A stretch of 64,000 nt of DNA from positions 1-64,000 of the forward strand of contig ML769609.1 in NCBI GenBank assembly GCA_009733575.1, in the 5' to 3' direction. This DNA comes from Gymnopus androsaceus JB14 (Eukaryota > Basidiomycota > Agaricomycetes > Agaricales > Omphalotaceae). The notes under the pieces were generated by a model, which saw nothing but the letters and a program-made list of their open reading frames with translations, was not told the origin of the DNA and did not search any database. Below, piece by piece: positions 1-64,000 of this stretch; the first letter of the stretch is position 1; each line of letters begins with the position of its first letter. The position numbers were made by a program, and so were the translations under genes.

Positions 1-541
1 ATGGAATCCATACACTACTATTTTTACTAGTGCATGGATTCCATGCAACATGTATGGAATCCATGCGACATGCATGGAATCCATACACTACTATTTTTAC
101 TAGTGCATGGATTCCATGCAACATGTATGGAATCCATGCGACATGCATGGAATCCATACACTACTATTTTTACTAGTGCATGGATTCCATGCAACATGTA
201 TGGAATCCATGCACTACTATTTTTACTAGTGCATGGATTCCATGCAACATGTATGGAATCCATGCAGCATCATGCAACATGTATGGAATCCATGCAACAT
301 GTATGGAATCCATGCAACATGCATGGAATCCATACACTACCATTTTTACTAGTGCATGGATTCCATGCAACATGTATGGAATCCATGCACTACTATTTTT
401 ACTAGTGCATGGATTCCATGCAACATGTATGGAATCCATGCAGCATGTATGGAATCCATGCACTACTATTTTTACTAGTGCATGGATTCCATGCAACATG
501 TATGGAATCCATGCACTACTATATTTACTAGTGCATGGAAT
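1..541. repeat. palindromic minisatellite, 73-bp and shorter units
   Basis: Tandem units built from ATGGAATCCATACACTAC, a TATTTTTACTAGTG spacer and the palindromic cores GCATGGATTCCATGC and ATGGAATCCAT. The first three units begin at 1, 74 and 147 (period 73 bp); later units are shorter because one core is missing or doubled. The array is cut by the window edge, so its full length is unknown. It opens reading frames on both strands, but these only translate the repeat. Degenerate copies of the core (GTATGGATTCCAGG) continue to about 610. Confidence 0.95.
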
Positions 542-611
542 CCATATCCAAAGGGTGCCAGAGGTCCTAGCCGTATGGATTCCAGGCGGGGCGTATGGAT
601 TCCAGGGCCCT

Positions 612-3090
612 GGATTTCCTGTGGATTTTGATCATATTAGTTACTGGATTGTTACACTTTGGACTATCTAACTAGTTACTTTTCCTGGTAGACTGGAATG
701 GTGGTGGAGACTGGACAATGGTGGTCAGAACAAAGGATAGAACTGACAATTGCAATGTCAAGAATATGCACTAGGTCCTGCATTGACTTGTCTATGGTGT
801 CCGATGAATTCTGCATTCCATTGGTTCAAATGATGAGCAAAAGATTCAAAAAGACATGCACTACATCTTGCATTGAGCGATTGTTGATGCCAGTAGGTGA
901 ATCCAAAGCCTGTGTTGGTTAAGAAAAGTTCAGAGAAAGAATATCACAGATGAACTTCTTGGGTCCTGGGTTGTTTCTGCATACTGTTAAAGATTCCAGA
1001 TAGACTAGGCAATAACACAGTAGTAGAGTTATAGCAAAGAATGGATTTAGATGCCCATACTGATTAGTGCCAGGCAGATACTGCATATCGGGACTTGATG
1101 CAATGGCAGAAAAAAGGGTACGGGCAGGTAATCTATTGGTGGTCAAAAGAGGACAGGCTACAGGTATATGGTGGATTGGGAAAGAAGTTTATGTGTAATT
1201 TAGCAACAGCATAAACACATGAAGCTGAAGATGATAGCCAGATGTATGTGACATATTTGGCATACTACTAAAAGATGCTTATCAAGTACAGGCAGCTCGT
1301 TGTGCACTTCTTAACCCATGTTTTCTCCTCTGTCATCTTCTTTCAGTGTATCAGTGTCTTGTTGTTGCACCTGAGAGGTATTGAACAGGATTATTTTGAG
1401 GATGCGACACAGGATGTGGAACCAAAATCGGAAAATCTGGATGCACTAACGCTTCATGCAGAAAGAGTCCACAAGCTGTAATAGACCATAAGAGAGCGCA
1501 AAATTACGGAAGGAGATATGGAGATATGAAGGAAAAAAATGTGGTGGAAGAGAAGGAAGGAAGGAAGATTTATTACACGGTAAGGTACAACTGGTGGGTC
1601 CAAGACATATCAGCACCAGCATCTTTGGTCTTGGGACATGCGCACAAGTGAGAGGCATTCTCGTCTAGGCACTGACCTTGCGTAAGTGTATAGAGTGGTG
1701 GCGATAACAAGCTGTTGGTCCGTTGGTTCAAATAGTGTAGAGCAATCAACACTAAGCGATTGGAACACAGGGGGTTTGGCTATCAATTTAAATGGTGAGG
1801 GTGCGTTGTCAAAGGTTCTGCAAAGAAAATACTCTATCTGTCTCTCGAAAGCGACTGGTGTTCCTCGAAGTGATGCTGGTAGACAATTGAAGGGTAGGAT
1901 CTCCTTTTCTAATCAATCTATACTGATTCAGGGCAATGATAGGGGCAACAATATAACAATGACAACAAAAAGAACCACCAACAATATGGCTTGGTTCAAC
2001 AAAGTGATTCCCAACAGTAGGGCAAAACCACTCAGGACAACAGACAGTTTGTTTCCTGTACACCTGAGCTCAGTTGCAACAGATGGTTGTTTCTCAGTGG
2101 TCACACTAGAATCCTCAAAACTAAAACAACAATTTGACTTGGTATAAGTCTGGGGTTTTCACAGTCGTCAGGATTATAAGTCTCTAACGCTGGGCACAAT
2201 AAACAACTCTTTTCCATACCACACAAAGTATTACTTTGGTTCACAAGGGAGTGGTATCTTTCCTGTTTCAGCTGTAGCTACGTCAACAAGGATTCACACT
2301 AGCAACAAATGAGGTCCAAAGGTAACTTGTTTTGCAAAGAAAATATAGCTAGGCTTTTATACTACTCTTGGCCAGACGCCGGTTAAATAATAAGGTACTT
2401 CGAGAATCCGGAGAAATGGTACAACTTATTCAGAAAAGGAGAAATTATAATAAAGTAGTCCATATATGCATATATCTGCAACCCTAATGTCCATTCATCT
2501 GCTTCTTATGGGGATTATACCCTATTTCTATCTGGGTTATACACCTTTGGTCCTTTCCTGGGCGACATGTACTGCTATGTAGCTGATGCATGTCTAGTGC
2601 TGTGCTCACTAATCCCATCATAGTTCTGTTTCTTGTCGTAACTTATTGTGTCCTCCCTTCCTTCTTTTGTATTATCATTCTCCGTCCTCATAGCTTTCCA
2701 ATCATACCCATATCTCTATATCCCTGCATTGTATTCATGCGGGAAAACACCAACTAATGTACGGTGTTATTCTCCTAGCTCGAATCTCTGTCTATTACGC
2801 GTCATTTCTTCCATTTCTCGGCAGACACCACATACACCTTCCGATACTGATACACATCACTTCAAGGGTCTACGTATACTTTCTTGGCTTTGTCAATCCT
2901 CCTGTTCTTATTTCATTCTTTTGGCATATGCTGGTTATCCGTTTGTTTGGTGCCAAACAGATTATTAGTGCTTCCTCGGTATCAAGCTTTGAAGTGTCCT
3001 TCGGCTATCATGAAAATCTTGGCATCAGCTCACTGGAATTGGTTCTGTCCCGTTCTGCAAAGTCTATCCTTCCATAATCCCTGAGTTACT
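612..3090. other. no gene recognised
   Basis: About 2.5 kb with only short open frames, none showing a family I recognise. 698-922 (+) and 1686-2147 (+) are open but have no domain-like pattern and no clear splice partners. The stretch ends exactly where the BiP remnant begins, so part of it may be sequence brought next to that gene by the proposed inversion. Confidence 0.4.
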
Positions 3091-3095
3091 TGTCT

Positions 3096-4790
3096 TCAGA
3101 GTATGTTCACCTTCGTAGACTTGGATCAACGCAGTAGGCTGGTTGTCGGTGGCAGTCGAGAAGCTGAACAAGCATCAGAAAGTGTTTCACGAGAAAGAGC
3201 AATCAACTCACATTTGAGACTTCCTGGTAGGAATGATGGTGTTACGAGGGATAAGCTTGGTCATGACTCCACTGGTAGTCTCAATGCCAAGAGTGAGAGG
3301 GCAGACACCAACGAGGACAACATCGGCGGTTCCGTCAGCACCAGAGAGAATACCACCCTGGACGGCGGCACCATAAGCAACAGCCTCATTGGGGTTGATA
3401 CCCTTGGAAGGCTTCTTGCCACCGAAATACTCCTTGAGAAGCTGTTGGACCTTGGGAATATGAGTAGAGCCACCAACAAGGACAATCTTTAAGAACATCT
3501 CAGTTGAGATTTTGAAAGAAACTGATATGCAAACAAACCTCGTTGACGTCATCCTTCTTGACATTTGCATCCTTGAGAACTTGCTCCACAGGCTTCATGG
3601 TCTTCCTGAAAAGGTCCATATTGAGTTCCTTGAACTTGGCATGGGTGAGAGTCTCGGAAAAGTTGTTGCCATCTTCAAAGCTTTTGATTTGAATCCTGTT
3701 GCTCTGTTGGCTACTGAGGGTCCGCTTCACCTTCCCAACCTCCCTCTTGAGCTTACCAAGAGCATGGAGGTTCTTGGTAACATTGGTACCAGTCTTCTTC
3801 TTATATTGCTTAACAAGTAGTCAATAACACGGTTGTCAAAATCCTCTCCTCCAGGATGGGTGTCATCAGTGGTGGCCAGAACCTCGAAGACACCATTGTC
3901 AATGGAGAGAAGAGATACATCAAAAGCTCCTCCTCCAAGATTGTATACAATGAGCAGTGGGCTCCTTGATGATACGGAGAACCTGGAGACCGGCAATGGT
4001 ACCGGTGTCCCTGGGGGCCTGAAGCTGAGCGTCGTTGAAGTCTGGAAAGAAATTTAGAACAACTGATGATAGTGAGGCAATATTCAAGAACATACAGGCT
4101 GGAACAGTGACAACAGTATGGGTGACCTTTTCACTGAGGTAAGCCTCAGCAGTCTCCTTCATTTTACCCAAAACCATAGCAGAAATTTCTTTGGGAGTCT
4201 AAAGTAGCATCAGCGATAGTTTTCCAGTCTGATGTTCACAGGTACTCACAAAATCACACTTCTTGCCCTTGTAGGAAACAGATATGGTGGGTTTGCCACC
4301 TTTCTTGCGAACTTCAAAAGGCCAGTGCTTAATGTCACAAGCAATGTCCTGATCATCCATTTTATGGCTGATAAGATGTTTGGCGTCAAAGATGGTGTTG
4401 GAGGGGTTGGAAGCGTAGGTGTTTTTGGCCGAGTCAGCGACCAGACGTTTCTCGTTGGAGAAAGCCACCCATGACAGTATAATACGGTGACCCTGGTCAT
4501 TTGCAATGATTTTGACTCTACCTCCACGCTGCACTCCAACACATGAGTATCTGTAGGTTGAAGATTAGCCATGAAAGGATGTTCATTAGTTGATAATTGT
4601 ACATTGTCCCAAGTCTAAAAGGAGCATCATGAGCACCTGAAGAGTTTCGGAAAAAGTTGGTGACACATACCAATACTGATTACAGTTCCATACTCCAAGT
4701 GGGAGTCCTCGGCACTGACAGCTGGTGAGCAGAAAGATATGATAGCTAGGAGAGCAAAGAACGCGAAGGAAAGAGAAGAGAGAACAAAAC
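3096..4790 (-). pseudogene. KAR2: ER Hsp70 (BiP/Kar2), N-terminal half, broken
   Basis: Reads leftward from an ER signal peptide (hydrophobic FAFFALLAIISF, then SAEDSHLEYGTVIS, about 4789-4687) through the Hsp70 nucleotide-binding domain. Visible motifs are the ANDQG N-terminal block, [64 protein letters not shown], and the start of the substrate-binding domain ([20 protein letters not shown]). Introns of about 50 bases sit at sites typical of fungal Hsp70 genes. It is not functional. No in-frame ATG precedes the signal peptide (an in-frame TGA does). About 13 codons are lost with a frame change between EPTA and the LGGG motif near 3955. One base is lost near 3810. The homology stops at YEGEHT, about position 3100. 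The other half lies on the plus strand at 18,719. Confidence 0.93.
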
Positions 4791-4864
4791 GCCGGTGTTG
4801 AGCTTGAGCTCAGGAGTGAGATGAGTGAGATGAGAATTCGCGGGTCTAAAACCTATATCAAAGC

Positions 4865-5865
4865 AATCAGTAAAATAAAAAGAAAAGGCGAAAGATATTG
4901 CACTTGCCATTCGGGCAGGAACGCCTGGCTCTTTTGCAAGATCTTCCAAAGGAAACAGGTACATGCGGATAGTGAACAAAATCGCACCAGAGAGCGGAAG
5001 CATATGGAGACTCTGTCTCTCCATTCGCAGACGCAAGTTCTCCGCTGCAATGGGCATAGGTTTCTTGGGGGTGATACAATCTCCGTGAACAAAGGTTTCC
5101 TCGGAACCATTGGTGGTTGCGGACCAAGCAAGTTCCTCTGGATCCATGATACCATCGTTTTCGAGAACAGGTTTGGTGGATGACTGGGATGTTAATTCAA
5201 CTGGGTGTTGGATATCTTTTGGGGGAATGACTTGAAAGAAATAGTTGTTACGGATAATGGGTTTGTCAACGGCCATGCATTTGAAGTAGCGGGCCATGCT
5301 GTTATGTAGTTTTGTTTCATCTGTAATGTAAAGGGATCAACGTGAAAGATAAAGTAATGAGACAGATATCTGGTGTACACTGAGGAACATGCCCCTGGAT
5401 GTGAATTTCTTCCAATGACATCCCGATCTTGTCCCTCATCCTCCAGAACCCTATAAGCAAATTAGTTTTGAGAATGAGCATATGCCAATGGTGCTTACCT
5501 GGGATGCAAATAGCACCTCCTTGGAAGTAGTATTGACCATTGGTGCCTAAAGTCTTTATGATCCACCCGTAAAAGCCTCGGTAGATAAATCACAACCTTT
5601 GAACATAAGAGCCAAATCATCTTGGAGTCTATAGAATAATTATCCATCAGTCTTGACCAATGCAACTGCTGCAAAAGAAGACCTACAACAACACAGAAAC
5701 TCTCATTGCATGCTCCGCTTCCTCAATACTCACTCTTGGATACCCATCGTAACGCTGATATCAGCAGTAAGCAAGTGATGATGTCAACAATGGCCAAGCA
5801 TGAGTCATTACTCACGGGTAAGCTCCCCATCTAAAAGGACAATACGGAACTGGCTTCATATCCAT
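4865..5865 (-). pseudogene. DUF3445 (heme-dependent oxidative N-demethylase-like), truncated
   Basis: A minus-strand gene just upstream of the BiP remnant and pointing into it. It opens with MKPVPYCPFRWGAYP, then after introns LQDDLALMFKGTNGQYYFQG, GFWRMRDKIGMSLEEIHI, YFKCMAVDKPIIRNNYF, LRMERQSL and SGAILFTIRMYLFPLEDLAK, ending at PGVPARMASAI. These are hallmarks of the DUF3445/HDOD family, whose bacterial members bind heme and demethylate secondary amines; the fungal role is not known to me. The middle (between YPR and LQDD, usually about 100 residues) is largely missing, and the C-terminal end after MASAI is cut off at about 4868, where the BiP 5' region begins. It therefore looks like a fragment rather than a working gene. 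Family assignment is from recalled consensus, not a search. Confidence 0.75.
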
Positions 5866-6217
5866 TGGATTGGAGCTTGGAGTGATGGATGGGTAGGAAA
5901 ATTTTAGCTAGCCAGCGGTTGTTTCTGTCCATCATTGGATACGTCCTCCATACAAGACTGCCAGTTTCTGGAAGGTTGGAGCAAGTGGAAGAAGGACAAC
6001 AGCATGAGCTCGGCGGCACGGAACTGTGGTTGAGTGACTCGGACCACAGTGGCAAGAAGAGAAAGTAAGCGCCATCCTTATTCAGCTTGACTCTTACTGG
6101 GCATTCGACCTGCTCCAAAAATGGAAAGTCCCTGGCTTTCACTTTCTTTCACTTTCACCAATAACAGGACTCGCATCCTTTCGCCTTGTGAAAGTTAACT
6201 TTCAAGACTGCACAATC

Positions 6218-9200
6218 ATGCCTTTGACTCTCTCAGATGATCAAGCCTCAGCACTGACACGGTATTTGAGTACCCTATGTGCAGAGGAAATACCTGAGCC
6301 ACTCAGAAATCTGAGCTTCCATTCTGGAAGCTCCAACACATATTCTTCACCCTATCCTCCCCCTCAGAAAGTAGCTAACCTCTCATATTTTTTTTCTGCT
6401 ACTGAATCCTGTTCTCTGCGCTCTACAGGGTACTCCTTTCAGGAGCTACATGGGCAGGTCCACAGATGCGTCAGGTTCTGACGCGTCAAACGTGTTTTCC
6501 TTGGTAGAATGCCCAACTTCTTCTGCTCTCCAACCTTCAGACTTACTAGGGCACATGTCAAGATTATCTCCAGTATATTTCTGCTCCCAGTGCCGCTGTC
6601 CTGGTTGTAGATCTCAGGGCCAATCCCAGTCAGCTAGTCCAGGGCCCAGGATCAAAGATCAACTATCTCTCTCTCCTTCATACTCTCCTACTCTGCCACC
6701 CAATGAACACTCTATCTCATCTCATCAGCATGAAAACAACACATCTTTGGAGACGGGCACAGGACATGACTGCCCCTTTTCTCTGCCTTCACCCCTCACT
6801 CTAGACCGTACTTCTCCATCTAATGGAAATACTCCAGCACTTGATGACCTAGTTGACTCGCTAGTGCAGGATTTGATCCCTTCCTCTGGGAGAGGAGGTA
6901 TAAAGAAGAGGCAGTGACAGTCAAGGGGAGATGGGGAATGTGAATCTTGTAATGCCAAGGGGGCAAAGAAAAGGTGGTGCACTGGAGCCCAGAGCTCTGA
7001 TATAGTGGAATGATTCTCAGTTTCCTCAACGGCAGCACCTCCTTCAAAGGAGACTGTAGCTGATGCAGCAAGGTTACTTGGGAATATTGCTCTGGGTAAT
7101 AAGACCAGTCTATCTCATCTGGAATGTCAGCTCTGGATTGATGGTTTTCGGGACAGGATAGAAGGGCTGTTCGAAGATGTCGACAGCCACTGGTCACAGT
7201 TGTTGGTTGATTTGGCCATACGCTGCCAAAGAGCAGTCTGAAGAGGCTTCCTCTTGGTTTGAAACAATGCTCAGTGAGCTTTGTTCCTGTGCTCAAGTTA
7301 ATGGGTGAGCCCAGTTGAAGCAACTGCTTCTGTTTTGCTTTCTAGTACTTTTCTTTTCTTGAGGCTTATTAATGAGGCCAAATTGAAGGACAACTCTAAA
7401 CAGTATAAACCGTCTGATTGATTTTCTGTTATTGTCTCGCAGACTGGTGATCAGATACCCAAATTGAATTTACACAAGTGGATGCAAGCTGGTAGCAGGT
7501 GGGCATTTTTAGCTAATGCTGGTGAGTAAAAATATGATTCAAAGGGGGCTCTCTAACATGGTCAAAGGATCTGTCTACCTTCTTGTACTCATTGCATTTC
7601 AAGATCAAGCTTCAGTACTGCGTGGCTCGAAGACAACAGTTACAGTCATACAAGCTATGTGCAATATCATATGTAACCCCAGCCACTGTTGTATGTGCTC
7701 TTATCTACTTGTGCTAAATTCCTCTGACTGTTCCAAAGGGGGGAGTAGCATTGTTTGCAATAATCTCTTGCCCATTTTGCAGAAATTACAAGAAGATATC
7801 CCACTTTCTCTGCCAACTCTTTATCCAGCCCAGTCGTTATTTGCACACTGCTTGCCAGTCTCCCTTGACTGTGGAAACCTCATAGTAAGCAACTCATTTT
7901 TTGATATGTTCTATCAATAGTGCGTCTTGCTTATATTGAGGAGCCATTATATATACTCAATGTCACATTATTCCTTCAGTACTTTGAGGTCCATTCCAAG
8001 AGATTGGGAGTTTTGGGACTCTTTCACAACAGCTCGAGAATCCGATGAGGTCCTATATACTATATCAGGTTGTATTCAAGCAGACATGGAAGATGAGCTA
8101 CTAATGGATGAGTCTCTATCGGACGATCCTGAAATCAACCCTGATTCTGATGAGGAGCGACCAATCAGTCAGCCTGTGCAGTATTCCCAACCTTCCTGTC
8201 CTCCCTTAGGCAAAGAATGACTGAGGATTCATCTTCCTCCTCGACCACGCTCTCCTCCTTTCTACTTTATGGATTCCAACAATATTCATCAGATACTTTG
8301 GACACGCTACCAACCTGGCAAATCTGCTAGGCCCTATCCTATGAAACTTGAGAACAAGGCAATCTGGACAGAACAACAAAGGAAACTTGCACTAAAAGGG
8401 GAAACTCCTGTATCTCTTGACGATTTGCAAAACATGTAAGTCTTTGTGATTTTCCACTCTGTGTCTTATTAAGTTTCTATCTTTAGATGCATGAATGTCT
8501 AGATGATAAGGGCAGCTTAGATCAAAAGGAGAGATATCTGAAGCTCAATAGGAGTCTAGCTGAAATGTAAGGAATTGATTCTATGAAGACTCATGAACTA
8601 AATGGAACTGTAGGAAAACTCTGCAAGTTTTCGATGGTAATTACGGCCTTATTTTCTCTCAAAACTGCAGTCAATGTTTTCTTCAATGATGTGACTGCTA
8701 TTCTACAGGACAGGAAGAGATCAGACTGTAGCAATAGGAGGCCTGTTACTACTTTTCACTTTACTTATGAGACTTCTTATCTGACAAAGGTATACAATTC
8801 CACTCTATCCAATGTATCTCTCCTGAAGTGATTATAGGGACACCAAGCACCAAGCAACATACATTCTCTCTATCTACGAGACTTTGGGGGTGGCAAGATG
8901 AATCATTCTCAGTTTGTCTGTCATCCTTTGAGGGAAATGAGCTGCTTTAGCAAAAACTACCATGATATCACTAAAGCACTTGAGGAACTCTGGAATGGGT
9001 TGTTTGAAGGGTAAGTCCCCTCAAAGATATGAGGATATGACTTTTAATGTGTAATTTCAGGTGCTACAGATTCATCCAGATCTATTCAAGAACCTGTCTG
9101 CATCTGTTGATCTTTTGCCCGGAAACGATGCTTCTTCTATTTCACTGTTCACAAGTTTAGTCTTCAATATCAACTCCAACACATTTGCTCATCTCAATCC

Positions 9201-9456
9201 AAAGGATGAAGCTGGCTGTGTAGTGATCACTGTTGGTAGGCCTCAGGGAGGGGACCTGGTCATGTATGAACCCTGACTAGTTCTGGAGACATGAAATAGA
9301 GACATACTTATTTTTTGGTCTGACCGTTATACGCACTTCAACCTACCATACACAGGGACTCGGGCATCACTAGTTATACATGGTGATAAGTCTGGAGTAG
9401 TTTATCATAGTAGTGAAGCTAATGGCTGGGCAGCAAATAAATATTTCGCAAATTAG
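6218..9456 (+). pseudogene. TET/JBP-family 2OG-Fe(II) dioxygenase, decayed
   Basis: Multi-exon gene starting at ATG 6218 (exon 1, 6218-6370, 51 codons; exon 2 from 6429, same phase). The N-terminal part is Ser/Pro-rich and holds a cysteine cluster (CESCNAKGAKKRWC near 6942) after an in-frame TGA at 6915. The middle (8100-9020) is acidic and then helical. The catalytic-like domain at 9061-9456 shows LVFNINSNTFAHLNPKDEAG, then CVVITVGRPQGGDLVMYEP, a downstream THFN (9331) and GTRASL (about 9355). This is the layout of the basidiomycete TET/JBP group: metal His, GG-L strand, distal His, then Arg for 2-oxoglutarate. The usual HxD reads HLN here, so metal binding is doubtful. In-frame TGA codons at 9274 and 9292 and a TAA near 8567 show it is dead. 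The family acts on methylated DNA bases and is often carried by or near DNA transposons. Confidence 0.65.
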
Positions 9457-9606
9457 TATTACAGTTGAATAGATTCTCCTTTTTACAATACTAGCTCAGC
9501 ATGGCTTGATGAGTCATAGTGTGACAAACAAGGGCAATTCTTTTCTTCTCAACTGTCACTTCCAATTCCGATTCACTTCCAATTCACCTCCTCATATATA
9601 TCCGAG

Positions 9607-12600
9607 ATGGCTTTCTACTGGAATAATCAAGGTCAGTCAAGCTTCGCTCTTCAGAGACCTACTTATGCACCAATCTTAGTAGGCCCCCACAACTGGCTTT
9701 GTGCCACAGCACCCCAGTGGCAGAGTTTTGTCGCTGCCGAAGTAGAAGATTCATTGGTATGGACAATATATGAATTCCTCTTACTGCTACAGCTTATTTC
9801 ATACTAGACAAAATCTGAAATTACTGCAAAAGAAGCAGAATGTATCCTTCAAATCTAAGAGGCTCAGAACAAGTTGTATTCTACTGAGCGTTCAGCACTC
9901 CACCAAAAGATTCTCATCACCTGACTCCTCCTTGAGCTTCACTAGAACCATATCAATCAAGTGCAACAAGCGGAGAATGAAACCACTAATAGCATCTCCA
10001 AGATACGTCGAATCATTAATAACAATCATTCAACTGCTCTGGTTCCGAAAGGTCAGTCGTTTTTTATCTATGCATAGAATGCTTTCAGTAATAACTGCCT
10101 ATCCCAGAAGCATCTCAAGCCCCAGAATGAACAGAAGGAAACGCTGCTGAAGCTGTCCCCGAAACAACTGAACCTATTGCAGCAGCTATTCCTGGAAGGA
10201 ATCATTGTCACTCCTAAGCTAACTCGTAAAAAGGAAGGTAGTAAGTGTAATATATTTTTCTCTATCTTAATCCTGCTCATATACAACATCAATAGATATG
10301 CAGATCATCAGTTACGGAGGTGCTTCTTTGAGCATCATATTGGATTAAGATATCCCCTTCCAAACAAGCTGTATGTTAGGTGTTGTAGAATACTTTTTCC
10401 TCATTGTTACATGTACTATGCTGGGCAAACTCAATTCAACAATTCATCAACTGTCCATTAACCGTGAGGCAGATTCTATCGTAAAAGAGCACAAGGTATC
10501 TGTAGGCAACAATGTAAGCCGTATCAATCAAATACAGCAAAATTGCCATATTAATCAATTTGATCTGCAGCCACCAGTTTGAAGTTGTATTTTTGGAGCC
10601 ACAGCAAGTCCTTTCCCTTGTTCTTTCCCTTTTCCTCTCAGCACTATGGATACCATGGAGCAAGATAATGCTGGCAAGCAGAATTCGCAGGGTAGGAAAA
10701 GTGAGTAGAAATGAAGCTACTTCATATACGCCACTAACTTTGTTTATGCATAGAATCTGATGGTAAACAGGCAAGTAACGTGTACAAGCTCATTTGGTTT
10801 CTCTTCTCATCTATCCCAGAGGACAAGCAGCCAATCTACACAAGGCCAAGGTGGTCACCTTGTACAACTAGAACAAACAGTGTCAAAAATGTCTAATCCT
10901 GTTCAGAGTGGCACCAGTCACCATGCAAGAGGTATCGATCCCCAAGAAGAAATCAATCCTATGGCTCCTGAGACTGTAGCTATATTTAATTGTTCTCATT
11001 TGTGTCATTAAATTGTCTCTTTTTTTTTAGAAACGTGGTTGAGGAAGTCGCAGTGGTGGATGTGGTGGTGGACGCGGTGGTGGACGAGGACGTGGAGGAG
11101 TATCACAGGCTCAACTCATACCGTCCTCGGTGGATTCATCATCTGAACCTACTGAGCCACTACAACCTCAACCTCGAGTTCCAAGACCCCAGACAACCAG
11201 CATTGAGGCCATTGTGGAAAGAGAAACGAATCAGGTGAATTTAATATATTATCATAAGAATAACGTTGAGCTCTTCTGTCTTTAGAGCTCCTCTCAGACT
11301 TGGGGACAGTCGCAGCAATCTTTGCAGTTCTACAATTCCTTTTTGCCTTCCAGTGATCCTCAAGCTCAGATTTCTGATAGCAACCACTATCAACTTCCTT
11401 CCAATACTTGGCGAAAAATCACGGTAGAATTGTCTCTCAAAGCAAATTTAGTAGCTCACTTTTGCTGCTCAGGGGGTGATAATAGCTTTCCACAGAATGA
11501 CACTTTTTTTACAGGGTGTGTTGCTAATTTGAGGCGTTTTGGCAGTTCCAGTGTTTTTGACAACTCTGGTGCTCTTGATGACTCTCGTGGTTTTGATGCT
11601 CCTGGTGGACTTAATAACCCTCTCACTTTCAACAACTCTCTTGGTTTTGACCTTTCTGGTGGTCCTGACAACTCCAGTGCTCCTGCTTTTGATAATCCTG
11701 ACAGCTTCCATACCAACATCCCCAATGCTAATGTACCGCCGTTTGGGATGGGAATAAATTCTTCGTATATTTACAACTCAAATCAGTAATTTAGTAATCC
11801 CCGCAATTGGGGAATGACAGGTAAATTTCCTGTCCAACTTGCACACAATGCTTAATCTACCATCCATTTAGTGAACAGTCCCCATGGCCAAAGATTTGAG
11901 CCAGATCTTACCTCTCAAAGCAACCTTTCTCCTCAAGGCGACTTGTCTGGACATCAGGTATTATCTTCATTCAATTATTCTTCTGTTTGGCCACTGATTT
12001 TGTGAAACTCTAGATGCAAAATGTTTTGATGAAACATTACGAAAGGAACTGGTTTCCAGTTCCTCCAGATCCCATTGTCCTTAAGTCTTTTGCTTCTCGG
12101 AGTGGACCTGATATTGGCGAGCATGATGATCAGGATGAAGTGTATGCTGATCCAGACGCAGATGGAGATGCAGATGGAGATACGGATGCTGATTTTGATT
12201 TTGAAGATGTGACTGCCCACCATGTCTGCTCTTGGACCTTCAGGAAATGTTTGCAAACGTAAGTTGATGTTTTATTTTTTGAGCCACATATTAACGGGCC
12301 TATATCTCAGGATATTCTAGAATTGTACTGCAATCAAGGCCAACTTCCCAAAGCCAGAGTCAAAGCAGTACCAGACCACCTTTGTGCACACCATCTAGAG
12401 GAGGATCATCTCTACCTTCTCGTGCTCCATCCAGAGGAGGTTTGTCATTGCTTTCTTCTGCTCTGCTTGAACCCACACTTGTTTTTTCATAGGACTCTCT
12501 TTTAATGGTCAAGACTCCCGAGCGCCTTCAAGGTCTAATACTAGAACACCAAGCACAAGCGGTATGTTTTGCAATCATATTGAGCTCTGTTCCATGTTAT

Positions 12601-13700
12601 GACTTGCTTCTGCTTGATAGGACTGATCAAGGAAGCAAACAGAGTACATCATTTTTCTTATAATAGTATATATTCTAACAGTCTGTGATCCAAGAAATCA
12701 CTAAGAAGGACAAGGTCAAGAAAGCAATGGATCCAACTCATCTGAAGTTCTACCCTAAAAACGTGAAGGAAATTATCCAAAAGGCCCAAGTATATGTGCA
12801 GCTCCATATGTCTTTATACAATCCATTTCTGGAAGAGAGAGGAGACGCTAAGGTCTTTGAGAGCAGTCTCCAGTGTGCTATTAATGACACTTCAGAAAGG
12901 GGTGTAAATGTTGAAGAAGGTTAGTTTTTACAATCACTTGTTTCTGTTTCTCATTGTATATCCAGGATATCTTGATGAACATAAGGCAGATATTTTCAAA
13001 TATGTATTTTGTTTTCTCTGGAGATAATTCTTGCTAATACGCTGGTACAATAGCTGTACAGCTCTCAATGGTCATTTAGAAGTAGTCTCAAGGCAACAGC
13101 GCAACCTTTGGTTGACCTGCACTACAAACTGCCTTTACCTATGTCAAGGCATCCAACCACTGGGCATAACACCCAGAACTACGCTGACATGGTGAAAATT
13201 TATGTTCAAGAGTTGATTGGCAGTGGAGCTTATCTAAGAAACGGAGTCAACGAAAAGGTCAGATTTACTACTATTCCTTTGTCTTTTTGAGTTAATAAGC
13301 TGGTTATTCTATTAGAACAAAACAAACAACTTTGATCATCCTTGTCTTCAGCACGTTATACAGGTTTTCTTTTATAGTTCCTCGACTTCTCTTGCGAGAA
13401 AGTTCCCTGATTTATTCAAGAAGAATTTACCTTTGGGGGTTATCCCCTTTGTAGCTACAATTTTTGAGTTTCCAGAAAGTTATTCATAGATGATCCTTCG
13501 CTCACTCATTACCTTTTTTGTTTTCATAGATCAGGCATTGCATTGAACAATACAAAGATGGTCCTTCTCAAAATGGGAAAGAATTTCATGTAGCCAATGG
13601 TCGAGCCTTTTATACTACCTCTACCAATGGGGTAGAGACCACTCTCAGCGACTTGTATCATGGGCATAAGCTCTGAACTAAAACAGCTGCCTGGGCTCAT
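9607..13700 (+). pseudogene. DUF6532-like transposon-associated gene, decayed
   Basis: A long run of short plus-strand exon-like pieces after the dioxygenase remnant. It begins MAFYWNNQGQ at 9607 and continues with coiled-coil-like Gln/Glu/Leu pieces (9820-10230), an RGG-type stretch (GGGRGGGRGRGG, about 11,060-11,110, with a TGA inside it), imperfect Asn/Ser/Gly repeats of the FDNS type (11,540-11,730) and an acidic DADGDADGD patch (12,150). The conserved-looking part is 12,685-13,690: YNPFLEE, LVDLHYKLPLPM, VKIYVQELIGSGAYLR, FDHPCLQHVIQVFFYSSS, IPFVATIFEF, then IRHCIEQYKDG. That order resembles the basidiomycete DUF6532 domain. Several stops interrupt it. Whether all pieces are one gene is inference. 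Confidence 0.45.
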
Positions 13701-14039
13701 CAAGGATGGTCAGTAATATATTTGTGCTCAGAGCTATTATTCAGGATCAACATAGGCAAGAGGCAGGACTGGATGACTCGGATGAGAATGCAGGTTCTGC
13801 ATCAGTGACTGTTATCTTAGATTGAAAGCTACTTGTTTGTTGTTGTCCATTATCTCTATTTTCTGCATGTTCACTGCTTTTCTTTCCAACAGATCCTGTT
13901 TTCATACTCAAGTTGTCTGTTGAATGTACATAGAGGACACCGTTTATCTTGTCTCTAGCCTCAGGTTCAACACCTGTTTGGGCTGCTGCTGCATCATGTT
14001 ATTAGTTGTGTTTTATATATCAGGTCTCAATGTTGGTAG

Positions 14040-14282
14040 TGTCATATCATGTAGTGGGTATTGGGTGCTGGTGGCAGGTGTTGGTGGCAGGTATTGGTGG
14101 CAGGTATTGGTGGTGGGTATTGGTGGTGGGTATAGGTGGCAGGTACCTATGGCGGGTACCTATGGTGGGTATCGGTGGTGGGTGGCGGGTACCGATGGCA
14201 AGTACCGATGGCAGGTATCAGTGGCGGATGGCGGGTATCAGTGGCAGGTGGTGGGTGGCGGGTATTGGTGGTGGCAGTGTGT
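14040..14282 (+). repeat. G-rich short tandem repeat (GGTGGCAGGTATT type)
   Basis: About 20 imperfect copies of a 10-12-base unit, GGTGGYRGGTAYY, on the plus strand. The array is strongly strand-asymmetric (G and T on plus), so it could form G-rich secondary structure. Open frames over it only translate the repeat. Confidence 0.9.
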
Positions 14283-14354
14283 TTGCTTATGTAAATAGAA
14301 ACCACAAATGGCAGTATGTGATTCGCCGTAATGAGCTAATTGAGTTATATAATT

Positions 14355-14605
14355 GGGATCAATGCACTTTGGAGCTCTCCAGAGCTCTCCAGAGACCTCT
14401 GGAGGTCCTTCAGGTTGTATGATCAATAATGGAATGAGGTCTCTGGAGCTCCCTGGAGCTCATTCTAACCGAGCATAAGATTGATTGATTACTGGTCTTT
14501 GCTTTAGAAGCTCTCCAGAGCTCTCTGGAATAGGTAACCTTGCTCCAGGTCCTGCAGAAGCTTTGGCAGCTCTGGAGCTCTCTGGAGACCACCCGGGTTT
14601 TGCTG
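14355..14605. repeat. AGCTCTCCAGAG/CTCTGGAG cluster
   Basis: Repeated CAGAGCTCTCCAGAG and its complement CTCTGGAGCTC on both strands, giving many small hairpins, and ending with GGGTTTTGCTGATGAT. The same motifs and the same GGTTTTGCTGATGAT end recur at 26,635-26,745. They look like subterminal repeats of an unidentified DNA element. Confidence 0.7.
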
Positions 14606-14639
14606 ATGATCAGTAGATACTTTGTCAAGCAATACATAC

Positions 14640-15730
14640 TTACAGCTGAAAGTATTGGAAAAGTATGTATGTACTAACAAATAGGGCAGCAAAAACTCCA
14701 AACATATCTAAATACAAAGTTCACTCCAATCAAACATTTAATTGACTGAAATTAAAGTGCAAAAGAGTAAGAACGTTGAAGAAACGTGCCCAAAAAAATG
14801 CACAACATACCTGCTAAGCGCCCGAATGTGTCAGGCATAATGACCGCCGTTACCTTTTTCGGCTCTCAAACATCATGTGCTACAGGATCGTAAGCATAAT
14901 CGTGTCAGCTTGCCTTATTGGCTCTGCAGAGCCCGATTCGGCTCTGGCCCATTCCTGACAGCAATTAGAATTGCGTTCTTTTCGGACATTTCATAAAGTA
15001 CCTTACATTACATTTTTGGTTTGTTCGTTATCATAACACTTAATAATATTTGTTCATTGGAATGGTACACGCCACGTTGCCAATTGACCAAAAATTAAGC
15101 GGAGAAATGACCCGAAAGGGCTAAAGAATTAACCTACAATTAGTTGAATACTACCATTTTGTTGGATAGTTCCTTAGTGCCCTTTCTGTCGCGTTGCGTC
15201 CTCTTTCGGTTTAGTTCGTTTTCACATGTGACTGCGTAGTTTATATATGCCCCGCATTCCGACACTCACCCCCAGCTGTTGCTCTCATCTCGCTCGCACT
15301 CCGAGGGGTTTTCCGTTTTCCGTTTTCATCTCTAGACTCGACTTCCAACACACTTCATAGGGTAATTTTTGCTCGATTCTTGGTTGGACTTCAACCTCTG
15401 TAATCGACACAGTGCAACGGTCTTTTTCAAAACGTCTCACAATCGTTCATCTCCGCCTCTGATGGCACCATCTCCTGGCAAACTGCTTCGGCAGGCGGCC
15501 TATCGCTCACCCACAAGTACAGTCAGTCGACAGTGGCAGTTTTAACTAGTAGTCTTATCGATCCCACCCTTCATGCTTTGAAGTCCATGTACACATTCTG
15601 CGAGTGGCGAGATATCTTTAGTGAATGTTGGATCGCCCACAGAATTGACAGTTCAATCTCAGAATAATTTAACAATACCTTCAGCTTCAGGACCTGGTCT
15701 TCAGTGAAAATTGAGTAGGGCATCGTCGTT
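14640..15730. other. no gene recognised; TATA-like site only
   Basis: Low coding content. A TTTATATATGCC box lies at about 15,240, followed by a pyrimidine-rich stretch and an ATG at 15,461 that opens only 28 codons. This could be the promoter and first exon of a lost gene, but nothing downstream joins to it convincingly. Confidence 0.3.
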
Positions 15731-15733
15731 TAG

Positions 15734-16213
15734 TTATGGGACTAGCGGAAGGGATTTGGAATAGCTGTTTAGGTGTAGAGGCGAAGCAGAGGGGACTTTA
15801 TTTAGTACTGTCCCGTGCTGATCTAGCCCTGCCGCTTCTTTCTTCAAGTTTGCTACTAACATGGGTGCAAAAGTGACAGCGCCGGACAGCAACCGTGAGC
15901 CGGAGCTATAACTGTTAATGCCGTTGGCGTTGTGAATTAACGTTGAATTAACGTTCTTCTTAGGACCGAGAGTGCAACTGCTATCCTCGAGATGGTTCTT
16001 CGGTCCAGTAGGATTAGTCCTGCGGCAGAGGTGGTGGTATACAGATATCGATGATGGAATGTAAGAACGAACTTGTTTCAATAAAGAGAGGCACAATTGG
16101 AGGACCGAAGCCATGATCATGAACGATAGGTGAACGAAATGTAAGCCAAACCAAACAGGTATGAATCTGCGATAGTGGCGAGGGATTGCGTTAATATGTT
16201 CCCTAGCTGTCAT
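15734..16213 (-). CDS. hypothetical protein, possibly membrane
   Basis: Open frame of 159 codons from ATG at 16,213. One strongly hydrophobic stretch (VWFGLHFVHLSFMIMASVLQL) follows a basic HYRRF segment; the rest is Ser/Asn/Leu-rich and polar. A second hydrophobic open frame with the same orientation (GYIIVLYIRVILANRQFGVLF, about 16,346-16,537) lies just upstream and could be an earlier exon of a multi-pass protein. It diverges from the hydrolase gene at 16,644. I do not recognise a family, and it may equally be a remnant. Confidence 0.3.
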   Translation of the reverse strand: MTAREHINAIPRHYRRFIPVWFGLHFVHLSFMIMASVLQLCLSLLKQVRSYIPSSISVYHHLCRRTNPTGPKNHLEDSSCTLGPKKNVNSTLIHNANGINSYSSGSRLLSGAVTFAPMLVANLKKEAAGLDQHGTVLNKVPSASPLHLNSYSKSLPLVP

Positions 16214-16643
16214 AATTCGTCCCTACCGAAAACCGCGTGATAATTTTCAGTCCACTGAAGGGTAAAAGATCAGAGTCAGGACTTACTTGCATCTGCTGCG
16301 GCCGAGTTAGTTGAATTGAGTAACATAGCACCAGAATTGACCTAATTATGTTGTTCGGAGCTTCGAGATCGTAAAAAGCACTCCGAATTGCCGATTTGCA
16401 AGTATCACGCGTATGTACAGTACAATAATATATCCAGAGACCGGGTTGCCACGAAATGTGAGATAGATTGAAGTTTGTGTGAATTGACCTTCTTTTTTGG
16501 GTTGAACAAGCCGGAACAATCCTGTTGAATCAATCAAGACAGCATGAGTTACGATTTGAAGGCTTCTTGGGCTCCGGCTCCAGCATGGATATAAAACTTC
16601 TGCCTTTCTTCAATGCCCCCCGGTCTGCTGCCCCTCATTTGCT

Positions 16644-17809
16644 ATGGATTTTGTGAAAGATAAGATCAAGATACCATCCAGCGAGAAAGATGTACATCTT
16701 GATGTATGGCATTATAAACCCACAACACCAGAACCTCATCCCTTAGTAGTGGCAGGACATGGGTAATCATCTAGCTTTGGGAGAATTCGATGGCTCACAA
16801 ACAGTTGACAGAATGACAGTCATCAAAGATGCCGGCATGTCCTCATTTGGAGAGCATTGGGCGCGACTTGGCGGTTTTGCTTCCTTAATTTTTGATTATC
16901 GATATTTTGGGGACTCTGATGGACAGCCACGAGACTTTCTCTCACTGGAAAAACAGCTGGAGGACTACCGATGTGTAATTCAATGGGCAAGAGCACAACA
17001 AGATATGTTTCGTGTAGACAAAATTGTGCCTATGGGAAGCGCAGCCAGCGGGCATACAGTGGCAAAGTTACTGTTAGAAGATGCGGAGCTTGCAGGTGGG
17101 ATGGCCCATTGCCCCCTTCTTGATGGTGAGCACAAGCAGGAAAGCACGACGTCTAATTTACCTACTCAGGCTATACCACCATGCTATCGCAAAAGTTCAA
17201 TGCAAGGCTAGTCTTTTGGGCAACGGTGGACTATATCTGTGGAATGCTTGGGATTTCTCCTGTTTTTGTACAGGCAGTGGGCCATGTTGGGGAATTTGCA
17301 ATGCTGAACACTCCAAGCTCATGGTCTGGTATGTTTAAAAGTAATTTAGAGGTTTCAAACTGAAACATACATATGCAGGATTTGAGTTTATGTTCTCACA
17401 AGGAGAAACAGCATTCTCGGAGGCGCCTAATCGAGTTCCTGCAGGCTTGCTGTTTGAGATCATGGGTTCAAGAGCAGGCCTTAAGTTAAAACATGCCCAT
17501 TCTAGGTTTCTTGTTGTTGTTCCGGAGGATGATGATATTTTTCCGGTGCACATTGGACAAAAGATTGCCTCAGAAGCTCCAGAAAGTATGTTGTTTGACT
17601 TATATATTTTCCTCTTGAGGCAGATCTGCTTCCCCCAGAGGTTATTCTTGTTGAAGCTCCTGGAGGCCATTTCGATATTATGAGTGGTGGAAAAGTGAGT
17701 TCAACGCTACAACAAGGTCTAAGAATTTAATCCTCAACATTATTTTTAGGGATTTCAAGTTAATATCAATGCACAGATAAAATTCCTGCAGAGTGTTCTA
17801 CTTGAGTAG
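16644..17809 (+). CDS. alpha/beta hydrolase, intact, six exons
   Basis: Exons 16644-16762, 16812-17125, 17170-17328, 17379-17585, 17624-17694 and 17750-17809 join in phase to 309 codons plus stop, with all introns GT..AG and 38-55 bases. The start ATG opens MDFVKDKIKIPSS. The first beta strand and oxyanion region is LVVAGHGM, followed by LIFDYRYFGDSDGQPRDF and a nucleophile-elbow-like GSAASG after KIVPM. The acid-bearing VVPEDDDIFP and the histidine motif EAPGGHFDIM close the fold. The layout is that of small fungal alpha/beta hydrolases related to dienelactone hydrolase and peptidase S15-like proteins; the substrate cannot be told. It is the only clearly intact host-type gene in the first 34 kb, and it lies inside the proposed inverted block. 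Confidence 0.85.
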
Positions 17810-17814
17810 TGACT

Positions 17815-18715
17815 GACTGGCGTGCATTTGCTGATTAAGGGCATTCAATGTACTGTATAATTATGACCATCTGATCATGCCATGTTACGCATTAACACTA
17901 GATTTATCATTTTCCTTATCACCACGGTCAGCCCTATTTATTTAGCGCTGGAAAATGCGTAGGAAAAGTTAGAGGAAAAAAAGCTTTTCGTGCAAAATTT
18001 CCCGAATATTATCAGGGCTAAGAAAATTATCAGGATAAATTACTTTTCATGGCTAATTTCCTGCACCAGAATAGGTATGGACTATATTGTTTTTCCCAAA
18101 GAAGAAAGACTTCCTTTCATGGTAAGTATCCCGCCCATGAAATCATACAGGAATAATATATTTTCACAGTACTTTCCCTTTGTAGGATATCTCTATTATC
18201 CGAGCCACAAAAAGCTATGTATTACTTCTCTTTTAGAAGCCAAAATTATGTCTTTTTCTTGGCTGTAAAATGAAACTGAAGATCATCAGCCAATGTTCTG
18301 CAGACCAACTGTCTACAATGTGCAGACAATGCGCAGACCACCAGATCCTGATTGGTTGCTCATTTGGACTGGAAGACAGTATGCCTATCAGAAGTCGGCT
18401 GATAAAGCACTGTTTGCCAGACCAGCGGACTCTCCTGAGTCTTCGCTAATACACCGAATTTTTGGCAAGACCTCGAGAATGCAATTCTTGACAAGTTTGC
18501 TTCTAGAGACGGTATAAGAGAGCTATAGTGAGCCCGAGCTGATAGCTGTAACGAGTCTAATAAGTGTGGAAGTACTTGGACCGACAGAGCCACGGTATTA
18601 AACTGAATATCAGCTCTAAGTAGTTTGTAGGAATCCATAGTCCGGTAGCAGAGTCTTACTGGCATGTCAACGCCAGAACTCATATTAAAAGAGGCACATC
18701 GCCCACATAGACTCG
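17815..18715. other. no gene recognised
   Basis: A 900-base gap after the hydrolase. Short open frames only. A CAGACCA/TGCAGAC-rich patch at 18,297-18,345 is a minor repeat. The right breakpoint of the BiP gene lies at its end. Confidence 0.4.
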
Positions 18716-18718
18716 AGC

Positions 18719-19407
18719 TACAAAGGATACACTCTCACCAAGGACAACAACCTCCTCAGCAAGTTTGAGCTCTCCAGTATCCCTCCTGCTCCTCACGGTG
18801 TTCCTCAAATTGAGGTTACTTTTGAGATTGACACCAACGGTATCATGAAAGTTGCTGCCACTGACAAGGGAACATCAGTATTTCTTTGTTCACATCTTCT
18901 AAATGTCTCATTAACGCTATTGCAGTTGTGAATCCGAATCCATCACCATCACCAATGAGAAAGGTCGTCTCTCGCAAGAAGAGATTGATTGTATGGTTGC
19001 TCATGCTGAGAAGTTTGCTTCGGAAGATGAGGCTCAGTGCAAGAGGATCGAGTCTTTGAACTCTCTGTCTTTGTTTGGTTATGGTCTCAGGACTCAAGTT
19101 AACGACAAGGAGGGAATGAGTGGCAAAATCAGCACTGAAGACAAGAAGACAATTCTCACTACTATCAAGGAAACCACCAAGTGGATCAACGAGAACGGCA
19201 CTTCCGCTATGTCCAAAGACCTGGAGGAGAAGCTTGCTGGTGCGTGACATACATCAACTTGAAAGTATAAATTGCTAACCAATCTTTTGTCTGCACTTTA
19301 CAGAGGTACAGGGTGTCGTTAATCCTATCATGGCCAAACTATACAGCAGTGGTGGTGGATCTTCGTTTGATGATGATGAGCCTATGAGAGACCACGCTGA
19401 GCTCTGA
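18719..19407 (+). pseudogene. KAR2: ER Hsp70 (BiP/Kar2), C-terminal half, broken
   Basis: Starts abruptly with [18 protein letters not shown], then [37 protein letters not shown] and the helical lid (VAHAEKFASEDE, ISTEDKKTILTTIKETTKWI), with a final exon EVQGVVNPIMAKLY and an acidic end. This is the substrate-binding domain of the ER Hsp70 that the minus-strand remnant at 3,096-4,790 lacks. There is no N-terminal homology upstream. The intron at about 18,877-18,924 joins out of phase by one base, so it cannot be translated as it stands. The last residues read DHAEL where HDEL is expected for ER retrieval; a single base change (GAT to GCT) would explain this. Confidence 0.93.
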
Positions 19408-19764
19408 TCAATGCTCACAATTTGGTTCTTGTGAAGAGGAGAGGAGAGAAGAGGCACTCCATGGTTTTGGGGAAGGGTATGATTGAATTCTCTAGTTCTC
19501 TGTCATCCAGAGGGCTTCCATCTATTGTTTGTTCTCAAGAAGATGTTGATGCTCTGATGGGGGCCTTCCAAACTCTTGTGAAAGAGCTCAAATTGTGGCA
19601 CTACTACATACTCAAGTTGTGCGGGAGAAGGATTTGATCAAAGCCGTGTTAACCTCAAACAAGGCCACCCCTTGATCTGGTGTCTCCTTCGCAGGAAAAC
19701 CAGTAACAGAACTTGCTGAGATCTTACGTGGATCAAGTTTACTGCTTGGTCGCAGGGAACTTAC

Positions 19765-20172
19765 ATTCCAAAGCTAGGGCAGCAGCTGGGTTCATTCAGG
19801 CTGGTTCGTTGAGCTATCAGATCTGGATGCTCTTGCAGACGCTTGGGTGCACATTGTGGATCTTCTCAGTGTCACTCTCTATGAAGAGTGGGAGGATGAC
19901 ACCAGGATTGCCGTTAGCAATGTCAAGAACCGACTCACTTATGCTAGGCTGGACACGAATGGGCCTAAATTGGACAAGATTTCCAAAACGTGGGTCAGCT
20001 ACATATCTATTCATTGGCCAACCGACTGACTGTTATTTAGTAACCCTCTTGTTGAGAGCTACTTCATGCGATGTGGACCCTCACCCAACTCGGATCCTTT
20101 GGTTTACTCACTCGCTAACAATGGTTGGATCTGGGCTGCCGACCCTCTATGCAATTGTCTCAGGGTGGTTTG
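19765..20172 (+). pseudogene. GDB1: glycogen debranching enzyme fragment
   Basis: Encodes ELSDLDALADAWVHI, then LYEEWEDDTRIAVSNVKNRL, ARLDTNGPKLDKISK, a GT..AG intron (about 19,992-20,040) and NPLVESYFMRCGPSPNSDPL, SLANNGWIWAADPL. This order is a hallmark of the 4-alpha-glucanotransferase part of eukaryotic glycogen debranching enzyme. Only about 130 of more than 1,500 residues are here. It breaks off after DPLCN with a frame change and a stop, and nothing downstream continues it. It lies about 350 bases after the BiP 3' end on the same strand. Confidence 0.8.
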
Positions 20173-20603
20173 AAGAAACGAATGGCCTTGTGGTTGATGG
20201 TGATCATGTCACCAGGTTTCAAACGCGTATTTGCGTTTTGGTGCTGAACGGAGGCTGCAGACCGCATAAGCACCCGTTGTGTGCTGCTTTAACCTCCTGA
20301 TGGAGACAACGGCACCTACAGTGACCATGACCATGAACGACCTTCCACAGCTACCACTGCACAACCCAGAACAGGCACCAGACCTTCCACTGCAACAATG
20401 CTACCCCCACTCACGAGTGTTGTCCCCAGCTCTGTCTCTCTGCTCCCACCCCTGCCAACATCACTCGTGCGCCCAGGCTCCAATGCTGGTCTTATTCATC
20501 CTTCACCGATTCAGATATTGTCGGTTCTCCAAGACATCTCACTGTCTCTACCCAAGGCAATGTCCCTGCTGAGAGATTCAGCTCTCCTTCCTTCCAATTC
20601 GCA

Positions 20604-21505
20604 ATGCAAGTTACTATATACGCAGATGATCTCCCAGAAGATATGGTCTTTGATCCCCTTACAGAGGCAATTGTTTTCAAGCATACGTTGCGGGACCGAG
20701 ACAGATTGCAGAGCCAGTCAAGCTCCTTGGCTTCACCTGGGCTCCCCATGAACATGTGCCGCAAGGTGTTTGTGTTCCCGAAGAATGTTGCTGTGGCAGA
20801 AGTCATTGAGATTGGGCTGGAGCAGTTTGGGATTCTTGAGGGTGTTGTTGATGGAGGTGATGAGATTGAGGATAAGTCTACCAAGAGGCGGAGCTCTTCT
20901 AGAGTGAGGTATGGGTTGGCTGTTGATGCGGGAGGTCAAGGTCTGTTTTTTTTTGCTCTGTAGAGTGTTGACAAGTTACTGATGCATACTCTACAGAAAG
21001 AACTGCCACTGTCAAGCAAAGTTATCGACGTTTACAGTCGGCCACCCATATACAAGGCTGTCAACCATCAATTCCCAGACTCTAAATGATGTTCCATTGA
21101 CTCTGCTCAGCTTTTGGGTACTGTCGATGACGTTTCTTCCAGTGACCCAATTTTCATCCTGCAACAAGCCACATCCTATCGCAATTTTACCTCTTGTCAC
21201 TGCATGTCAGCACCTCTTGACAAGCTAGCCCTGCGTAATCTTCATCGGGAATGACAGTCGTCTAATGCTAGCTAGAGCTGTTGTCTCCCCCAACAATACA
21301 GGAGCGGATAATGCAGCAGAAGGACAAACCTCAGTCGCAACAGCCCACGCCAAAAGAGATCATCGCTGCACAGCGTAGAGCAAAACAGGAAAAACAATGT
21401 GATATCCTACTGTCCACTCAAACCAATTTGGTGCGAGGTGTGGACTTGCTTTTACCAGGGAATGTGAGATTGCGAAGCTTGAGGTACGGTGCTGACACAA
21501 TATAG
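20604..21505 (+). pseudogene. conserved fungal protein fragment, possibly Ras-association domain
   Basis: Encodes MQVTIYADDLPEDMVFDP, then KVFVFPKNVAVAEVIEIGLE, FGILEGVVDGGDEIED, RVRYGLAVDAGGQ, an intron-like gap and SSKVIDVYSRPPIYKAVNHQ. A second piece at 21,281-21,505 has TPKEIIAAQRRAKQEKQCD and TNLVRGVDLLLPGNVRLRS. The ubiquitin-like strand-helix pattern suggests a Ras-association domain, a tentative call from memory. Joining the pieces requires frame changes and stops lie between them, so this is a fragment. Confidence 0.45.
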
Positions 21506-24500
21506 CTTCATACCGTTGACACATGCCCGGTTTCCCTCACATACAAACTTAGTCCCTCCAATCCAGATCCAGATCCTCCAGCCTCCCCCGAACCTTTTTC
21601 TACCTGCTTGTATTGTTCATATGAGATCAACTTATAATCTGAATCATACAACTCTTAACTAGACTCTAAGATCCAAATTTGGCATCCACAATGTAATAGA
21701 TAGCCACCCGATAGATGCCCCTTTCTAACCAGATCTTCCATCATCCATGGTGCAACCATCCCGCAAAAAAATTGTCTGCAAGTTCTGCGCTCATAGATGC
21801 CAGAGTGAGAAGGGACTAAAGAGTCATATGAAGCAAACTGGTTTTTTCAAAAGAAAGAACCTTCAGCCCCTACGACCAGTTCTCTCTCCATCTTTGAGCG
21901 GGCCATTTTCCCAACCTCTGTTCTCTCCACCATCCTCTCCACGTCCACTTACACAATCTTCACCTCTTCATTATGAAAGTGGCTTTCCCGATTTTTGCAA
22001 TGGTGACCAAGAGGGGCCTTTGGTTATGCCCTTTATCAATGCTGCAGAGGTCGTGGGTCAGGGAAGGACTTACTTGGATGATTTCAATGACAATCATTTT
22101 TCCAAGGAAAGGGAAACAAATCTTTACTATCCCTTTGCCTCACGAGCAGAATGGGAGACTGCTAGCTTCCTACTCAACTCTTCTCTTACGATGGCAGAAA
22201 TTGACAGTTATCTTAAACTAGAACTTGTAAGCTGCTTTTGATTCTTTCAATGTCAGTTCTGACCTCCAGCTCTAGACTAAAAACAATAAATTATCCTTTG
22301 CAACAGCCCAGAAATTACAAGAAAGAGTTGAACTCCTTCTGCCTGTCCCAGAGTGGAAATTCAGACTTACCAACTTCAGCTCGTTATCCCAGCAGAACAC
22401 CTCTCATCTTATAGTATCAGGATCCGCTGGAATGTTTGCAGGATATACTAAGAGTCCCTTGATCTATGATTCCCTAAATCTTACTCCTCTGGAGATATTC
22501 ACCAGCTCGGCGAAGCTTGTGAGAGTGTATGAATCTTGGTTATCAGGGAAAAGAGCAAATGAAATGCAGGTACTTGATCTTCTTTGACACTCGATGTTGA
22601 ATTCAATCTGACAGACAATGTTTAGAAGGAACTTCCTAAGGGTGCAACACTCTTAGGTACTGTCTTGTCTTCCAATAAAACAACAATCTCTGTTATCACT
22701 GGGAATTGCGTTGCTCATCCCCTTCTCATTTCTCTTGCCAATATTGATACAGAACTCAGGTCCAAAGCATCTCAGCACTTGTTCAATCTGCTTGCTCTAA
22801 TCCCCATTCCCAAATTCATCGAAAAAAAGAAGAGCGTCCAATCCATCTTAGAAAATTGTCTCTACCACCTGTGTCTGGATATTGTCCTGCAGCCTCTGAG
22901 AATAGCTGCATTGATTGGCTGTCTCATGGATGATCCTGTTGGACAGACTCGATTTTGCTACACTCTTTGTGCCAGCTTTATTGTTGACATGCCGGAGGCA
23001 TCCCTTATCTCATGTGTTGGGGGAGGAGGAAAAACATCTCCTTTCACCAAAGCTATTTATAAAGACTATGGTGATTCAAAGAGGCATCCTCCTAGGCTGG
23101 CCAAAAGCAACCTTGGAGCGCATTGAGACTGTGAGCAATGCAGTCTCAGTACACAATCTGCCCAATTACTATAAGGAGTCTTTGAAGCTTAGGACAAATG
23201 GCGTATTCAAGCCATTCTGGGCTGAGTGGGCTTTAGCGGAACCACATCAATTCCTTACTCCCGAACCTCTGCATCATTGGTATAAGATGATCTCAAGTGG
23301 TGTATCAAAGCACTGGGACCTTCCAAGCTTGATTTCCGCTACATTATCTTGCAGCCTATTCTTGGCTATCGTCATTTCTGCAAAGGAGTCTACTCTTTGA
23401 AGCAGGTTACCAGGCACACACATAGAGACATCATGCGCGACCTTGTACCTCTTATTTCCGGAGCCACTTCTACGAGGTTTGTATGTGCCATCCGAGCAAT
23501 CATTGATTCTCAGTATAGTGGCCAGGCACCATGTCATACCGATCTCAGTGCAGACAGAGTGCAAAGAGCTGTTGATGAGTTTCATGAATACAAAGACAAA
23601 GTGCTTCGACTCTTTGCCCGACTCAATACTAAAGGACAGCCCCTGGACAATTGGGAAATTCCGAAGCTAGAGTTCCTCCATAGTATCATGCCCAGTATTC
23701 GAGATTCAGGTCCTATCTCCCAGTGGAGCGCAGATTCTACTGAGCATGCTCACATCACTGAAGTCAAGGAATCAGCTTGTGCAGGAAACAACAGAGACTT
23801 TGAGACACAAATATGTTGTCATTTGGATCGCCATTCTCGTCTACATCACTTTGACTTGATGACCTCCATGAAAGATGCGAATGTGGATTTCCGGATAGAT
23901 GAAGATAGAGAAGGCAATCTGGATATAGATGCAGAACCAGACTCTAGCGAGACTGCAGAAAACATCCCAGTCATTGTCTCTTCTTCCTTTGATCTCATGT
24001 CGTGCTTGAATCCAGTCTCCAAAAAGCTGTTTGGATCATTCTGTCCCAAGAAGAATTTCTTTTTGGAAGCCGATGCTCTGTAGAATAATATGAGAGCACC
24101 TCTACCTCATAGAACTTTCATAGACAATGCACTCTGTGTCGCACTGTCTGTCACCAGGGATCCACACTTGAAAACATTACTTATTAGTGACGTAGCAGAA
24201 ATCTACACTATAGAGGACTTGACTGGTGCTTTGCGAGACTACCTGGATCGTTTTGCACAGGGAATTAGGTGTTTTACAATTGGAGGGAGAAGATCAGAAA
24301 GCATGGACTCAACTCTTCCTTTCACACATATCAAGGTGTGGACTAAAGTCAGGATCCAAGGGAAGACATATCACAACCTTGACATTGTCACTGAAACTCA
24401 TACTATATTTGCTGAATCTCCTCATGATCTTTGGAAATACGGAAGATATGACTGTGCTATAATCAATATCGATACAGAGTTTCGATGGCCGAGGAGCTCT

Positions 24501-24814
24501 CTTGAAGGTATTTTGTATCACTTCAAATTGTACAGTGTTGAATATCATGTTAATTCTCTTTCTACTAGGTCACTGTGCTGTTATTGTGAAACTTATATTC
24601 ACAGTAAAGCAGCCAAGGAAGCCCAGGCTGCCCTATGCAGGCACGGATAAGTTTTTTGCATACTGTGAACATCTTGATGTTGTCAGCCAACCTCCGCCAC
24701 CTCCTCATTATGAAGACCTTCCTATGTATCATGTTTGGCATCCTCATTACCCTGACTATCCTTCTGGTTGCTTTGTGCTTTGAAGGGCACTCAGATCCAA
24801 TGGCACACCTTTTG

Positions 24815-26280
24815 CATCAGCAGTTTCACAGGCGTATGGAGGTATGGTACCATACACTCCATACAAATTCCATACACGGTTTTGATGTATAGCCACTACG
24901 GCGTCGCAAAGTTTCCATACACAATGTATGGCACCTTCCATACCATCTCCATACAGTATTGTCCTATACATGATATTCCAGTCCATACATCTGCTTACAG
25001 TATCCATACACATTTTACAATCAAAGATCATGCAATTCACATAAAAATAGCTACATGAATGTACTACAAGCTATGAAATGAGATACCCATGAGACTCCGG
25101 CGAGACGAGGCCACTTGAGCACTGAAAACCACAAATACATACAGTGGAGCTTGTTGCCGCAGTGGGAATTGACTCGGAAAAGTGTACTACGTGAATCTAG
25201 TCTCAATGTCAGTAATTATACTCAGCTCGGCGATTTAATCCGACTCACTCACCGTGACCAAACCAACAATTTTCACTCGCAATGTTCAAGAACTGAATCA
25301 GAAAAGCGAAAGATCAACTTCAAGAGGTATAAGAATTGTAGTACTCACCTAATCGGACATGACGAACTCATCATCAGCCCCGTTTTCCGAATCCTCCATT
25401 TCCTGCTTAATGGAGACGGCGGAGTGATGTTTCGAGCTCATGAATCTTTACAGAAAACCATCCATATCAGCCATAAGGATACTGAACACTGAAAAAAGGC
25501 ATATGATCATTAGCAGACTAGAATAAAGAATGAGAAATAAGGACGCACCAGTAATAGGTAGAGATTGACAAAAAAAAAACACATAAAAACGAGTTGGTAT
25601 CTGAGTGAATTTACACACTCCTCTTCTAGGCTAAGACTCAAGATTGAAAAACCGCGATTCTTGCGAGTTCTTGAGATTTAAAATGGACCCTGGAGGACTT
25701 GAGGGAGATGAAAGAAGTTGAAGAGAGAGGATTCGAACAAGCGCCAAAAAAAGAATGCATCATTTTTGATGCACGTGCAACTATGTAGCTGCGGAGCTTG
25801 AAGTGCAGGAGATTGAATTGACTTGAGTTGTGATAATTCATCATTGGTCTACATGTTCTATTCACTATTTATATTGTAAATGTTCCCGGTTTGTCAACCA
25901 TTGCAATGGTTACCGTTGTACTAGTATAATGAGAGTAAGGTGGAATTTAGTACAGTGTGTGGGTCTGAGTCCGCTAAAGCGCAACCAAGGCTGACTTAAC
26001 CTGCCAATATTGGATGCAAGTCACATTGCAGTAGTAGGTGGGGTTGCGCATGTGCATGAATGGCATAATACAAAACTTTAGCTCTACCGGTAATTTACAA
26101 AGCATAATGTATTCCATACACTCTCCATACATGTATGGGTTGTGTACAAGTTGTGTATGGGAAATATCATGAAAGTATGGAATTTTATTATGGATGCTGT
26201 ATGGATGAGTATGTACTACGTATGAGTTTTATACATCCCATACATCCCATACCACTCATACTTTTGTGAAACTGCTGATG
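24815..26280. mobile_element. 1.47-kb TIR element inside the Plavaka gene
   Basis: Perfect 16-base inverted ends: CATCAGCAGTTTCACA at 24,815-24,830 and its complement at 26,265-26,280. The dinucleotide TG flanks both ends and is a possible 2-base target duplication. Just inside each end is a cluster of CCATAC/GTATGG motifs (about 24,835-25,015 and 26,108-26,260) in subterminal-repeat style. Plavaka transposase homology stops on the left side and resumes on the right side, so the insertion is clear. There is no transposase inside, so it is non-autonomous; the family is unassigned. Confidence 0.88.
25349..25441 (-). CDS. short acidic ORF inside the TIR element
   Basis: A 30-codon frame with an ATG at 25,441 (MSSKHHSAVSIKQEMEDSEN...), ending at a TAG that directly abuts a consensus splice donor (GTGAGT). 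It could be a captured first exon. The length is too short to be convincing. Confidence 0.2.
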   Translation of the reverse strand: MSSKHHSAVSIKQEMEDSENGADDEFVMSD

Positions 26281-26582
26281 TGGCAATATAATCCCTCTTT
26301 CTCAATTTCGTGTGCTTGAAAAACTCACTAATCATTGCGTTAGACCAGCTAATCCAGCTCTAACACAATATATGAGTTTGCATTATGCTAAACAATTTCT
26401 TCTAAACAAGACTTTCAATAAGGAGATGTACTTTACACTTGACAACTTGAAAGCGTATTATTGATCTACTGGCTAGGAGGGAGCTTCTGTGTAGAACGTT
26501 GTACTAGTAGTAGTAGTATTCAGTAGGTAACAGTACTATGTTTTGTGATTGCAACATCGAAGCATCATGAAATACTTTTGAT

Positions 26583-26745
26583 CAATCTCTGATGATGCTT
26601 TGACAGCTTTGACAGCTTTCGACAGTTTCAGACGGCTTCATAACCTCTGGAGCAGCTGGAGATCTCCAGAGCTCTCCAGAGCTCAATACAAGGCTATGAA
26701 AGCTCCAGCAAGCTCCAGCAAAAATCCAGGTTTTGCTGATGATGC
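26583..26745. repeat. second copy of the CTCTCCAGAGCTC repeat family
   Basis: GACAGCTTT repeats followed by CAGAGCTCTCCAGAGCTC, AGCTCCAGC repeats and GGTTTTGCTGATGATGC. It shares motif and terminal sequence with 14,355-14,605. Confidence 0.6.
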
Positions 26746-26749
26746 TTGC

Positions 26750-29700
26750 CTGAACTTGACCTTGATGCAGTAAACAGGCTACTGTATCCCAATGATCCTC
26801 AAGATGTCCCAAAGCACTCACCACTCTACTTGCCAGTTGCCATCATTGGTCCATATGTTCTGGACCAGACCAAATTCTCACTGGGTAAGCTTGCAGATAT
26901 AGAGGTAGGTACAAAGCTACAGTGCAAGAAGGAAGCAAAAAAACAGTGCAAAAAACAGTTTCTACATGCTTTGGAAGACCATAGCAGCAGGCCGTCTTAT
27001 AAGATGGCGGCTCAGCATCAGGGCATGGCAAAATCTTGTCTGGCACCAATGGCAAACAGGCACTCGTGATTGATCGGCATAAAAAACCAGTACCCTTTGG
27101 TCACAAATTTTCATGTTGAATATCGCAAAAGTAACTACACCATCTTGTTGCAAGACCTCGAAAATGAGGGGGTTAGCTCTCTAATATTAAGGAAAACAAG
27201 ATCATGTACGGTAGTTATTAAGAAACTCGAGTTTTCGAGTGTGAAACCTTTCGCCGGACCAAAATGGAAATCGACTACCCTCCCTCCCTTTGACAGCACC
27301 TATGTCCGGGATTTTGATTCTGTAGTATTCGACGCTTTGACCCGGTAATGTACAACTCCGGATCCGATCGTACTTACTAATTACCTACTCATACACGGCA
27401 CTTAGAATACACCGTAGATATTTAGATATTATTTTCTTGTATCGTATATAAGGCTCGTTGAGCCCCCACACAATATAATTATATTCCCCTACACTTATTT
27501 CACAATCTACAACAGATTCTGCATGCATGGGGGAACTAGTTGCTGACAATTGGTGTCCCTCAATTGTAATTTTAACCTGGCTGCTCCCTTTAGATTAAAT
27601 GTCAACCAGAACTATCATTTCATGCATCACACTTGGGAGGAAGGAATGCATGGAGAATGAGAGTGACATTTTCCACCCTACCCTTCTCAAGTGCTGGCAT
27701 CCTTTGTCACTGAATTTGTTGGTATCCATATAATAGAAAAAATGACAGAAAATGATCTTTTCTGTTAAATGAATACTAACAGATCCTGCAACAACATATG
27801 CCAGCACTTGAAAAGAGTAGTATGGAAAATGTCATGCTTTTTGGCTTGCCTCCTATGAGCATGAGGCATGAGCATAAAGCACTAGCATGCTCTGGCTGGT
27901 GCCGCTGGCGCTGGGAGCTCTGGGAGCGCTGGGAATCTTGAGCATTGCAGTTGAAAATAGAATGCAAAATGTACATTTTGCTGATGCGGTGCCTGAAGTA
28001 ACTGTAGACTGACTGGACTCGGACGTAATAATCATGATGTTTGTGCAACACTTGCAATGGCAATGGGTTCATTGACATTTCTGGTATTGGGTGTCAAGGG
28101 ATAGGTATCATGGCCAGCACACCCAGGAATCCATAATCTAGCGCAGGATTCTGTTTAATCAACAATATACACAGCTCATTAATCCAATCCACTTACCTCA
28201 TTGTCCCCTCAAGGAGCTCACCGACACCGCCCAAACTCGTTCCGGACCTGTGCTAGCGTAAATCCACTTTGATTTCTCATGGAACGAACACTGTCATGTT
28301 TCGTTGTGCGGTACCCTAGACCAATCCACCCACTGTGCAAACATCCAGGGTACCAATTTTTACATAAGCTCAAGACATCCAATCAGCAGCAATCGGAGTG
28401 GCGCTCGAAGGACCATCACAGATAATGGTTGGTTGCAGGGTTGGATGGACAGATGACATGTAAACCTGTCTCGAATCGATGCCAGAGTCACCATTAGCCC
28501 AAACCCTACCAAATGAGTAGCATCGGTAGGTCCATGCGAAGCCAGGATATGAGCAAAGGAAGGTTTGGTCCCGGAACGGCTAGCGCAGTCTGCAGACGTG
28601 CACACAAAGGATAGGAAAGGACTCAATATAGCTTCAGATGCGGAAGGAAGGAAGGTCACGGTGTCACGGAGGTGGATACAGTGTTCCGCTATCATACACC
28701 ATATTATCGAATATCGTCCCATCTGTTTATGCTCTGTCCCAAGGTTACTCGGACATGGTGAATGCCATGAAAAGGAAAATCGACGGAGGAGAAGAAGCAG
28801 CATGTGCAGGGGGTGGAGGTGTAGGAATTAATGAAGAATGCAGGTGTCCTTGATGTGGAGGATACGGAGGATACCAAGCTGAACCCTGGTGGATGTTGTT
28901 GTCCAAAAAAATCCAATTGGAGTGGGGAGGTATTAGAGCAGGAGGGGAATATTCAAGATGGAAGTTGGTGCAAATGGCTGATAAAGTGCATCCTGGCCTG
29001 CAACCTGGCATGCTTGATCAAGGCCTCGTCTTTCTCCAGCATCAAGGCTTGAGAACAACCTCATCACTTCAGCCCTGATGTCAGAGGAGCATTACCAATG
29101 CAATTGCAGGTGCGAGACAACAACCACCCTACTGTGAACGCTAAAGAATCTATAACCGGAAACAGCGATACTGTCCCTCTCTCCATTTCGGCGGTTTGAA
29201 AGCGCTGTAGATTTGAGTTGACAATATTAAGTCAACTTGGATGTTGAAGAGTACTAACCAAACGTTGTGAGTTTAGCCTAGTCGGTGGTGATCTGGACAG
29301 ATTGCTGTCAGTGATCGATGTGAAACAACCATGGGAGAGAGAGCCAGATCGCATGTGCAGTATGAACATACCGGAAAAAGAACTGTGAGGCTCAGGATAC
29401 TTTCGTTCACAATGTGTTAATGAACTACGCACTGGAAGAGGAAAAGAGACCATGGATAGAATCCATTGCCACGAAATCTCGTAAATCCGTCCGAGCAGGT
29501 GTATGCTAAACAGTAGAAATCTTAAAAGGCATCGGGTCTCGACTTTATTAGACGCCGGTGCATCGTTTCTCACGATGGAGTATTCCGACCTAACGGAAAC
29601 GATACATCCTTTCCATCTCAAGTTACGTGAGCAATAGAACAATCTAACGGTATCTTGAACATGAACAGCCTGCTTTGCCGAATTCCTGGTATTCGCCAAG

Positions 29701-30470
29701 GGTTGCCAGCGGGACATCTGCGGTATATGTTTTGCTATAGCTTTCATCAGTGATCACCAGATTTCTGATCAAGGAAAGATACGAACCAGCCGATCGTCCA
29801 CAGGCCCCAGTAGACATCCCAGTCTTTCGCAGACGTCCGAGCGATCTTCTCATCGTATTGACACGCAAAAGCTCAAGCTTCATTGGCGGAGAGATGAACA
29901 AGGGATGATGCAAATAGAAAATTGTACCCGGCGCCACAGGTACGACACTTCTCCCGTTTCACTGAAAACATCAGTCACAAGGCAAGATGCGAACACAAAA
30001 AAATAACTCAAAGACACCTACAACCAACCTACAAGTCGAATGCATATACCAATCGGCAATCTCGAATCCTTGTACCTGTTGACGCGCGAGTGTCATTGGT
30101 GGACCGAAAGAGCCAAACCGAGCACTAGGTCAAATGATCATGGGCGGAAACAGCTAGTAGGAGTTTCGGCACGTTGGCTGAAAGGAAGCATCACACGAGA
30201 AAGGGAAAAAATATCCTCTACCGAATTTGTATACGAAAGTAGACAAGTAGTAACAGCTGATAGTATCCACGATCTACATACCGATTTCTCATCTTTGCGA
30301 AGCAATGATTAGTAGCCCGAAACTTTCAAGATCAAACAAAAATTCGAGTAAACAGAATCACCTCCTGACTCGCCTGATATATGATCACACAAAAGCTGAT
30401 AAGATTGGTCAAATTTCACAAGTAATTATAAGATCCGTGCGAGATATAGAATATGGTCACTAATCTATAC
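26750..30470. other. 3.7 kb without a recognised gene
   Basis: Many short open frames on both strands, none carrying a known family. A possible LTR-like fragment lies at about 27,420-27,560 (GTATATAAGGCTC TATA box, then ACAATTGGTGTC, which resembles a start just after an LTR). A minus-strand frame at about 29,770-29,870 reads WDVYWGLWTIGWFVSFLD, protein-like but unassigned. Nothing else can be supported. Confidence 0.35.
27655..27840. repeat. small imperfect inverted repeat
   Basis: GTGACATTTTCCAC...TCTCAAGTGCTGGCAT (27,663-27,701) is mirrored by ATGCCAGCACTTGAAAAGA...GGAAAATGTCA (27,799-27,833). The arms are about 40 bases with a loop of about 100, like a short foldback element. Confidence 0.6.
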
Positions 30471-30477
30471 AACTAGC

Positions 30478-31125
30478 TCACACCACCAATAATTATGCTT
30501 CAGCCATACTGAAGCATTGTGTGAAATAAAATATTTCAATACATATGCAAAATGTATTTTTTCGGACAAGTATAGAAAATACATATTTCGGTGGACTAAT
30601 GAAGGAATTAAATTCCAGCCTTCTGAATTTCGAACTTTATACAGAGGTGGAAAAGAAAATGTTTCAATTCAACTGAGAAAACAATAGTTTCAATGTGGAC
30701 TTGAAAGTCCTGCTTTCACAATTAGAGCGAAAGTAATTGTTTCAAAGAACAATACAATATTGCACTGAAAGATTGCCTTTCGCTGTCCGGTTTGGCAGCG
30801 GCCCGGACCGGGCCGAGAATTGAAGTGTTGTCTTTCGGGAGCCAACTGAAAGGGTTCTCCGAAACAAATACTTTCATTCTCATGGTGAAATAAAAGGATT
30901 CAGTCTGCATTGAATGCATTGTTTTCAGAGCTCAATTGAAAAGTGTTCTTCCAGAAGTCTGTCTAAAATTCAAGATTCCAAGGGCCTGAATGTAATTCCT
31001 TCATAAGTCCAAGGAAATATTTATTTTATATGCTTGTCCGAAAAATTACATTTCGTATGTGCACTGAAATATCTCATTTCCGATTATGCTTCCGTCTGAC
31101 TGAAGCATAATCTTTGGCGGTGTGA
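30478..31125. mobile_element. 648-bp foldback element (near-complete hairpin)
   Basis: The left arm (from TCACACCACCAATAATTATG) and right arm (complement TCACACCGCCAAAGATTATG) match along almost their whole length, with the axis at the palindrome CGGCCCGGACCGGGCCG near 30,805. Left and right arms share the segments TTTTTCGGACAAG, GAAGGAATTA and GAAAACAAT. No coding capacity. The ends CAGTCACACC (right) and GCTCACACC (left, preceded by TA) resemble Tc1/mariner-type MITEs, but a TA duplication is clear only on the left. Confidence 0.85.
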
Positions 31126-31329
31126 CTGAACAATTAAATCTGAGCTATAGATTGTGAATCCAATATAAGATCATTGTATTTGAAAATTAGCATGCATGAT
31201 AAGGTGATTGAAAGATTACGAATGAAGCGAAGTGATTAGTTGTTGCTGCGTCAGGGCCAAGATGCAGAAGCATGATGCTGAAGACGCAGACACACAAAAT
31301 CCAATTACTGCCTCAATAAATTCAGCATC

Positions 31330-32060
31330 AGCAACTTTCATGTGAGTAGCTGTAACAAGCAGTGGGCAACAATATCATCAAGGTCAATGATATCCTCCAC
31401 ATGGCTAAGGTTAGATGAGTACATTTTGGCTTGAAGGTGCAAAAGGGATCATATAAGGAGGTGGAGAGGGGCAAATGTTGATGAACATGGAGACGAACAG
31501 TATTGTGAATGTTCTTGATCCGCTGGATTTGACCAGCACGTGGGGCCTTACTATACATCAGTCTGTAAATTATATTAGCATTTCCCTTGTGCATTGTGTG
31601 TGGAAAAAAATTGACACCATTGTGCTTAGCGTAAGCATGGAATGCACCTTTTATTTCGGTGAATTCTCCAATGCTGTGAGGAGCACTGACTGGAATAAAG
31701 CATTTGTTGAAGAGCACCTTGAGCTGTCAAACAGCCTCAAGGCATTTTGTTGATGCAACACCAATAGGGGCTTGGATGGACTGTGGCTTCTTTGAGGTAC
31801 AATGGGCATGCTGAATGTGCATCATAGAGAATTTTGCACTCAGATTGTGGAGAGTTGTAGGAAGTTCAAGGGTATGAGCAACAAACTTCAGAGAAGCAAG
31901 GGTTCCCTGGTTATCTAATCAAGACCACAGCTGTTCCAATGTCAATGCCTCATCTCCTGAAATAGCTAGAAATAGTGCCTTCTGTAATTTGTTCACCAAG
32001 GCCACCTGTGTCTCAGGGATCTTCAGGCCTTCAGGAACTGTATTGTTATTGGTAGTGACC
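31330..32060 (-). pseudogene. unrecognised transposon-like protein remnant
   Basis: The minus strand reads almost continuously: PETQVALVNKLQKALFLAIS, LELPTTLHNLSAKFSMMHIQ, QLKVLFNKCFIPVSAPHSI and FHAYAKHNGVNFFPHTMHKG, ending near RISLTLMILLP, with two stops (about 31,745 and 31,918). Composition is protein-like. I know of no named domain; the setting suggests a mobile-element gene. Confidence 0.4.
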
Positions 32061-32629
32061 AACGCCACTAGTGATTATGGCGCTGACTAAGCAACGGCGC
32101 TTAAAAAAAGGTGGAAAATTGAGGTAAATCCACGTGTGGGCAATTTCGTGTTTGTTTGCATTTGTCCTCCACTAGTATGTACTAGAATCTATGCTACAGT
32201 ATGTTAACATTAAAAATGCAGTATCTACTAATCAAAAATCAATGCAAAAGCCAATGTAAAAGAGCAAATTTAAGTGTGTTCATCATAATCATCCATATCC
32301 TCATCCTCAATCTGGGTATCTTGATCCTCTACCTGGCTATATACTCTATCGACAGCTCTAATGCACTCTTCAATGCTCTTCCACACTTCTCGGAACCCTT
32401 CCATCACCTTCAACAGTGTCTCCAGTGAGCCCATGCGGCACACTTTTGGACCAGCACTGCTTTTCTGAATCCTTACTTTACGTAAGGAAACTCGGTTCTT
32501 CAGGGATCGAGTTTACTGTGGGAATTTCACCTAATGCTGTAACTGTGCGGATCTCCATTTGGAAATTCTAGATGCTCTTATTTTTAGGCACTCTTTTTTT
32601 AAAGAAAAACACAACATTCAAACTATTGG

Positions 32630-33172
32630 ACTGCAATTCACCCAATTGTTACTGCGTGAAGTGAGTGCTCTTGCAAGATTTATATTCCTATCCTAATATA
32701 AAGAGGATTCACAAAAATTCAGAGGTGGATTGATCCAAAATCAAATGTACCCATATAGGTGTTCATTATTTAGTGCTCATTGGCGCTAATTTACATAATA
32801 TATTCCCATGGTAAGCACTCTTCCTTTCTTTTGAATGTCATCCAAACTACTTGCTATGCCGTAAAGTGAGCGAATTTTCACTTACACAGGCAACAGTCAC
32901 AAATGATGTGAATTTAGTATCTACAAAGCATACAAAATACACTTTAGCATCTCCTGTTATATAGAGGTTGAATCAAGTTTTTAAAGCCCGTGAAAAGCTC
33001 AAAAATTGGCCATTACGGGCACAAAAACAGAAAAAATTTGCTCACTTTATGGCATAGCTAGTATTGCAGGGTAATCCACCCAATTGTCACCACAAGAAGT
33101 TGGTGTTGTTGTGAATTTCATACTCCTATCTTAACATGAAGAGGATTCAAAAACAATTGAGATGGATTAACC
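32630..33172. repeat. direct repeats flanking a short TIR hairpin
   Basis: About 110-base direct copies (32,630-32,745 and 33,066-33,170) share CACCCAATTGT and CTCCTATC/ATCCTA...GAGGATTCA and flank a small inverted-repeat unit. This could be two ends of one repeat family or an insertion into a duplicated site. Confidence 0.55.
32846..33062. mobile_element. 217-bp MITE-like inverted repeat
   Basis: The left arm TTGCTATGCCGTAAAGTGAG (32,851-32,870) is mirrored at 33,030-33,061 by the complement of AGCTATGCCATAAAGTGAGC. Arms of about 32 bases, no coding sequence. A target duplication is not clear. Confidence 0.6.
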
Positions 33173-33248
33173 AAATAAGGAATGCGCAATGCTCTATGTG
33201 AAATAGTACTCTTGACTTTGCCTTGATATAAGAGTTTATTACTAGTGT

Positions 33249-33690
33249 GTGGCTCAGGGTTGGGTTGGGTGCCCAAAACATCAACCCAACCTGGACCCAA
33301 GGCTATACCCATACCTGGTGTGTTGGGTACCAGTTTCTCCGGTTCTCCCAGACACCTGGAATCCCATACCTGGTGTGTTGGGTACCGGTTTCTTTGGTTC
33401 TCCTGGACACCTGGAATCCCATATGGAAATCCAAACCAATAATGACATCATAACCAAAAATTTTTCGAATGACACCATTCACATCAGCATGTTGTACAGA
33501 ATACTACATGCTGACCAAATATTGATCAAATTTTTCGAAATGGCACCATTTATGTCAGCATGTTGTACAGAATACTACATGCTGACCAGATATTGATCAA
33601 ATTTTTCAAAATGGCACCGTTTACGTCGCAAGTCATACAGAATACTACATGCTAACCAAATATTGATTAAACTTTTCGAAATGGCACTGT
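33249..33690. repeat. two tandem arrays (63-bp and about 76-bp)
   Basis: Two copies of a 63-base unit (TACCTGGTGTGTTGGGTACC..., 33,312-33,424) are followed by about three copies of a 76-base unit (CAGAATACTACATGCTRACC..., 33,460-33,685). They directly abut the tRNA-like sequence, so they may be the body of the same SINE. Confidence 0.8.
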
Positions 33691-33766
33691 TGGGATTTGA
33701 ACTCTGCTGGCTTAGGTATCGCAAAGAGGTCAGGTCATTTGGTAGCTGTAACCACTATGCCATACA
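33688..33766 (-). mobile_element. tRNA-derived SINE head or tRNA pseudogene
   Basis: On the minus strand, TGGCATAGTGGTTACAGC matches a Pol III A box and AGTTCAAATCCC a B box, about 30 bases apart as in a tRNA gene. The T-stem and acceptor stem do not pair, so it is not a working tRNA. Tandem repeats continue downstream of it, as in a SINE body. Confidence 0.55.
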
Positions 33767-34058
33767 AATTTTACAGTTACACATCTGATATACTCTAGTA
33801 CTCATTGCTTCACTGTTTTTTAAGTACTTATTTTGTAATTCTGTAATGCCCCCAATCCCCGATTGGGAGGAACCTGGTCTTTACTAGTGGCAACACATTC
33901 CTACACTTGCTAATATTCTATATAAAAATAATTATATATTAACATACCTTAGCTTTTTACTTCACCTTGCGAGTATGCTGAATAGATCCAGTAATACCTA
34001 TTTGCATGATTCTAAGGCTCCCAACTCCCTAGTAGGAGGTGTTATGCTTTTTTGAGTA

Positions 34059-34062
34059 CCTA
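34059..34062. repeat. target site duplication CCTA, left copy
   Basis: CCTA immediately precedes the LTR start TGATGAG and is repeated at 59,092-59,095 after the other LTR. Confidence 0.8.
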
Positions 34063-36486
34063 TGATGAGTTAGATTTGTGCTAGGTATGAAAACCAACCA
34101 AACAACAATCACCCCAATCAGATATAATCCAAAAGGTTTAATTTAATGCGAGGAAGGAGGTTGTCGAAGGTTCCCTCGACTACTAATTGATTCGAAGAGA
34201 AAAGCACTTGACAGTTGACACAGATAGTGCGTGATGAACAAGGTTTTATATTTGGAGGGAGGTTTTGAAAAGCCAACTAACGTACGATGACGCGCTGAAC
34301 TAATTGAGGGGAAAAGCAAACACCAAAGCACGGGTCAAGTACGCCGACTCAACAAACAACTTTGCATATCTCGGGAGCCTTTATGTCGCTGCGCAATGAT
34401 ACTCCAACTCTCAGGGATTCCTGCGAGTTACCTAAGAAGCTTATACGACCGCCGCGCAAGTCACTCGAGTAGGCGTTTTTTAACACACTCAGCAAAGAGC
34501 GGGCAAGGGGTAGAATCTGTTGGTAAAGCTAGGTAACACTCCGAGAAGCTTCCTCCCTAAAACTAAACCAAGCCAACACTTGGGTCCAAGACCTTTCCTA
34601 ATCAACAACGGGCTCGTCGAGGTGTGCATGTTAGGCTCCACCTGTGGTCCTAAGACTGATGTGACCTCTCTTCGAGATGAAAACCAGGAATGCTTGACTT
34701 AATAGCCGGGAAGTAGAATGAACAGCCTCAGTATTATCGAGGTTACAAGAAGGCAACCCGTTTCAAAGGTTGTAGAGGACGATGCAGACGCGTCTGAGCG
34801 TGTACAAATCACTACAGGTCCTACAGTGGCGGCGCTTCGGAATGGAACAGGCTATATCTCCATGACCAGACCACGGATTGACTTCAAATAAGTTGTAGAT
34901 TTGAGGGAAACAGTAATCTAATGTGATTTTTATGCTTGTATTATTACCATATATGGTAATTCTTCAAATATACACTAATTTGTGACGATTTTTGAGAGGT
35001 CCCAATTGAAAATTAGTTTTTGAAAAAAATGGACTTCACCACTGAAATCTATGTGAAAAACTACCTACGGTACAAATTTTTCCAATGTAGATTGTCTGAT
35101 TCATTGCCTCAAAATAAAGCCTGCAAAGTGGCTATTTTTGGCATTTTTCAGTCAAAATCAGCCAAAAATGCAAAAAATAGCCACTTTGCAGGCTTTATTT
35201 TGAGGCAATGAATCAGACAATCTACATTGGAAAAATTTGTAACCTAGGTAGTTTTTCACGTAGATTTCAGTGGTGAAGTCCATTTTTTTCAAAAACTAAT
35301 TTTCAATTGAGACCTCTCAAAAATTGTCACAAATTAGTGTATATTTCAAGAATTACCATATATGGTAATAATACAACTATAAAAATCACATTAGATTACT
35401 GTTTCCCTCAAGTATACAATTTATTTGAAGTCAATCCATGGTTTGGTCATGGAGATACAGCCTGTTCCATTCCGAAGCACCGCCACTGTAAGATAGAACT
35501 GTGTTTCAGGTATCAAGTCTAACTTGTCATTCCGAGATAGAATAGCTACCCTTATATACTGAGCGAGATATATGAAAATAGGAAAATGAGAGAAACTGAG
35601 TGAGATAGGATGAAACAGAGTAAGTAAAATAGAAAAAGATAAATAATGTCCATATATGCGTGTATACTATGGTTTTGCCTCGATGTTTTCCTGCCTTGTT
35701 CGTTTGTCTTCCTTGATTGGGTTGACTTTTGGGATTTTGGTCCGAATCGACTCGAGTCATTTGCCTTTTTACAAGGCTTGCCAGTTCCTTTAGCAGAACA
35801 GCCCTCAGAAGTATTTCTATGTTTTTCCTTGCCAATGGGAGACTGGTTATTATCCCTAGTTCCGTGCGGTCTCGAGTCTAGATGCCTGGTAGCATATGGA
35901 TCTCGGTAAAACGCTGAGGCTCGGATAGAAACACTCCTTGGTCCTTCCATGCTCTAGAAGTAGCTACAGCAAGTGGGTCATGTGGCCGTGTTGGACTGCC
36001 GTGGCTATCTGCCTGGGCGCTTTCCAGCAAGCGTCAACTTTGAGGGCACCCATTAGGGTACTTCCTCATCTCGGTCCACCTTGCTTCGTTTAATAAACTT
36101 GAGTGTCATTTAGACTCCTCGGTGAGCTGATTGCGGAAACGATGCCTCATTAAGACTTCGATCCCTTGGGTATATCCTTCGAGGACCTAGCCTAGTATAA
36201 TGGGCTTGTTTATCTGCCTCGGTCAGCAACTTGTTATCCAACAAGCTTGCCTTGCTACACCATACCACGCATAGGACTTTGACCAAGGCGCATTCACAAA
36301 GTTAAGTATGGTACCATTCCACGTACCGTTACTCTGCAACCTCTTGGGTAGAATAGGTCCTTGGTAGATTTTAACTATCAGCTTGGGCTCACTATAGTTC
36401 TCTTATTGACCGTGTTTTGTTACTAACAGAACCTAGGATTATTGGTTCTGCGCAGTTCTAGCCTTAGCTGAAAAATCGGCGTATCA
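34063..36486 (-). repeat. 3' LTR (left), carrying a MITE
   Basis: 2,424 bases, or 1,757 after removing the 667-base MITE plus TA duplication. It aligns end to end with 57,280-59,091. Differences from the right LTR are mostly C-to-T or G-to-A at CpG, with this copy carrying the decayed form. Confidence 0.95.
34824..35488. mobile_element. 665-bp Tc1/mariner-like foldback MITE
   Basis: Ends CAGTGGCGG...CCGCCACTG; both arms match almost perfectly along about 330 bases (axis near 35,155), giving a complete hairpin. It is flanked by TA on both sides (34,822-34,823 and 35,489-35,490). The other LTR shows the empty site GGTCCTAAGATAG at about 58,093-58,105 with a single TA, which proves insertion with TA duplication. 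No coding sequence; mobilised in trans if at all. Confidence 0.95.
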
Positions 36487-36526
36487 TCTCCCCCAAACTA
36501 AAAATCTCAACCGTCCTCGGTTGAGG
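36487..36526 (-). promoter_or_regulatory. polypurine tract plus hairpin next to the 3' LTR
   Basis: The minus strand reads GGGGGAGA directly before the 3' LTR start, the expected polypurine primer for plus-strand DNA synthesis. Just upstream is a perfect hairpin (36,506-36,525; stem CTCAACCG/CGGTTGAG, loop TCCT). A second copy of this block is at 41,949-41,984. Confidence 0.85.
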
Positions 36527-36529
36527 CAC

Positions 36530-37855
36530 AATTGAAGCCGTATCTCAGCAAGGTAACCTGTACCTGGATTGCATTGGGTAATGGACCAGCATTGACTGTT
36601 TTATGAAGTCCGAGTTGCTCTTGCCGAGGAAGCCCATTGCGGCACTAAGTTCAATCAACTGGCCTGGGTGCATTCCGTAGTTGCCGCTCGCGTTTAGGGT
36701 CTGATGCTCTTTTGGCACATCCCATCAGTCGCAGCAATCTTGAAAATCAATGCCTACTTTTGGCAAGAGATCGACTGGATACACTTGGGTGTCCCAGTTT
36801 CTTTGGCATGGTCCAGACACATGGCCTTTGGATCCTGCAATCTCCTGATTTCTCGTTCTCCGTAGAAACCATAATGATTCTTTTGCTGTGCTCTTCTTCC
36901 AGACATTCTGGTGTGATGTGATCGGGATATCCCAGTCAAGCGCTTAAATCCCTTTTGGGATGTGAGTCTGCCTTTCCTGCTTGTGCAGGGTCCAGGGGTT
37001 CTTTCCTCATATCACATCTTTCCATTCCATCACGTCGGAGTTCCGAGTTGTGCATCTGCTGCTAGCACATGGCTTCTTCTGACTTTCTATTTTCTATGCC
37101 CCAAGGTGCCTTTGTCACCATTTTTGATGGACTACCTATCACAGAAATGAATTCCATGCCCCAAGGCATCTTTGTCACCATTCTTGACAGGCTACCTATC
37201 ATATAAATAGATTTGCGTTGATCCCTGAATCTCGTTAATCACTTCGAGACAAGTGATGCACAGGTGCTGAATTTGACTTTTTCATCAACTGAACAGCGCG
37301 AGACGGTGATTCGAGTAAAAGGGTCTTCCCCATCTTTAGCACGCGTCTCCCGTATCTCGTACTTGTCATTGTGATATCACAATTTCCAGATAAACCGTTG
37401 CCGTATTTCCTTCAAGATATCACCTACTCGATCAGCGAGCGTATGATTTTCTTAAGTGAAAACACCGCATTCCCATTTTTAGGAGACGGGAATTCCTTGG
37501 TTGGTACGAGGAGTACCTGCACGGTGGAATTCCTGATGTCTCATTACATTCCTTTGAGGTCCCCGCATCAGAACTCTTCGCGATTCATCAGTCGGATGTC
37601 CGTATTCTGGTTCATGATATTCTCTAAAACCTAAATTTGCGGATGCATGTTTAGACCTCGAAAGATGCCCGTGCAGGGTTCAATCCTCATACAGGGTACA
37701 TCTTTTCCGCGAGAAGTGCTTCCTCGCGTGATATGTCTTTTCCAGACGCCACAACTGGTAAGACGCGTCACTCCCTTTTTGGAATCGCGCTGTCTTCCTG
37801 AAAAATATTTTATCTTTCTTTCTGTCGTGACTTAATCACGTAGGTTACTTTTCTC
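36530..37855. other. non-coding leader upstream of accessory gene 1
   Basis: 1.3 kb with no supported coding sequence. A 56-base unit with CCCCAAGGYRYCTTTGTCAC is tandemly duplicated at about 37,097-37,205 and is followed by ATATAAATAG at 37,201. Confidence 0.6.
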
Positions 37856-37859
37856 TGAG

Positions 37860-37865
37860 TATAAG
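37860..37865 (+). promoter_or_regulatory. TATA box of accessory gene 1
   Basis: GAGTATAAGAGGCTC, 77 bases before the ATG at 37,937. The second accessory gene has the near-identical GAATATAAGGCCTC at a similar distance. Confidence 0.6.
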
Positions 37866-37936
37866 AGGCTCGGGATTTCAAGATCGTAAGTCCCAAACTT
37901 CCCATATTCCTACCTCTCTGTAGCGTTGTTCATACG

Positions 37937-40900
37937 ATGTCCAGACGGGTTACTTCGAAACCTACCGTCGGTACGGACGATGAATTCCAACCTTCTCCCG
38001 CGCTTTCCAAGTCTGTGAACCCTGCTTCTTCTTCTACTTCGTCGAGGGCCCATCGTCGTACTGCCGCTGTGGTCCCTGTTATCGAAACTCAGCGCGCCTC
38101 GACTTCTGGTCAAACTTCTCGTTTGACTGGCCCTGGTCGGTCAGGACTCTCGTCCTCGACTCTTCCTGCTGGTCGTGGTGGGGCTCGTGGTGCTGCTGGG
38201 CCGTCCCGAGGTTCTTCCTCGGCAACCTCAGTTGCCAGGCCTCCCTCCAGCCTTCGCCAGATCGTCGAGAATAGCAAGATCGTTTCGCTACCTCTGACTG
38301 GTAAGCTTTCCCTGACATTTAACTGACTTTTTCCAATCTCGGCTGACCATCACCTCTGTTTTCTCGTAAGAAGACACTCGGCTCGTCTCGTTCTGGTTTC
38401 TACGGACCGTATTCTTGCAGGGCATCTTTGCCTGTGCAGAACACCAGTCTCAGCGAGAGGAGCTGGAGATCTCGGTGTCGGATTGGGTCGCATTCTTCGA
38501 CAAGCATTCACCCAGAATGGTAAGTCTTTTTTTGTTTAACCTTTCGTCGTGGGTTTTTGCTTATTTCTTCATCTCTCCTAGGTTGCCTATAAAGCCAAGT
38601 ATGGCAAATACATGGCCACCACTTGGTCCGCGGCATTCTTGCTCGGCGTCCAGCGGCTCTGTACGCAGATGTTGGGCCAGTATGCTCGGAAGGACCTCCA
38701 ACGGTATAAGACGGAGTGGTTCATCGAGGAGCCCATTCTGACTTACACCTTTATTGGTGGCGATGAGGTAAGCCCCCTTTTTGTCAACTTTGTTAGGTCT
38801 ACCTCGATTTCTGACTACTTTGTTTCCGTCTCGATATAGATTCCTGGACTGTCGAGCCCTGTCGTGACGCCTTCCGAGCTTATCTCGGGGGGTCTCATCA
38901 ATTATCACAAGTTCGAGGTTGACTTCGAGCTGAGCGTCTCTGGGCTTGCCCAGGACGAGCTCTTTCCCGAGGAGGCCATTTTCATCAGCGACCTCGTCGA
39001 GGTAAGTTTTTCCCTCTTTTCGTCTGTGAAGTTCAATTTTTCTGACTTCGTTGTTCTTTTCTCTTCCTCGGTTCTCAGGATGTGGGTCTTTCGGTGAGTA
39101 CTCCTATCCTTCCCCTTTCTTTTCTCTTTACTAATTCATTCTTTTTACAGCAAGTCGGAATTCACGGTTTCTCGCCGAGCCCTCGTCTCTTCGACCCAAG
39201 CGAGGACGCTCTCGTTGACAACATGTTCATTGACTTCGAGGCCGTAGAGTCTGAGAACGAGGATGACGATGAACAGGAGGAGGAGGATGACGATGGACAG
39301 GAGCCCGAGGAGGAGGATGCTGACCACGACATTGATGTCGAGGAAGATCCTTCTCCCATCGACAACGAGGTTGAGTTTGTGGGCGAGGCTGTCGAGCAGC
39401 CAGTCCGCATTCGCTCTTCCTTGGTAAGTTCCCTTTACACATCCTCGCTTCTTTTTACTGATTCATTCCCTTTGTTAGCTGGAATATCCGACCTCGCCGG
39501 TTCCAAAGCCTGTTTCCTCGAGCGCATATACATCCAAGTCGAAGAAGGGCCAGTCCAGTCATGCCAAGGACTCGGGCTTTCCTCGGCTTGAGGGTGGCCG
39601 TCAGAATACGTCCTTGTTTGGTTATGACTCAGTCCTGGCGCGGGGTGGGGGCAAGTCTCGGGCTGCACGAACTTCGAACGCCGCGGGAACGCCTTATCCT
39701 GAGACAAAAGGTGTTCGGATGATCACCGTAAGTCTTCCTTTTTCCGCTTATTCCCTTGCTAACTTTTCGTTTTCAGGAGCGTTTCGCTGCTCCTGGTGAC
39801 TTCAACGATAACGAGCGCGTTCGACTTCACGCTTCGCTGGACAGCTTGGTGCACAGCACCATTCCTCTGCAGCCTGTAAGTTTCCCATCATTGTACATCG
39901 TTTTCCGAGCCGCGCTAACATTTTTCCCTCAACTGCAGTTTCCCTCGGTGTCATGCACCAACTGCATTCGAATTGGAGTGCAGTGCTCAATGCCACCTGA
40001 GTCCACCAGCAGTGCTCGCCATGAGTGCCATCGTTGCCTCCTGAGCAAGACTCCTTGCTCGTTCAGCTACCCTGTCGAGCGGGCTGACGAGGAGCGGAGG
40101 CGGCTGTTTATGCATGCCGCCAGAAGCAACGGGGGTACGTTTTTCTTCTTTCTGATCTTTTCCTCTAGTTTGGCTAACCTTCTTTTACTTTTCTAGCGGT
40201 CGCCATGTTCTCTTCGACACTTGCCGAGGAGAACCTTGGCCTTCTTCGCACCGAGGTCTTGCTCCGGTCTTTCTTGACCGAGTTCACGATTCAGGCCAGT
40301 AACGTTGCTCGCCGTCAGGCTCAGCTTCGTAACTCGGCTTCTGATCCTCGCTCATTGCTGAAGGCTCTCATCGAGGATGGCTTTGTCGCCGAGACGGACA
40401 CGGAGCGTTTGTCCATGCTTGCCTTCCTTCTTGGTTGGGACAAGCGTTTCACCCTCGAGGATCTCGAGTTTGAGGGACTCTCGCAGATTCCTCTTCCTGA
40501 GGTCATCGCGCCGCCGCCTACCCAGTCCCAGGTAGGTCATCTTCATGCTTTGATTCCTTCGGACAGGGTCCCACCCATCCCTGGTCTTGTTCGTCGACCT
40601 CAGTACAAGGGTAAAGGCAAGGCCAAGGCCGTGGAGGCAGCTTCCGAGGAAGGATCTGCTCCAGAGGAGGCTTCCACTGTCGTTGCCGAGCCTGTCTCGT
40701 CTTCTGGATCCAGTGAGGAGTCCGAGGAGGAGGCCGTTGTTCACGCTCGTAAGTCTTTTCTTCATACTTGTCATCAGCTTTTTACTGATTTCTTCAGTTT
40801 TAGATTCTCCCTCGAAGCGCCGTTCTCCATCTCAGTCTCCCAGCGCCGAGGAAGATGACGAACCAGTGGCCAAGCGTCGCAAGGCAACCAAGTCCCCTGC

Positions 40901-41110
40901 CGCGGCTCCTGCAGCTGTTCTCTCTCCTCGGGCCTTCTTTAGGCAGAACGCTGCTGCTGGTCCTTCCGCGAGACCGATACAGCGCGCTCCAGGTGCTCAT
41001 CGTGGTAGTGGGTCGAAGCAAGGGTCGAGGAAGAGGAAGGTAAGAATTCTTTCTTCCTTAGTCTTCATCGTTTTTACTGATCCTTGTTCCAGCGTCCGTT
41101 GGCGCCGTAA
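37937..41110 (+). CDS. accessory gene 1: Zn2Cys6-like nuclear protein, antisense to gag-pol
   Basis: Exons 37937-38300, 38371-38519, 38582-38767, 38840-39001, 39079-39093, 39151-39423, 39479-39727, 39777-39875, 39939-40134, 40197-40748, 40804-41039 and 41093-41110 total 2,499 bases: 832 codons plus stop, in phase throughout, all introns GT..AG. The N-terminus is Ser/Arg-rich and low complexity. A well-folded-looking region follows (FWFLRTVFLQGIFACAEHQ, WSAAFLLGVQRLCTQML, about residues 122-290), then an acidic Glu/Asp run (about 310-370). Six cysteines at about residues 505, 508, 515, 529, 532 and 539 are spaced C-x2-C-x6-C-x13-C-x2-C-x6-C, close to fungal Zn2Cys6 DNA-binding clusters. The C-terminal part is Ser/Glu-rich with basic KRRSPS and AKRRKATK patches like nuclear localisation signals. 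No overall homologue recognised. It lies tail-to-head before gene 2. Confidence 0.88.
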
Positions 41111-41296
41111 GTCGAGGTATCGTGGCTGAGCTTTTGCCGCCTCGCTGGCTTTCATTTTTTATTTATTTACATCTTTGTTTTTGCATGCTTCATAGTCCAT
41201 TGGACTTTAAAACACATCGATTCATAGCTCTTTTCGTACTTTATGCCACATTTTGTATAAGTAGCATAGTAGAATTTTGAGCTTTTGTATATAGCA

Positions 41297-41302
41297 AATA
41301 AA
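41297..41302 (+). terminator. poly(A) signal of accessory gene 1
   Basis: AATAAA about 190 bases after the stop codon at 41,110, in an AT-rich stretch. Confidence 0.5.
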
Positions 41303-41948
41303 AGGAGTTTTAACTCCAGTTTCGTTCTTCATTTTGTGTGAAAACATAAGCAGAACTTTTAAGTTGTCTCGAGCAAATTTATAGCTCATGAAGACTCTTT
41401 CTAAGCATTTTGTTAAGTTCTTCAGCGCGGCAAACTACCGAACTTGAAGCCAGTCACCGCGGAGACTTGCTCTCGGGTGTTTTGACTCGATGTATGCAGT
41501 TTAAGTTGTGCCAATCTCATTTCGAGGTTGAAACACTTCCAACGCTGCTTATCAGACCCTTGTCATGGTGAAACTGTTCACTTGGACTCGGCCAACTAAG
41601 GATTTAGTTCCTCGATGGTTTTACCGCAACCAGTGCCGTTTCTAGCCACAGCGGACTTCTTCCGTTCTAAGTCGTCAAGCGCATCATATGGTTTTGATGG
41701 TGTGATTACACCACCTTGTTATCAAGCAAGAGTTTGATTGGTCAAAGCGTCGGATTCAAACTGTTTTATTGCAAACTAGTTTTCATGCCGAGGGCCAGGA
41801 ATAACATTAACAAGTTCTGGCCAGATAAGACATTGATACACGTTCGTGCCCATTCCTTAGCTGTAGCCTTGAATTTTGCTTCTTGCTTCACCGGTCTTGC
41901 CGCGATCAACTCTTGTTTGGACTGCAAATAATCTATCTCGCCAATCCT
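41303..41948. other. intergenic spacer between accessory genes
   Basis: No supported coding sequence in about 650 bases; only short frames. It ends at the second polypurine/hairpin block. Confidence 0.6.
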
Positions 41949-41984
41949 CTCCCCCAAACTAAAAATCTCAACTGTCCCAGTTGA
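41949..41984 (-). promoter_or_regulatory. internal second polypurine tract plus hairpin
   Basis: CTCCCCCAAACTAAAAATCT is identical to the block beside the 3' LTR, so the minus strand again reads GGGGGAG after a TTTTTAGTTT spacer. The following hairpin has stem TCAACTG/CAGTTGA (41,968-41,984). Compared with the first copy, one stem pair changed from C-G to T-A on both sides, a compensatory change. It lies 335 bases before the accessory gene 2 start. Confidence 0.8.
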
Positions 41985-42231
41985 AGGAGGGTAGCCAAGT
42001 ATAGCGCGGCGAAATATTTCATGCAGAACGGACCCTTTTTAGAGCTTCCGGTTTCACGTCTCGCCGCGATGATATTTCTATCGCGGCAAAGTCTGTCCGC
42101 GATGCTCTGAGTCCCATTGTTCTGATGTCTGCAGCGAAAGCGAATTCTTCTCTCATCTGGCAGTATTTTGGCGGCAAATATTTTGTCCAACCTGGTGCCG
42201 TCTCAGATCCCAAACTCGGCTTCGTCTCGAA

Positions 42232-42237
42232 TATAAG
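42232..42237 (+). promoter_or_regulatory. TATA box of accessory gene 2
   Basis: GAATATAAGGCCTC, 88 bases before the ATG at 42,320, followed by a pyrimidine-rich stretch (CTTTCAACTCTTCTTTC) of the kind found near fungal transcription starts. Confidence 0.6.
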
Positions 42238-42319
42238 GCCTCAGTATCTCGAGGATAAATTTTCGAGCCTCCGCTTACATCTTTCAACTCTTCTTTCAAA
42301 CAAGCACATCCATTCTAAA

Positions 42320-45280
42320 ATGTCCTCCGAGCCTGCTCGTCCTTTCATCACGCTCAAGGACTACCCAGACCACAAGATCCAGCTCCAGAAGCAGGCCGAT
42401 GCTATCGAGGTACTTGCCAAGGCTAAGTGCGCTCTCAGCATCCGTCACCCTACTTGCGAGCAAGCTCTTGTCTACTTGGTACGGGACTTCCCAATTTTCC
42501 ACAGAGTCTAGTGTGTGTGCTAAAATATCAAACACCCTTCAGCACTATCCTGCCAGTCAAGAAGTTACTTCTCAGACTGATTACCAGGAATTGTACAAGA
42601 CGCTGCTTGACTTGGTAGCCCCGTCCATCAGCAGCAAAAGGTCAACTTGTTCGAGAAGTGCGCGAAGTACTACCGCACTATCACGGCTTCGAATGAGACC
42701 CCTGACCATGCTGGCAAGCAGAGAAAAGGGGTGAGTTTATTTACTCGTCCTCGTATCTCGTTGACCAGGTCTCAGTTTTCCAAAAAGGATGGTTCCTCTC
42801 GGCGATCTATCCGAGAGGATGAAGAGGTGGTTGAAGTCCCGGCTCCTCCAAAAGTTGCCAGCACAAGTGCAACACCCGTATGTGATTATCACATTCTTCT
42901 TCTTCAAAGCTGATTTCTTTGCTAGACCGGGCCTCGTGCCCATGTCGCGACAGCTCCTAATTCGCGTCACTTGCGTGTAAGTCAATTCCTCTATTTCTTC
43001 ATTTCTCTTTTTAATTCGTTTCGTAGGAATCTCCTTCGCCTTCTTCATCTCGCCCCAATGTATGCACACATGTATTTCCTCATCAGCTCGATTTGACTGA
43101 AGGGTTTTATTATGTTTCATTAGGGTACAGCTGGAGTCGAGGCTCGGAAGGGCAAACGTACTCGTCTTAACGACGATGCGTCCAACTTTCGTAGGCCCGA
43201 GACATCAGGTAAGAACATTTTTCATTCTTTTATCGAGGCAATTGTCCAGACCGGGAATGCTCCTGCGATCGAGGACGTTGCTCCTCGGACGATTGGTCCT
43301 TGGGATCCTATTCCTTGGGATTGTGAAATTCCCGAGACCATAGGATACTTCGCTGGTGGGGGAGCCGAGGTCCCATACGAAGTTATTGCTTACGAGCAAC
43401 TTTTCGTGTTTTACGGCTACCGAGGCTCCTTTACCCAGTTTCTTGCCTTTACCGGAAATTTTTCCTTCACCGTCCAGTGGCTTTCGAAGTGGTACATCTC
43501 CTCCCTCGATCGTGCCTCGCACAATCGCTTCTTGGATCGAGAACTTCCCTTCTCTCCGATTCCTGCCATCGACTTATCTTATCCTTCGGATTGGATTCCT
43601 TCACATGAATTCTGTCCCTTCTGTGACGAAGCATCTGTGCAGTGTCTTTGGTACAGGACTAGCAACTTTCACGAAGTCACGGACCAATTTCTTTCTTACG
43701 GTGACCTTTGCGATGCCGGGTATACAGACTTTCCATTTCCACAACGCCTTCAACGAATTCAGGAACTTCGTGCTAGTCTCGAGAATAATTTTCCTCAGTC
43801 TGACCGTTGTAACTGTCGTTCTGGCGAGTCGACGGAGTCTTTCCTCGACTACTCTTGGGTTCGCAATGAGCTGGTCGGTTATCCAAGCCAACCTACTGCT
43901 CAAACCCTAGAGTTGGTCCCCGCGACTTATTCCTTCTCGGGAGTCCCTTGGCACGTTCACGGCGAGGTGTACAAGTACACCTCGGAATCCCTTGAACAAG
44001 TCCGTGCCCGCTACGAGAACAATCCTTTGGTCGAACTCGCTTGTGGCTTTCCTAAGGTAACTCTACCTTTTCCCATTTTTGTTCGAGGCTCACCAGTACC
44101 CTTTCTTTCGTAGGTCCCTGTTGTTCCTCGATACTCGCGGGTCCTGGACTGGAGTGGGAGGCCATTATTGCCAGACCCAGGCATTCCACAGGAGGAGCGC
44201 GTTCTTCGAACTTGGGATACTCATACCGCGTATGATTATTTCTGGGATCGTATCTTCCAAGGCGACTTTCCATCTCGGGACCAACTAGTATTCAGTCTTT
44301 CCCGGAATTCTAGTCCCGAACAGCTTGTCAATTTTCCGCCCCAGGAAGCTTTTGCTAACCCCGCGCAATTTTGTCCCTGCCGTCGTGACTGTCCTGAATC
44401 GCGATACGTTCCCATCGCGGTTCGATATTCTCCTTTAGAAAATGCTAGTTTCCGCGAAGCTGCTCTGGTCCGAGGTACTCATGATTTCCATGATGTACAT
44501 GAAGACTGGCGTCGAGGTATTTTTCCTCGAGACAGTCGACCAGTTCCTCCTACGGTTTCTATCAAAGTCCCCGCGGATTCACCAGTCCCAAACAGTCCTT
44601 CGTCGGTTACTCATCAGTTCTATCCAACAATCCATCGTCCAGATCACGTCGAGGTCTTTTATGACCCTGCGACTTGGAAGTACTACAATTCTCGTAGTTC
44701 CTATCCCTTCGCGAGCCCTGCCTTGCTCGACGAGGTCCGTCCTTTAGTCAAACCTGTTCTTCATCATCCCGAGCTTCGTCCCGTTCAGCCATCCAACTTT
44801 CAGCCCGACGAGTTTTCCCAGCGAATGGCCGAGGCCTTGTCTGCTAACGAAGAATCGTGGCCAAATTTTCAGGAATGGAGGTTTGCTCGTGAAGCGTATA
44901 TCGACTGGTCTGACCCTCAAAAGGTTGTGGATATTTTTGATCCTAGGCGATTTCCTTGCTTATATCGACACGGCAGACTATTTTTCGGGGGGGAAGCTGC
45001 CTTTGCACTTCTGCAAACACGTCCTCCCTTCAAAGTTCATCGTCCCCCACTGCTCATCGAGAAGTTGACTTCTCTCTTGGGTTCACAGTCCCGTCTGCCA
45101 CTGTCGTCAGTAGGACCCATGTACCAGCAGCTTTCTCCGGAAGACGAGGTTCTGCTCGCCGAGATCGCATCACACTTCAATTCCACGGTCGTCCGCGGTC
45201 AGCAATACGACCTTCGTCGCGATCATGATGAAAGCGGCTACGACTCCGACCTTTACAACTGGTCTTGCGAGTCGCATTAA
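42320..45280 (+). CDS. accessory gene 2: 879-residue protein, antisense to gag-pol
   Basis: Exons 42320-42478, 42543-42730, 42769-42877, 42926-42976, 43027-43059, 43124-44056 and 44114-45280 total 2,640 bases (879 codons plus stop), in phase and without internal stops. The first 180 residues are charged and Ser/Pro-rich with a basic ARKGKRTR patch. The rest looks like one or two compact domains rich in Trp, Tyr and Phe (WDPIPWDCEIPETIGYF, VFYGYRGSFTQFLAFTG, WLSKWYISSLDRASHNRFLD), with Cys pairs that could bind metal (FCPFCDEASVQC; FCPCRRDCPES). No catalytic motif or known family recognised. It ends tail-to-tail with the integrase end, about 740 bases away. The ATG was chosen because it follows the TATA box and an AAAATG context. 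Confidence 0.85.
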
Positions 45281-45370
45281 GGCGCATTCCCGTTCTGCTT
45301 TTCTTTTAACTTTGTTCGTTTTAACTTCATCTCGAATCCGTTTACTGACTGAAACTTTCTCGTTTTACAG

Positions 45371-45687
45371 CCGATTTGGCCGAGGTTCAGGACGAACGCT
45401 TAAACCAAGCTCTCAATTCCCTTGAGGGCTATCCCGAGCTCGATCCTTCTGTCGAGGACATTCAATACGGTTTGCTTAATCGCTACCGCCTCGACTTCGT
45501 CTATTATCGCGGCATGGCCAAGCATTTCCGCGATGAAGCCGAACATTCTCTCCGGCTCTTCACAGGTCAACACGAATCTATGATGAAGAAGGGTTACCCC
45601 CTTCCTCAGATTGATTTGGATAGACTGCCCGAGTTCATCAAGAGCTCGGTTCAGCCGGCTGACGCAATGGAAACAGATGGAAATTAG
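45371..45687 (+). CDS. probable last exon of accessory gene 2
   Basis: Open frame without its own start, directly after a good acceptor (CTCGTTTTACAG) and a pyrimidine-rich tract. It encodes LAEVQDERLNQALNSLEGYP through VYYRGMAKHFRDEAEHSL to METDGN and stop. The preceding exon ends with a stop at 45,278-45,280. A donor at 45,276 (ATTAAG here; GTTAAG with one base change) would join the two in phase. So this copy may have lost, or use a non-standard, splice donor. Confidence 0.5.
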
Positions 45688-45699
45688 GGAATTCGTCAG

Positions 45700-46019
45700 C
45701 GAGGAGTCAATGAAGTCTTTCTTTGACGAGTCGCTGATGAATTTAGGGTTTCTTTTCGTCCCCAAGTCTCGATTGGATCGTTTACGCAGAACATGGTATA
45801 TTCTACGGTTATTTGGACTTTCGTTTTTAGGACGCCGCGTTGTTTTCGATGGTTTTGTCGTGTCTCGGGTCTCATTAGCCTTTAACACTTCTTTTCCCCA
45901 TCGTTTACGGGTTTTTGTATGTCTCTACTTTATATAGATCATGTAACGTGTTTCAACCGAGGAGTCGATGAAGTCTTTCTTCGCCAACTCTGTTGAAACG
46001 CCCGTATCCCCTGATCTGC
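45700..46019. other. spacer between convergent genes
   Basis: Contains two copies of GAGTC(A/G)ATGAAGTCTTTCTT (about 45,703 and 45,962). Otherwise no supported gene. Confidence 0.5.
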
Positions 46020-47589
46020 TTATGTAGATCTTTTCGAATGTGAGCGGGTCTTTCGAGACTCATTCGCGGTTAACTCGGTCTGATTTTTAGTATAAGACCT
46101 TGTCTTCCTCGGAGCATCGTGACTTGCTTCCTCATCCTCATCTTCTGACTGGTCAGAATCTCGTTCTACAAAATCTTCACTTAAGTCATTGATGTCAAGA
46201 TCATACTCATCGTCCACGGGTTCCTTTAAGTTAGGAATAGCGTCGAATGCCAAATCTCTACCCACTTCCTCGCTTTCCATCATGTGGTCCAGTTGCCTCG
46301 GTGTGAGGTCAATAAGGTCATGAATGTTCCGCGGGAGTTCAATAGGTTCGTATCGAGCATGATGTGGTAGCACCCTGAAGGCGCCTACTTTCTCTTTTAG
46401 GACTGCTCCATTCATCTCGGCGAGGATATAAGATCCTCCGCGCGTTCGACGAATCACCACGAGTGGTCCTTTATACCTCGGCTGCAGTTTACGATTAAGA
46501 GACTTCTCAATCATAGTGTTCCTTACTTGAACTAGCTGGCCAGGTTTAAAATCGTACTCTTTTATGGTATGACCATATTCCTTCTCGAAACGCCTGAGTT
46601 CTCGGCGTTTGTTTTCATCCACACGAGAGATCATATCACGGATATGAACTCGATGTTTGGCTAGAGCTCTAGCTCGGTAACCCACGAGTTCCTCATCCGT
46701 CAAGATTCTTTCTGGTATTTTCACTAACCAGGTGGATTCAACTATATCGAGAGGTAGCAGAGGTTCCGCGCCTGTTACCATAAAATAAGGTGAACAGCCA
46801 AAACCTCTACGTGTCGTTGCTCTATCAGCAAACAATACTGGTTTTAAGAACCAGAACCACTTGGATAAGTCGTTCGCGGTAGCTTTGACCAAAGATTGCC
46901 TAATGTCAAAGTGGGCGCGTTCGATCTTTCCATTTCCCTGCGAATTATATGGAGAGATGCGCACACCCCGGATTCCATATTTCTTTTCAAGCCATTCCAA
47001 CATGTTCTTCATCTGAGGAGCGTTATCAGTAACGACCTCCTCGGGACACCCCCATCGACAAATAATGTCGTCGAAAAACCATTCTCCCAAAGTTCGGGCA
47101 TTCTCTACTTTCAGAGCTCTTGCCTCGGACCAAGAAGAAAGCGCGCACCGACCGTGTACAATGTATTTGCACCCGTTACTCGGTGTCGACAAGTGGAAAG
47201 TGTCTACATGAATCTTTTGAAACAATGAAGGAGTGTGGGTTAAAGTGGGTGGTATTTTTATCCACTCCAACCTGCGATGTTGGCAAGCTAAGCAAGTTTT
47301 AACAAACCAGTTAACATCTCCATCGAGATCTGGCCACCAGAAACGCTTCCTGATCAATTCTTTAGTTGCGAACACGCCCTTGTGTCCAAGGTGATCGTGA
47401 GCACTATGCATCATGAACATTCGGCGGGTTTTAGGTACAAACAACAAGTGTTGTCCTTCCACTTCTGGATTACGTCGGTACAAGCGTTCTTCATCATCAA
47501 GGAAGAACTTAATAGCTTTCTTTTCAAGTCGGGAGTAATCCCTTATTGAGCTGCTTGGTAGAGTGATTTGGCCTTTATTTTTCAGCCAT
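46020..47589 (-). CDS. retrotransposon integrase region of pol
   Basis: A 487-codon uninterrupted frame (47,483-46,020), extending upstream to about 47,589 through KNKGQITLPSSSIRDYSRL. It shows the HHCC zinc module (HDHLGHKG ... CLACQH), the catalytic core D (HVDTFHL), D (VVTDNAPQM) and E (GNGKIERAHF), then a GPLVVIRRTRGGSYIL-type C-terminal strand domain and an acidic tail with a repeated basic RKTRS motif. All DDE residues are present. A one-base frame change at about 47,590 (KEHG/WLKNKG) separates it from the upstream pol piece (47,590-47,740, NLNGITAEQFAVAIK). Confidence 0.93.
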
Positions 47590-48249
47590 GTTCTTTAGCG
47601 AAGTCTTTACAGTGATCTTCTACATAAGGATGCGCTTCGTTCCACTCTTTCGTGTCCTCGGCTACAACCCATTTCGAGTGATCGACCTTCTCCGCGGGTT
47701 TTATCGCGACAGCGAATTGCTCTGCCGTGATTCCGTTCAAGTTCCAGCACTAGATGTTGCCAGGCTTTTGCAAAAGATTGCAATAATTGTTGTAGCCCAT
47801 TTTGCAAAAGATCCCGATAACTTATAAGACTTATTGGGAATGGCCTCGGGGTGCTGCTGCCGGATTTTCGGCATTGCGGCAGTGTAGTTCTTTTGCCAAA
47901 TATTTGTTGAATGCTTTTCGCACCAATGAAACCATCGATATTGATTCACAAATATTTCTTGAATATGTTTGCTTTATAATATTGCAATAAAAGCCATTAT
48001 TGTTTTGCCAAATATTTGTTAAATCCATTTTGTACTCAAATATTAAAATTAAATTGATTACTTAGGCGCCTATGGTCCTTCCGAGGTTCATTTACCAAAT
48101 ATTTGGTAATAGCCAAAAGAAATCAATTGTCTGGGCACCTACAATCCTTTGTAGATTGATTTGGCAAATATTTGGTATTAAATCAATGTGAAAAAAAACA
48201 GCAGTTAGGTGCTTGTGGGTGGTTGTGGGCGCTTATTTGTGGAAAAACA

Positions 48250-48645
48250 GGTTGATCATGGGTCAATCTCATAAATGCTCAAAAGAAAATATAATCATGG
48301 TCATAAATGCAAAAAAAATGAAAAATAAAAAAATCAGAGCAGTAGTGCACTGACATGATCAATATGCGCTATTACGAAAAAAAAAAATGATCATGTCATG
48401 AATCAAAAATGCTCAAAATAATGAAAATATAATCATGTCATAAATGCACAAAAAAAACTGAAAAATCATAAAAATATCAGAGCAGTAGTGCACTGCACAT
48501 GATCATACTATGGTATGCGCTTATTTACAAATAATCATGATCCAAAAAAAATAATGAAAATATGATCATGTCCATAAATGCAAAAAATAATCAAAATACT
48601 CAGATGGCAGGGTTAGGTGCACTGGCACATGATTCATATTGTTTG
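48250..48645. repeat. subterminal repeats, left half of the long-TIR element
   Basis: About three copies, period about 120-130 bases, of TCATAAATGCAAAAAA...GCAGTAGTGCACTGACATGATC. Inverted relatives form the right-hand array at 50,570-51,330. Confidence 0.75.
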
Positions 48646-49589
48646 GCACTTATAGGTGCTTATTTTTCGAAACAGACAAAAGTTGCTCATTGGGTCCCTA
48701 CATCCCAAAAAAAATGCTGAAAAAGAATGATGGTTTTGCTGTAAAGCAGGGCCTCAGGGGAGCAATAAACAGGTACATCATCCAGATTCTCGCAAGGTAT
48801 ACCTCTTGAATAAGAATGACAAATTTCATTTTTTGAAAAGTTCAATTTTTCAAAGACTCTGGATTGGGCAAGTAAAATGCAATTTCTGAGGACATTTTCA
48901 ACCCAAATAAGGAAATTCTGGTATGAGTCAGGTAACAATGAAGGGCGCTACCAATTTAGTATTTCTACTGACCGTGGGAATTTTCTTGGTTCATTACAAT
49001 TTATTGAACTTGGCTATGAGTATTCCAGGTACTGCACTTCTATGTACAGAGGTGACGGTCACGGTCATGGAGGCCTCATTGTGTCACCTATTTACCGTGA
49101 TGTCACAGTCAAATTTAGCCCTCATTGCCTAACTTTCAACCATGACACACCTAAAATCAATCAAATAAATAAAATAAAATAAAATACATCACATATGTCA
49201 TGGCTACAACTGGGTCTGTCACCTAAGTTTGGACCGTGAGTACACGTGATCATTGTGTCTTTATCCAGCATACCAACACATTGATATGCACCCCACTTTT
49301 GGGTGCTTATTAAGTACATCATTGGGTTTCTTAATCCCCAAAAAGCCATCAAAATTGCATAAAGTTTCAGGAAATGAGTTTACACACACAACGGTATTCA
49401 GTTTTAGTAAGAATGAATATGATGTCATATCACAAAAATTTCGAGTTTTTTTTGGTTGATGATGTCATTATTGGTTTGTATAGGTGCCTAAGCACTGAAG
49501 GTTCTATATGGGATTCTGTGAATCAACTGTCACCTGGTGGTTGGGTCAAGGAGAAACTGTAAACCATTACCCAGAGAAACTCATACCAA

Positions 49590-50015
49590 GTTAACTCCAA
49601 GTTCACTACTATAGTAGTACTGATAACTCGGAGTTACTGGTACTAGCTATTAGTACTAGTAATTAATACTAGTAGTAACTCTGAGTATACTACTACCACT
49701 ATACTAGCACTAATAACTCGGAGTTACCACTGTACTAGTACTAATAACTCGGAATTACCGGTACTAGCTATTAGTACTAGTAATTAATACTAATGGTAAC
49801 TCTGAGTTACAACAATACTAGTACTAATAACTCGGAGTTACTGGTACTAGCTATTAGTACTAGTAATTAATACTATTAGTAACTCAGAGCTACCACTACT
49901 AGTACTAGTATTGTAGTAACTTGGAGTTACTAGCATACTAGTACTAATAACTTGGAGTTACTGTAGGACAAGTAACTAGTAGTAGTAACTCAGAGCTACT
50001 ACTGCTAGTTATCTA
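49590..50015. repeat. ACTAGTACTAATAACTCGGAGTTAC satellite
   Basis: Six or more imperfect copies of a unit with TACTAGTACTAATAACTCGG, its complement (CCGAGTTATTAGTACTAGTA) interleaved, so the array is largely self-complementary. It sits in the centre of the long-TIR element. Confidence 0.85.
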
Positions 50016-50569
50016 TTTAACATTAGTACTATAAATGCTAGGGTGAAGGTGGGCTTATGCTGGTGCATGGTAGTTACTCATCCAGTGTCAAAGTAATCAG
50101 CACAAATGATATAATATGATTTAGCAGCCAAGGCTGTGCATACATAGTGCTGTAGCATAAACATGTTAATAACATGGAAAGTAGAATATCTAATATAGTT
50201 CAATTGTCTGTATAATCAGGGTTATGAGATTTAAATTTCTTATGTAGGATCAGGCACAGAATTCTGAAAACATGAACTTGGCATTCATTTCATTAACTAA
50301 TACTAATAGCTAAGTAGATATATCTATAAATTAGATACTAGTGTACCTAAACCTCCTAATATTCTTAGTATCTCAACATTGTTTAAGGATTCATGGGGCC
50401 CAATAATCTTTTCTTCTGAAAATAATTGCCCATAAGCACCCAGCAATATATGCAGTGGATGACAAAATTGATATGACCTCTGTGACCTACTGAATGGGCT
50501 ACTGAATAGCCCACTGAATTAGGGGGTGACATCAATTTTGTTGTCTGCACTATGTATAAATCAATTACT

Positions 50570-51335
50570 AGTTCATGCTAACCCCACCCTTGAATATTTT
50601 TAGGATTTTGCATGAATTCTTCATGAATTTTTATGGATTTATGGAATGTAATGATTGACTGTTTTTCAGAAAATAAATGCCTATAAGTGCCCAACAATAT
50701 GAATCATGTGCTAGTGTACCTAGCCCCACCCCTGAATATTTTCAGCATTTTTTTGTGATTTATGGGACCCAATGATCATTTTTTATGGAAAATAAGCACC
50801 CATAAGTGCCCAACAATATGGATCATGTGCCAGTGCACCTAACCATGCCCCCTGAGTATTTATTATTATTTTGCAGTATTTTTTCGGCATTTATGGGACC
50901 CCATGATCAACATATTTTTATTATTTTTGAGTGTTTTTTGGGGATTTATGGGACCCCATGATCAACCTTTTTTTTTTTTGTAGAATAAGCACCCATAAGC
51001 ACCCAACAATAAGAATCATGTGCCAGTGCACCTTACCCTGCCCCCTGAAAATTTTTTGTTATTTCTCAGTATTTTTTTGGCATTTATGGGACCCCATGAT
51101 CAACATATTTTCATTATTTTGAGTATTTTTTGGGGATTTATGGGACCCCATGATCAACTTTTTTTTTTTCGTAAAATAAGCGCCCAATAGTATGGATCAT
51201 GTGCCAGTGCACCTAACCCTGCCTCCTGAATATTTTTATTATTTTTCAGTTTTTTTTTGGCATTTATGAGGCCCATGATTAATATATTTTCATTATTTTG
51301 AGCATTTTATGGAGGTTGACCCCATGATCAACCCT
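50570..51335. repeat. subterminal tandem repeats, right half of the long-TIR element
   Basis: Five units starting near 50,578, 50,710, 50,838, 51,030 and 51,211, each with CCTAACCCTGCCCCCTGAAT, GGCATTTATGGGACCCCATG and ATAAGCACCCATAAG. They mirror the left array. Confidence 0.8.
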
Positions 51336-51818
51336 GTTTTTTCCACAAAATAAGCGCCCACAACCACCCACAAGCACCTAACTGCTGTTTTTTTTCACAT
51401 TGATTTAATACCAAATATTTGCCAAATCAATCTACAAAGGATTGTAGGTGCCCAGACAATTGATTTCTTTTGGCTATTACCAAATATTTGGTAAATGAAC
51501 CTCGGAAGGACCATAGGCGCCTAAGTAATCAATTTAATTTTAATATTTGAGTACAAAATGGATTTAACAAATATTTGGCAAAACAATAATGGCTTTTATT
51601 GCAATATTATAAAGCAAACATATTCAAGAAATATTTTGTGAATCAATATCGCTGATTTCATTGGTGCGAAAAGCATTTAACAAATATTTGGCAAAAGAAC
51701 TACACTGCCGCAATGCCGAAAATCCGGCAGCAGCACCCCGAGGCCATTCCCAATAAGTCTTATAAGTTATCGGGATCTTTTGCAAAATGGGCTACGACAC
51801 TTATCGTGATTTTTTGCA

Positions 51819-53749
51819 TTAAGCTGGCAGAATCAGCTGGTTCCAGATCCGTTCTCTATCCAAATGGCATTGCTTCTCTTTGTCCAGTGCGAGTTGGATA
51901 TCATCTTCTAAGTTGTCACTAGACCCAGCTCTATCAAGATCGTATTCCGTGTCGAGGAGGAAGCCTCCGCGGGTATCAATTTCGTCTTTAAACTCCTCGA
52001 TGTCCAGGGGCCATTCAGTTTCACCCTTACACATGAAGAAGGGCACAGGTTCACCATCATCCTCGTCAGCGAAATTGTCCTCATTAGGAGGTTGTCTTTT
52101 CAACATTTTTCCTCCATAGGCTCGGTGAGATAAACCATTGGCAAGATCATTTTCTTTCCCTTTAACATGGACTACATTGAAATGGTACTTGCATATTTCC
52201 TCGATCCAGCGATTAATGGTAGCATTGGGTCCACAGCTCAGGTTGTCTAGCATACCCTTGATGTATTTAGCATCTGTACAAACTGTTAACCACCTGCACC
52301 CATAGAGTTGATAGTAGCTCGCTTGTAAAGCAATCCTTAATCCGTATAGTTCATGTTTAGACTGCGAAAAACGAGCTTCTCTTTCATTGAGAGTGCTTGA
52401 CCCAAAGTAACAGAAGTAGACTTTTGTCTCATCATTAGGGTCAACTTGATAGATGTACCATCCGACTGCCATGTACGACGTGTCCACTACGAGATAAACA
52501 TCCCAATCATAGTTAATAGGTCTTAAACACAGAGCATTTTTGATACCTTCTTTTATGAGGTCCATTGCCATATCGTGTTCAATTCCCCATTCCCATGGAT
52601 TGTTTCCAGTTAGTCGCGTCAAAGGTGCTGCTAGTTTAGCAAAATTCTTTATGAACATGCGTAGCTGACTTGCAGTTCCAAGGAACGCCCTAACATCAGA
52701 TTTGCTTTTGCATCTCGGCCACATTAGAATAGTCTCGACCTGACTCTCCTTGGGAAATCTTCCCTCGTAAGAGCATCTGTGATCTAACTAACAGTTGTTT
52801 CTTTACAGCACAAAAATGCTTTTGGTCCAGAAAAGGTTCCACCAACGTATTTGAACCTTTGGATAATCCTATTTACGTTCAAAGCATGTTCCCAAACAAA
52901 CCGTCAAATCTTTGGATTCTCTGGTATAGTCTCATAGCCACCTCCTGGTAATTCATACCTAGTAGCCGGACCTCGAATAGGAACGTCATCGAGATATGGT
53001 CTGGTAACTCCAGTCACAATCTTGTCTCGGTATATATAAGTCATGTTGTCATGGAAGATGGGTACAGAAATTGTCCAACCCATTGGTAGTTTTACCAATC
53101 GGTACGTTCCGAAAGGTGTCTGGAACGCAGTGTAGTCTCATGACAACATGTGCAAATCCCGTTCATCATAACCAACAAACATGTCTAAGGTACCACCACA
53201 TGCTCTTCCTGCAAAAGGTCTTGCGATGTCCGTGGTGGCTGGGGGCACTCCTGAAAATTGGATTGTGATTTTGTTAAGATGTTCGAGACTGTGTACAATT
53301 CGTAAACTTTTCCCGTCCTTATTAGTGACACAAAACCACTTGGTCTGATAAGACGATGTCATAGGCTCATATAACCCCGCATCAATCTTGTCTTTGAGAA
53401 TACAACACACTTCTTCGAAAATCCCTGGTGGAATCAGAATGTTTTTCTTGAACTAGGGTTCATGAGGGATTACAGGCATTTTAACCGGTGGAAAGTACTC
53501 GTGTTTTAACGATCCTCCTTCCTCGGCACACCATGCAAAACCTGACTCCTGATCCATCATTATATTGTGGAACAAGGCTAACTCCTCTTCACAGAGGAAT
53601 CCCTTGTTATGATTTTTGTCAAAAATTTCCTTCCTTTCCTGCGTGAACCTTCCAGTGGGAACAAATGATCGAGGATGAGTAGGAAGCTCCGGTAAATCCT
53701 TAAGTGGATCTCCTTTGATATCCCTTTGCACTCTATATTCCTCGGGCAA
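51819..53749 (-). pseudogene. retrotransposon reverse transcriptase and RNase H, broken
   Basis: Minus-strand pol. The RT part shows LRIVHSLEHLNKITIQFSG, FQTPFGTYRLVKLPMGWT and the catalytic PYLDDVPIRGP (a YxDD motif, about 52,990), then RFVWEH. RNase H (52,724-51,819) has its D (LVVDTSYMAVGWYIYQ), E (RFSQSKHELYGL) and D (VCTDAKYIKGML) in place and ends KGKENDLANGLSHR plus an acidic tail. Stops at about 53,458, 53,138 and 52,904 and a frame break near 52,790 destroy the frame. The order and motif wording are typical of basidiomycete Ty3-type elements. The 3' end is cut by the long-TIR insertion at about 51,820. Confidence 0.92.
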
Positions 53750-53772
53750 TTCAGTTTTAACTGGTCAGACTT

Positions 53773-54730
53773 TTATCGCAACAGGTTTATATTTTCTTGC
53801 CCCAAAGACTCGGAACACATTATAGTGCTTATTTCTTTTTCGTCCTTTGGGACTTTGAAGTAATGTGGCCTCGGTTGTGAGGGTTTCCATTCTTCAGTGG
53901 ATTGTTCTCTCTTCTTTGCCAAGAGAACTCGCTTAAAGGTACGCATTGAGTTAGGCTTTGGTTGATATGTTTTAGTGCCATCATACGCCTTTTTCGGGTT
54001 TGACTCGTCAGATACAGGAGTATGTCTAGTGTCTGGTTTTGAGAGCTCTTTCTCCTCGACATGAAAGCTTTCCTTCAAGGCCTCACCTTTGTTGGCAAAT
54101 GCTTCAAACTCCTGAGGGGTCATTTTAATAGACTGACTCTCAGGGGTTGGTAAACCTTCCCTCCATTCACTATAAAATACCCAATGTCGAGTTTAGTTCC
54201 CCATTTGCACTCATCATGTTAATGACAATGTCAGGGTCCCAAGAGACTCCACATCCTACTGCTATACGCTTCTTCATTGAAATGATTTGCGAGCCGGGAT
54301 CCAGTACTCCTTCAACATCTTCTTTCGAGCCATTCACCTTAGGGTAAATAACTCTAAGACTGTTTGATTGACGAGCGACAATTGTTATCTTTTGTTGAGG
54401 ATCATTCTCTGGTAAATCTTGCTTAAACATTTCAACGACATCGCAATGAACATAGGATCCTTTTGCTAAACTGCCTTCATCCTCTTCTAAGACTTCAATT
54501 TCACCCAGAGCCATATCAGTAATTTCGATCCACTGGGCTGCTAGAGACATAGTTGCATCGGGCAGATCAGTGATCCTATCCTTCCTCAATGAAACATCAT
54601 CTGGGTTGGGTACTTCGTAAAGGAACTGACTGGCTTTCTGAATCGGAACTCGAGAATTGCAGTTCTTCCTAATCATCAGCTTTTTCAACTGAGGAGAGAG
54701 TTCAAACATCTCGCCAGTCGTGACTGAGAT
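53773..54730 (-). pseudogene. retrotransposon protease and linker, broken
   Basis: The frame 54,709-54,170 contains the aspartic protease motif VEGVLDPGSQIISM (DPGS where D-S/T-G is usual) followed by the ILG-like end LNSTLGIL. A second frame (54,123-53,773) carries the basic protease-RT linker (MTPQEFEAFANKGEALKESF). A frame break near 54,150 separates them. Confidence 0.8.
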
Positions 54731-54774
54731 TGGGTTGAAAAAATACGATCAGCAACCTCCTCGACCAAACCAGG

Positions 54775-57183
54775 TCAGTAATTAGGGCTCTGCAGCTTAT
54801 ATGCTGGGCCGTCATTTTTCTTTAAGGTTTGATTCGGTGGTTTACTGGGATTCGTACTTTGTCGCGGGGCAGGGAGCACACCTTTAGGTAAGTCCCTCGG
54901 AATAGGAGTAACTGTAAGTGGTTTTATACTGTCGAAGGGTCTAGTAGCTGGTTGCGCAGCCTTTTCAACTTGTTCCTTTGATGGTACCGCGGTGCCAGGT
55001 GTTGAAACCTCTGCCTCGCTTTCATCTTCAGAGTCACTTGGAAGAAGTCTCGAAGCGTACTTGCTTCGGTGCCACTTTGTCTTTTCTTTTCCCGTTGCCT
55101 CACTTGATTTTTCCTTAGCATCAAGATTGAAAGGCTTGTATACCTCTCGATTAAAATTTTTGGGTTTTGGAATAACAACTTCCATTTTACGAGATGTGGG
55201 TTTTATTTGCGTAGTCGTGCCCTCCGGTTTCTTACCCATCCTACTAGGTTTTTCCCGTTCGGTGGAAACCTTCATCGAGCTTAGTAGTTTTTGACCAAGC
55301 GTCAGCTGCATCTTTCCCAATCATTTTATCATTCTCTTCACTCTCGGATTTGTTCAGGAAGAAATTAAACAGGTGCTTACTGAAGGCGTCCAGGTTAACG
55401 CCTTGAGAACCTTCAGCAGGCTCCTGATAAAATACTTCCTTGGGAAGCGGATTGTCTGGTTCTTCAAAGAAGTAACTAGACTGGTCTTCGACCATCCACC
55501 CTCTCTGTCTGGCGATTTGAAGGACTTTGTCCTTCCGCGACATTTCGTCGTCGTCCCGAGGCATATATCCTCCATCCTTGAGCATCATCTGATTCGTGCC
55601 ATCTTTCATGACTAGAATTCCCTTGGACTTTAGATCTTCAATGCTCGGACACGTCCTGACTCCATGCCCCTTTTCTCGACAGAAGTAACACATCATGTCT
55701 CCAATAGCCGTAGACTTAGCCGGAGTAAACGATGATGGTTTGCTAGTTGGCCGCGGTAAGTAAGAGCTAGACGAGGATTGCTGTGGGTAGGAGGGCGCCC
55801 GTGATGAACTGGGTGCTCCTCTAGCTATCGACTCGACGCTATTTTTTAACGCTGCCAGAGATTGCTCGATCGCGGAGAGCTTTTGATCATGGTGTTTTAT
55901 TTCCACGTCGTGACGATCCTTCGAAAGAGAGACTTTCCTCCCCCATTCATCGTCAGGTTCTCCTTTGACCTTTGCATTCCCTGTGACTACGTCAGGGTTG
56001 TACACCGTGGCCGCGACAGCAGGTTCGCTTGTCGAGATCAACGACGTAGAATAACCCTTCCACAATCTTGCTTGTTTCTCTGGCAGATTCAATGATTTCC
56101 TTCAAAGTGAAAGGATCATCTTCTCTTCGATCAACCTTATTCTTCGGATCTACTTCAGCTTTGTCGAGAATAGTATTCACGAAAGAACCATCGAACGCCG
56201 TGAGGAACCATCGTACTGCCTCGTTATTCGAGAGTACAGGCTGAGGTCCACTCATGAGTTTATTTGCTTCGATACTGAAAGCCCTTATGAACTTCTGGAT
56301 CTTCTGCAACTCGTTCCTATATATGGTTCCAACACTCTTTACTAACTTCTCGATTCTCTGTTTCGATCCTATTTCTTCACTCGCAGTCTCAGGGTAGCCT
56401 TTCTTCAACATTTGTTGGAAGTCTTCCCATGTAGTCGTTGCACTAGTCACGATCGGATTGTCCTTCCATTCGAGCTGTGTCGCGTATGACATCCAACTCA
56501 CAGCAAGGAACTTTTTAGCAGTATCCTCCGTGATTTTATTCAACGCAAAGAGTGCTTCACAAGCGGCTAGCCATGCCAACAAATTCTCGGGTTTATCACC
56601 GTTGAACTCGGGCGGGGCCTTTTTATGAATACTTGGGAGCTTGTCATTTTGAAGTTCAAGCACGGCTCCCGGCGTGAGCTGAACTTTAATGTTACTGATT
56701 GTCGTAGGTATAGACATTCTTGTAGCTTGAGGGGTTTGAGTTTGTCTTTGTGGGACTTGCTCGGTGGGTCTTGTCTCGATGATAGGTGTCTGAAACTCTT
56801 CGTCGTCTGACGATTCGTCTGATAATCTATTCCGAGATGAATTCCCTTTTGGTGAACGCGGGGCTCGACTCGTAGATGATTCTGCTCGGCTAGCAAGAAC
56901 TTCCTCTATAGTCACTAAGGATGGGCTGTTACGCTCTTCCTCGGGTACAGGTGAAGGTCTAGTTGACGGCAAAGTTCTAGTTGAACGAGGAGCTCGCGGT
57001 GCTACTCTCGCTGTAGTTCTGTCCTCGGGCGTCTGCGGATAGGGTGGCTGTGGGTACAAAGGTACCTTTGGCTTCCTTTTCAGTAGCGCGTCGGGATTTT
57101 CTATCGGCGGTAGTGGCTGTTCGCTGGAGTTGCGTGTACTTCTACCAGCTGGTGGATTATGCGATGAGCCAGAAATTTTGACT
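54775..57183 (-). pseudogene. retrotransposon gag, frameshifted
   Basis: Starts upstream of MYPQPPYPQTPED (57,059). A low-complexity Pro/Thr/Arg region is followed by a capsid-like domain (PPEFNGDKPENLLAWLAACE, TAKKFLAVSWMSYATQLEW, FIRAFSIEANKLM). After a one-base frame break at about 56,060 comes a zinc knuckle, CYFCREKGHGVRTC (C-x2-C-x4-H-x4-C, about 55,690-55,650). A second frame break near 55,260 leads to a basic Lys/Pro-rich tail. The domain order is the usual gag of Ty3-type elements. Confidence 0.88.
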
Positions 57184-57259
57184 GCAACGGCGAATCCTTT
57201 TTAGCGCACTGACTGAAAACAGTTACTTGTGCTTAATAATTTTTCAATCAAAAGTAGCT

Positions 57260-57277
57260 CCCTCGCGGTGGGCTCCA
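57260..57277 (-). promoter_or_regulatory. primer-binding site
   Basis: The minus strand reads TGGAGCCCACCGCGAGGG two bases after the 5' LTR ends. TGG pairs with a tRNA CCA end. The tRNA identity was not determined. Confidence 0.75.
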
Positions 57278-57279
57278 GA

Positions 57280-59091
57280 TGATGAGTTAGATATGTGCTG
57301 GGTATGAAAACCAACCAAACAACAATCACCCCAATCAGATATAATCCAAAAGGTTTAATTTAATGCGAGGAAGGAGGTTGTCAAAGGTTCCCTCGACTAC
57401 TAATTGATTCGAAGAGAAAAGCACTTGACAGTTGACACAGATAGTGCGCAATGAACAAGGTTTTATATTTGGAGGGAGGTTTTGAAAAGCCAACTAACGT
57501 ACGACGACGCGCTGAACTAATCGAGGGGAAAGCAAACACCAAAGCACGGGTCAAGTACGCCGACTCAACAAACGACTTTGCGTATCCGCGGTGAAACACC
57601 AAAGCACGGGTCAAGTACGCCGACTCAACAAACGACTTTGCGTATCTCGGGAGCCTTTACGTCGCCGCGCAATGATACTCCAACTCTCAGGGATTCCCGC
57701 GAGTTACCTAACAAGCTTATACGACCGCCGCGCAAGTCACTCGAGTAGGCGTTTTTAACACACTCAGCGAAGAGCGGGCAAGGGGTAGAATCTGTTGGTA
57801 AAGCTAGGTAACACTCCGAGAAGCTTCCTCCCTAAAACTAGACCAAGCCGACAGTTGGGTCCAAGACCTTTCCTAATTAACAACGGGCTCGTCGAGGTGT
57901 GCACGTTAGGCTCCACCTGCGGTCCTAAGACTGATGTGACCTCTCTTCGAGATGAAAACCAGGAATGCTCGACTTAATAGCCGGGAAGTAGAATGAACAG
58001 CCTCAGTATTATCGAGGTTACAAGAAGGCCACCCGTTTCAAAGGTTGTAGAGGACGATGCAGACGCGTCTGAGCGTGTACGAATCACTACAGGTCCTAAG
58101 ATAGAAATGCGTTTCAGGTATCAAGTCTAACTTGTTATTCCGAGATAGAATAGCTACCCTTATATACTGAGCGAGATATATGAAAATAGGAAAATGAGAG
58201 AAACTGAGCGAGATAGGATGAAACAGAGTAAGTAAAATAGAAAAGATAAATAATGTCCATATATGCGTGTATACTATGGTTTTGCCTCGACGTTTTCCTG
58301 CCTCGTTCGTTTGTCTTCCTCGATTGGGTCGACTTTTGGGATTTTGGTCCGAATCGACTCGAGTCATTTGCCTTTTTACAAGGCTCGCCAGTTCCTTTAG
58401 CAGAACAGCCCTCGGAGGTATTTCTATGTTTTTCCTTGCCAATGGGAGACTGGTTATTATCTCTAGTTCCGCGTGGTCTCGAGTCTAGATGCCTGGTAGC
58501 ATATGGATCTCGGTAAAACGCTGAGGCTCGGATAGAAATACTCCTTGGTCCTTCCGTGTTCTAGAAGTAGCTACAGCAAGTGGGTCATGTGGCCGCGTTG
58601 GACTGCCGCGGCTATATGCCTGGGCGCTTTCCAGCGAGCGTCAACTTTGAGGGCACCTGTTAGGGTACTTCCCCATCTCGGTCCACCTTGCTTCGTTTAA
58701 TAAACTTGAGTGTCATTTAGACTCCTCGGTGAGCTGATTGCGGAAACGATGCCTCATTAAGACTTCGATCCCTTGGGTATATCCTTCGAGGACCTAGCCT
58801 AGTATAATGGGCTTGTTTATCTGCCTCGGTCAGCAACTTGTTATCCAACAAGCTTGCCTTGCTACACCATACCGCGCATAGGACTTTGACCGAGGGCATT
58901 CACAAAGTTAAGTATGGTACCATTCCGTGTACCGTTACTCTGCAACCTTTTGGGTAGAATAGGTCCTTGGTAGATTTTTACTATCAGCTTGGGCTCACTA
59001 TAGTTCTCTTATTGACTGTGTTTTGTTACTAACAGAACCTAGGATTATTGGTTCTGCGCAGTTCTAGCCTTAGCCAAAAATCGGCGTATCA
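57280..59091 (-). repeat. 5' LTR (right)
   Basis: 1,812 bases, homologous to 34,063-36,486 minus the MITE. It carries a private 60-base tandem duplication (57,535-57,586 and 57,595-57,646, AACACCAAAGCACGGGTC...). It retains CpG at most sites where the left LTR has TpG or CpA. Confidence 0.95.
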
Positions 59092-59095
59092 CCTA
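59092..59095. repeat. target site duplication CCTA, right copy
   Basis: Follows the LTR end GTATCA; matches 34,059-34,062. Confidence 0.8.
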
Positions 59096-59830
59096 TGTGC
59101 TCTATTCAGCAAATGTGTGAGATGCCAAGTCATTACAATGATTCATGTTACAGTGACATGGTAAACATTGCCAACAACAGTGATGTTTTTAACCTTGTCA
59201 ACCATTCAAAAAAGATTCATGGTAGTGAATCTTACAACGGTGACCATTTTGCATCACCGGTGCCAGTGCATGCGCAGGCACAAATGATTTTAAGCCCAAC
59301 TCCCATTGGGCTGATGGCAATGCTTGCTACATTGCCAAACCAAGTCATTTTCACAACTCAGAATTTAACAAAGCTGCTCAGCTCAACTCTGGTTGGGCTG
59401 GAAATAATAAGGTTCTGTCTGAATGTTTTAGTGTGGCCTTAACCTTGCTTGAATGCCCATTTGGGTAATCCCCAAGTCAATTACTTCTTGCAACCTGTGC
59501 TTTTGCACAGGCTTCCAAGCCAAAAGGCTCTCTGTGAACTTTTGGAGTTCATGGAAAAGTTTCAGCTTGGACAGGTTGCAAGCCAGAAGGCTCCCCAATT
59601 ACAGTATCCCTGATCCCCCCACCCACTCCAAGTAAGGACTCGGACCTGCCAGCATGGCAATCCCACTAGTCTGGCCCTTTGAGTGGGACTTTGAGGGATT
59701 ATAACCAGATAGCCGAGCAGATTTGGGGGCCTCATAGCAGCCAATGGTAAAGCAACAAATGGGTATATGATTAAGCTAAAAATGAAAGGAAGTACTCTAA
59801 GAGTCTGAAAATGGAAAACTGTGCCAACTC
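59096..59830. other. no gene recognised
   Basis: Short frames only. TGCAACCTG and the complement of AGGCTTCCAAGCCAAAAGG recur at 59,488-59,595, a small local repeat. Confidence 0.4.
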
Positions 59831-61250
59831 TTAAGCACCTGTTGAAATATGGTCACGGCTAACCCATATCCTTCCACATTCTTTCAAAGGTAAAGCATTG
59901 GCGCTAATTTGATTCCCACACTTTTCTTTGCAGGCATTGGTCACTACCATTGTTATCATACAGAGTCCATGGCCAGTCAAATGCATACTTGAAACCATCA
60001 GGTGTGATTTGGGTAGCTGAGGTGTTGAGGTGGAGAACATGGTGGCAGTGATAATGTACAATGTCTTCCAGGATACAGTGCATAGTGTCAATTACAAGCA
60101 TCCAGGTGGGGTCCCAATACTCCAGCAAGCAGAAGGATGACCACTGAACACCATGGCTCTTGACAATGCTGCTTGGAATCATCTGAGCATCTCTATAGGC
60201 CTCCAACCAGTGGCATAATCCACTAATATCTCAACAAGGCCAACAAGTGTGATTAGTGTTGCAATGGCTTGACTTGGGATGAAAGCATGCTGGCTGCCAT
60301 GCCAAAATTATGTCAACATATGCTGTGCCATTATATGTCACTTGGAGCAGCATGCTGCCACTCAAGCCACTTTCACACCTGATTAACTACGTTTAGTACA
60401 CAAAAAAATATTAAGATTGTTTTTTTTGATTTCTCAGAAAATTATTTAAAGCTAACTTTAGCTGGCAGTTGCTAGGTCCGGCGTCAACTGACAGCATGGC
60501 ATGCCAAGCCATGCCGTGTCTATTTTTGGTTGATGCCATTATAAGTCATGCCACGCTGCGCCATGTCATGCCTTTGCAACACTAAGTGTGATCACAGCTG
60601 AAGATGTGATGCTTGCCATGCAAATTGCATATTGTGTGGATAAAGTTTGACATATTTCCCATGAAACCAGCAGCCTTTCAAGCACCATACAGATCATCCA
60701 CAGAGAGAGAGATCCCTGCTTTAACTACTGCCCCTGACTCCAAATTGGCAGTGGGGAATACCCTCATGCCAGGTCACCATGCTTCAACAGATTTCTCCAA
60801 GGTAGGTCAAAGACAATGATCCAGTTGGTCATAGCCAGGTTCATGAGGACCAAGAATGTGGTAGGTGTAAAGATACTCTGGGAGGTATTGGATTGATGAA
60901 TCTAGAGCTGAATTGGCACAGGAGACAACTCCAACAGACACATGGAGGCCTTAATGTGTGATACGCTTGGGATTGAAAAAGTCTGTGTGTACTGAGAAGG
61001 CTAGCTGGATTTTGTTACCACAACCAATAAAGAGTTTCCCACCTGGCCCTTTGTGATCTCGGAAAAAGTGGGCTTCAAACACATCCTGCACATTATTAGG
61101 TGCAATTCCTGTCCTAATTGATTACAGAGCTGTGTCAGTGGTTTCCATACATTGATTGAGATAGATGGGGTCCAGAAGACATTGAGCAATGTAGTTGGCA
61201 AAGGAAGAGACAAGGAATGGTTTAATTGTCTTTAGAGTACCATTGCGCCA
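59831..61250 (-). pseudogene. Tnp2-like CACTA transposase remnant
   Basis: Minus-strand pieces in the order expected for agaricomycete Tnp2-type transposases: VQDVFEAHFFRDHKGPGGK, HTDFFNPKRI, HVSVGVVSCANSALD, YTYHILGPHEPGYDQLDH, AVVKAGISLSVDDLYGA, CNLHGKHHIFSCDHT, MEAYRDAQMI, then GVQWSSFCLLEYWDPTWMLV, IDTMHCILEDIVHYHCHHVL. Several stops and frame changes are present. A 331-bp hAT MITE splits it at 60,254-60,584. Confidence 0.75.
60254..60584. mobile_element. 331-bp hAT-type MITE
   Basis: Ends TAGTGTTGCAA...TTGCAACACTA, flanked by the exact 8-base duplication AGTGTGAT (60,246-60,253 and 60,585-60,592). An 8-base target and TAG-type termini are classic for hAT elements. The interior has repeated GCATGCCATGCC-like palindromes and no coding sequence. 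It is inserted in the Tnp2-like gene. Confidence 0.93.
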
Positions 61251-61704
61251 CCTGTACAGCCCCAAGAATGGTATATGTACAAGGGGAACCCCGTTGGTAC
61301 ATTGCTATGTAGATAAGGTGTTTAGAGTAATATGCCCCATAGTAGATAAATGCTAGTAATTGAGGGAACTTTAGGCATGAATTAGTATACCTTACCTTCT
61401 TTAACCTCACAGGCATCATGTGACCATCAGGGGTCGGCTCAGACAGTGTTTGGGAAGCGCATTTGTGAGGCACACTTCAAAATACTACAACACACATTAG
61501 ATTATACACACTATCTAACAGATCACAACAAAAAGATTAGATAATAAGAAGTCACAAACAACAAGAAAGCATCATGATGCCAAGTAAGTTCAGTCCAAGC
61601 ATACAGCGAAGAAGTCTGCCACCCTACCCCGAGAACTCTGCCTCATCCTCCTCATTGTCATCATTGTTATCAGAAACCACATCGGAGTCAGAGACAATGA
61701 AGCA

Positions 61705-64000
61705 TCAGCTCTTCTTCTTCACCTTACCCTTTTCCACCACAGACTTCTTACCGGCCCCCGCAGTCTTCATGCCACCTCCTGCAACCTTCTTACTCCCTCC
61801 TGTACCTCCTTTGCGAGTCATGCCCACTGACTTCTTCCCACCACCTCCTGCCACCTTCTTTCCACCTCCACTCCCTCCCGCCGAGTTCCTGCTCCCTCCA
61901 CCAGCTTCTGCCAACTTCTTACCAGTGCCCACCGATTTCTTCTTCGCTGTGCCCTTGCCAGTGCCCCTGGACTTCTTCTTTGCTGGAGCATCATCTGCAC
62001 CAGACTCTTCATTGCTGTCATCACAGACAGCTCTTTTACGCCTGGATCCCTTGGACGGATGAGCAGCGTCATCTTTTTCACTGTTGTCATCATCATCATC
62101 ATGCCTGCGCTTTGAACCAGCATCAGCCTGCTTCTTCCTAACCCTGGGCTCAAGCTCCCTATTCTTCTCAGCATTGCTCTGATAGGTCTTTGCCTCCGCA
62201 GGAGTCATGCAATACCAATGAGCCTCACTGCTATTCCAAGCATTGTAGAGTCTCTTGGTGTGATCGGCAGCCAGTTGCTGAGGGTAGGAGCGGGGAACAT
62301 CATCAGGCCAACCAGTGATGTTGACCTTGTATGGGACAACAATGTTCTTGGCAAATGAGACGTAGCTCATACTGAGGTTCGCGGCCCCTGTAATCTCTTC
62401 TAGAAACAAGACAAGCATTAATGATCAGAAAACAGAGGAGAATAAGTGTCTTACAGAGGCCCTGTGTAACCATGCGTACAATCTCAGAGGCCATCTCACA
62501 CTGGTAGAGCTTCCGCGTACCAACTGCAAACAAACTTCTCAGCAAGGAAACAACCCAATAAAAGTTAAAACATACCTTTCTCCTCCATCACCACATAGCT
62601 CTCATACAAGTTCAGCACATCTTGAAAGCCCATATGGAAATAACAGCAAAAGAAGGCATCAGCCGGACCATGGCCATAGAAAGCTGAGACAACTGTTGAC
62701 TGAAACAACCCACGGACCACCATACCGAATGAGTTAGCATCAGTTGACTCATACAAAAAATGTGCCTGAGAACCCAAAGAAAGTCAGCGTGAAAAATGTT
62801 AAACACAAAAAGAAACTGTACCTCCTGCTGAAAAATGTTGACCTTCTCAGCTACGCTCTTCGCTTGGGCACATTTGCTAACCCAGATGCTGCAACCTTCT
62901 CTTCAGCCTTCTCCTCATTGTACTTCTGGCAAAGAGCTTTCATGGCCTCTGGATCCTGGAAAATCTCCTGGAGGTCCTTGTCCTCCTTGACCTTAGTGCG
63001 GAGATCCTTGAGTGCAGTTCTAGAACCTTTACCTTGACCTAAGAATAAGCCTTAGAAAAAATAATGAGATCAGGTAAACGGAACGTCTACTCACCAGCAT
63101 TCACCTCCTTTCCCTTGAAGTAGACCAAGATATTATAGTCACTGGATTTCTTTTGCGGCTTCATGGATGGAAGTTGGTTGGCAAGCTTCTTGATGTGCTC
63201 CATGGAGATGTCGTTGAGGTTGGCATACTTTGTAAACAACTCCTCCTGCTCATCCAAGAGCTTATCAATGTCTACAGCAAACTTTTCTGAGCGTTCCTCA
63301 GCAGCCTTTCACATGAGTCTGTGCTCCTCCTCACCCATCTCCGACCTCTTCTTCTTCCTAGGGGGCAGTTTGTGCACAGAGGTGTCCCCCAAACCAGGGA
63401 ATGTGTCCGGCGCAGAGCCAGAGTCAGCAGCGGTTGCAGAGCCAGCCCCAACTGCAGTCAAAGAGCCGCTGGCCACAGACACATTAGTAGGAGTAGTGGA
63501 CATGCCAGTTGGAACAGTGGAAGTGTTAGAGGATGCATCATTCAAATTAGTAGGAGTAGCGGACATGCCAGCCGGAACAGTGGACGCGTTAGAGGATGCA
63601 TCATTTGATGGAGAGGCACTATCAGAACCAGTCAAAGCACCTCAGTTGCAAAGGCACCCTCAGAAGGAGGAAGAGTAAGATCAGCAGATGTATGGATGGA
63701 TGCATCATCTGATGGAGAGGCACCAGTGAATGCACCAATGGCTGCAGAGGCGCTGTCAGAAGTAGGCGTGTTGCTGGATGCACTGGCATTGCCAGATATG
63801 TTTGAGGAATCATCAGCAGATGCCTCTGGTACACATGCAGGCCTGGCTGGAGTGCCAGACACATCAGAAGCGCAACTGCTGTTGGAGATGTCAGCCAGTG
63901 CTGCAGACACAAAATGTGCTGCTGCAGATCCAGTAGATGATCCATCGCCTCTGTCATTCTCCTTGGCAAAAAGCCTAGTGCCGCGAGAAGGCTGATAGTT
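61705..64000 (-). pseudogene. CACTA companion protein, low complexity, partial
   Basis: The frame is open at the window end (RLFAKENDRGDGSSTGSA...) and reads leftward through Ala/Ser/Asp-rich sequence, a tandem repeat (63,480-63,605), KLPPRKKKRSEMGEEEHRLM, a TGA at about 63,308, then ERSEKFAVDIDKLLDEQEEL and LPSMKPQKKSSDYNILVYFK. Introns separate TALKDLRTKVKEDKDLQEIF, HFLYESTDANSFGMVVRGLF, GHGPADAFFCCYFHMGFQD, then SYVSFAKNIVVPYKVNITGW and HWYCMTPAEAKTYQS. It ends in a Lys/Gly-rich tail (GGGSRNSAGGSGGGKKVAG) with stop at 61,705. The tail and KKRAV-type patches suggest DNA binding. One frame change (about 63,645) and the TGA mark it as decayed. It lies just upstream of the Tnp2-like gene on the same strand, as expected for a CACTA element with two proteins. 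Confidence 0.6.
63480..63605. repeat. 66-base coding tandem repeat, two copies
   Basis: AGTAGGAGTAG(T/C)GGACATGC and TGTTAGAGGATGCATCATT recur in both units. The repeats encode an Asp-Ala-Ser-Ser-Asn/Thr-Ala-Ser-Thr-Val-Pro module in the companion protein. Confidence 0.8.

Follow-up and report, generated by a model that had tools for sequence, protein, structure and literature searches.

We found that a family of Ty3-type LTR retrotransposons in Gymnopus androsaceus very probably (about 80%) carries two accessory genes of its own, antisense to gag-pol between integrase and the 3' LTR, whose introns would survive retrotransposition by the mechanism described below. Intron loss is expected when spliced genes pass through an RNA intermediate, and this family would be a natural route round it. 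The window that we analysed is a 64,000-nt stretch of strain JB14 (contig ML769609.1 of GCA_009733575.1, positions 1 to 64,000), and the features of the copy that it contains are given in Table 1.

Table 1. Features of the element copy in window coordinates
Feature	Position	Strand	Basis or remark
Target-site duplication CCTA, left copy	34059-34062		
3' LTR	34063-36486	-	LTR alignment; hairpin insert inside at 34819-35493 (330-nt arms)
Polypurine tract and adjoining bases	36487-36524	-	beside 3' LTR
Gene 1	37937-41110	+	12 exons, 832 aa; exon 9 contains the six-cysteine stretch
Gene 1, exons 1-6	37937-38300, 38371-38519, 38582-38767, 38840-39001, 39079-39093, 39151-39423	+	
Gene 1, exons 7-12	39479-39727, 39777-39875, 39939-40134, 40197-40748, 40804-41039, 41093-41110	+	
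Second polypurine-tract copy	41948-41984	-	between genes 1 and 2; 92% identity to 36487-36524
Gene 2	42320-45689	+	spliced; frame-shifted in window copy; 5' exons and last donor tentative
Gene 2, large exons	43124-44056, 44114-45277	+	
Gene 2, last exon	45371-45686	+	open
Integrase end of pol	46020-47594	-	H2C2 zinc-binding domain, rve, SH3-like
Nested inverted-repeat element within pol	47753-51834		4 kb
RNase H part of pol	51819-52787	-	
gag	55992-57200	-	weak DUF7041 and Ty3_capsid matches, both below cut-off
5' LTR	57280-59091	-	LTR alignment
Target-site duplication CCTA, right copy	59092-59095		

The host element is a Ty3-type LTR retrotransposon (Metaviridae). An earlier sequence-only reading of this DNA had described a single LTR pair with matching CCTA duplications and a polypurine tract. 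All of these are present: the aligned LTRs have TG..CA ends and are 96.7% identical over 1,753 aligned sites, CCTA occurs on both sides, and the polypurine tract adjoins the left LTR. The minus strand reads gag, RNase H and integrase in the Ty3 order, with RNase H upstream of integrase. The gag-pol region of the window copy is decayed, since an ORF scan of 52787-55244 returned no ORF of at least 200 aa and the nested 4-kb element interrupts pol; no ORF of that length covers the reverse transcriptase part. A domain scan of the window element gave no chromodomain match. Decay was also seen in many other copies of the family.

The arrangement recurs elsewhere in the genome. Of 18 integrase places, 13 have gene 2 tail-to-tail with integrase; of 21 gene-1 places on the genome's contigs, 13 have gene 2 after gene 1; and the element LTR was found beyond gene 1 in four of six fetched flanks. 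Five gene-1 places on longer contigs are without gene 2. A one-off nested insertion or an assembly join could in principle have enclosed unrelated host genes within a single LTR pair, and the window copy does hold other inserts; this explanation is refuted because the same order and orientation, with the LTR beyond, are repeated on different contigs. Rather than being single-copy host genes never flanked by this LTR, the homologues are multi-copy and mostly adjoin integrase, gene 2 or the LTR. Protein searches, whose sensitivity was limited to shared five-residue words, found no homologues beyond G. androsaceus. Judged by where their copies lie, both accessory genes belong to the element family.

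Gene 1 has a coding length of 2,499 nt and 11 GT..AG introns of 49-77 nt each. The 12 exons and 832 codons proposed for it held up: a deposited partial protein from another copy (P0001, BT96DRAFT_1007730; 787 aa) is spliced identically over its 787 residues and differs at a few residues. When multiple copies were compared in the modelled frame, substitutions peaked at third codon positions in all 12 exons (counts for exons 1-2 come from two copies only), with 178, 120 and 301 distinct changes in the first, second and third positions, respectively. A homology-free splice search left one intron in and gave a model that overran the stop. The 12-exon model is preferred because the deposited model and the codon-position counts support it. 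The proposal for gene 2 fared less evenly; its large exons are coding, but the splice search did not return the suggested 7-exon, 879-codon model. The models that it did return skip pieces or join them doubtfully and were left unused. Compared with all four other copies that have data there, exon 2 of gene 2 in the window shows a one-base length difference, which shifts the frame. Gene 2 is a conserved accessory gene of the element.

The dN/dS ratio was 0.16-0.32 for gene 1 (the seven of nine copies with dS above 0.1), 0.27-0.39 for gene 2 (the 6 of 16 copies with dS above 0.1) and 0.04-0.33 for integrase (seven places), and in a six-frame control the true frame was lowest in 14 of 14 comparisons. 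From these ratios we conclude that both proteins were under selection during spread of the element. A role for the antisense transcripts instead of the proteins, such as formation of dsRNA with the genomic RNA that tunes silencing, has been suggested for plant elements in passages of PMC7264820. This is very unlikely to be what matters here, as all gene-1 exons and the large exons of gene 2 bear a coding signature. An effect of antisense RNA could operate alongside the proteins.

The sequence-only reading had also proposed that antisense orientation preserves introns through retrotransposition. GT..AG was kept in 80 of the 82 gene-1 introns examined in nine copies, and the first 9 of the 11 introns have the same position and phase in two diverged gene-1 alleles. 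Because the introns are conserved across copies and alleles, this proposal is well supported at the level of sequence comparison, and intron-bearing genes have passed through retrotransposition with their introns retained. A separate promoter on the opposite strand probably drives each gene, and splicing would take place only in that transcript. The genomic RNA would read the introns reversed, without splice signals, and reverse transcription would then leave them unchanged. The motif TATAAG lies 77 and 88 bases upstream of the gene 1 and gene 2 starts, respectively, and is kept in four of four copies with data for each.

The two gene-1 alleles share 40% protein identity, and no other part of the element is as diverged as gene 1. 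The window differs from C312 by one substitution in 2,250 nt (41561-43810) and from C245 by one difference in 1,793 nt (42011-43803); over the 523 codons of integrase it differs from these copies by two and zero, respectively. C245 and C312, together with C716, all carry the other gene-1 allele, and dS between the window and C245/C312 is about 2.5 in gene 1, with dN at 0.62. Since elements that are nearly identical across gene 2 and integrase differ in their gene-1 allele, the gene-1 end must have been swapped. Rapid diversification by point mutation alone, with no exchange between elements, would also make gene 1 the most diverged region, but such a dS between almost identical backbones, a dN lower than dS, and an alternative allele held in common by three copies make this explanation extremely improbable. 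These copy-to-copy comparisons show two anciently diverged gene-1 alleles in nearly one young backbone, with gene 1 as a swappable cassette. Template switching in the conserved flanks, from one co-packaged RNA to another, is the most likely route of this exchange. A third allele, considered on the basis of 41-45% matches, was rejected, as C716 and the C268 place near 92 kb are better matched by allele 2.

Capture of host genes on a single occasion, as passengers of no benefit to the element, was also considered. LTR elements are known to capture genes (passages of PMC7264820), and no other element DNA was detected around one of the fetched gene-1 places, near 92 kb on C268. Capture is nonetheless unlikely: both genes show purifying selection about as strong as that on integrase, two ancient gene-1 alleles exist within the element, and no lone host version of either gene was found in the G. 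androsaceus genome or in protein searches by shared five-residue words.

The product of gene 1 has six cysteines spaced CX2CX6CX13CX2CX6C in both alleles. This spacing fits the motif of fungal Zn(2)-Cys(6) binuclear cluster proteins, which is six cysteines in the pattern CX2CX6C..CX2CX6C. Against Pfam Zn_clus (PF00172) allele 1 scored 10.8 bits, below the cut-off of 21, and allele 2 had no match. A structure model from an alignment of eight sequences had a mean pLDDT of 30.1 and no usable fold, and a search of the sequence against solved structures gave a single chance-level match (E 0.4). The large exon of gene 2, modelled alone, likewise gave no usable fold (mean pLDDT 34.0). The spacing of the six cysteines, together with basic stretches towards the C terminus, leads us to guess, at somewhat less than even odds, that gene 1 encodes a nuclear, zinc-cluster-like regulator of element expression or host silencing. 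A more speculative idea, which we consider unlikely, treats gene 1 as a specificity gene of idiomorph-like character, in which balancing selection on old alleles is combined with cassette shuffling by template switching and with the internal polypurine tract at the module joint. Escaping host silencing, or recognising the element's own RNA or DNA, would be example roles; reverse-transcriptase template switching would fall in the conserved flanks and move whole coding cassettes.

A related family is represented by C59 and C566, whose integrase tail is about 61% identical to that of the window family over 86-90 aa. Both have plus-strand ORFs after integrase, and C59 retains an LTR end and polypurine tract. 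By eye these ORFs had been taken for diverged copies of genes 1 and 2, but profile searches of 375 ORFs gave a best E of 0.52. As there was no significant profile match, homology is not claimed. Four ORFs of this family had no Pfam match. When C59 is compared with C566, changes are fewest at the second codon position in two ORFs (17, 5, 19 and 11, 3, 7 at positions 1, 2 and 3) but not in other stretches (14, 17, 11 and 6, 14, 11), a pattern that is only suggestive of coding.

A conserved, heavily spliced, cassette-swapping antisense gene pair appears to be new. The earlier statement that no fungal element with such a pair is known appears to stand for the pair, whereas a single antisense gene has a precedent in Boty (PMC7264820). 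In this LTR element of Botrytis and Sclerotinia the gene brtn is antisense to gag-pol (PMC7264820, PMC8365987, PMC4227169), and it lies between pol and the 3' LTR as in the G. androsaceus element. Position and orientation are what brtn shares with genes 1 and 2; the passages on Boty describe one antisense gene rather than two, and its pol has a chromodomain (PMC7264820, PMC8365987, PMC4227169), for which the G. androsaceus element gave no match. Plant Ty3 elements such as Retand/TRP28, Grande, RIRE2 and PvRetro13 have antisense ORFs after pol in the same position and orientation; according to passages of PMC11963269 and PMC7264820, one survey counted 104 of them over 63 clusters, two or more can occur, and DNA-binding or nuclear products have been suggested. 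These genes are counted as ORFs, and the word "intron" is absent from both texts, whereas the G. androsaceus genes are spliced. In our domain scan the G. androsaceus antisense proteins matched neither TRP28 nor SMC families. Terminons and those LTR elements of bdelloid rotifers that bear extra ORFs resemble this family in that accessory genes are exchanged among retroelements, but the rotifer ORF3 types are of enzymatic origin and antisense, intron-bearing placement is not described in the passages of PMC5408684. In G. androsaceus the near-identical backbones reveal the exchange directly, and therefore the roles of both genes and the persistence of two gene-1 forms are testable. A parallel for intron retention is found in globin lentiviral vectors, in which an intron-containing gene runs antisense to the genomic RNA to keep its introns from being spliced out (passages of PMC7897704). 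Those vectors are engineered, whereas the G. androsaceus family would use the same trick naturally and has apparently kept it over evolutionary time, while the two gene-1 alleles drifted apart with their introns retained.

Searches were carried out against the G. androsaceus genome (assembly G000, 83.3 Mb in 934 contigs), in which the window lies on contig C227. The window carries an LTR element, with CCTA flanking both ends; its two LTRs share 96.7% identity across 1,753 aligned sites, with 49 transitions and 9 transversions. A 4-kb inverted-repeat element with many internal repeats lies in pol (47753-51834; arms of 200 and 298 nt, 93% and 99% complementary), and a hairpin element occurs in the left LTR only (34819-35493; 330-nt arms, 95% complementary). 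Because of these two insertions, and because an ORF scan found no ORF of at least 200 aa from 52787 to 55244, we conclude that the window copy is decayed. A tandem array at positions 1-574 is built of units of 73 and 53 bases.

Features of the LTR element in the window
Feature	Coordinates	Strand	Basis
5' LTR	57280-59091	minus-strand element	LTR alignment
gag	57200-55992	-	
RNase H	52787-51819	-	
integrase	47594-46020	-	
3' LTR	36486-34063	minus-strand element	LTR alignment

Gene 1, the first of two plus-strand genes between integrase and the 3' LTR, starts at 37937. The 12 exons and 832 codons claimed for it by the sequence-only reading were recovered; all 11 introns are GT..AG and 49-77 nt long. 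The same splicing is found in the deposited model P0001 (787 aa, partial), which comes from another copy and differs in residues at a few sites. A G. androsaceus JB14 protein record has a listed identity of 100% to gene 1 and covers 94% of it. Distinct substitutions at codon positions 1, 2 and 3 numbered 178, 120 and 301 in seven diverged copies, and position 3 was the most substituted in all 12 exons (exons 1 and 2 from two copies only). Seven of nine copies had dS above 0.1 and gave dN/dS of 0.16-0.32; the remaining two had only 3 and 1 changes. The true frame gave the lowest ratio of the six frames in 7 of 7 copies. GT..AG was retained in 80 of 82 introns examined in nine copies, introns being more diverged than exons in all nine. 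Several copies contain stops, 0 to 3 per compared stretch.

Gene 2 starts at 42320 and includes large exons at 43124-44056 and 44114-45277. That it is spliced and coding was borne out, whereas the 7-exon, 879-codon model proposed earlier was absent from our splice search. Its dN/dS was 0.27-0.39 where dS exceeded 0.1 (6 of 16 copies) and 0 to 0.64 in less diverged copies; again the true frame had the lowest of six ratios (7/7 copies). The second exon of the window copy is one base off in length relative to all four copies with data (C245, C312, C97 and C248), so its frame is shifted. The last donor is uncertain: the deposited model P0015 implies about 45198, yet the following stretch is open up to the stop at 45278-45280. 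The last exon (45371-45686) is open and included in P0015; its substitutions weakly favour the third codon position (28, 25, 37).

Matches across this genome, the only one covered by the DNA homology search, were merged by hand into places, and match counts are lower bounds. Gene 2 lay directly downstream of integrase, on the opposite strand, at 13 of at least 18 integrase places with identity of at least 88% (C227, C245, C851, C161, C695, C45, C847, C248, C881, C79, C312, C268 and C411). The other five comprise four partial integrase matches (C678, C93, C661 and C173) and C470, which is split by a long stretch. A same-strand gene 2 lay within about 13 kb at 13 of 21 gene-1 places (at least 44 matches), with only its 5' part at C97. 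Three of the other eight are close to contig ends (C700, C396, and C268 near 92 kb), and five had no gene 2 (C716, C148, C229, C181 near 128 kb, and C296). In the flanks of six gene-1 places this LTR was reached in four (C245, C312, C161 and C716); the C97 flank sequence ended short of the LTR position, and other element DNA was absent from the flanks examined at C268 near 92 kb. LTR matches were far commoner than gene matches (at least 502 candidates, 40 of them scored). C411 has gene-2 matches on both strands (23447-24494 plus, 36786-37556 minus), separated by about 13 kb, which suggests two neighbouring elements. Protein searches, in which matches need shared five-residue words, yielded proteins of G. 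androsaceus only; the first scored the 7,998 candidates with most shared words. Deposited host gene models P0015, P0013 and P0007 include pieces of this element: P0015 fuses gene 1, in the diverged form described next, with gene 2, and in P0007 and P0013 parts of gene 1 follow other N-terminal sequence.

In C245, C312 and C716 both sides match the window, and most gene-1 coding sequence is unalignable to it as DNA. This sequence is a second allele of gene 1 (allele 2): window gene 1 (allele 1) and the C312 model are 40% identical in amino acids across 726 aligned codons, with dN 0.62 and a nearly saturated dS of about 2.5. Of the eleven introns, the first nine have the same position and phase in both alleles; the last two share their phase, but the stretches that hold them align poorly. 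The C312 model has one extra intron, plus artefact introns near an in-frame stop. Within allele 2, C312 and C245 differ by dS 0.89 and dN 0.19 over 677 codons, with 138 codons gapped or absent and four stops in C245. Both alleles share six cysteines, CX2CX6CX13CX2CX6C, a spacing that we take to resemble a fungal binuclear zinc cluster; we do not claim Zn_clus membership, because the Pfam score (10.8 bits) is below the cut-off of 21.

The backbones, extra bases in the copies being uncounted, differ from the window by 1 substitution in 2,250 nt for C312 (41561-43810) and 1 difference in 1,793 nt for C245 (42011-43803); over 523 integrase codons there were two differences and none, respectively. 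From these near-identical backbones and the gene-1 dS of about 2.5 we conclude that elements of recent common origin carry gene-1 forms whose separation is ancient. C245 and C716 lose identity to the window no more than about ten codons from the start and regain it at the stop codon; in C312 the flanks adjoining gene 1 have diverged too. On the LTR side divergence is about 2-7% in most 150-base bins (maximum 15%), and higher in C312 near gene 1. With distance from gene 1, in either direction, divergence declines unevenly. The mismatch between backbone age and gene-1 age is explained by exchange of the element's 3' part. Exchange in retroelements usually occurs by template switching between co-packaged RNAs, and the gene-1 end was probably swapped in this way. 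The declining flank divergence is as expected if exchange recurred around a cassette too diverged for internal recombination.

Between the two genes, 41948-41984 repeats the polypurine tract and adjoining bases at 36487-36524 with 92% identity. This second tract was matched in 9 of 11 loci tested (L008 had no match, L065 the LTR-side tract only), and its 40-base bin had one distinct change in 289 cells, adjacent bins being low as well. It may be a relic of a gene-1 block added to a one-gene ancestor, or an extra plus-strand primer. The final window-C245 difference in that flank, 41967, falls inside the tract, which may be chance in this one case.

The analysis establishes the layout of the element, selection on both proteins, intron conservation over transposed copies and old alleles, and allele exchange. 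Each gene is probably driven by its own promoter; TATAAG lies 77 and 88 bases upstream of the two starts and is conserved, for each gene, in all four copies that have data. Splicing would be confined to the antisense transcript, and the introns would persist because genomic RNA carries them reversed. Globin lentiviral vectors are designed in antisense orientation for the same purpose, intron retention (PMC7897704). As to function, a nuclear regulator would be a guess by analogy with the role suggested for plant-element antisense products (PMC7264820; PMC11963269).

A related Ty3 family, at L067 (C59:235500-244700) and L068 (C566:13800-23000), also carries ORFs on the plus strand in the integrase-LTR interval, and one of these includes a cysteine-rich stretch; they showed no significant homology to either gene 1 or gene 2. 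Among the titles and abstracts found, a coverage outside which most subscription papers fall, neither heavy splicing nor an allele swap was described for a fungal retroelement. An antisense gene is reported to follow pol in plant Ty3 elements (PMC11963269; PMC7264820) and in fungal Boty (PMC7264820), as in the G. androsaceus element, and plant Retand can carry more than one antisense ORF (PMC11963269), so an antisense pair alone is not unprecedented. Antisense genes after pol were thus already known; what appears to be new here is their heavy splicing and the allele swap.
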